Shown here piece by piece: positions 1 through 21,661 of a DNA stretch of 21,661 bases. Under the pieces are notes generated by a model. The model had not been told where the DNA came from and searched no databases. It saw nothing but the letters and a program-made list of their open reading frames with translations. Every line of letters begins with the position of its first letter. Positions within the stretch are counted from its first letter, which is position 1. The DNA comes from a virus. The stretch covers positions 1 through 21,661 of the IMG/VR virus record IMGVR_UViG_3300009104_000136, one strand, 5' to 3'. Both the position numbers and the translations under genes were made by a program.

Positions 1-3000
1 ATTCCTGTTTCCATTTCTATTTCATATTTTTTTCTAAGTTCTTCTGGTGTAAAGAATCCACCTCTTCTATTATAACTTGGTAGATTATAAATTTTATCTT
101 TATATTCTACGCCTATAGTTTTAGCAGTTACAGGATTACCTTGCTTATCTTGTAGAACTAAACCTAATCTAATTGTATCTAAATGATACTGTTGATTAAA
201 GGTTAAAGGAGTAGTACCTTCTGCATATTTTTTTCTACCACCTATTAAACCACCACCATACTTCTTAGTCCTAGGGGTTATATCAACATCTAAACCGGCA
301 ATAACATGGAAAGGTTGACCAAGATTCTGACTTAGTTTACGAGACATCTTAGCTAAATCTTCTGGAGTAGGTGTTGGTAGTCTTTTAATATCCTTAAGAC
401 CACGCCAACTAATAGGAGCATATTCTATTGGAATGTAATATTTTACTAGTTCTTCAATTAAATCATCAATATCCCCCACGTGTGGGTCGAGATACTTAAT
501 ATTATCCTCATAAGGTAAGCGATATAACATATCTATCTGAGCTTGAAAAGCTTGTTTAATTCTATCATTCCATTCTAATATTCCATTATGACCCCACTCC
601 ATTCTAGTAGCTGTAAGATCAGCTAATAATTCTGTATCAGAACGAGTATCATTATTTCTAAAACGATAAGCTTTTACCATATCAGATGCCATAAACTTAT
701 TAGCATTAATATTATTTTCATTTACATAAGAAAATAAATCATGGAATGCAAGCACTTCAGGAAACTTTTCTTTAACATTATCCTCTTTCTCAAAAGCTTG
801 TCTAACAGCTTTCACACGATTTTGATAGTGTGTTACGTAATCAAGAGCTTTATTATAAATAGCATCACTATAAGCTTCTTGTACTTTATTTATATTAACA
901 GGATTAAGCATTGGATTATCTGCAACTACTTTTAAATGTTTAGCACGTTTTATAGCTAAAGCAATATTTTCTACCTGACCCTGTGCTTCTTTTAATAATA
1001 TACTATTAGCTGTACCAAAATCAAATGATTTAGCTAACTCAGAATTTTCTAACATCCCTATTCTTTCTTCTAATTTAAATAATCTCGCTGTTTCTAATAA
1101 ATCTCTTTGAGGACCTTCAACAATTGTAGCGTGTTCTTTATGAATCTTTTCTATTTCATCAACAGCTCTTAAAAAAGAACGCTTAGATATTTCACTTTTT
1201 AATCCACTCTGTTTTATAATTTCTCTAAATCCTTTAGAAACTATACCACCTGTCATAAATTTCTTTCTAGTTAAAGGGTTATTAACTAACTGTGGTTCAT
1301 TAGTACTAACAGCAAATTGAGTAGGATCAAATATAATATAAGCGTACCCTCTTTTCTTTCCAACTATACTTCCTACTTTAGTAAGTGCTAAACGAGGAGC
1401 ATGTTGTATTTTATATTGAATACCATCAAAACCCATCATTTCTAATAGCTTTATAATATTACGGCTTTGTAAATTTCTAGATAAGGTATATAAGGCAGTT
1501 TCTGAACCTTCCGGTAAATCTTTATTCTTAGGATTTTTTATAAATGCATCGATTATATCATCATAAACTTGATTCTCAGCCACCGCCTGTTTTAATAGAG
1601 AACGAATTTCTTTATCGCTTACTTTAGCCTGTGTAAGTAAAGATTTACTAACTGTTTCATCGTTAATAAATGCATCTAATACTTCTTGTGGACCCCAAGG
1701 ATATAAATCTTTTTCTAACTTTAAAGGGTTTATCATTCTTATATAACCATCAAGTCGAGTAGTTTGTGGTACATCTAAACCATTTACTTGTAAATAATTT
1801 TGTAATGATTCAAATGATACACCAATTTCTTTATGTACTAAATCTTCTGTAGAACGTCCAAGTCTTGCATTAATATTTTCTAATCTTTCAAAATTTCCTT
1901 TAGCTTCATCTCGTAATATCTTTCTTAATCTTTCAAAATTACTAATAATTCTACGTGCTGGAAGTAATGATTCTTCCATCCCTTCTTTAATATCCCGATC
2001 CATCTTTAAAGCTTTTAATTCAGCTTCAACTTCCATCATTGGTCCGGATGTTCTAAGGTCTTCTTCAGTAACTATTTTCATGCCCGGACCCATCTCTACA
2101 GCTTCTCCTTCTATTCCTGTTACTGCAGATGCTGGAAATTCTTCACTTCCTAAATCAGTATCCTGACGATAATCATACGGTTTATATTCTTCAGCCAAGT
2201 CTTCAATCTTAGCAACCTGTCCTTCCGGTGCTGATGTCTCTCTAGGAAATAATCCTAGATCAGCTTTAACTTCTTCAGTTATTTCTATTTCATTTTCATG
2301 TCGCTTAATAAAATTAGTTAATCCTTGCTGATCATCTATATCAAAATATTTTTCTATCTGTTGATTATATCTATCAGGTTTAAATACTACTCTAAATCCT
2401 ACAGGTTTACTAGTTATAGCTGGACCTTTATCAATCTCTGCATGATATTTAGGATCAAGTAAATATTTAGTGTTCTTAGTTTTTAAATCACTGTAAGCTG
2501 TAACATAACCACTTTTTTGTTTTACTATTCCCTTTACTCCTCCAATTTCTACATAATTTTTAGGTATGTTACTTCCCTGTTTTAAAGGTATGAATACTTC
2601 ACTAATAGAATTTTTTACATTAACTATACTATCATTAAAACCTAACCATCTATTATAATCTTTATCTTCTTTCCGCATTAATTCTCGCAATGCAACTTCG
2701 TCTAATTCAGGATTATCCTTACGTAATTTTTTATAGTTAGCTCTAATCTTAGGTAGAATTTTACTTCTTCTTGTTTCTAAATTTTCTAAAAATTTATTTA
2801 AGCGTTTAACTTTAGCTTCAGGATTGATTAACTCTTCCATATCAATAATAGCTTTCTGAATTCCCTTTGCAGTAGGCATGCCTGTAATAAACTCAGGTTT
2901 AGTCTGTCCTTTCTTAATTACCTGCCCAGTAAAATATGGACTTTCAGAATCATAACGATCAATCATTCTTGCTCTGAAAAGTAACTCACTAGAGTTGACA

Positions 3001-6000
3001 AAATTATTATCATTAATAGCAGTTTGTTGTTTATAAATTTCACGAATTTTAGCTAGAGCTTGATCATAATCAACCTTATGCTTACGCATATAATTTTGTA
3101 TAATGCTTTCAAAAAACTCTGGATTCTGTAGAGCATACTTATCATTAGTAAAATCTTTCCAATTTTGTAATGAAGGAAAAGCTCTTGCATTACTATCATT
3201 TAACCACATACCCTCTGCAAATATTCTATCTCCTGTATGTATCCCTATATTAGTAGAACGATCTAAAGCATCACTAACTGAATGCTGTAAATCACTTCTA
3301 CTAATATATGATACAGGGTGTTTCACTACTGATGAATTTAAAAAACTTTGAGTATCTTCAGTACCCAATAATTTCATAGTACTACGTGGTTGAATAATAT
3401 CAGTAGATAATTTATTACCAATTAATCTATCTAAATCAGGGTCTTTATCTATACTATTTATTAATAAATCTAAATCAGTTTCCTTTTTAAATAAAGATTG
3501 AATAATAGGTTTAACTAATCTACCAAAAGCAAAGCGTTGTCTATCGTCTGTATCTTGAACTATAAAGCCTGCAACATCACTAAAAGATACACCGCCTGCT
3601 CCGGGTATTTTTCTATCTTCTGGTTCTGTTTTAGCATTTCTAATATCTACTTCACCACCTCTTTTAAACCTACCACGAGCCTGTTCTTCTGAAATAATAA
3701 CATCAGGAAATATAGGGTCCTCTGCTTCTTTCTTAGTTCCTCTTGCCCATCTTCTTAAATCAGTTCTAGTATCAACTGGTAAGGCAGAATATCCGGGCAT
3801 ATTAGTTACAGCTAATTCTGGTATTCCCTTTCTATATTGAATTGTATCTACAACATCTTGCATTAATGGTCCAGTAGGTGTTTTTAGAAATATAGCTAAA
3901 CCACCACCACCAACTTGTGCATTCTCATAACCTCTTAATGCAAAATCCAGTGGACCTAATCCGCCCCAACGCTGTACAGCTTTCATAGTTACCCACGCTT
4001 CCTTACTTACAAACTCTGGTCTATTAGGATCACCTTCTTCCTCATAATCATAGGGATTACGTAAGTAGTTAGTTAATCCGGCAACCCCTGTCATGATTGT
4101 ACCTACAGCAGCCAGTTTAGGTAAATTCTGACTTGGATTTTTAGTAAGCTGATATATGCCCTCTCTTAAAATTGTATTATTAAAAGCTGTCGGATAACCT
4201 AAGAATTGAAATAACATTTGTCCTGCTGGATGAGAAAATATCATAGGCTTATTAGCTGAAACGGCTGACGGATTTAAAATAATTCCTCTTGAAAATCTTG
4301 CAGCTCCTCTACTAAAATAATTTTCAAAAAAAGTATCTAGTTGTTCTACTCCACTTTCTCGTTTAAAAACTTGTGGTGAACCTCTTTCTATCCAAGCTAA
4401 TCCTTCTTGAATAGGTATACCTAAATCGTGTAATTCTTCTGTTATCCTATTTTGTAAACGATCAAGTTTAATCTCAGGAATATCATCGTACTTAGTTTTT
4501 AATCCATTCTTTATTTTATATAAAGTTTGTAAATTATCTTTTATAATCGTTTTACCTATAGTATAAGCTCCGCCTTCAACCGAATGTGTCCAAGGAGATA
4601 GAATATTAGCATTAAAAAATCCTCTTTGTAGTTTCTGAGCCAGCTTACTTTGCATTCTTTCACCGCCAGATAAACCTTGTATTCTTTCAAATACATTCAT
4701 CTCATGAGCTAAACCAACACCATGTCTTTCTTGATACCATAATCTTTCTAAAGGACTATCAGGAATTAATAGGCGTTTACCCTGTTCTTCACTTAAACCT
4801 AGACGTTCTAAAAAAGCAGTTCTACCAGCATTATATGATTTACGACCTATATCATTAATACCATAACCTATAGCTTCTCCCATATCCTTCATCCCTTTAC
4901 CCCATTGATTAAAAGGAATCCTAGCAAAAGGAATAAAAGCTTCTGTAACACTTGATACAGTAGCTAAAGGTAAGTGAGCTGTTTGTTGACTTAAACGTAA
5001 CCAATCAGATGTACCTTGCATAACTCTAGAGCCTGTCCAAGTTTCCATAGTTGGCATGTCTATACCTAATACATAATCATATAATTGCATTAAAGCTTGT
5101 TCATCGGCAGCCTTTAAAGGAAAATCTTGATCGTCTAATTCTTGTTTTATCTTGGGTAAAATTTGATTTTTGAAAAATTCTTTATTACCTCTTAAAGTAG
5201 GATGTTTAGTTCTAGCCATTGAATGAGCTAGATTATTAGAATAATTAAGTAATACTTCAGTTATATCTTCTTCTAAGAAAGGAGCTTTTCTATCGTATGG
5301 TATTTTATTAAATACTCTAGGATTTAAATTACCAACACCTTTTTTAGTTCTTTCAATACCATCATCAAAAAACATTTGATCTTTGGTCAACATATTATCT
5401 ACAATATGTCTAGCTTTATCTCGTTCAGTAGCAAAGGGAGCAGTAATATCAAAATCATCTATAGTTTTAGCATCAAAAATTTCTTGTAATTCTCTTTGAG
5501 CTTCATTATAACTTAAATTTCTTTTAGCTTGCTGAACTCTCCCTGTAGATATATCAATAACTTCTTCAGTAGCATTTCTCATATATCTTTCTACTTGAAC
5601 TGGTGTAGGAGAAATATCTGCATAACCAAACTCTATTAAGTTATCTTCAAATTCAGTCCTATTATCTTTTAGATAGCGTTTATTATACATATGCGGAAAA
5701 TAATTTTCTCGCCAACTAGTCCTTTTTGCAATACCTGCATTTATAGCATCCTTAAAATGATTATTTAAAGCTTGACGAATTGCCGTAGCTCCTAGTAAAT
5801 CTTCTCCTGTTAGTTCAGGAGCATTTGGTCCTCCTTCTAACCACAATCTAATTCTATCATTACGTGCTTTAGACCAACCAACTTGCTTCATTCCGTCTAT
5901 AGGAAACTGCATTTCAGCTACATATTTACTTCTTTGTTGATGTAAAGTTTCATGGAAAGCAAAAGGTCTATATCGTCCTGCTAAACTTTCATACTTACTC

Positions 6001-7262
6001 CATTTAGTTAAAGGTTTATCCCAATCTTCTCTAACATCATCTAAAAATTTAAACATAGTTTCTGAACGTAAACCATATTCTCTTATCTGTGTAGTGGGCT
6101 TTCCTTGAGTATGAGCCATTAACCAATCACCATAATTAGCTGTAAATTTAGGAGATACTCTTTCAAATATACGACCAAATAAATTTTTATTAATTACTTG
6201 TTCTTCAAAATCTGCATCTTCAACACCTTCCATAGATATTCTAACTGGTGTATCAAACAAATCTAAATTTCTACCTTCAAGTTTTAAATCAGAATCTATA
6301 CCTTCCCATTCAGACTTCCTTCTAATTCGTTCTAATTCTGAAACTTCTAAATTATTAGATGATCTTATAATTCTATCTTCATCTGAAAATCTATCAATAA
6401 CACTTCTAGTTTGATTACTACGTGTAAAGAAGCGGGATATACCATATCCTATACCACCACCTAATAGACCTGTAAAGCCCCCAACTAAAGCTGTTTGTCC
6501 TAAATCAAAACCAGAATTTTGTAACCCTACATTAATATCTATATTTTGGAGAGCTGCGTCATGTCCTGTTCCCCAAACAAAACCTATACCAGCTTCTACT
6601 TTACCGATTCGCATAGCTTGTTGATGAGTAGTTAATTTTTTTAATCCTTCAGTTGCTGCTTTACCTGCTGCAAACCTAGCTCCAATACTACCACCACCTG
6701 TAACAAAACCAGCTAAGATAGCTAACATCATTGTAGGATCACTAACAAAATCTCCCCCTATATCAGCTATCGCTCTTACATAGTGTTCCATACCAGAACC
6801 TTTAAGGCTTGCTTTATCAAAGCGTTGACTTAAATATTCATAATCTTTTTTCTGACGATCTGACCAGTTTTTAGAAGCTAAAGCTATACTTAAAGCACTA
6901 TCTCCTCCGGGAAAACTAGTTAATGAATAATCGCTATCCCTTAAATATTCAAACATATCTTCAGGATCAATATCAGTTTCACCGATTGATTCTAAGAATC
7001 TCTCAGCAATTCGTACATATTCGGGATCGTTTTCTAAATCTAGGAGGGTTTCATTGATAGGAGATAAAGAACTAAAAGTTCTGGTAGGTTTTATAGCTGT
7101 GATATCGTAGCCAAGATTTAACTTAGTATCATCAGTATCGGGGATAGGGGCTAGTAAAGCTTCACCTAAATGGGTAGGAATAAGTCCAGTATTCTCTTCT
7201 TCCTCTTCTTGTTTAGGAGGAGAAGTTAATAGATCATATAAATCTACAGTATTAATTGACAT
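1..7262 (-). CDS. Giant internal virion protein candidate, at least 2420 aa (3' end outside window)
   Basis: I read the frame codon by codon from the ATG at 7262-7260 to the left edge and found no stop, so 2420 codons are present and the C-terminus is missing. Residues about 20-25 are an acidic run. Gly-rich hydrophobic segments lie near residues 165-190 and 255-275. A segment with the motif ENYFPHMYN is near residue 520, and another hydrophobic stretch (LAAVGTIMTGVAGLTNYL) is near 1045-1070, followed by GGLGPLDFALRGYENAQVGG. Residues about 1800-1990 resemble the ADP-ribosyltransferase-like domain of phage polyvalent proteins (separate entry). The gene starts 12 bases after the 622-aa gene, with a weak AAGAG ribosome site, the poorest in the last block. 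Last position in a structural operon, great length and Gly-rich hydrophobic segments suggest a T7 gp16-like DNA-ejection protein. I see no lytic transglycosylase motif. A polyvalent or antirestriction protein carried in the virion is the main alternative. Confidence 0.75.
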   Translation of the reverse strand, partial: MSINTVDLYDLLTSPPKQEEEEENTGLIPTHLGEALLAPIPDTDDTKLNLGYDITAIKPTRTFSSLSPINETLLDLENDPEYVRIAERFLESIGETDIDPEDMFEYLRDSDYSLTSFPGGDSALSIALASKNWSDRQKKDYEYLSQRFDKASLKGSGMEHYVRAIADIGGDFVSDPTMMLAILAGFVTGGGSIGARFAAGKAATEGLKKLTTHQQAMRIGKVEAGIGFVWGTGHDAALQNIDINVGLQNSGFDLGQTALVGGFTGLLGGGIGYGISRFFTRSNQTRSVIDRFSDEDRIIRSSNNLEVSELERIRRKSEWEGIDSDLKLEGRNLDLFDTPVRISMEGVEDADFEEQVINKNLFGRIFERVSPKFTANYGDWLMAHTQGKPTTQIREYGLRSETMFKFLDDVREDWDKPLTKWSKYESLAGRYRPFAFHETLHQQRSKYVAEMQFPIDGMKQVGWSKARNDRIRLWLEGGPNAPELTGEDLLGATAIRQALNNHFKDAINAGIAKRTSWRENYFPHMYNKRYLKDNRTEFEDNLIEFGYADISPTPVQVERYMRNATEEVIDISTGRVQQAKRNLSYNEAQRELQEIFDAKTIDDFDITAPFATERDKARHIVDNMLTKDQMFFDDGIERTKKGVGNLNPRVFNKIPYDRKAPFLEEDITEVLLNYSNNLAHSMARTKHPTLRGNKEFFKNQILPKIKQELDDQDFPLKAADEQALMQLYDYVLGIDMPTMETWTGSRVMQGTSDWLRLSQQTAHLPLATVSSVTEAFIPFARIPFNQWGKGMKDMGEAIGYGINDIGRKSYNAGRTAFLERLGLSEEQGKRLLIPDSPLERLWYQERHGVGLAHEMNVFERIQGLSGGERMQSKLAQKLQRGFFNANILSPWTHSVEGGAYTIGKTIIKDNLQTLYKIKNGLKTKYDDIPEIKLDRLQNRITEELHDLGIPIQEGLAWIERGSPQVFKRESGVEQLDTFFENYFSRGAARFSRGIILNPSAVSANKPMIFSHPAGQMLFQFLGYPTAFNNTILREGIYQLTKNPSQNLPKLAAVGTIMTGVAGLTNYLRNPYDYEEEGDPNRPEFVSKEAWVTMKAVQRWGGLGPLDFALRGYENAQVGGGGLAIFLKTPTGPLMQDVVDTIQYRKGIPELAVTNMPGYSALPVDTRTDLRRWARGTKKEAEDPIFPDVIISEEQARGRFKRGGEVDIRNAKTEPEDRKIPGAGGVSFSDVAGFIVQDTDDRQRFAFGRLVKPIIQSLFKKETDLDLLINSIDKDPDLDRLIGNKLSTDIIQPRSTMKLLGTEDTQSFLNSSVVKHPVSYISRSDLQHSVSDALDRSTNIGIHTGDRIFAEGMWLNDSNARAFPSLQNWKDFTNDKYALQNPEFFESIIQNYMRKHKVDYDQALAKIREIYKQQTAINDNNFVNSSELLFRARMIDRYDSESPYFTGQVIKKGQTKPEFITGMPTAKGIQKAIIDMEELINPEAKVKRLNKFLENLETRRSKILPKIRANYKKLRKDNPELDEVALRELMRKEDKDYNRWLGFNDSIVNVKNSISEVFIPLKQGSNIPKNYVEIGGVKGIVKQKSGYVTAYSDLKTKNTKYLLDPKYHAEIDKGPAITSKPVGFRVVFKPDRYNQQIEKYFDIDDQQGLTNFIKRHENEIEITEEVKADLGLFPRETSAPEGQVAKIEDLAEEYKPYDYRQDTDLGSEEFPASAVTGIEGEAVEMGPGMKIVTEEDLRTSGPMMEVEAELKALKMDRDIKEGMEESLLPARRIISNFERLRKILRDEAKGNFERLENINARLGRSTEDLVHKEIGVSFESLQNYLQVNGLDVPQTTRLDGYIRMINPLKLEKDLYPWGPQEVLDAFINDETVSKSLLTQAKVSDKEIRSLLKQAVAENQVYDDIIDAFIKNPKNKDLPEGSETALYTLSRNLQSRNIIKLLEMMGFDGIQYKIQHAPRLALTKVGSIVGKKRGYAYIIFDPTQFAVSTNEPQLVNNPLTRKKFMTGGIVSKGFREIIKQSGLKSEISKRSFLRAVDEIEKIHKEHATIVEGPQRDLLETARLFKLEERIGMLENSELAKSFDFGTANSILLKEAQGQVENIALAIKRAKHLKVVADNPMLNPVNINKVQEAYSDAIYNKALDYVTHYQNRVKAVRQAFEKEDNVKEKFPEVLAFHDLFSYVNENNINANKFMASDMVKAYRFRNNDTRSDTELLADLTATRMEWGHNGILEWNDRIKQAFQAQIDMLYRLPYEDNIKYLDPHVGDIDDLIEELVKYYIPIEYAPISWRGLKDIKRLPTPTPEDLAKMSRKLSQNLGQPFHVIAGLDVDITPRTKKYGGGLIGGRKKYAEGTTPLTFNQQYHLDTIRLGLVLQDKQGNPVTAKTIGVEYKDKIYNLPSYNRRGGFFTPEELRKKYEIEMETG
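1290..1860 (-). other. ADP-ribosyltransferase-like segment inside the giant protein
   Basis: Within the giant frame, residues about 1800-1990 contain, in order, HKEIGVSFESL, GYIRMINPLKLEKDLYPWG, MMGFDGIQYK and GYAYIIFDPTQF. From memory of the family, the ADP-ribosyltransferase domains of phage polyvalent proteins have the order [G-x-H-F near the start] - [KNPL-type strand followed by D-L-x-W] - [GYDG-I-x-Y] - [Y-I-V-F-D-P-x-Q]. The last three elements match well. The first matches poorly, since an S stands where H is usual. I infer an ART-like fold. Catalytic activity cannot be judged from this, and the domain may be a degenerate structural module. It is followed by KKFMTGGIVSKG, a Gly-Gly turn motif. 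Confidence 0.5.
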
Positions 7263-7274
7263 AAGTAGCTCTTG

Positions 7275-9143
7275 TTAAGAATCTAAAAATTCTTTAATTT
7301 CTTGTTTAGATAAATCTGGGTCTAATCCTAAAAGAGTTAATGCTTCTTTTATTTGTTTAGGTCTATACTTAACACCTTTAGTATAGTTTATTAATCTCTT
7401 ACGAGCATTTACTTGAGGAGCTTCTTCAACTGCTCTTAAAAATGGTTTTACAAGTATTTCCTCTCCACCTACTCCAGTATGAGCTGTTCTGGGTTTATCT
7501 CTATAACCTAATGAGCTTAATTCCTCATCAATATTTGGCGGTGGAGGAGGGGGTGGAGGTGGTGGAGGTGGAGGTGGGGGTGGAGGTGAACCAGTATCTC
7601 CTCCAATATCTTCTTTAGTATCTCCTTTTTCTTTTAGTTGAGGATTAATATAAGTTAAAAAAGACTGTTGTAATTCTTCTATTGTCTGCTCTGACATATT
7701 TCTAACTCTTGCCATCTTAGGTAATGTAAGTGTAACATACGTTTTTGCCATTTCTATTTTATCTTTTAAAGGTGCTGATTTAAATATATCTGTTGCGTTA
7801 AACATAATAGTATTTTTATCTGTTCCTCTACTAATTTCAAAAGGTGGTAATATTAATCTATTAGCTGCATTTGTATTCCAAGAATAATTTTTTAAACGTG
7901 TTCGTCCTATCATTCCATAAGTTTCCTGTATAGGATGTTCAGTTACAAAATGTTTTAATCCAAAAGCTGCTATCTCAGTTATACCTTCATTACGATTACC
8001 TTTAAATAATGAAAGATTAAAACGGTTAGTTTCTTCTCTAAGTTCTGCTGTAGTTGGTATATAATCACCAGCATGTTTACTTCTTAAGCTAAGACTAGCA
8101 AAAGTCCTCGATAAAGATTCACCAAATTCCGGATTCTCTTCCGCAATATTACGTAAATTAACTGACCATTTTGCCCATTCCTTGCCCATAAAAGTAGGAA
8201 TACCGTTTTCTATTAGTCCTGATTTTGCCCACGCTGTATCTAAAGTTTCTAGTAATTCCTCTGATATCTTAAATTGTGTAGGATTACGAGAAATTTGATC
8301 TATTATATTGATAACCCAAGGTCCAGCTTCCTCATCAGAAATTGTAGAAGAAGGACTTTTTATTAGAGCTATAGAAATTTTATTTAAATTTTCTTGTGTA
8401 GGAACAAAAGGTAAATCAGGTTGTATAGTATCCATTAAAGTTTTAAACTTAGGTAACTTATCTAGAGTTATATCATCTAATAATCTAAGTGAATTGTCTG
8501 TTTGACCCTCTCCTTTTCTCCAATTATTTATTCGTTTAACTCCTGCTTTCATTGAATTTAATAATTTACCTTGATCTTTAATACTATTTTTTGCCTGTTC
8601 AAGAGGTTCTTTATATAATTTCATAAGTCTTGGTAAATCCATATTATAGAGTTTATCCATCGTTAAACCTTCATCTAAATCCTGTAAAACTTCTAAAGAA
8701 GTTCCAACACTAGTAGTTAAGTACTTATTAAAATCATCTAGTATACTTTCGGCATATGCTCTTTGAAAAAGTGGTGACTTTCCTTCACCCAATATACCGC
8801 TTTGTATTAAACTATTTATTTTACTTTCTCTAGAGCCTGCTCCATCAACAATATTTTGTAGTGTTTTAGTATCTGTTAGTTTATTAAAAAGAGCCTGTGC
8901 CTTTGCTTCTGCAGACGCATTCCATGAATCTATTTCTTTAGTACGTTCTGTTGCTAAGTTTCTAGGAATACTAACTGCATTCATAAGAATACCATCCTTA
9001 CCTAACCAAGCGTTCCAGTCTTGTTCTTCTTTCCAATTTTTAAGACTGTCTTTCTCTCTCTTTTTTTGTCCTTGCCGAAGCAAGCTGAACATCTCACTCA
9101 TGTCCATGTTCATATTTACATTATCCCAAGGATTCTCTGCCAT
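7275..9143 (-). CDS. Virion protein with 17-residue poly-proline tract
   Basis: A 622-residue protein of unknown family, largely predicted helical and soluble, with no signal peptide or membrane segment that I can see. The N-terminus is rich in Met, Asp and Asn (NMNMDMSEMFSLL) and is followed by charged helices. Residues 520-536 are 17 consecutive prolines, preceded by a Gly/Asp/Ser-rich linker. An 86-residue C-terminal tail ends in a short helical region (SKQEIKEFLDS). The ATG overlaps the stop of the 208-aa gene as TAATG, with AAGGAG eight bases upstream, so translation is probably coupled. The place between a small conserved protein and the giant protein, and the length, recall T7 gp15 next to gp16, but I see no sequence motif that proves this. 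The poly-proline run would stall ribosomes without EF-P and probably acts as a stiff spacer between two domains. Confidence 0.8.
   Translation of the reverse strand: MAENPWDNVNMNMDMSEMFSLLRQGQKKREKDSLKNWKEEQDWNAWLGKDGILMNAVSIPRNLATERTKEIDSWNASAEAKAQALFNKLTDTKTLQNIVDGAGSRESKINSLIQSGILGEGKSPLFQRAYAESILDDFNKYLTTSVGTSLEVLQDLDEGLTMDKLYNMDLPRLMKLYKEPLEQAKNSIKDQGKLLNSMKAGVKRINNWRKGEGQTDNSLRLLDDITLDKLPKFKTLMDTIQPDLPFVPTQENLNKISIALIKSPSSTISDEEAGPWVINIIDQISRNPTQFKISEELLETLDTAWAKSGLIENGIPTFMGKEWAKWSVNLRNIAEENPEFGESLSRTFASLSLRSKHAGDYIPTTAELREETNRFNLSLFKGNRNEGITEIAAFGLKHFVTEHPIQETYGMIGRTRLKNYSWNTNAANRLILPPFEISRGTDKNTIMFNATDIFKSAPLKDKIEMAKTYVTLTLPKMARVRNMSEQTIEELQQSFLTYINPQLKEKGDTKEDIGGDTGSPPPPPPPPPPPPPPPPPNIDEELSSLGYRDKPRTAHTGVGGEEILVKPFLRAVEEAPQVNARKRLINYTKGVKYRPKQIKEALTLLGLDPDLSKQEIKEFLDS
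7536..7586 (-). repeat. Proline-codon tract (17 codons)
   Basis: Seventeen consecutive CCN codons on the minus strand, in all four forms CCA, CCT, CCC and CCG. The tract encodes residues 520-536 of the 622-aa protein. The + strand is correspondingly G-rich (GGAGGAGGGGGTGGAGG) and could form G-quadruplexes. Confidence 0.95.
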
Positions 9144-9769
9144 TATGCTACTCCTTCGTTTCTAGCTAGTAAACTACTTTGATTACCGCCTAGTCGTTGC
9201 TGTAATAAACTTTCCTGTTCATCTGTTTTATTAAAATCATCTAAAGCATCTTGAATAGTTGGTGGTAATTCTGTTCGTGGCTTTTCAATATCAACTTTTA
9301 AAGCTTCGTCAAATAAATTACTTCGTAAAGCTGCATTACGACTATTTAAATTTTGTAATCTAGTATCATCCGTTTCTGCTAAATCTGAATCTTCCTCATT
9401 ACTTTCTATTATAGGATCAATTCCTTCTTTTTCTGCTATACCTAAGAATACATAGGTTAGTGGTTCTATCATTTGTAATGCCATATCAGGATTCCACTTA
9501 CCCATATAAATACCTGCTTTAGTAAACATATTTACTAAAGAACGAATAGGGATACCATCAGACATAGCTACAACCATTTCAATATAAGTATTAGGTTCTA
9601 ATATATCTGCAACTGATCTATCTACAGCTTCTCTAAAATTAGTAATTTCAGGAGGACGCTCCCAAGGTCTAGGTTCATCTGGACTATTCGTTAACGATTG
9701 TCCGGGGATAGGTCGATTAAAAGGATTAACAGTTTTGACTGCATCTTCATCTATAAAATTATTAGACAT
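9143..9769 (-). CDS. Conserved marine-phage virion-associated protein, 208 aa
   Basis: A 208-residue protein whose N-terminal part contains RPIPGQSLTNSPDEPRPWE, followed by RPPEITNFREAVD. A PGQSLTNxP...PWE.PP opening followed by a helical domain (here EMVVAMSDGIPIRSLVNMF, then KAGIYMGKWNPDMALQMIE) is one I recall from many cyanophage and pelagiphage proteins of unknown function encoded among structural genes. The C-terminal third is acidic, polar and probably disordered. It overlaps the stop of the 376-aa gene by eight bases and has AAGGAGA eight bases before its ATG. Its stop overlaps the next start. In size and place it could match T7 gp14, but that is inference only. Confidence 0.8.
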   Translation of the reverse strand: MSNNFIDEDAVKTVNPFNRPIPGQSLTNSPDEPRPWERPPEITNFREAVDRSVADILEPNTYIEMVVAMSDGIPIRSLVNMFTKAGIYMGKWNPDMALQMIEPLTYVFLGIAEKEGIDPIIESNEEDSDLAETDDTRLQNLNSRNAALRSNLFDEALKVDIEKPRTELPPTIQDALDDFNKTDEQESLLQQRLGGNQSSLLARNEGVA

Positions 9770-10892
9770 TATAATAATCTCCTTGTGATTGTCCTAAGTT
9801 GTATTCAAATGTCGGAATACTTCCAATTGTTTTAAACCTAGGTGGATTATATCTAGGAATATAATATTTCCAATCATCCATATTAGCCGAAAATATACCC
9901 CCATGAAGAGGTAGATTCATTAAATTAGCCATTTGGTTAGGATCAGTTAAATTTGTAAATTGTAGATCACCACCTTTAAATATTTCTTTAGTAGCTTTAT
10001 TAATTTGTTCCTTATGTGTATTTGGACTAGAGGTAAAGAAACTCTCAGGTGATACAAAATTAAAACCACCTAAATTTTCTCTATCGACATTCGTATCAGA
10101 TTCTGATATAGCCATATGTGCAGCTATGTTTAAACTATTATTTGCCTGTCTTTGTCTGTATTCTGCTAATTCTTCTTCTGTCATTCCAGCTATCAATTCC
10201 TCTGTAGCAGCAGTAACACCAGCAGTACCTGTAACAGCACTAGTTACTTTCTCCACAGTAGTAAGAGATTTTTGAGAAGCTGTAGCATCTTTAGCTGCTT
10301 TAGCTGCCTTATCTAAATTATCTTGATATTTCTCTATATTACTTCTATGAACTTTAACTGTTTCTCCAGCTTTCCATTCAGTTTTAGGATTCATTTTTAC
10401 GATATCTTCGGCACTCATTCCTGTTTGTTCTGCTAGTAATTCTATAGTATCGCCTTCCCCTAAAGTAATATTTCTAGTAAAAGGATCACCTTCTAAGCCA
10501 GTCATACTTCTAAGTTGAGAGTGTGCTTTCTCATAAAGATTTGCTAATCTGTCACCTAAACCCATATCTTTTCCACCGGGTATAAGATTTAAACTTTCTT
10601 TAATTCCACTAGTAATAGAACTATAAACTTTACCCGTTGCATCTCCTGCCCATTTAATAGTTTTAGCCATACCATCAAAAACTTTATTTCCAAAAAATGT
10701 TTTATCTGCAAAAAATTTCCAATTCGCATTCATAAACCAATGTGATATATAGGGAGCTACAATTGCCATGCCTAAATATCCTAAAGGTCCTAACTTACCA
10801 ACAAATTTACCAATTTTAGAAAAAGCCTTTCTAATACCCTTTCCTAATTTTTTTATAGGTTTTAAAATCTTTTTAAATACTTTCTTAAACAT
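9762..10892 (-). CDS. Virion protein with cationic amphipathic N-terminus and LysM-like segment
   Basis: A 376-residue protein. Residues 1-35 are very rich in Lys and hydrophobic residues (MFKKVFKKILKPIKKLGKGI onwards) and resemble an amphipathic membrane-active helix. A short hydrophobic Gly-rich stretch follows at about 35-53 (LGPLGYLGMAIVAPYIS). Residues about 141-182 look like a LysM domain: NITLGEGDTIELLAEQTGMS, then EDIVKMNP and an AGETVKV end. LysM domains bind N-acetylglucosamine-containing glycans such as peptidoglycan. An Ala/Lys-rich helix follows (about 186-240), and the C-terminal part is rich in Asn, Pro and Tyr and ends in a Gly/Gln/Tyr segment. No catalytic hydrolase domain is visible. 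It begins two bases after the 905-aa stop, and its ribosome site GGAGGAGG is made from the final Gly codons of that gene. A role in crossing the envelope during ejection is plausible but inferred. Confidence 0.8.
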   Translation of the reverse strand: MFKKVFKKILKPIKKLGKGIRKAFSKIGKFVGKLGPLGYLGMAIVAPYISHWFMNANWKFFADKTFFGNKVFDGMAKTIKWAGDATGKVYSSITSGIKESLNLIPGGKDMGLGDRLANLYEKAHSQLRSMTGLEGDPFTRNITLGEGDTIELLAEQTGMSAEDIVKMNPKTEWKAGETVKVHRSNIEKYQDNLDKAAKAAKDATASQKSLTTVEKVTSAVTGTAGVTAATEELIAGMTEEELAEYRQRQANNSLNIAAHMAISESDTNVDRENLGGFNFVSPESFFTSSPNTHKEQINKATKEIFKGGDLQFTNLTDPNQMANLMNLPLHGGIFSANMDDWKYYIPRYNPPRFKTIGSIPTFEYNLGQSQGDYYNV

Positions 10893-10894
10893 TA

Positions 10895-13612
10895 CTATCC
10901 TCCTCCAAGGAAATTATCCAATATACTAGTTATGGAACTTAAATTACTAGACCAGCCTTTCCCTTCATAAGCTGCTGAATCATTACCAAGAGCAGCTACC
11001 ATCAAAGATGCTTTACGTGATAAATCATTATCTGAAACTTTAAAAGCAAAATCCATTTCATCTCTAGTTTCTTGCCACAAATTCGATAATTGTTGTGTAC
11101 TTAATTGAAAAGCATTTTGTGCATTCTGTTGATTAATAGAGTTCTGGGCAGCCGTATTAATTGTATTGGCTTGTCTACGCCATTGTACATTAGATTGTTC
11201 AATAGCTTGAGCATTCTGCACATTAAACTGTTCCTGTTGAAAATTAATTTGTTCATTAAACTGATCTATCTGTGCTGCTAATTGACTATTAGCTAATGAA
11301 ACTTGTGTACCTAACTGTGCCCTTTGAGCTTCAGCAGCATTCTGTTGGGTTGCATTAAATTGTTGCATTGCATCATTTCTAGCAGCATTATTAACATCTA
11401 CCTGCGTTTGTAGATTTGCCATAAATTGATTAGTCTGATTTACAGATGTTGAATTAAACTGTCTTGCAGCATTTTCAGCAGCTTGATCAGATAACATTCG
11501 TTGTTGATCTAATTGAGCTTGTAATACAACACCCTGCTGTTCATTATTAAGATTTGCCATATCCATCTGTAAGAAGTTACGTGCATTCTCTATTGATCTC
11601 TTAGTATTCTGATCAGCAGTAGCCATATCTAACTGTGCCATTATTGTAGCTTGTTGCATCGCTGCTTGCTGTTTCTGTGAAAAATCTTGTAGAGTAGTTG
11701 TCTGCATAAATTTACTATTAGCTAACTCAACTTGTTGAGCTGTAGTAAATTTCGTCATATCCATATTAGCTGTTACTGATGCATGTTGCATAGCACGTTG
11801 CTGATCTACATTTAATTGAGCAACACCTAATTCTTGAGCCAGTTTAGCATTTAATGTATTAACTTCTAAACGAGATTGTAAATTTGCCAACTCAACTTTT
11901 TCGTCTGCCGAGAGTTGTTCTGAAGCTGCTTGGTTCTTTGAAGTTAAGTTTGCTAATCTCATCTGTTGATCATTAGATAAATTAGCTAATTCCATTTGTT
12001 GTGCAAATGCTGTATTCTTAGCTAAGAAATCAGCAGCAGTCTGGAACTGAGTTAATCTACTTTGTTGAGCTTGCTGGGCTGTAGTTAAAGTAGCCTGTTG
12101 CATAAACTCACCTTGTTGTAAAGCAACTTGTTGAGCCATAACCGCAGTTTGTCTAGCTGCTTCTTGACTATTAGCAAGATTTTGTAATCTTAATTGTTGT
12201 CCATTCTGAGTTTCAGCTAACTGAGCTTGTTGTTCATTTGATAAATTTTGAGTAGCTCTTTGTTGTATTGCTCTAGCATTTTCCTGTGCAATACTAATAC
12301 CATTTTGAATAATAGCATTAAATAAAGCATCTCGTCCAACTGTAGAAACATCTAAACCTCTATCAGCCATTATTTGATTAACTTGATCTACTGCAGGTTT
12401 AGCCCACGTTGGAACTTCACCAGCTTCCAAGCCACCTAGTAATGCTTCTAACTGAGCAGACACTAAAGCTTCTGGTGGTAAGGCAGCAGTTGCAGCCTGT
12501 ACCGTAGTAGTTTGATTATCTAACTGTGCTATAAAAGTTGTAGGATCATCTAATATAGCTGCACTAACATCGGAAGGTAATTCAGCTACGAAGTTTAATA
12601 AATCCTGTGCAGTTTGTGTAGCTGATAAACCTCGTGACGATCTTTCAGAAGCTGTTAAGAAAGTAGGTACACCTTGTATCTGTCTTTCATTTCCTTGAGC
12701 TTGTGTTCCTGTTAATATAGCTCTCGATTGCTGTTCAGCTTGTGGCGTTTGATTTACAAGACCACCAGTACCTGTTACTTGTGTAGCAAAAGCACCAGCA
12801 CTTAAAGCTCCTTCAACATTTGTTGCTTTAGCTGCATTCATTTGCTGTTCTGTTGGAGCAGTAACAGCAGTTGCTCTTTCTCTTTGTTGTATAGCTCCTA
12901 TTTGATCTACTTGTTGAGAGACAGCTCCCTGTGCTGCAGGACCAACAGCAGCTCTTGCAGCCTGTGCAGAATCATAAGTTTGTGCTGTAATTGGTTCACG
13001 CTGCCCAATACGTTCCGCAGGACTAGCAGTAAATACATCTCTTCTAGCAGCTTGAGCAGAAGGACCACCCACCTGCCCATACTGTTCTTGCATTTGTTTA
13101 GTGTCAGCTTCTAGTTCTTCATCCCTGACCATTTCCCAGCGTCCACTTGGTTTATCTCTATACCAGTCAGCTCCTATCTCTTGATCATCTCCTATTCTAA
13201 AAGGTCCTTTAGTTCCCGGAGGACCGTAAGGTTGTATTTCATGTGGAACCCAAACTCTTTTATATCCTGCTTTAACAGCCGGAGGAAGTTTAGCTGCTTC
13301 CGGTACTTTTCCTTCTAAAGCTCTTTTTGATACTGCATCATAATCAGCAATACGTCCTGCTCTTTGTCCTAATTGTTCCTTACGAACTTCTGGGGTTATA
13401 GGTCCTTTATCTGCATCAGTTACTCTCCCCGGATATGGAACAGTACTTGGTACAGGTCCAGATGCTGTACTTCCATCACTAGCACGGTGTCCAGCTTCAT
13501 TTGGATTATGTGGAATCCAACTACTTGATTCACGTTCATAGTTGTGACTACCCCTATGATACTTTGCTCTATCCTGTGTACCCTTAGTATATCTTCTTCT
13601 TCTTCTTGCCAT
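10895..13612 (-). CDS. Large Gln/Ala/Asn-rich protein with long hendecad repeat
   Basis: A 905-residue protein. The N-terminus is strongly basic (MARRRRRYTKG). Residues 30-330 are Pro-, Gly- and Gln-rich and probably poorly ordered. A compact helical region at about 330-449 contains WAKPAVDQVNQIMADRGL and STVGRDALFNAIIQNGISIA, a segment I associate with structural proteins of Mediterranean metagenomic phages. Residues 450-845 form an unbroken 11-residue repeat (separate entry). The last 60 residues return to ordinary composition and end in LGGG. There is no signal peptide or transmembrane segment. The start has GAGGTGA about eight bases upstream and lies directly after the 80-aa gene. A fibrous, tape-measure-like or ejection-channel role fits the repeat, and an internal scaffold of the tail is equally possible. 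Function is unknown. Confidence 0.82.
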   Translation of the reverse strand: MARRRRRYTKGTQDRAKYHRGSHNYERESSSWIPHNPNEAGHRASDGSTASGPVPSTVPYPGRVTDADKGPITPEVRKEQLGQRAGRIADYDAVSKRALEGKVPEAAKLPPAVKAGYKRVWVPHEIQPYGPPGTKGPFRIGDDQEIGADWYRDKPSGRWEMVRDEELEADTKQMQEQYGQVGGPSAQAARRDVFTASPAERIGQREPITAQTYDSAQAARAAVGPAAQGAVSQQVDQIGAIQQRERATAVTAPTEQQMNAAKATNVEGALSAGAFATQVTGTGGLVNQTPQAEQQSRAILTGTQAQGNERQIQGVPTFLTASERSSRGLSATQTAQDLLNFVAELPSDVSAAILDDPTTFIAQLDNQTTTVQAATAALPPEALVSAQLEALLGGLEAGEVPTWAKPAVDQVNQIMADRGLDVSTVGRDALFNAIIQNGISIAQENARAIQQRATQNLSNEQQAQLAETQNGQQLRLQNLANSQEAARQTAVMAQQVALQQGEFMQQATLTTAQQAQQSRLTQFQTAADFLAKNTAFAQQMELANLSNDQQMRLANLTSKNQAASEQLSADEKVELANLQSRLEVNTLNAKLAQELGVAQLNVDQQRAMQHASVTANMDMTKFTTAQQVELANSKFMQTTTLQDFSQKQQAAMQQATIMAQLDMATADQNTKRSIENARNFLQMDMANLNNEQQGVVLQAQLDQQRMLSDQAAENAARQFNSTSVNQTNQFMANLQTQVDVNNAARNDAMQQFNATQQNAAEAQRAQLGTQVSLANSQLAAQIDQFNEQINFQQEQFNVQNAQAIEQSNVQWRRQANTINTAAQNSINQQNAQNAFQLSTQQLSNLWQETRDEMDFAFKVSDNDLSRKASLMVAALGNDSAAYEGKGWSSNLSSITSILDNFLGGG
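11078..12265 (-). repeat. 36 tandem 11-residue (33-bp) repeats
   Basis: Dividing the 905-aa protein into blocks of 11 from residue 450 gives 36 consecutive units without an insertion or deletion, to residue 845. Typical units are QQLRLQNLANS, QQVALQQGEFM, QQMELANLSND, QQVELANSKFM, QQRMLSDQAAE and TQVSLANSQLA. Positions 1-2 favour Gln or Asn, position 5 is often Leu, Met or Val, and position 8 is often Leu, Ala or Phe. Units later in the array (such as FQQEQFNVQNA) are richer in Asn, Gln and Phe. An 11-residue period is the hallmark of hendecad, slightly right-handed coiled coils. At helical rise it would span about 59 nm. Confidence 0.8.
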
Positions 13613-13613
13613 A

Positions 13614-13856
13614 TTACTTCACCTCGAAAAGCTTATCAAGCTTCTCTTCAATCTTGTTAAGCGTTGTAAAAACTCTTTCCATATCTCCTTCGAGTTCTAC
13701 CTTTGTTACATAGTCTTTTGCCATTTCTTCTCTAGTTTTATTTAATAGTATATCTAATCTTTTATTCTCTGAGGTGTTTCCTCTAATCGTATAAAGCAAC
13801 GGAGCTACTACTAAAGTTAATAAAATATTCCACATTATATATGGTGATAATTCCAT
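13614..13856 (-). CDS. Small membrane protein with coiled coil (holin/spanin-like candidate)
   Basis: An 80-residue protein with one predicted transmembrane helix at about 7-25 (IMWNILLTLVVAPLLYTI) followed by a charged heptad-like helix (LDILLNKTREEM, then VELEGDMERVFTTLNKIEEK) to the C-terminus. This one-helix-plus-coiled-coil plan is common in small phage proteins annotated as holins, spanin-like or simply hypothetical. No endolysin gene lies next to it in this window, which weakens a lysis assignment. The start follows the stop of the 217-aa gene directly (TAAATG) with AAGGAGA five bases upstream. It could also be a membrane-bound accessory of virion assembly. Confidence 0.7.
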   Translation of the reverse strand: MELSPYIMWNILLTLVVAPLLYTIRGNTSENKRLDILLNKTREEMAKDYVTKVELEGDMERVFTTLNKIEEKLDKLFEVK

Positions 13857-14510
13857 TTAGTTCTCCTTAACTAATTCTTCTGTCTTTTCTATTTTAAAAC
13901 CTTTAAACCATGCTGGTAAGCCTAGAAAGGGTCTTGTATCAAACTTATTTTCTTCTGCTTCCTCTCCATTTACATCATTATAATGTAAAAATACTTGACC
14001 ACAGTTCTCTCCTTCAAAAGGTTCTCGCCAATGTTCTAATTCACAACCACGATACATAACCATATCTCCAGCTTCCATTAAAATAGATGTTCCTTTTTTT
14101 CCTGTATCACCAGTTGAATCTAAAAATAATTCCCAAGGATCACCTCCTAAGTTTAAAGTACCTGATATTTCACAACTATACCGATCTTTATGTCTTTTTA
14201 AAATATCTCCTTTTTTATAGATACGAGCATAACTATAAGTAGGATAAAGTTTAAAACCACTTTCTGCTTCCATTCGTGGTAATAGTTTTTCTAATAATGT
14301 CTCCATTACTATATCACTATAATGGCTATATGTTTCTGGAATTTGTGAATCATTCCACACGCCCCAATCTTCATTAAACTGAGAAATATATAGACTATCA
14401 TAAAACATTCTTGCTACTTTTCGTTTAGTTAAAAAATAATCATAACAAAAGTTAGCCATTTCTTCTGATATAGCTCTTTTAACTATTAAATACTTATCGT
14501 CTTTAAACAT
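13857..14510 (-). CDS. 2-oxoglutarate/Fe(II)-dependent oxygenase (second copy), 217 aa
   Basis: The 217-residue protein carries the facial triad of the superfamily: H107-x-D109 in LKRHKDRYS and a distal H160 in CELEHWREPF, spaced as expected for a double-stranded beta-helix core. YARIYKKGDIL before the triad and GQVFLHYND after it fit the strands of the core. Members use 2-oxoglutarate and O2 to hydroxylate or demethylate a substrate. The substrate here is unknown. It overlaps the end of the first oxygenase gene by eight bases, with AGGA about eight bases upstream. The two proteins differ strongly in sequence, so they are not a recent duplication. Related genes are common in tail-fibre regions of cyanophages, where their substrate is also not established. 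Confidence 0.85.
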   Translation of the reverse strand: MFKDDKYLIVKRAISEEMANFCYDYFLTKRKVARMFYDSLYISQFNEDWGVWNDSQIPETYSHYSDIVMETLLEKLLPRMEAESGFKLYPTYSYARIYKKGDILKRHKDRYSCEISGTLNLGGDPWELFLDSTGDTGKKGTSILMEAGDMVMYRGCELEHWREPFEGENCGQVFLHYNDVNGEEAEENKFDTRPFLGLPAWFKGFKIEKTEELVKEN

Positions 14511-15126
14511 AAGGTTGTCCTAAACTCCAACATACTAAAGAATGTCTTATCCCTCTAGTAACTGGTTTTACTCTATGCCACACAAACGAAGGAAATATAA
14601 TTAAACTTCCTCTTGGTCTAACTTCTTCACAAATAGAAGGTTGTTTATTTCCGTCATTATCATGGAATCCAAACTCTACATCTCCACCTTCGTATTCTTC
14701 TGGCTCACTTAATGATAAAATTAAACTTAACTTTCTTATTTTACCATTTGTGTTTGGATCATCAGGTTTATCATAAGGAGTTGGATTACTATCACAATGC
14801 CAATCATAAAACTGTCCTTCTTTATATTCAGTATATTGACAAGATTCTGACCAATCCCATTGAAAATTCCAATTAGCTCTTTCATTTGCCAGTTGAATAA
14901 AAGGTTGTAGTTCTCTATATAACCAATATCCTGAAAGCCACACAACATCTGATTTTCTTTTTTTCTCTATACTTTCTAATTCTTCTTCTGAAGGAGGATT
15001 ATTCTTTACATGTCCTCCTGTTAATCCCTTCTCTTTAGAAAAGGATTCTCCTGTTTTAACTATTTCATCACAAATACTTAAAGGAATAGCTTTAGTAAAA
15101 TACCAATAATAATCCTGTAAATTCAT
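14503..15126 (-). CDS. 2-oxoglutarate/Fe(II)-dependent oxygenase, prolyl-hydroxylase-like, about 207 aa
   Basis: From the ATG at 15126 the protein has 207 residues. It shows H110-x-D112 in FYDWHCDSN, distal H184 in FVWHRVKPV and R194 in GIRHSLVCW, the Fe(II)-binding triad plus the arginine that binds 2-oxoglutarate. EGGDVEFGF and PRGSLIIFPS are typical core strands of the prolyl 4-hydroxylase-like PKHD group. A frame extension upstream to 15150 begins with TTG inside the preceding gene. The ATG giving MNLQDYYWYF lies eight bases after that gene's stop and is the better start, although its ribosome site is weak. The substrate is unknown. A peptide or glycan in the virion or cell surface is a possibility suggested only by position among fibre genes. 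Confidence 0.87.
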   Translation of the reverse strand: MNLQDYYWYFTKAIPLSICDEIVKTGESFSKEKGLTGGHVKNNPPSEEELESIEKKRKSDVVWLSGYWLYRELQPFIQLANERANWNFQWDWSESCQYTEYKEGQFYDWHCDSNPTPYDKPDDPNTNGKIRKLSLILSLSEPEEYEGGDVEFGFHDNDGNKQPSICEEVRPRGSLIIFPSFVWHRVKPVTRGIRHSLVCWSLGQPYV

Positions 15127-15133
15127 AAAAAAA

Positions 15134-16138
15134 TTATCGCCATTCCCCAATTACTTTTTTATGAAATACTTGTTTATAATCCCAAACTCCACTAGCGTTA
15201 ACATTCGGTTCACTAACAATAACTATACCTGATCCACCTGCAGCACCAGTTCCGTCATTATCGGCTGGGTGTTCAGGAGTGGCTTGATCAGCACAAACTC
15301 CACCACCTCCACCACCTGTGTTAGCAACACCAGTTCCTAAAGTTGGTGATGGTGAGCCTTGGTGGTTTGCATCCCCAGCTCCACCTTTTTGAGCAGGGAA
15401 AATACTTCCTCCACCTGTAGTATGACCTCCTAAATATCCTTTATTAATTTTTCCTTCGGTTGAAGCAAGTTCGTGTGTAAATCTATAACCAGCTCCACCA
15501 CCACCAGAATACCAAGTTTTTGAGCCAGAAACAGTAGACATCTTAGCTAATCCACCTTGACCACCTATAGCGTTCCAATCGTTACCAAGTCCATCTGGAG
15601 TTTCATTACCACCAGTACCACCGGCTCCACCGCCTCCACCACCAGAGTAATAACTACTACCATTGTATCTTCCATGACCTCCATCATTTCCTTCAGGTGG
15701 ATCAAAACTACCTGAATTACCTGTTCCACCACCGGGATGTGCTGGGTGATTACCACCTGAACCACCACCGGAACCTCCATTAAGTGCTTCGCTATCTCCT
15801 CCAACAGCTAGACCACCAGCCCCACCACCACCAGATGATGTAATAGGAGTAGCAGAACCAAAAACTGAATCAGAACCAGAAGAACCTCTATTATTTGAAT
15901 CTGGAGCCCCTGCTCCACCTGCTCCAACAGTTACTGGAACAGGAGAAGTTGGAATTGGGTGAGCCGGAAGTTCTCTAAATCCACCTCCACCCCCACCACC
16001 ATGACTAGAACCACCACCACCAGCAATTACTAATAAATGACATTCGCTTGACATAGGATCGGCTGCAAAAGTTCCATTAGCAGTAAAGGTCGTTATCTTA
16101 GGTGTAATTGTAAAGTTTTTTCCTACTAGTCTAGCCAT
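15134..16138 (-). CDS. Glycine-rich tail adhesin-like protein B, about 334 aa
   Basis: The protein begins MARLVGKNFTITPKITTFTA and contains a strand-rich segment ending LLVIAGGGGSS, then about 230 residues of Gly-rich motifs (GGGGGGGF, GAGGAGAP, GGGGGAGGTGG). It closes with GGSGIVIVSEPNVN, GVWDYKQVFHKKVIGEWR and a stop. This plan, a VVAGGGG opening, a glycine-rich core and a IVIxEP...GVW end, is common in marine phage tail proteins. A start at 16147 is possible, but GGAG would then be one base from it. The ATG at 16138 forms TAATG with the upstream stop and has GGAG ten bases away, so I chose it. It is paralogous to the adjacent upstream glycine-rich protein. A receptor-binding tip role is inferred. 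Confidence 0.8.
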   Translation of the reverse strand: MARLVGKNFTITPKITTFTANGTFAADPMSSECHLLVIAGGGGSSHGGGGGGGFRELPAHPIPTSPVPVTVGAGGAGAPDSNNRGSSGSDSVFGSATPITSSGGGGAGGLAVGGDSEALNGGSGGGSGGNHPAHPGGGTGNSGSFDPPEGNDGGHGRYNGSSYYSGGGGGGAGGTGGNETPDGLGNDWNAIGGQGGLAKMSTVSGSKTWYSGGGGAGYRFTHELASTEGKINKGYLGGHTTGGGSIFPAQKGGAGDANHQGSPSPTLGTGVANTGGGGGGVCADQATPEHPADNDGTGAAGGSGIVIVSEPNVNASGVWDYKQVFHKKVIGEWR

Positions 16139-17130
16139 TAGCCCCATTCTCCATTTATTTTATGACTAAATTGATCTTGTATATTCCATACACCACCTGC
16201 TGTCCATGTTCCTTTAGGCTCACTAATTACAACTACTCCAGAACCACCAGCACCTCCAGCTTGAGCTTGTGGAGCACCTGAAGGGGAAGCTTGAGTACCT
16301 CCACCACCTCCACCACCTCCGGTGTTAGCAGTAGCAGCAGAGCCAGTACCAGAGACAGAAGGTGATCCAGCAGAGCCACCAGCTCCACCACCACCAGCTC
16401 CACCAGCAGCGTCAGGAGCAGCATCTCTACCTCCTCCTCCTCCACCAGCATAAGTTACATCACTTCCTGAAATATCATAAACAGTTCCTTTACCACCACC
16501 AACAGGACCTTTTGAACTACCTGAATACCTACCAGCACCGGTAGAACCTCCCCCATTACCTGCTTGTTGACTAGGAGTACCAGAACCTTGACCACCCGGA
16601 CTTCCTTGTGGATCAGGAGAAGGAGTGGATTCTCCAAAATTCTCTCCACCGGGAGCATCAGCAGCACCTCCACCACCAGAACCTCCATCTTGACCATGAT
16701 TAGCACCACCACCAAAGTTGTCTCCACCACGACCACCACCTACAGCAGTATAAGTAGTGCCACTAGCAACTACTACAGTATCAGAACCATTAGCTCCACC
16801 ACGACCTTCGGCTGGATCAGGACCATGTACTCCTCCAGCTCCTCCACCAGCACCTATAGTGACAGGCACAGGAGAAGAAGGCATAGGTACAGCAGTTCCA
16901 GCAGGAGTTCGAGCTGTGCTTGAATTAAATAATACTCCTCCAGCACCTCCTCCACCACCACCAGCTTGTCCAGAGCTAGGACAGCCAGAACCACCAGCAC
17001 CTCCAGCTACTATTAAAATTTCAGCTTCAGGAGAATTAGCCACAAATGTACCTGAAGAATTAAAAGTAGTTATTTTAACCGCAGTAGTTGGGTCATTATC
17101 TGTTCCTATAAGTCCTCCATTAATAGCCAT
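16138..17130 (-). CDS. Glycine-rich tail adhesin-like protein A, 330 aa
   Basis: The protein begins MAINGGLIGTDNDPTTAVK, has ITTFNSSGTFVA and a strand leading into ILIVAGGAGGSG. Residues about 40-290 are dominated by glycine runs separated by short Ser, Pro, Ala and Asp segments. The end is GGSGVVVISEPKGTWTAGG, VWNIQDQFSHKINGEWG and a stop. The ribosome site AGGAGA lies four bases before the ATG and includes the G of the previous stop codon. Its ends match those of the next gene closely in pattern, while the core differs, so the two are tandem paralogs. Glycine-rich phage adhesins such as the tip of Salmonella phage S16 form packed polyglycine-II helices with loops that bind receptors. A similar role here is inference. 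Confidence 0.82.
   Translation of the reverse strand: MAINGGLIGTDNDPTTAVKITTFNSSGTFVANSPEAEILIVAGGAGGSGCPSSGQAGGGGGGAGGVLFNSSTARTPAGTAVPMPSSPVPVTIGAGGGAGGVHGPDPAEGRGGANGSDTVVVASGTTYTAVGGGRGGDNFGGGANHGQDGGSGGGGAADAPGGENFGESTPSPDPQGSPGGQGSGTPSQQAGNGGGSTGAGRYSGSSKGPVGGGKGTVYDISGSDVTYAGGGGGGRDAAPDAAGGAGGGGAGGSAGSPSVSGTGSAATANTGGGGGGGGTQASPSGAPQAQAGGAGGSGVVVISEPKGTWTAGGVWNIQDQFSHKINGEWG
16148..16152 (-). promoter_or_regulatory. Ribosome binding site deciding the start of glycine-rich protein B
   Basis: GGAGA on the minus strand. It is one base short of touching the first in-frame ATG (16147) but a workable ten bases (counted from GGAG) from the ATG at 16138, which overlaps the previous stop as TAATG. 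This favours the shorter, 334-residue product. Confidence 0.6.
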
Positions 17131-17138
17131 CTTTTCTC

Positions 17139-17591
17139 CTATAATTCAACCCATGTTAAATTAGATGTATTCCATCTATAATTAGTTTCATCCCCTTCTA
17201 CTGTAAAGGTGCTTCCTAGCCATCGTGAGTTATCCTCATCCCATGAAGTGTTTACAAACAATCCACCTTCTTCAAGATCATTAGGATAAGTAACAGGTGC
17301 TTCCCAATCACCACTACTATTTAAAGTCCAAGAAGCATAAGGTTTAGGAACTATAAACATATTTTTACTAGCATCATAACTACAGCCAATACCAGCGTAT
17401 TGTTTTCTAAAATTATGATTATAAGACGTTTGTTTCCAAGCAACTCCTCCTGAACTAGCAGGAACTAAAGCTTCTACAAAATCTTCTGCTCCAGTAGATA
17501 AGTCTCCACCATTAGCATCTACATCATCATTAGAGATTACTACAACTCTAAGAACAACATTATTATTATCTAATTCTGCAAAATGAGCCAT
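17139..17591 (-). CDS. Conserved marine-phage tail-region protein, 150 aa
   Basis: A 150-residue protein starting MAHFAELDNNNVVLRVVVIS. It contains AWKQTSYNHNFRKQYAGIG, followed by YDASKNMFIVPKPYASWTL, and ends YRWNTSNLTWVEL. The pattern MAHFAxLDxNNVV ... WxQTSYNxNFRKxYAGIGxxYD ... PxPxxSWxL is one I recall as widely conserved in cyanophages and other marine phages, where it sits beside tail-fibre genes and has no established function. The ribosome site AGGAGG is nine bases upstream. It has no membrane segment or signal peptide. A tail accessory or fibre-associated role is likely from position only. Confidence 0.85.
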   Translation of the reverse strand: MAHFAELDNNNVVLRVVVISNDDVDANGGDLSTGAEDFVEALVPASSGGVAWKQTSYNHNFRKQYAGIGCSYDASKNMFIVPKPYASWTLNSSGDWEAPVTYPNDLEEGGLFVNTSWDEDNSRWLGSTFTVEGDETNYRWNTSNLTWVEL

Positions 17592-17610
17592 TTATAATTA
17601 CCTCCTATTT

Positions 17611-17973
17611 TTAATCTGTCATTAATTCGCCTGAAACAGTATATGTTAAATCACTATTAGCCGAAGCTGTAACTCTTAACAAATCAGTTTCATCCAAATA
17701 TATAGAACTGTTCTTGTCTATTAATACTAATGTTGCATCAGCAGGAACTGTTACTGTACTAGCAATGGCAAAGTAATTACTACCATTATCATTGCTTACA
17801 CTTACTGTAACTGTTGCTGAATTTGTACCATCAATATTAGCAATCCAAAGACTATTTATTTTAGCAGTATATTCCGCAGCCACATCAACAATATCAGTAT
17901 TACCAGTAGTAATAGCTCCATTGTATAAAAAGGGCGTAATAGTTGCTACATTTACTATATTGGGTGTTGCCAT
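17611..17973 (-). CDS. Conserved marine-phage structural protein, 120 aa
   Basis: A 120-residue, beta-strand-rich protein with the segments INSLWIANIDGTNSATVTVS, VTVPADATLVLIDKNSSIYL and LRVTASANSDLTYTVSGEL. The order [ANxDGTNxAxVTV] - [VPADATLVxxDK...IYL] - [DxLRxxASxxSDL] is recognisable from small proteins next to tail-fibre genes in many marine phages. It probably has a beta-sandwich fold and forms part of the virion or a fibre accessory. The ribosome site AAGGAGA lies four bases before the ATG, and the gene follows the long fibre gene after 24 bases. Function is not established. Confidence 0.85.
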   Translation of the reverse strand: MATPNIVNVATITPFLYNGAITTGNTDIVDVAAEYTAKINSLWIANIDGTNSATVTVSVSNDNGSNYFAIASTVTVPADATLVLIDKNSSIYLDETDLLRVTASANSDLTYTVSGELMTD

Positions 17974-17997
17974 TTTTTCTCCTTATTTAATTTATAA

Positions 17998-20922
17998 TTA
18001 TCCGAAAACGATTGCCATCGCAATAGCTTTACCTGTTGAAATTCCACCACCAGCGTCTTCCCAACCTACTCCACTACCTGTTGAAGTTAGTACTTGTCCG
18101 TCAGAACCTTGAGCCCCTGCGATGGTTAAATTGGTTGTATCTAAAGTACCATCAACATCTAAAAGAGCACCGGGAGAATTAGTACCAATTCCTACTCTAT
18201 CAGTACCGGCTTCAACAAAAAGTAAATTAGCATCACTATTACCTTCAACTCTGAAGTCTACATCGTTTGATTCATCATTTAAAACTACTGCTTCTGGTAA
18301 TAAAGAAATTGTATTTCTTAATGTTCCTGCCAACATAGTTTTAATATACATAGAACCATCTTCTGTACCATCAGAAACATCTGAAGCATAATTATAAATA
18401 CTTCCATAAATTACATCTTGAGAGTTGTCGTTTCTTCCTTCAAAGTCAATCCAACCCAAAGCATCATCATCTGCTGGTGATCCAGAGTTTCTATATAATC
18501 TTAAATTTGGTCCTGCATTAGCATCTGCATCTGTTGATGTTAGTGTTAAATTGTCTGAGTTATCTGCTACTGTGATTGTTGCTCCAGCAGAAGAAGTTAT
18601 AGCTCCATCTACTTGTAATGTAGAAGCCATATCAACAGCACCATCAATATCTACGACATCTAGGTTTGCTGTACCATCAATATCAGCATCTCCTGATATA
18701 TCTAAAGACCCTGCGTCTAATTCACCACTTATAGTTAATAATCCACTTGACGGATTATAGGTAAATCCAGTATCTGTTTCAGCTCCTTGAGAACCTGTTG
18801 CACCATCTACGAATACAGGATATACAGTTTCATCAGTACTGTTATTAGCAGAAGCTGTAAAAGTTGCAGCGTTTCCTGTAGTATCTTGGTTAAGTGTACC
18901 AATTACAAAGTCTAATGTATTATCACCATCTTCGTAAGTTACAGTAATACCTGTCTCAGTATTAGAGCCAACCATAGCTCCTATAGTATCTGCAATATAT
19001 TCGTTTAATGCTGTACCATCTACTGTAATCGCATCAGCTTCTAATGTTCCGTCAATATCTGCGTTACCTGATACATCTAATGTAGTTAAATCTAACTCTC
19101 CTGCTATGGTAACATTACCATCTGCTAAAGTTATTAAGTCTGTATCAGAAGTATGTCCAATAGTTGTTCCATTAATAATAACATTATCAACTGTTAAAGT
19201 TGTTAGTGTACCTAATGAAGTTATATTAGATTGAGCAGCCCCTGTTACTGTAGCTGCTGTACCACTTGTATTTCCTGTAACATCACCAGTAAGATTACCA
19301 GTAAATGTAGCAGTAACACCTGTAGTGGTCAACATTCCTGTACTAGGATTGTATGTTAAACCTGTATCACTTTCAGCACCTTGCGATCCTGTAGCTCCGT
19401 CAACAAAGATTGGGTATACTGTTTCATCAGTACTATTGTTTGCAGATACTGTAATATTATCTGCTGTTCCTGTAGTATCTTGGTTTAATGTTCCGATAAC
19501 AAAGTCTAAAGTATTGTCTCCATCTTCGTAAGTAACTGTTATATTAGTTTCAGTATTTGAACTGACCATAGCACCGACTGTATCGGCTATGTATTCATTT
19601 AAAGCAGTTCCATCAACTGTGTATGCATCTGCTTCAAGTGTACCATCTATATCGGCATTACCTGAAATATCAAGTGATCCTGCATCTAACTCTCCTGAGA
19701 TTGTTAAAAGACCACTAGAAGGATTATATGTGAATCCTGTGTCGCTTTCTGCTCCTTGACTTCCAGTAGCACCATCTACAAAGATTGGATAAACTGTTTC
19801 GTCTGTGGAGTTATTAGCTGAAATTGTAATGTTATCAGCAGTACCTGTTGTGTCTTGATTAAGAGTACCTATTACGAAATCTAAAGTGTTATCTCCGTCT
19901 TCATAGGTAACTGTAATGTTTGTTTCTGTGTTAGAGCTAACCATAGCTCCAACTGTGTCAGCTATATATTCATTAAGAGCTGTTCCGTCTACAGTATAAG
20001 CATCGGCTTCAAGAGTTCCATCTATGTCTGCGTTACCACTAATATCTAATGTGGCTGCATCTAATTCACCTGATATAGTAATATTAGTACCACCTGTCAT
20101 AGCACCATCCATTGCGACAGCACCATTAATATCTATAGTAGTAGCAGTAAGTTCAATCTCAGTATCAGATACTAAGTCTAGTACACCATCAGCAGATTGA
20201 TAAATATAAGTACCTGAATCACCGAATTGTAATTGGTCGGTACTTGAAAGAAGTAAGCCTGTATCGGCTACGTGAGTTAAGGAAACGTCTTGATCATCTC
20301 CAAAGTTTATTACTGCACCATCAGCTAAGAAAAGATCACTAAATTCTAAAGAACTAGTACCTAGAGCAGCACCATCAGATGCATCAGGTACGAAAGCTGT
20401 AGTAGCTGTTATAGTTGTTCCTTGAATTGTACTAGAACCTGTGACAGCTCCTGTGACTGCTAGAGTACTTGATAATGTAGTAGCACCTGTAACTCCAAAA
20501 GTTCCTGCTACTGTACCATTTACATCTACGTCAAGTGTATCAATATGTGCAGTACCATCTATAAATAGGTCTTTAAATTCTAATGAGCTTGTACCTAAAT
20601 CTATATCGTTATCTGTTACTGGTGATATAACACCATCTGAAATTCTAATTTGTTCTACTGCTGCAGAAGATACCTCTACAAATACTCCCCACCTATTATT
20701 TGTACTGTCTGCAACTATCTTGTTTAAAAAGTCTAAATCACCTATCGTGTGAATATTTCCACCATGTCCTGCTGTTCCATCGTGTCTGTGTCCTGTCGAA
20801 CTAGCAGAACTCGATGAGTATGCAAAAGCGTTGACTAGTTGATTGTATTCATTATTAAACAAAGCTGCTGTGATAGTATCACCATCACTCATTGAACTTT
20901 GTCGTGTATAACTCTGTGCCAT
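17998..20922 (-). CDS. Repeat-containing tail fibre protein, 974 aa
   Basis: The N-terminal region (MAQSYTRQSSMSDGDTITA, then FNNEYNQLVNAFAY and TGHRHDGTAGHGG) is the usual opening of long marine phage fibres and probably attaches to the tail. Segments of the type DIDLGTSSLEFKDLFIDGT occur twice in the first 200 residues. Three near-full copies of a 125-residue module follow, then a partial fourth (separate entries). The C-terminal part has RNDNSQDVIYGSIYNYASD, VEAGTDRVGIGTNSPGALLD and a final GISTGKAIAMAIVFG, which I recognise from cyanophage fibres. The composition, rich in Asp, Gly, Thr, Ser and Ala with a repeating beta-strand pattern, suggests a trimeric beta fibre. No catalytic domain is visible. 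GGGAGA is eight bases upstream of the ATG. Confidence 0.88.
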   Translation of the reverse strand: MAQSYTRQSSMSDGDTITAALFNNEYNQLVNAFAYSSSSASSTGHRHDGTAGHGGNIHTIGDLDFLNKIVADSTNNRWGVFVEVSSAAVEQIRISDGVISPVTDNDIDLGTSSLEFKDLFIDGTAHIDTLDVDVNGTVAGTFGVTGATTLSSTLAVTGAVTGSSTIQGTTITATTAFVPDASDGAALGTSSLEFSDLFLADGAVINFGDDQDVSLTHVADTGLLLSSTDQLQFGDSGTYIYQSADGVLDLVSDTEIELTATTIDINGAVAMDGAMTGGTNITISGELDAATLDISGNADIDGTLEADAYTVDGTALNEYIADTVGAMVSSNTETNITVTYEDGDNTLDFVIGTLNQDTTGTADNITISANNSTDETVYPIFVDGATGSQGAESDTGFTYNPSSGLLTISGELDAGSLDISGNADIDGTLEADAYTVDGTALNEYIADTVGAMVSSNTETNITVTYEDGDNTLDFVIGTLNQDTTGTADNITVSANNSTDETVYPIFVDGATGSQGAESDTGLTYNPSTGMLTTTGVTATFTGNLTGDVTGNTSGTAATVTGAAQSNITSLGTLTTLTVDNVIINGTTIGHTSDTDLITLADGNVTIAGELDLTTLDVSGNADIDGTLEADAITVDGTALNEYIADTIGAMVGSNTETGITVTYEDGDNTLDFVIGTLNQDTTGNAATFTASANNSTDETVYPVFVDGATGSQGAETDTGFTYNPSSGLLTISGELDAGSLDISGDADIDGTANLDVVDIDGAVDMASTLQVDGAITSSAGATITVADNSDNLTLTSTDADANAGPNLRLYRNSGSPADDDALGWIDFEGRNDNSQDVIYGSIYNYASDVSDGTEDGSMYIKTMLAGTLRNTISLLPEAVVLNDESNDVDFRVEGNSDANLLFVEAGTDRVGIGTNSPGALLDVDGTLDTTNLTIAGAQGSDGQVLTSTGSGVGWEDAGGGISTGKAIAMAIVFG
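18733..19107 (-). repeat. Tail-fibre module copy 3 (125 aa, 375 bp)
   Basis: Starts IAGELDLTTLDVSGNADIDG. It is separated from copy 2 by a 73-residue insert containing TGNLTGDVTGNTSGTAATVT. It is more diverged in protein than copies 1 and 2 (for example ITVDGTALNEYIADTIGAMV). A 20-residue start of a fourth copy (ISGELDAGSLDISGDADIDG) follows at 18732-18673. Confidence 0.85.
19327..19701 (-). repeat. Tail-fibre module copy 2 (125 aa, 375 bp)
   Basis: The same module as copy 1 at protein level (ISGELDAGSLDISGNADIDG to GLTYNPSTGMLT), but more than half of the codons compared differ from copy 1, nearly all synonymously. Confidence 0.9.
19702..20076 (-). repeat. Tail-fibre module copy 1 (125 aa, 375 bp)
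   Basis: Encodes a module starting ISGELDAATLDISGNADIDG and ending SDTGFTYNPSSGLLT. It contains ALNEYIADTVGAMVSS and ANNSTDETVYPIFVDGATG. It is directly adjacent to copy 2 and differs from it at 6 of 125 residues by my alignment. Confidence 0.9.
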
Positions 20923-20924
20923 TT

Positions 20925-21661
20925 TTATTGTCTCCCTGAAGGTTCGTAATCTATGTATATGCCATTAACTGTATAAGGTGAATTTTGATTATCACTAAAC
21001 ACTCGAAAATAGTTACTATGCCCACTTCCTTCTACTACTTGTCTTGTTATAGGATCAGAAGCTGCTCCAAATTTATGTGCTGCTGTTGTACCAAAAACTG
21101 CTGTACCAAATAAAGAGGGTTTAGGTATTGATAATGAATAATCAGTTGGTTGTGGACTATCTAAATCATCAAAATCATATCTAATTCTTAAAGTTGTATC
21201 AACTGTTCCTTCTGGAGTAATTGATAGTTTTACATACTTTAAAGTCTTTAATGTTCCTAAATCTCCATAATCTAAATCTGGAGTTTGATACTTAGCTATT
21301 ATATTACTAGCAGTACTGCCAGAATCTAAAAAATTATCTCCTATATCATGATTAAATATTCTACCAGCATAATCTCCATGATAGTGCTTTTCAACTCCAC
21401 TTGAATTAAATCCTGAAGTTGCTGCAGCACTTGCATCTATTCCTACAGTTTCAGACCATTGAAATTGTGTAAAGCCTTGTTCGTTTGTTTTAAGAGTACC
21501 TATTATTCCTCTTGAAGAACCACCTGTAGAAGAAGTTCCATAGTATAAGCGATATTGAGATTTATCTCTAATAACAATACTGCTTATATTATAAGTTCCT
21601 ATGTTGTCGGCAATAAATTTAATTACAGGCTGTATAGATCGACTAACTGTTCCTAACTCAA
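20925..21661 (-). CDS. C-terminal part of a virion protein, tail nozzle/tubular-like candidate (5' end outside window)
   Basis: An open frame enters from the right edge and ends at the TAA at 20927-20925. It gives at least 244 residues with no in-frame stop. It is strand-rich and contains KFIADNIGTYNISSIVIRDK (read in order from the upstream side), LKTLKYVKLSITPEGTVDTT, LFGTAVFGTTAAHKFGAA and the end SPYTVNGIYIDYEPSGRQ. A C-terminus of the type YTVNGxYIDYxPxGR after an FGTAVFG segment is familiar to me from structural tail proteins of marine podoviruses. This could be a tail tubular or nozzle protein, but the N-terminal half is absent and the match is from memory. Its stop lies two bases before the fibre ATG, and its final codons supply the fibre's GGGAGA ribosome site. 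Confidence 0.6.
   Translation of the reverse strand, partial: ELGTVSRSIQPVIKFIADNIGTYNISSIVIRDKSQYRLYYGTSSTGGSSRGIIGTLKTNEQGFTQFQWSETVGIDASAAATSGFNSSGVEKHYHGDYAGRIFNHDIGDNFLDSGSTASNIIAKYQTPDLDYGDLGTLKTLKYVKLSITPEGTVDTTLRIRYDFDDLDSPQPTDYSLSIPKPSLFGTAVFGTTAAHKFGAASDPITRQVVEGSGHSNYFRVFSDNQNSPYTVNGIYIDYEPSGRQ

Follow-up and report, generated by a model that had tools for sequence, protein, structure and literature searches.

Giant phage proteins which combine ART, peptidase and lysozyme domains are already known as polyvalent proteins. It was proposed that the phage polyvalent proteins enter the host with the DNA, and that their peptidase domains serve to process them (Iyer et al., 2017; PMC5512222). 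Precedents of both kinds were given in the same work, as DdrB of phage P1 is cut before packaging while the RNA polymerase of phage N4 is packaged whole. LUZ24 gp50 (Bruynoghevirus; its relatives include the KPP25 structural protein) is annotated as a particle protein of 1055 residues and is encoded near the end of the virion block. In cultured HMO-2011-type phages, the position of the giant gene considered here is taken by proteins which range from 1121 to 1893 residues and are without exception annotated as hypothetical (HTVC103P gp52, 1671 aa; HTVC104P gp54, 1638 aa; HTVC115P gp40, 1893 aa; HTVC033P gp52, 1393 aa; CRP-2 gp44, 1121 aa; HMO-2011 gp22, 1128 aa). A giant family is also represented by phrog_7348 (2564 positions), for which the label 'endolysin' is the sole description encountered here.

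The stretch of DNA analysed (the window, 21,661 nucleotides) is the entire IMG/VR record IMGVR_UViG_3300009104_000136. A single giant gene and the structural genes preceding it fill its left part:

3..7262, minus strand: giant ORF, 2420 codons in the window, extending beyond the left edge
7275..9143, minus strand: upstream gene of 622 aa in the same operon, a conserved neighbour with homologues among 27 ORFs of the loci
9143..9769, minus strand: upstream gene of 208 aa, a conserved neighbour with homologues among 40 ORFs of the loci
9762..10892, minus strand: upstream gene of 376 aa, with a weak LysM match
10895..13612, minus strand: gene of a 905-aa Gln/Ala-rich structural protein with similarity to cultured phages

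The giant frame starts with an ATG at 7262 on the minus strand and is free of stops down to position 3, where it is truncated by the contig end. A scan of IMG/VR revealed 161 relatives of its N-terminal core, from which 80 loci were retained. The contig L002 (IMGVR_UViG_3300030107_004354), likewise found by scanning IMG/VR, originates from another metagenome and carries the same frame with 90% identity to the window over 2350 residues, complete at 2569 codons. Since this independent contig carries it intact, the giant frame is real; an assembly artefact or a read-through is ruled out by the unbroken frame in L002, and the length of 2420 codons is beyond chance. The preliminary description had reported a frame open through all 2420 codons, containing the motifs ENYFPHMYN and GGLGPLDF and lying at the end of a structural operon. 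Both motifs were found in the protein, the open frame was seen independently in L002, and the giant gene indeed closes a conserved structural block, with a lysozyme gene coming next in the relatives. In L002 the genes located 3' of the giant gene encode a T4-type lysozyme (PF00959), a membrane-protein-like product and an Hsp20-like product; Hsp20 lies near the end of L002, and likewise in HTVC103P.

The 905-aa protein displays 41% identity to proteins of the Pelagibacter phages HTVC103P, HTVC104P and HTVC115P, and is also similar to proteins of HTVC033P and of Roseobacter CRP phages. As the gene block and the oxygenase genes (see below) agree, the window most likely belongs to an HMO-2011-type phage. 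A host assignment via genome contigs yielded one short contig in a Pelagibacter MAG and was set aside as too weak alone.

Several features of the surrounding genes were recorded. The 622-aa gene (7275-9143) encodes a run of about 17 prolines, extended to about 21 in L002; the C-terminal part of its product is nearly identical in the window and in L002, while the front has diverged. Two adjacent genes at 13857-15150 match 2OG-Fe(II) oxygenase PHROGs and ferrochelatase-labelled PHROGs, respectively, and a two-domain family joins the oxygenase- and ferrochelatase-labelled genes of the window. The ferrochelatase label may be a propagated annotation error, because HTVC033P has like genes (gp58, gp60, gp61). 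Two tandem, similar and very Gly-rich proteins (330 and 337 aa) are encoded at 15134-17130 with a GC content above the rest of the window, and are perhaps receptor-contact or fibre proteins. The gene at 17998-20922 encodes a fibre-like protein of 974 aa, which contains long internal repeats and matches bactofilin above the Pfam cut-off. In L094, a gene annotated as toxin-activating lysine-acyltransferase (15558-16007; HTVC115P gp46) adjoins the homologue of the 905-aa protein.

The giant protein was divided into the following parts, numbered by residue from the ATG:

3534..7262, minus strand: predicted ejection-type core, residues 1-1243 (PHROG matches and core HMM)
3534..3668, minus strand: core-terminal signature with the first joint, residues 1199-1243 (RFKRGGEVDIRNAKTEPEDR...QDTDDR), conserved in relatives
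3225..3404, minus strand: tentative N-terminal half of an ART-like domain, residues 1287-1346 (N-half profile and colinear alignment)
1758..3224, minus strand: insert of about 490 residues in the ART-like domain, residues 1347-1835 (alignment)
1302..1757, minus strand: C-terminal half of the ART-like domain, residues 1836-1987, GYIRMINPLKL ... MGFDGIQY ... YAYIIFDPTQF (hhalign)
1233..1268, minus strand: second joint TRKKFMTGGIV, residues 1999-2010 (joint motif)
261..1232, minus strand: degraded metallopeptidase-like (zincin-like) module, residues 2011-2334 (alignment and dN/dS)
213..266, minus strand: third joint KKYGGGLIGGRKKYAEGT, residues 2333-2350 (homology switch point)
3..212, minus strand: start of a third module, residues 2351-2420, common to L003 and L079 and not found in L002

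A Pfam scan of the whole giant protein gave no useful match, and tblastn searches against cultured phages with the full protein and with the ART part returned none; cultured relatives emerged only via slices and related sequences. Against the PHROGs profiles, the core matched phrog_7348 (E 3.8e-50), the LUZ24 gp50 family phrog_6958 (E 3e-12) and, weakly, the T7 gp16 family phrog_342 (E 2.5e-6 for the window, 8e-9 for L071). A core profile (HMM) was then built from 54 marine cores and run on a set of eight sequences, to which its E-values exclusively apply. In this set it detected LUZ24 gp50 (E 2e-13) and the cultured HMO-2011-type proteins CRP-2 gp44, HTVC033P gp52, HTVC103P gp52 and HTVC115P gp40, and it did not recover T7 gp16 (E 0.19). 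These matches indicate that residues 1-1243 are a complete ejection-type protein homologous to LUZ24 gp50. The latter has a comparable place, being the last very large particle protein, and differs by the absence of tail modules; similarity between the neighbour genes of the window and LUZ24 genes was undetectable. The cultured HMO-2011-type homologues share the gene position with the window, the cores of the four detected by the profile being only distantly similar by sequence, and HMO-2011 gp22 and CRP-2 gp44 have about the length of the window core alone. T7 gp16 (internal virion protein D) differs from the window core by its N-terminal transglycosylase domain, which PHROGs recognised in T7 gp16 and which neither Pfam nor PHROGs detected in the window protein. 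A PDB sequence search with the core and with the ART-like family gave no match. Within the core, the domain LPD38 was found in HTVC033P only.

The preliminary description had seen a complete internal virion protein in the first ~1100 residues, with T7 gp16 as its point of comparison and at least 1300 added residues. The ejection-type assignment stands, and the likeness to T7 gp16 is retained as a possible distant one, LUZ24 gp50 and the HMO-2011-type homologues being closer. The lengths needed correction: as the core measures about 1243 and not ~1100 residues, the extra part in the window amounts to 1177 residues, compared with about 1330 in L002.

The core ends in a recognisable signature, [FY]AxGG[IL]V..VPN..EPDE...D.E[DE]R, at which many marine relatives terminate (e.g. 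L082, 1168 residues, ...GVILEDEEER). Complete C-termini numbered 45 after removal of redundancy; the tail is no longer than 30 residues in 16 of these and measures 93-1383 residues in the other 29. In about 50 loci the next gene after the giant one is the lysozyme gene. Lysozyme and giant protein are joined in a single frame in five loci, L017, L019, L022, L027 and L077 (three distinct forms), the fused lysozyme of L017 sharing 58% identity with the stand-alone gene of L002. With a fixed core end on one side and a conserved downstream lysozyme on the other, the tail represents a variable stretch between two conserved elements.

The first module of the window tail (residues 1244-2002) is a divergent ART-like one. 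Its C-terminal half was aligned with family A3, present in six other tails, with an hhalign probability of 95% (E 6e-8), and two A3 members match PF18760 (ART-PolyVal) with E-values of 8e-5 and 1e-4. The profile phrog_7348 covers both the core and this C-terminal half, its positions 1449-1608 matching the corresponding region of L002 (2e-12); it also matches the LysM-like gene of L002 and the tail of HTVC115P. The N-terminal half is tentative: with the N-half profile it scored 10.1 bits against 8.0, the best of 501 sequences (the tail and 500 shuffles). The two halves are separated by the large insert, whose site is occupied by about 200 residues in L020 and by 12-20 in compact relatives. No direct match of the window region to Pfam ART-PolyVal was obtained, whereas relatives match ART-PolyVal and lysozyme directly. 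The AlphaFold models of two tail parts, the peptidase-like module and the ART region, were poor (pLDDT values of 35 and 44.5), and a fold search with the poor ART-region model gave no match. Comparison of the window with L002 yielded dN/dS values of 0.25 for the core and 0.30 for the ART-like region, both of which are under purifying selection. The ART-like segment announced in the preliminary description is thus real, by way of a family that itself matches ART-PolyVal.

The second module behaves differently. Its dN/dS reaches 0.81 between the window and L002 (Fisher p 0.0004 vs the core), which points to evolution almost free of constraint. L002 displays HELFH with a downstream DTEVLADL, a zincin-like pattern, where the window has HDLFS (729-743), immediately preceded by a 35-residue deletion in the alignment with L002. 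The HExxH motif of zincins is consequently missing from the window module, for which the fold model was uninformative. Such a rate pattern would be expected if function had been lost; fast adaptive evolution may account for it as well. In the giant ORF of L079 (1-5016), a second HExxH module (HEIIH) was observed near the C-terminus, at residues 1555-1610. The sequence around it differs, so that there may have been more than one acquisition of peptidase-like cargo. At the third joint the homology to L002 ends, and about there begins the homology to the tail modules of L003 and L079. The alignments indicate that residue 2351 onward is a module swap between two close relatives.

The same tail segments are common to relatives in differing orders and combinations. 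A domain scan of 32 tails detected phage lysozyme (4), ART-PolyVal (3), DUF3990 (2), as well as LysM and glucosaminidase, and at least eight tails contain a helical-looking module some 100 residues long. L028 was first read as having a single ART domain interrupted by about 400 residues; this reading was given up, as L028 has two ART modules. In HTVC103P gp52, the joints KFNVGGVV and GLSTGGRVGFSEG flank a stretch that looks methyltransferase-like by eye, without a Pfam match, and a Pfam lysozyme comes next; HTVC104P gp54 shows this arrangement too, with joints, methyltransferase-like stretch and C-terminal lysozyme. Several joints are also present in HTVC115P gp40, which has one module in common with L028. 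Judged from these shared segments, the added parts are mosaics of exchanged modules.

The joint motif [FY]xxGG[LIV] was found 78 times in the giant proteins, where shuffles predict 9.6, and 4 times in the remaining ORFs of the contigs that carry them, where 10.2 would be expected. Because many of the 78 copies are core-signature copies inherited from a common ancestor, the position of the motif relative to module borders is a stronger test than its count. A looser joint-type motif, chosen to cover the visible variants, lay within 20 residues of 16 of 32 module starts and 17 of 34 module ends (random 5.7 +/- 2.1); with the strict motif the association was weak (6/37; random 1.7). An Arg at position -3, which is outside the search pattern, occurs in 31 of the 46 non-signature joint sites. 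The resulting consensus, R-x-x-[FY]-[AV]-x-G-G-[LIV]-[VA], was defined on the same data as its counts.

Considering all the evidence, we regard it as fairly probable that the giant protein is the ejection protein of an HMO-2011-type marine podovirus with a C-terminal site for exchangeable cargo delivered at entry. Residues 1-1243 would perform the ejection, and the C-terminus would serve as a plug-in site where each cargo domain is preceded by a joint R-x-x-[FY]-x-x-G-G-[LIV]-[VA]. From the core homology and the gene position we infer that capsids contain the protein and release it with the DNA; if so, the cargo would reach the periplasm or cytoplasm at the onset of infection, and its modules may act there on the wall (lysozyme, LysM) or in the cell interior (ART). 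Enzymatic activities of the modules are likewise predicted ones. The load of the window would comprise three modules: an ART-like one, divergent and interrupted by a large helical insert, a metallopeptidase-like one in decay, and the third one. Recombination could exchange the cargo in the stretch bounded by the core and the downstream lysozyme gene, both of which are conserved and the latter of which is itself sometimes fused in frame. The joints may be hinges which ease the passage of the long chain through the tail, or cleavage sites which free the cargo; as the second module of the window lacks the catalytic motif, any release would need another protease. The preliminary description had proposed an ejection protein fused to an effector. 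The long C-terminal extension with its ART-like domain agrees with this, while the single effector gives way to a chain of modules varying between phages, so that the giant protein is probably a delivery vehicle with a load differing from phage to phage. A more far-reaching version is put forward tentatively, namely that marine HMO-2011-type phages and related ones share a standardised cargo system. In it, any domain could be spliced onto a fixed socket at the C-terminus of the ejection protein by way of a universal joint, RxxFxxGG[LIV][VA], which would be cut or unfold at entry; each virion would deliver several separate effectors, and the cargo set would change faster than the phage.

Instead of being cytoplasmic effectors, the extra modules could act at the cell envelope during entry, by opening the wall, extending a channel or contacting a receptor or the membrane; we consider this alternative credible but less likely than not. 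The lysozyme, LysM and glucosaminidase modules among the tails point in this direction, as does the wall-degrading domain carried by T7 gp16, but no envelope role is known for ART-PolyVal and DUF3990 modules. This reading does not conflict with ejection as such; it departs from the preferred explanation only in the place where the cargo acts.

It is unlikely that the tail is made but removed before or during packaging, or is active in the producing cell (lysis, assembly), with only the core being ejected. A lysozyme gene downstream and lysozymes among the fused modules would suit such a role, joints at module borders would fit cleavage, and P1 DdrB offers a precedent for processing before packaging (PMC5512222). 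On the other hand, ART domains are typically early effectors and not lysis factors, and the stand-alone lysozyme probably already handles lysis in most loci. Moreover, the N4 virion RNA polymerase likewise has a peptidase domain and yet is reported to enter the particle without processing (Iyer et al., 2017; PMC5512222). Finally, that the tail is a recombination dump, gathering functionless in-frame fragments between two conserved genes, is improbable: the peptidase-like module of the window with its lost HExxH, deletion and high dN/dS, and the many phages that manage without any tail, would fit, but the ART-like region evolves at nearly the rate of the core, tails remain open up to about 1390 codons, lysozyme and ART domains recur among them, and the joints are conserved.

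If the delivery of exchangeable cargo at entry is true, virions with an exchangeable payload occur among relatives of phages whose hosts include some of the commonest bacteria of the ocean. Cultured members grow on Ca. Pelagibacter HTCC7211, which makes the payload idea testable now. The roles of internal virion proteins in the first minutes of infection are a long-standing question, and phages with no cargo, a single module, many modules or a decayed one form a natural series that offers ready comparisons for the roles of injected proteins early in infection. The joint motif would provide a sequence handle for locating similar cargo elsewhere.

Like the phage-type polyvalent proteins, whose repertoire includes ART, zincin-like peptidase (MPTase) and lysozyme domains (PMC5512222), the giant proteins of this family are very large and multidomain and are encoded among virion genes; ART-PolyVal and lysozyme domains were matched directly in relatives of the window protein. 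In the window, the core, the ART-like domain, the degraded zincin-like module and the third module lie in one frame, with the structural block upstream and, in relatives, the lysozyme downstream. On its sequence features, the giant protein is best placed among the phage polyvalent proteins, as one that has an ejection protein for its base. The words 'linker', 'Pelagibacter' and 'marine' are all absent from the main text of PMC5512222, and in the open-access literature no description was found of an ejection-protein carrier with a fixed end, a graded series, a joint motif and module decay. What sets the present system apart from the proteins of PMC5512222 is the ejection-protein carrier with its fixed end signature, the natural gradation between proteins devoid of cargo and proteins with about 1390 residues of it, and the recurrent joint motif.

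What the first reader, a model, noticed from the sequence alone, without database searches (positions are those of the whole stretch)
1290..1860. ADP-ribosyltransferase-like domain embedded in the giant protein
The ordered elements INPLKL...DLYPW, GFDGIQY and YIIFDPTQ match what I know of ART domains in phage polyvalent proteins. Such proteins are injected with DNA and act on host defences or transcription. The expected first-element histidine is replaced by Ser in GVSFESL, so the domain may be inactive or belong to a divergent group.
Basis: partly seen in the sequence, partly recalled or inferred. Interest (0 to 1): 0.7.

Follow-up and report, generated by a model that had tools for sequence, protein, structure and literature searches.

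The report
Split ART-fold module in ejection protein
A marine short-tailed phage carries, inside the giant protein it probably pushes into the host with its DNA, a divergent domain related to ADP-ribosyltransferases that is cut in two by a ~490-residue insertion and lacks the usual catalytic residues, so it more likely binds something than modifies it.

Summary
Single-protein Pfam scans find nothing. A leave-one-out HMM from related phages hits 1836-1985 at E 9e-6. A profile of the window protein and its twin matches canonical phage ARTs far beyond 150 shuffles. The AlphaFold model of a compact homologue aligns best to the C-terminal ART-like domain of the cyanophage A4 ejection protein, then mostly to PARPs and ART toxins. 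An ADP-ribosyltransferase fold is well supported.

GVSFESL is not element 1. By homology the N-terminal half lies ~500 residues upstream (strand 1 about 1317-1321, strand 2 IGIHTGD 1339-1345), split off by a 489-aa insertion. The His-to-Ser change is a misassignment; the real departures are strand-1 His to Tyr1319 (Arg in most relatives) and strand-2 Tyr to His1342.

The protein is a gp16/LUZ24-like ejection protein; about 14 distinct contigs carry the module, and relatives add tandem ARTs or an inserted SLOG (cpYpsA) domain. Most likely a divergent, probably inactive ART-fold module ejected into the host; activity is untested. New variant of a known kind.

The parts
3..7262 (-). Giant ejection-type (internal virion) protein, at least 2420 aa, cut at its C-terminus by the contig end; the sister phage protein (P0003) is complete at 2569 aa
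   Evidence: ORF call; PHROG 7348 E 3.8e-50, 6958 E 3.1e-12, 342 (T7 gp16-type internal virion protein) E 2.5e-6; 93% identical complete relative L003/L007
3543..7055 (-). Conserved ejection core, residues ~70-1240, shared by ~160 viral contigs
   Evidence: family scan; weak tblastn to LUZ24-type 'particle protein' of Pseudomonas phages
3228..3476 (-). N-terminal half of the ART-fold module, residues 1263-1345, including a helix-rich lead, strand 1 (~VSYIS 1317-1321) and strand 2 IGIHTGD (1339-1345, His1342)
1761..3227 (-). 489-residue insertion (1346-1834) between strand 2 and strand 3 of the ART fold, partly coiled coil, no known domain
   Evidence: alignment A7; Pfam and PHROGs no match; L026 has a ~200-aa insertion at the same place
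1803..1823 (-).
   Evidence: AF2 pLDDT ~37 here
1293..1760 (-). C-terminal half of the ART-fold module, residues 1835-1990: strand 3 GYIRMINPLKL, helical insert, GFDGIQY, YIIFDPTQF
   Evidence: leave-one-out HMM E 9.3e-6; phrog_7348 positions 1449-1608 E 7.5e-6; hhalign to canonical ARTs
1413..1433 (-). GFDGIQY (Asp1946, conserved in nearly all members of the module family)
   Evidence: alignments
1317..1340 (-). YIIFDPTQ, late-strand motif; compare YVVFSPTQ in the PF18760 member of Dickeya phage JA11
273..962 (-). Degenerate zincin-like peptidase region (2101-2330): HDLFS at 2174, versus HELFH in the sister protein at 2175, plus a ~35-aa deletion
   Evidence: motif listing; alignment; dN/dS 0.73
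7275..13612 (-). Neighbouring ejection/virion genes; 9143-9769 and 10895-13612 are homologous to HMO-2011 proteins at the gp24 and gp25 positions
   Evidence: phmmer E 2.4e-8 and 1.6e-38

Best explanation
The region is the C-terminal half of an ADP-ribosyltransferase-fold module embedded in the ejection protein of an HMO-2011-related phage. The fold is discontinuous: strands 1 and 2 lie at residues ~1313-1345, a 489-aa insertion follows, and strand 3 to the last strand lies at 1835-1990. The protein should be packaged in the head and pushed into the cell with the DNA (inferred from the gp16/LUZ24-like core, not shown). In the window the canonical strand-1 His and strand-2 Tyr are Tyr1319 and His1342, so I think it most likely works as a non-catalytic or strongly altered ART-fold module that binds NAD+/ADP-ribose derivatives or a host protein; in relatives canonical ART or SLOG domains in the same polypeptide would supply catalysis (inferred). 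Shown: homology, fold of a relative, location in the protein family, split arrangement at profile level. Inferred: ejection, ligand, inactivity.
For: Same module at the same place in eleven of the 80 loci, plus further contigs from the module scan. Leave-one-out HMM E 9.3e-6. hhalign family versus canonical ARTs 34.6 and window pair 32.4, against shuffle maxima of 17.0 and 16.7. AF2 of homologue L066: pLDDT 77.5, pTM 0.74. VIA-align best hit 9k3a_B (cyanophage A4 pre-ejectosome) Z 7.5, 133 residues, rmsd 3.9, then MbcT Z 5.0, PARP1 and NatT Z 4.6, mostly PARPs to rank 43. BFVD hits are polyvalent/ART-PolyVal proteins at E 2e-4 to 1e-2; even the poor window model ranks a 'PolyVal ADP-Ribosyltransferase' second, E 0.049. 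N-half located at 1285-1350. Both halves under purifying selection, dN/dS 0.13 and 0.37, core 0.23. Other ejection proteins of the family carry more canonical ARTs: L034 27.7 bits and L098 22.1 bits to PF18760.
Against: No Pfam match, and PF18760 not found in the window. Foldseek against PDB finds no ART for the L066 model, and Z 7.5 is within the range that unrelated models can reach. The window model is poor (pLDDT 49.6) and its alignment already placed the N-half upstream, so it is not independent proof of the split. The N-half match alone is weak (single-sequence domain E 0.0045). Profile-profile E-values are for one comparison, not a database, and cover only the GxDG-to-FDxxQ part. Equivalence of Tyr1319 and His1342 to the catalytic positions rests on alignment, without coordinates in hand.
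Confidence: 0.6

Rival explanations
1. Active but non-canonical ART: the module still uses NAD+ to modify a host protein, with Arg (most relatives) or Tyr (window) in strand 1 and His in strand 2, as the T4 Alt-type R-S-E clade uses a different triad from H-Y-D.
For: Arg aligned with the strand-1 position in most relatives (LYRAI, VYRTI, VRYM); Asp of GxD conserved; purifying selection on both halves; the Alt clade shows that other triads work (PMC5512222).
Against: The window has Tyr, not Arg, in strand 1; L013/L012/L023/L098/L099/L101 also have Lys or Arg in place of the strand-2 His; the residue before YIIFD, where PARPs carry their catalytic Glu (own knowledge), is Ala1974 in the window.
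Confidence: 0.25
2. One reading: a compact ART from GVSFESL (1814) to YIIFDPTQ (1982) in which the catalytic His is Ser1816.
For: IGVSFES superficially resembles IGVHLST and has similar spacing to the NPL strand.
Against: The homologous-N-half profile scores -0.8 bits here and 11.6 bits at 1285-1350; L026 shows the same lead sequence and VGAHVGD upstream of its own insertion; AF2 confidence is low at GVSFESL; even in compact relatives this motif is strand 2, not strand 1.
Confidence: 0.07
3. Purely structural piece of the ejectosome: the ART fold is kept as scaffold in the pre-ejectosome and has no ligand.
For: The closest structural match is part of a packaged pre-ejectosome (9k3a_B); catalytic residues vary while the fold persists.
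Against: The shorter relative L006 and most of the 80 loci lack the module, so it is not needed for ejection; relatives carry more canonical ARTs or an inserted cpYpsA nucleotide-binding domain at the same place.
Confidence: 0.2
4. Not an ART: chance resemblance of short motifs.
For: No Pfam match; Foldseek PDB search negative.
Against: Shuffle-controlled profile comparison, leave-one-out homology and fold comparison all point to ART.
Confidence: 0.06

Closest known systems
ART domains of polyvalent proteins (Pfam PF18760 ART-PolyVal; Tox-ART-HYD2 clade, Iyer et al. 2017, PMC5512222)
   Same: Fold, order of elements, GxDG...Y(V/I)(V/I)FxPTQ end (JA11 YVVFSPTQ versus window YIIFDPTQ), place inside a giant multidomain virion-type protein, neighbouring zincin motif in the sister protein
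   Different: No match to the Pfam model; strand-1 His and strand-2 Tyr not conserved; split by a 489-aa insertion; long helical segment between strand 3 and GFDG
C-terminal domain of the cyanophage A4 (Anabaena phage A-4L) ejection protein ORF27, PDB 9k3a chain B
   Same: Best structural match of the homologue L066 (Z 7.5); also near the C-terminus of a podovirus ejection protein
   Different: A4 keeps canonical LYHGT and GTYFS motifs; no sequence similarity detectable by single HMM
T4 Alt (injected ART, R-S-E clade)
   Same: An ART-fold protein delivered with DNA
   Different: Different triad and clade (PMC5512222); not compared by sequence here
PARP1 catalytic domain, MbcT and NatT toxins
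   Same: Fold-level similarity to the L066 model, Z 4.5-5.0
   Different: Canonical catalytic residues; cellular proteins
T7 gp16 / LUZ24 gp50-type internal virion proteins
   Same: Core residues ~600-1150 match these families
   Different: The shorter relative L006 and most family members lack the ART-fold extension

Membership tests
ART-PolyVal (PF18760) / Tox-ART-HYD2 | Match to the Pfam model above its gathering score | tested here: not met
   no PF18760 match at E up to 10 in the window or L001 record; no Pfam match above cut-off
ART-PolyVal (PF18760) / Tox-ART-HYD2 | Detectable homology to members | tested here: met
   hhalign window pair v canonical set 32.4, shuffles max 16.7; family 34.6, max 17.0; covers the GxDG-to-FDxxQ part only
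ART-PolyVal (PF18760) / Tox-ART-HYD2 | ART split beta-sheet fold | tested here: inconclusive
   supported in homologue L066; the window's own model is low-confidence, though its top BFVD hits include a PolyVal ART
ART-PolyVal (PF18760) / Tox-ART-HYD2 | Histidine in strand 1 (PMC5512222) | tested here: not met
   aligned position is Tyr1319 in the window, Arg in most relatives
ART-PolyVal (PF18760) / Tox-ART-HYD2 | Tyrosine in strand 2 (PMC5512222) | tested here: not met
   His1342 in the window; His, Lys or Arg in relatives
ART-PolyVal (PF18760) / Tox-ART-HYD2 | Aspartate in strand 5 (PMC5512222) | tested here: inconclusive
   Asp1946 (GFDG) and Asp1979 (FDPTQ) are conserved, but which is the clade's catalytic Asp could not be fixed without coordinates
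ART-PolyVal (PF18760) / Tox-ART-HYD2 | NAD+-dependent transferase activity | not testable with these tools
   needs biochemistry
Podovirus ejection (internal virion) protein, T7 gp16/LUZ24 type | Homology of the core to that family | tested here: met
   phrog_6958 E 3.1e-12, phrog_342 E 2.5e-6; LUZ24-type tblastn E about 2e-4 to 3e-3
Podovirus ejection (internal virion) protein, T7 gp16/LUZ24 type | Packaged in the virion and ejected | not testable with these tools
   inferred from family and gene position next to HMO-2011-like virion genes
Zincin-like metallopeptidase of polyvalent proteins | HEXXH motif with downstream Glu | tested here: not met
   window has HDLFS; the sister P0003 does have HELFH...TEVLAD; no Pfam match for either

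The most novel reading that the evidence does not exclude
A family of ejected, catalytically dead ART folds acts as a sponge or blocker: it binds NAD+/ADP-ribose signal molecules or ADP-ribosylated host proteins to blunt NAD-based antiphage defence in the first minutes of infection, with SLOG (cpYpsA) or canonical ART partners nested in the same polypeptide in relatives.
Probability: 0.15. Interest if true: 0.75.

Novelty: new variant of a known kind. Interest (0 to 1): 0.45.

Why it matters
Head-packaged ARTs have been proposed for many phages, but they are found mainly with profiles that need intact motifs. This family shows ART folds in ejection proteins that those profiles miss, broken up by large insertions and with altered catalytic residues, next to canonical ARTs and a nucleotide-sensing SLOG domain. 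It gives a defined set of proteins in which to ask whether ejected ART folds modify host targets or merely bind NAD-derived molecules.

Tried and rejected
Pfam, PADLOC and PDB-sequence searches of the whole protein: nothing relevant. tblastn of the ART region and of the near-twin against 50,697 phage records: no match even at E 10. Foldseek of the L066 model against PDB: only background GNAT-like matches. Automatic MAFFT alignment A4 put the N-half of compact members near residues 1716-1735; rejected because the profile scores that segment at -1.2 bits and because A6/A7, with long-insert members given as two pieces, place it at 1339. Candidate source phages for phrog_7348 (HMO-2011, HTVC010P, HTVC024P, phiR18, A-4L, RPP1) do not contain it. 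The A4 ejectosome paper (PMC12002296) is not held.

Full report
OBSERVATION. The window is a whole 21,661-base viral record. INPLKL is at 1844-1849, DLYPW at 1852-1856, GFDGIQY at 1944-1950, YIIFDPTQ at 1975-1982 and GVSFESL at 1814-1820. Pfam finds nothing in the protein and PF18760 (ART-PolyVal) is not found even at E 10. PHROGs gives phrog_7348, 6958 and 342 over the first half (an endolysin-labelled giant family and T7 gp16-type internal virion proteins).

RELATIVES. A near-twin (93% over most of its length) gives the complete protein of 2569 aa. A distant one, L006, has the ejection core but no such module. An alignment of the three recovered 161 viral contigs with the same core, 80 of them kept. 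A profile of the motif region then found the same module, directly after the core, in L012, L013, L023, L026/27, L040, L041, L049, L050 and L066. A module scan added L093, L094, L098, L099/100 and L101. To avoid circularity I rebuilt the profile without the window and its twin; it still hits P0001 1836-1985 at E 9.3e-6 and P0003 at 1.4e-6.

IS IT AN ART? Seven canonical ARTs were taken from phages: six by PF18760 hits in the Dickeya JA11, RPP1, SecTim467, Atu_ph07, L034 and L098 records, and A-4L (13.1 bits). hhalign of the module family against them scores 34.6, and of the window/twin pair alone 32.4. Column shuffles of the ART set reach at most 17.0 and 16.7 in 150 trials; the reversed set gives 11.0 and 13.7. 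The aligned part is the GxDGI...Y(I/V)xFDxxQ half. AlphaFold2 of the compact homologue L066 is good (pLDDT 77.5, pTM 0.74) and shows strand-helix-strand-strand, a helical segment, then three strands. The best VIA-align match is chain B of the cyanophage A4 pre-ejectosome (9k3a; Z 7.5, 133 residues), then an anti-CRISPR (Z 5.3), MbcT (5.0), PARP1 and NatT (4.6), and mostly PARP domains down to rank 43. Z under 8 alone would not prove kinship, but A-4L ORF27 reads LYHGT...GTYFS...GVDAL...VINPDAV over that stretch, a plain ART by its motifs. BFVD gives polyvalent and ART-PolyVal-like proteins at E 2e-4 to 1e-2. Foldseek against PDB gave no ART.

ANATOMY. In compact members the order is a lead, strand 1 (VYRTI/LYRAI), strand 2 (IGVHLST), strand 3 (KGYVRMVRPLDL), helices, GYDGI and FDxxQ. 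So the IGVH motif is strand 2, not strand 1. In the window the homologous lead and strand 2 are at 1285-1345 (...ALDRSTNIGIHTGD). L026's own N-half (LLGLDREPELDEL...YSTMVGAHVGD) aligns to P0001 1263-1351 at domain E 7.7e-5. L026 too has an insertion (~200 aa) between strands 2 and 3. The window model gives the IGIHT block pLDDT 77 and GVSFESL ~37; its alignment already favoured this, so it is supporting, not independent. The insertion, 1346-1834, matches no known domain.

CATALYTIC STATE. The polyvalent ART clade is defined by His in strand 1, Tyr in strand 2, Asp in strand 5 (PMC5512222). By alignment the window has Tyr1319 and His1342. L040/L041/L049/L050/L066/L093/L094 have Arg and His; L012/L013/L023/L098/L099/L101 have mostly Arg in strand 1 (Met in L023) and Lys or Arg in strand 2. 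The Asp of GxD is kept. The window/twin comparison shows purifying selection on both halves (dN/dS 0.13 and 0.37; core 0.23). I infer a maintained but probably non-canonical or inactive ART fold. Activity has not been tested.

CONTEXT. Neighbouring genes match HMO-2011 proteins at the gp24, gp25, gp43 and gp44 positions, and the giant gene occupies the place of gp22, although no homology to gp22 itself was seen. The core matches internal virion proteins, so packaging and ejection are likely but inferred. In relatives the same C-terminal platform carries other things: a PF18760-type ART in L034 (27.7 bits) and, in L098, the module followed by a PF18760-type ART and a third YHGG-type ART; cpYpsA (PF12694) inserted between GYDG and FDxxQ in L040/L050, and DUF7831 after it in L040/41/50/66. 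Viral SLOG/YpsA domains are proposed to act on ADP-ribose-type signals (PMC9503650), which makes an NAD-related role for the module plausible.

MECHANISM AND NOVELTY. Best reading: a split, divergent ART-fold module carried into the host by the ejection protein and acting by binding rather than by canonical ADP-ribosylation. This is a new variant of a known kind. It is not filed as a Tox-ART-HYD2 member because two defining residues were tested and not met; that it works like an ART in some respect (ligand pocket) remains open.

Noticed in passing
window 729-743 (-), region 273-962; L003 P0003 residue 2175: The sister protein has a zincin-like HELFH...TEVLAD motif; the window protein has HDLFS and a ~35-aa deletion there, with relaxed dN/dS (0.73), so the peptidase looks recently lost.
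   Followed up: partly
window 3-240 (-) versus L006: The last ~75 residues (KYAEGTTPLTFNQQYHLDTI...) are very similar to distant L006 but different in the 93% twin P0003: C-terminal module swapping.
   Followed up: partly
L040 10869-13223, L050 7603-9963: A complete cpYpsA (SLOG) domain, PF12694 E ~1e-27, sits inside the ART loop between GYDG and FDxxQ, followed by DUF7831.
   Followed up: partly
L098 ORF 2-3721 (+): Three ART-type modules in tandem in one ejection protein: degenerate (407-605), PF18760-like (744-922) and YHGG-type (~1000-1122).
   Followed up: partly
window 13857-14510 and 14503-15150 (-): Two adjacent 2OG-Fe(II) oxygenase-like genes; the PHROG label 'ferrochelatase' is probably a misnomer.
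   Followed up: no
P0001 residues ~1202, ~2004, ~2330: Short GG-containing tags (RGGEVDIRNA, FMTGGIVSKG, GGGLIGGRKKYAEGT) recur between modules here and in relatives (KGGLV, EGGQV); possible linkers or processing sites.
   Followed up: no
window 7275-9143 (-): A long run of prolines (about 17) in the neighbouring ejection-module protein.
   Followed up: no

What the first reader, a model, noticed from the sequence alone, without database searches (positions are those of the whole stretch)
11078..12265. Uninterrupted 36-unit hendecad (11-residue) repeat in a phage structural protein
The 905-aa protein keeps an exact 11-residue register for 396 residues with no indel, although individual units are highly diverged. 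That means register is under strong selection and the repeat is old. Hendecads produce long, slightly right-handed coiled coils, rather than the left-handed heptads usual in phage fibres. As one helix it would be about 59 nm long. This is followed directly in the operon by the LysM, 208-aa, 622-aa and giant proteins, so it could be a helical channel, a fibre or a tape-measure-like element. The hydrophobic positions are weak and Gln/Asn-rich, so assembly may depend on polar side-chain ladders.
Basis: partly seen in the sequence, partly recalled or inferred. Interest (0 to 1): 0.8.

Follow-up and report, generated by a model that had tools for sequence, protein, structure and literature searches.

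The report
Register-locked 11-residue repeat phage protein
A marine short-tailed phage carries a helical virion-type protein built of 37 back-to-back 11-residue units. Across relatives the number of units changes but only ever by whole units, and the gene sits at the head of the set of genes that short-tailed phages probably use to push their DNA through the bacterial envelope.

Summary
ORF 10895-13612(-), 905 aa, keeps an unbroken 11-residue register over residues 441-847 (37 units). It is under strong purifying selection (dN/dS 0.09) and contains no proline. A stronger test is new here: in all 84 scorable unique homologous segments, the distance between conserved domains on either side of the array falls in one class modulo 11. 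There are 11 different lengths, from 180 to 554 aa, so units come and go only whole.

There is no single hydrophobic stripe, so an ordinary hendecad coiled coil is unlikely. A hidden 22-residue super-period exists in the first two thirds. Two AlphaFold runs break the helix there at the same places; only the last ~145 residues are one helix. A 59-nm rod is therefore unproven. A classical tape measure is unlikely: isolated relatives are short-tailed (MQM1 tail 9 nm).

The gene is a conserved, unannotated component of HMO-2011-type podoviruses. It lies just upstream of genes resembling an ejection set (about 200, 600 and 1,100-2,400 aa). I read it as an internal/ejection protein that helps build the trans-envelope DNA conduit (confidence about 0.5); this is inferred, not shown. 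Its register resembles, weakly (p=0.026), the Gln-lined phiX174 H tube.

The parts
10895..13612 (-). 905-aa ORF carrying the 11-residue array
   Evidence: homologs in viral contigs and isolated phages
12653..13612 (-). N-terminal region, aa 1-320: Pro/Gly-rich, basic start, length-variable, fast-evolving (dN/dS about 1 against the nearest relative), probably disordered
12293..12652 (-). Conserved all-helical head domain, aa 321-440, ending in the RGL..S.VGRDALFNAII motif
   Evidence: AlphaFold pLDDT about 75-83 over most of it; invariant columns
11072..12292 (-). Array of 37 uninterrupted 11-residue units, aa 441-847; consensus Q-Q-[AMV]-[AEN]-L-A-N-[LA]-[QS]-N-[EA]
   Evidence: cyclic HMM, autocorrelation, modulo-11 length test
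11507..12265 (-). First tier of the array, aa 450-702: 22-residue super-period (paired 11-mers); AlphaFold predicts helix-turn alternation in aa 525-690
11078..11506 (-). Second tier, aa 703-845: plain 11-mers (QFNxxxxN type), inside one predicted continuous helix aa 690-835
10898..11071 (-). Conserved C-terminal tail, aa 848-905 (follows the WQExRD motif), amphipathic end
13614..13856 (-). 80-aa protein directly upstream, conserved neighbour (79-87 aa in most loci); weak PHROG lipoprotein match
9762..10892 (-). 376-aa protein with Lys-rich amphipathic/hydrophobic N terminus; LysM only a weak match
9143..9769 (-). 208-aa protein, gp14-like by size and place only; homologs in the same cassette of isolated podoviruses
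7275..9143 (-). 622-aa protein, gp15-like by size and place only
3..7262 (-). 2420-aa (open at contig end) giant protein: PHROG endolysin 3.8e-50, internal virion protein with endolysin domain 2.5e-6; gp16-like

Best explanation
The gene encodes an internal (ejection) protein of HMO-2011-type short-tailed phages. It is packed in the head, leaves through the portal on infection, and oligomerises through its long helical array to form or line part of the conduit that carries DNA across the Gram-negative envelope, together with the three or four proteins encoded just downstream. The array works as a modular helical rod or tube segment. Eleven residues are exactly three alpha-helical turns, so adding or removing whole units changes length without rotating the contact faces, which explains the modulo-11 rule. 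Shown here: the array, the modulo-11 rule, purifying selection, predicted helicity, and synteny with a probable ejection cassette in short-tailed phages. Inferred: virion location, oligomer, conduit role.
For: Synteny: in every locus with enough flanking sequence the gene is followed by a ~70-520-aa gene (absent in HMO-2011 itself), then ~165-250, ~365-820 and ~800-2400 aa genes. This matches the clustered gp14-gp15-gp16 order and sizes of T7-type ejection operons (PMC8954989). The giant gene matches 'internal virion protein with endolysin domain' in the window, and its HTVC103P counterpart carries an 'internal virion lysozyme' motif (E 1.2e-8). Relatives are short-tailed: MQM1 capsid 70.6 nm, tail 9.2 nm (PMC10410586); CRP-9/13 short tails, 70-nm heads (PMC8528129). 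Helical: no Pro or Cys in 63 aligned 462-aa arrays, high helix propensity, AlphaFold all-helix with no strand. Whole-unit length variation in 84/84. dN/dS 0.088 in the array against ~1 in the N terminus. phiX174 H-tube hendecads (PMC7354561) fit the family register, with H Q151/Q158 falling on family Gln positions 2 and 9 (permutation p 0.026), while T7 gp13-16, P22 gp7/20/16 and the TP901-1 tape measure do not score above shuffles.
Against: No proteomics places the protein in a virion. No sequence homology to T7/P22 ejection proteins or to any PDB chain. T7-type sets have three proteins; this would be an extra component. Unit number does not follow host: two SAR11 phages have arrays of anchor length 180 and 334. 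AlphaFold breaks the first tier into short helices at the same places in two overlapping runs, which argues against one long tube wall there, at least in the monomer. The H-tube register match is post hoc and modest. Only modestly hydrophobic C-terminal segments; no clear membrane helix.
Confidence: 0.5

Rival explanations
1. It is an external fibre, whisker or fibre stalk attached to the tail, with the array as a spacer rod and the variable N terminus as an exposed, fast-evolving end.
For: The gene lies directly downstream of tail-fibre-like genes (Gly_rich_2 proteins; HMO-2011 gp28-gp43 'tail fiber'). The N terminus evolves fast and varies in length. Unit-number variation fits a spacer.
Against: No receptor-binding-like beta domain or trimerisation domain; all-helical prediction. 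The variable part is Pro/Gly-rich and looks disordered. The head domain and array are among the most conserved parts, and the gene travels with the ejection-type cassette rather than with the variable fibre genes.
Confidence: 0.18
2. It is an internal core or DNA-organising/packing protein of the capsid whose helical array forms a compact solenoid or bundle (22-residue helix-turn units) around the portal or DNA and does not form a conduit.
For: 22-residue super-period, AlphaFold helix-turn alternation at pLDDT about 80 in the first tier with matching breaks in two overlapping runs. A 61-nm extended helix would barely fit a 70-nm head (PMC8528129).
Against: pTM is only 0.30-0.48 and no PDB fold matches. 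Single-unit (11-aa) length differences exist, which would flip a strict 22-residue unit. T7 ejection proteins themselves change from compact to extended, so this does not exclude the best explanation (PMC8954989).
Confidence: 0.2
3. The whole-unit rule is only a by-product of how repeats mutate (unequal recombination between units), without selection on helical register.
For: Any tandem array tends to gain or lose whole units; this was reported for 11-aa repeats in tape measure proteins (PMC3271669).
Against: Units share only 38% DNA identity and there is no DNA-level tandem array, so homologous unequal exchange is unlikely now. Ordinary small indels, common in the N-terminal half of the same protein, are absent from the array in 84 divergent segments.
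Confidence: 0.12

Closest known systems
Puniceispirillum phage HMO-2011 gp25 and its counterparts in HTVC103P/115P/033P, CRP-2/345, CHOED, MQM1, Slicky01, phiM6
   Same: Homologous by tblastn; same head domain, array and C-terminal motif; same cassette
   Different: Fewer units (anchor length 180-334 versus 389 in the window and 444 in most marine contigs); HMO-2011 gp25 has an added C-terminal domain. Nearly all annotated 'hypothetical protein' (one, in ctYwJ313, as 'huntingtin').
phiX174 DNA pilot protein H (H-tube, PDB 4JPP, PMC7354561)
   Same: Hendecad helices, Gln/Asn-rich, proposed DNA conduit; the three H hendecads fit the family register with Gln at equivalent positions
   Different: No detectable homology; only three hendecads then heptads; 17-nm tube; ssDNA tailless phage; no tandem expansion of units.
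T7 gp14/gp15/gp16 ejection proteins (PMC8954989, PMC11784390)
   Same: Cassette order and sizes of the three downstream genes; short-tailed phages; largely helical
   Different: The hendecad protein has no T7 counterpart detected; T7 gp13-16 and P22 gp7/20/16 show no match to the register profile.
Siphophage tape measure proteins with 11-aa repeats (PMC3271669; TP901-1, PMC5099701)
   Same: Tandem 11-residue helical repeats in a phage protein, variable in whole units
   Different: Markers there are Trp/Phe every 11 or 18 residues; TP901-1 repeats do not fit this register; long-tailed phages; here tails are about 9 nm and the cassette is that of a podovirus.

Membership tests
HMO-2011 gp25-like family (unnamed, unannotated) | Homologous helical head domain + 11-mer array + SNVxWRR...WQExRD C-terminal motif | tested here: met
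HMO-2011 gp25-like family (unnamed, unannotated) | Position directly upstream of the ~200 / ~500-800 / >800 aa cassette | tested here: met
T7-type ejection protein set | Gene order gp14-like, gp15-like, gp16-like in one operon, gp16-like with a wall-hydrolase relation | tested here: met
   For the downstream genes by size and order; gp16-like by PHROG. gp14/gp15 assignments rest on size and place only.
T7-type ejection protein set | Sequence homology of the 905-aa protein to gp13, gp14, gp15 or gp16 | tested here: not met
   No PHROG or Pfam match; register score not above shuffles
T7-type ejection protein set | Protein is in the virion and is ejected on infection | not testable with these tools
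   No proteomics found
phiX174 H-type DNA pilot tube | Homology to H or detection of 4JPN/4JPP by profile search | tested here: not met
phiX174 H-type DNA pilot tube | Hendecad register with amide residues on one edge of the helix | tested here: inconclusive
   Register permutation p 0.026, post hoc
Tape measure protein | Phage has a long tail whose length scales with the protein | tested here: not met
   Relatives with 9-nm or short tails (PMC10410586, PMC8528129). Window phage itself not imaged.
Canonical hendecad coiled coil (a/d/e/h core) | One hydrophobic stripe with 11/3 periodicity | tested here: not met
   First harmonic near zero, p 0.98; two opposed hydrophobic faces, not significant on 11 positions
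LysM protein (376-aa neighbour) | Pfam LysM above gathering score | tested here: not met
   13.7 bits against 20.9

The most novel reading that the evidence does not exclude
A large group of marine double-stranded-DNA podoviruses uses a Gln/Asn-lined alpha-helical tube, convergent with the phiX174 H tube but built from 15-50 interchangeable 11-residue modules, as an adjustable-length DNA conduit. Conduit length would evolve in exact three-turn (about 1.65 nm) steps.
Probability: 0.15. Interest if true: 0.82.

Novelty: new variant of a known kind. Interest (0 to 1): 0.52.

Why it matters
HMO-2011-type phages are abundant in the ocean, and how they get DNA through the envelope is unstudied. This protein is a conserved part of their morphogenesis module with no annotation in PHROGs or Pfam. 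The strict modulo-11 rule over 11 different lengths gives a clean, testable case of length evolution locked to helical register. It also offers a natural series (15 to about 50 units) for asking what sets conduit or fibre length in short-tailed phages.

Tried and rejected
Pfam, PHROGs and PDB sequence searches for the 905-aa protein: nothing. Foldseek of both models: only family members in the viral library, no significant PDB match. Tape measure reading: rejected on tail morphology of relatives. T7 gp13-16 and P22 gp7/gp20/gp16 as hidden relatives: register score not above shuffles. One-stripe coiled coil: rejected by helical-wheel harmonics. Bifaceted helix (two opposed faces, charge at 4/11, Gln at 2/9): suggestive but not significant on 11 positions (m2 p 0.15-0.18). 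Beta-solenoid (raised by the 2.2/2.75 periods and conserved Asn): not supported, no strand in either AlphaFold model. SLT transglycosylase in the window: no Pfam hit. C-terminal membrane helix: too weakly hydrophobic. Literature searches on 'hendecad + phage' and 'glutamine-rich 11-residue repeat' gave only phiX174 H and the tape-measure papers. phiM6 could not be scored by the anchor profiles; with hand-set anchors it is off by one residue.

Full report
What was checked. The finding's coordinates are residues 845-450 of a 905-aa ORF on the minus strand, 10895-13612. The window is a 21.7-kb fragment of an IMG/VR virus record.

The repeat is real. Identity autocorrelation of residues 450-845 gives z about 7 at lags 11, 22 and 44 and 6 at 33, and nothing comparable elsewhere except lag 55. 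A cyclic 11-state model finds residues 441-847 as 37.0 units without a break. The units are old: mean DNA identity between units is 38%, and no tandem array is visible at DNA level. Against the nearest relative, dN/dS is 0.09 in the array and about 1 in the first 320 residues. The array has no proline, against 6% elsewhere in the protein, and none in 63 aligned 462-residue arrays of relatives.

Length is locked to the register. Relatives were gathered from viral contigs, isolated phages and two MAGs. With position-specific anchors before the array (RGL..S motif) and after it (SNVxWRR motif), 84 unique segments could be scored. All 84 distances are 4 modulo 11: 180, 191, 202, 246, 334, 378, 389 (window), 422, 433, 444 (68 segments) and 554. 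If the 10 other lengths were independent and random, sharing one class would have odds of roughly 11^-10; shared ancestry makes that number only indicative. Two partial loci were left out, and two phages could not be scored: ctYwJ313, which with a hand-set anchor gives 356, also 4 modulo 11, and phiM6, which gives 168, off by one. Over 323 columns, 50 homologs align without a gap, whereas the N-terminal third of the same proteins is full of gaps.

A second, hidden period. Units two apart are more alike than neighbours (z 4.2 against 1.1). In family units 18-28, position 8 alternates strictly between a large hydrophobic residue and a small or polar one (p 0.0015). The last 11 units show no such alternation. 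So the first two thirds are paired 11-mers, i.e. a 22-residue repeat, and the last third is plain.

Structure. Two overlapping AlphaFold jobs give all-helix models with no strands. The first (aa 320-905) has mean pLDDT 63.6 and pTM 0.30; the second (aa 525-847 with 50 gapless homologs) has 78.4 and 0.48. Both break the helix at the same places (about 543-546, 562-568, 596-601, 615-623, 639-645, 660-667, 682-689) and then run one helix from 690 to at least 835. No solved fold matches. On a helical wheel at 98.2 degrees per residue the register has no single hydrophobic stripe. Charge sits at positions 4 and 11, hydrophobic residues on two opposite faces, and Gln at 2 and 9 facing away from the charge. 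This argues against an ordinary hendecad coiled coil. It would fit a helix with neighbours on both sides, as in a tube wall or layered bundle, but with only 11 positions the two-face pattern is not significant. A continuous 61-nm helix is therefore possible but not shown; about 22 nm of it is predicted.

Context. The gene order is conserved: ~80 aa, array protein, a variable gene (376 aa here, absent in HMO-2011), ~200 aa, ~400-800 aa, then a giant gene of ~800-2400 aa. The window's giant gene matches PHROG endolysin and, weakly, the internal virion protein with endolysin domain; its HTVC103P counterpart carries an internal virion lysozyme motif. This matches T7-type ejection operons in order and size (PMC8954989). 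Isolated relatives are short-tailed: MQM1 has a 70.6-nm capsid and a 9.2-nm tail (PMC10410586), and CRP-9/13 have short tails and 70-nm heads (PMC8528129). Hence the tape-measure idea is unlikely although 11-aa repeats of variable number are known in siphophage tape measures (PMC3271669, PMC5099701).

Comparison with phiX174 H. The H tube, a decameric 17-nm DNA conduit lined mainly by Gln, Asn and Arg, begins with three hendecads (PMC7354561, Table 1). Scored with the register profile of the present family they fit in one phase only, which puts H Q151/Q158 on family positions 2 and 9; register permutations reach this in 2.6% of cases. T7, P22 and TP901-1 proteins do not score above shuffles. 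There is no homology. This is a lead about how the protein may work, not about membership.

Verdict. A real, ancient, register-locked repeat family of HMO-2011-type podoviruses, most likely an ejection/internal protein contributing to the DNA conduit (0.5). Rivals are a compact internal core protein (0.2), an external fibre (0.18) and, for the modulo-11 rule alone, a mutational by-product (0.12). Virion location, oligomeric state and function remain untested.

Noticed in passing
window 7536-7586 (-): Run of 17 consecutive prolines (aa 520-536) in the 622-aa cassette protein.
   Followed up: no
window 9762-10892 (-): 376-aa neighbour starts with a very Lys-rich amphipathic stretch followed by a hydrophobic one; no relative found in isolated phages by tblastn although a gene sits at this place in most of them.
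   Followed up: partly
window 13857-15150 (-): Two adjacent genes of 2OG-Fe(II)-oxygenase type (one annotated 'ferrochelatase' in PHROGs) between fibre genes and the array gene; HTVC033P has a similar set at the same place.
   Followed up: no
L113:7558-8007: In Pelagibacter phage HTVC115P a gene annotated 'toxin-activating lysine-acyltransferase' lies directly behind the array gene.
   Followed up: no
L031:10960-13080: HMO-2011 gp25 carries an extra C-terminal domain (CWVAREVYG...) after a glycine-rich hydrophobic stretch, absent from the window protein.
   Followed up: no
L120:2111-4429: A contig of a Sphingobacteriales MAG encodes the longest array seen (anchor distance 554, ten units more than most marine relatives).
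   Followed up: partly
L034:10798-13389: The counterpart in ctYwJ313 is annotated 'huntingtin' in the public record, evidently a low-complexity misannotation.
   Followed up: no

Follow-up and report, generated by a model that had tools for sequence, protein, structure and literature searches.

Modular glycine-rich phage adhesins are already known. In gp24, the simplified tail fiber of the myocyanophage Pam3 (PDB 7YPX, 7YFW), a glycine-rich domain sits on a strand-built (TNF-like) base and is described as a variable tip on a conserved stem and as the proposed receptor binder (PMC9608196). The gp38 adhesins of the T-even phages S16 and PP01 are described as one receptor-binding protein at the fiber tip, in which hypervariable segments amid glycine-rich stretches set receptor specificity (PMC12892980). 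The adhesins of haloarchaeal viruses (Hafunaviridae, HF1/HF2) are presented as variable segments parted by glycine-rich motifs, and the recombinational exchange described for them concerns fiber and adhesin genes (PMC9229481, PMC7230728), not cassettes moving between two slots of one genome. Accounts of marine variable islands list tail fiber genes, gp38-like adhesins (3) and Fe(II)-oxygenases (8); metaviromic islands and the pelagimyophage host recognition cluster are described there as whole-gene, domain or island variability (PMC3909814, PMC7029224), not as tag-bounded cassettes in paired slots.

Here we analyze a 21,661-base virus record with a GC content of 35.3% (hereafter, the window, that is, the whole stretch of DNA under study), which encodes two adjacent glycine-rich proteins, A and B. 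Like gp38, both are glycine-rich with variable parts, but they occupy two positions. These are probably tail-associated positions, each carrying an exchangeable head for receptor binding, as judged from sequence comparison and predicted structures. Each head would be a cassette consisting of two terminal strands and a glycine-rich bundle similar to the Pam3 fiber head, whereas the short tags outside the cassette would identify the slot and dock at two sites on the tail, the presumed virion location of both proteins. In co-infecting phages, homologous recombination in the tags and the flanking strands could swap the cassette between tags, either within a slot or across slots. The core loops would bind the receptor, so that new heads may change host recognition and host range. 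Exchange between two tagged slots looks new: the titles and abstract openings of the matches listed in a search of the open-license literature included none on cassette exchange between paired glycine-rich slots. If this reading is correct, tag-bounded cassettes allow the docking part to be told from the host-recognition part by sequence alone and are interchangeable units for binding tests.

The phage and its tail locus

The genes of interest are all on the minus strand, in the transcription order: a gene for a 974-aa repetitive, fiber-like protein, likely the tail fiber (17998..20922); a 120-aa gene; P150 (17139..17591); A (16138..17130); B (15134..16147); a 2OG-Fe(II) oxygenase (14503..15126); and a phrog_2954 protein (13857..14510). 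The protein encoded at 20925-21659 matches, among 24 records, the Pelagibacter phages HTVC103P, HTVC104P, HTVC115P and HTVC033P as well as Puniceispirillum phage HMO-2011, with 100% of its length aligned in HTVC103P, HTVC104P, HTVC033P and HMO-2011 at 28-41% identity. A gene of HTVC033P labeled putative tail fiber protein resembles the 974-aa protein of the window in its first and last residues. The neighborhood of this gene (fiber, 120-aa gene, glycine-rich gene, P150, second glycine-rich gene, two 2OG genes, a small gene and a 'ferrochelatase') also resembles that of the window, with the fiber, the 120-aa gene, the glycine-rich genes with P150, and 2OG. Tail gene kinship and gene order thus suggest that the window comes from a marine podovirus akin to the HMO-2011-type phages, presumably with a Pelagibacter-like host. 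No copies of the core genes of that group (DNA polymerase, capsid) were recognized in the window.

Tandem paralogs with slot-specific tags

Genes A (330 aa, 31% Gly; phrog_2295) and B (337 aa as listed, 28% Gly) both match the Pfam family PF21722 (Gly_rich_2) in hmmscan, with 65.7 and 49.6 bits, respectively, above the curated cut-off of 24.3 bits; a PF21722 search of the window's own record gave A only. The second Met (16138) is the more likely start of B, giving 334 aa, because the stop codon of A overlaps that ATG (..GGGGCTAATGGC..) and most relatives begin there.

The shared opening (ITTFNSSGTF..ILIVAGG in A and ITTFTANGTF..LLVIAGG in B) scored 62, compared with at most 15 in 1000 shuffles, and the shared ending (SGVVVISEP..GVW..GEW and SGIVIVSEP..GVW..GEW) scored 81, compared with at most 20 in 1000 shuffles. 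The cores are only weakly alike (non-Gly identity 0.25), but their score of 291 is still beyond that of 100 shuffles (at most 189). A and B are glycine-rich paralogs with matching ends and differing cores, in agreement with the initial annotation, which described a duplicated module in tandem. For the motif that it gave as IxIxAGG in the opening, the actual letters are ILIVAGG (A) and LLVIAGG (B). The ends that it took to be kept do match between the two genes, but the slot-constant part is shorter. Among relatives, the slot-constant markers are the terminal tags only, namely, an N-tag of about 18 residues and a C-tag of about 19 residues with a short helix.

In A, the N-tag spans residues 1-19 (MAINGGLIGTDNDPTTAVK; 17074..17130, minus strand) and belongs to the type defined by NGG that is found in 52 A proteins. 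It is followed by the head strands (residues 20-44; 16999..17073, minus strand) and the glycine-rich core (residues 45-294; 16249..16998, minus strand), and the C-tag consists of residues 312-330 (GGVWNIQDQFSHKINGEWG; 16141..16197, minus strand), with a short helix predicted at 317-325. The corresponding tags of B are ..MARLVGKNFTITPK (16097..16147, minus strand) and SGVWDYKQVFHKKVIGEWR (15137..15193, minus strand), the latter with a helix predicted at 324-332.

Relatives were collected in scans of viral contigs, which yielded 138 records, several of them overlapping stretches of the same contig; record L001, which duplicates part of the window, was excluded. Of the complete glycine-rich ORFs, 124 contained both motifs, and 93 of these were unique; ORFs that were open at a contig end, lacked the motifs or had other endings (for example, of the TLT type) were excluded. 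Removal of L081_623 left 92 unique proteins, which formed 30 core clusters by single linkage at a cut of 0.58 identity, and the requirement for two spaced Trp and an N-tag that could be typed left 90 (52 A and 38 B). The slot type was set in every count by the N-tag, which holds NGG in A and is RLIG-like in B; automatic typing by the C-tag misassigned three B proteins (L018, L024 and L080) as A, with a late motif picked. Both slots were complete in 28 loci, 27 of them besides the window.

Predicted fold

AlphaFold2 monomer models had a pLDDT of 84.7 and a pTM of 0.85 for A, with residues 1-7 below a pLDDT of 50, and 73.3 and 0.76 for B, with residues 224-270 below 50. Both models matched the Pam3 tail fiber (A, Z 15.9, 205 aligned residues, rmsd 3.3; B, Z 14.4, 197 aligned residues, rmsd 3.0) and the tail tip of mycobacteriophage Bxb1 (PDB 9D93; A, Z 16.2; B, Z 14.1), whose domains have been labeled 'brush' domains (PMC13243795); Bxb1 shares the fold, but its structure is a siphovirus tail tip. 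Weaker matches were to the glycine-rich domains of ALK and LTK (Z up to 7.5), although matches with Z near 7 may reflect merely a common arrangement. The HF2 glycine-rich protein Q8V6M2 was also among the fold matches; S16 gp38 was not found among those listed, and a PDB sequence search with the A profile gave no match. Thus, A and B are predicted to adopt the fold of a glycine-rich fiber head, with a strand base carrying a glycine-rich bundle. The initial annotation had called both proteins adhesins, and the models are compatible with this proposal insofar as they resemble glycine-rich fiber heads proposed to bind receptors.

The likeness to Pam3 gp24 (26% identity) has limits. A and B form a tandem pair, and no Tfa-like chaperone was recognized beside them, the neighbors being P150, which has no Pfam match, and 2OG-type proteins. 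Furthermore, gp24 has an N-terminal helical docking domain, whereas the ends of A and B are short tags, with a helix at the C-terminus: neither model has a helix ahead of its first strand, all helices of at least 4 residues are C-terminal, and the tags are modeled as an N-terminus of low confidence and a short helix at the C-terminus. Because the helical docking domain is absent, we claim functional likeness to gp24, not orthology.

A and B could instead be structural or chaperone-like accessories of the tail fiber that do not bind receptors. This is consistent with the weak match of B to phrog_863, 'tail fiber assembly' (E 9e-6), and the case for receptor binding is itself built from predicted models and sequence. 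We nevertheless consider it unlikely, given the fold match to the Pam3 fiber head and the Bxb1 tail tip and the combination of a conserved base with a variable core, with the exchange pattern expected of host-recognition genes.

Replacement of the B core in the window

The nearest relative found, L004, was compared with the window in 100-nt bins. The DNA flanking the A/B pair was mostly 0.97-1.00 identical, with two bins at 0.92-0.93 and the P150 end at 0.68. Within B, the N-tag was identical (1.000 at the nucleotide level) and the head strands nearly so (0.963), whereas the core was 0.751 identical, with a synonymous divergence (pS) of 0.40; identity rose again to 0.961 (pS 0.09) in the post-core strand and C-tag. 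Thus, pS at the ends of B was 0.00-0.09, and the downstream genes had comparably low values (0.08 for the 2OG gene and 0.04 for phrog_2954). The most divergent stretch spans positions 15189..16027 (minus strand; about residues 40-319 of B), with 20.1% mismatches inside and 1.4% outside, in the remainder of the B gene plus the downstream flank; its LLR was 134.5, and the largest value in 100 permutations was 7.4. The boundary lies after the head strands, near residue 40, so the ITTF..GTF strand stayed in place. Because the synonymous sites jump along with the core, these comparisons indicate that the B core of the window was replaced by recombination, that is, imported and not altered in place.

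For A, replacement is less clear-cut. The N-tag was 0.963 identical and the core 0.876 identical (pS 0.20), but the post-core strand with the C-tag (0.917 identical, pS 0.26) and P150 (pS 0.21) had diverged to a similar extent, so the divergence, or the exchanged tract, is not confined to the core.

These data also bear on plain divergence after duplication, with the cores evolving fast under selection and never exchanged. A single pairwise protein comparison would look the same under this scenario, and the core dN/dS between the window and L004 (0.40-0.45) is above that of the downstream genes (0.09-0.10). However, the jump of synonymous divergence at the B core contradicts it, as do the presence of cassettes of one family in both slots and the outcome of the AU test (see below), and we regard it as very unlikely. 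A still more improbable source of the variation is a diversity-generating retroelement or an invertase. A variable core between fixed ends would fit such a system, but no reverse transcriptase or recombinase Pfam match was detected in the 14 proteins scanned from the window (a partial genome), both genes are in one orientation, and the synonymous sites change too. Replacement of interchangeable heads would explain the sharp divergence of the A/B locus between otherwise nearly identical phages.

Exchange of cassettes within and between slots

Once near-copies had been removed, both tags were at least 0.70 identical in 97 A pairs and 40 B pairs; of these, 40 A pairs and 9 B pairs had different cores (below 0.55). 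For instance, the B proteins of L137 and L005 have identical tags (1.00 and 1.00) and cores only 0.39 identical, and their DNA identity is 0.90-1.00 at the ends and 0.43-0.66 inside. Together with L011, these loci have almost identical B tags around three distinct cores; DNA identity drops from about 0.85-1.00 at the ends to mostly 0.4-0.7 inside. Along with the window-L004 comparison, they substantiate the suggestion of the initial annotation that the core varies between close relatives and is exchanged between phages.

Across slots, A and B cores had a median identity of 0.42 and a maximum of 0.92, and reached at least 0.58 in 46 of 1976 pairs, although pair counts among the 90 proteins are not independent because many are near-copies. 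In the clearest case, the A core of L045 shares 0.84-0.92 identity with the B cores found in eight other proteins, whereas the tags of this A protein resemble those of the A proteins of L128 and L130 (0.71-0.89 identity). Compared with the B gene of L119, the DNA of this A gene is mostly 0.85-1.00 identical inside (with dips to 0.73) and 0.39-0.56 identical outside, so both changes of partner are visible, at the two edges of the cassette. Here, the ITTF..GTF and SGVVI strands travelled with the core. The boundaries in L045 and in the window-L004 comparison (near residue 40) lie close to the ends of the genes, where the initial annotation had expected recombination breakpoints.

A cassette tree was built from 90 rows with the tags removed; it was obtained by a quick search and has long branches, so its deep order is unsure. 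The tree implies at least 10 slot changes, of which at least 5 are forced by starred branches, compared with a mean of 29.1 for shuffled labels, and placement of all A cassettes in one clade was rejected (p-AU 0.0004). Slot changes are thus fewer than in the shuffled sets and a single A clade is rejected, which indicates that slot labels cluster on the tree without being inherited strictly along with the cassette. By this evidence, one cassette family can occupy either slot among relatives. The A cassette of the window itself falls, together with the B-slot cassette of L005, within a group of five with 100% support. By identity alone, this cross-slot pair would be a weak case: the two cores are 0.63 identical, and the non-Gly identity of 0.488 compares with a maximum of 0.490 among 1904 pairs from different clusters. 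By the same measure, the cassettes of HTVC033P gp62 and gp64 were rejected as examples of exchange, since their best non-Gly identity, 0.445 (to the A protein of L032), exceeds the 99th percentile (0.408) of the different-cluster pairs but is below their maximum.

In the A slot, N-tag similarity correlated weakly with core similarity (rho 0.12) and more strongly with C-tag similarity (0.45); the corresponding values for the B slot were 0.53 and 0.57. Tag and core similarity are still correlated in the B slot, which is therefore less freely reassorted than the A slot. The same family was found in both slots of one genome in 0 of 28 loci, with 1.71 expected (P 0.13, not significant); given that chance yields this result at such a frequency, avoidance of a shared family within a genome was dropped.

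Short-read assemblers could have produced apparent swaps by misjoining the conserved ends of co-occurring strains, given that every cross-slot case comes from metagenome contigs and that the head motif of some genomes has shared exact stretches of about 20 nt. Such chimeras are quite an unlikely explanation for the pattern as a whole. None of the eight B-slot cores that cluster with the L045-type A core could be its source, since each differs from it by 8-16%, and the arrangement recurs in contigs from other IMG/VR datasets (over its full length in L115 and over residues 1-75 in L126). In addition, L005, L011 and L137, each from a different dataset, have the same family in the A slot. Finally, the glycine-rich proteins of the isolates HTVC103P and HTVC104P are 0.964 identical over residues 1-140, 0.718 over 141-395 and 0.935 over 396-441. 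As both are sequenced isolates, kept ends with a variable core are not merely an assembly artifact; this single isolate pair shows core divergence with kept ends only and does not bear on cross-slot exchange. When A, B and the tail region were compared with reference phages at the protein and DNA levels, nothing matched; with the BLAST low-complexity filter on, this result is of little weight.

Exchange of cassettes does not need the glycine-codon route of the initial annotation, in which GGT/GGA repeats would drive it. Over the 28 loci, the share of 14-mers that A has in common with the corresponding zone of B in its own genome was 2.1% in the head strands and no higher in the core (1.2%), with 1.2% in the post-core strand, 0.07% in the N-tag and 0 in the C-tag, and the visible boundaries lie elsewhere, at the cassette edges. 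The long words shared by A and B in L014, L015, L018 and L080 were rejected as repeats because they represent overlapping reading frames.

Neighboring genes

The 2OG-Fe(II) oxygenase downstream of B (PF13640) retains H118, D120 and H192 (kept at 1.00), and a homolog is located within 2.5 kb downstream of B in all 27 related loci with both slots complete. The phrog_2954 protein is labeled ferrochelatase, and its H107, D109, H160 and R162 are kept at 1.00. The HxD...H motif is a mark of 2OG-type enzymes, and the conservation of H107, D109 and H160 across 98 aligned homologs suggests that this is another such enzyme. A PDB sequence search with this protein gave no match, and a scan with it found only 9 close loci, all of this lineage; a homolog is present further downstream in 25 of the 27 loci, the contigs of the other two (L005 and L119) ending earlier. 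A broader scheme, in which the two tagged slots draw on a shared, open cassette pool and, in addition, the downstream 2OG-type oxygenases hydroxylate or otherwise modify the Gly/Pro/Asn-rich heads, appears rather doubtful.

P150 (phrog_7759) is located upstream of A in 25 of the 27 related loci, and in the other two (L014 and L128) A is at the contig edge. Outside this set, 16 of 23 matched reference records were examined for the P150 neighborhood. In five, the P150 homolog either had its nearest glycine-rich ORF at a distance of 896, 1839 or 2813 nt or, in two records, had none in the stretch examined. In the other 11, which include podoviruses and myoviruses and of which two Melnitz records look alike, the P150 homolog is within 202 nt of a script-called glycine-rich ORF.

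Genes adjoining the glycine-rich cassettes

The gene directly upstream of glycine-rich gene A encodes P150 (17139-17591; phrog_7759). Among the reference phage records examined, a glycine-rich ORF lies no more than 202 nt from a P150 homolog in 11 of 16, and P150 may be an adaptor or chaperone serving the glycine-rich heads. Variation relative to L004, the nearest relative found, extends to the C-terminal portion of P150 as well, where one 100-nt bin (about 17200-17300) has 0.68 identity.

In isolate HTVC033P (L139), gp64 (11060-12856) and gp62 (13390-15132) each include two tandem glycine-rich cassettes, of which the first ends in a W-type tag, and the second in another ending. The gene immediately upstream of the glycine-rich gene is only 42% identical between isolates HTVC103P (L138:14054-15133) and HTVC104P (L162:14014-15042), compared to 92-93% identity in the four other genes that were compared, and represents, at the sequence level, a second variable locus.

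The phrog_2954 protein (13857-14510), labeled ferrochelatase, had no match in either Pfam or NCBIfam. In an alignment with 98 homologs, H107-x-D109...H160 and R162 are conserved; judging from the sequence, the label is likely a misnomer, and the protein a 2OG-Fe(II) oxygenase instead.

Other large proteins

The 2420-aa ORF that extends past the edge of the record (3-7262) had no Pfam match at an E-value of 0.001. The repeats of the 974-aa fiber-like protein (17998-20922) consist of a module around NADIDGTLEAD..VDGTALNEYIAD..NTLDF. The 622-aa protein (7275-9143) contains an unbroken run of approximately 17 consecutive prolines toward its C-terminus.
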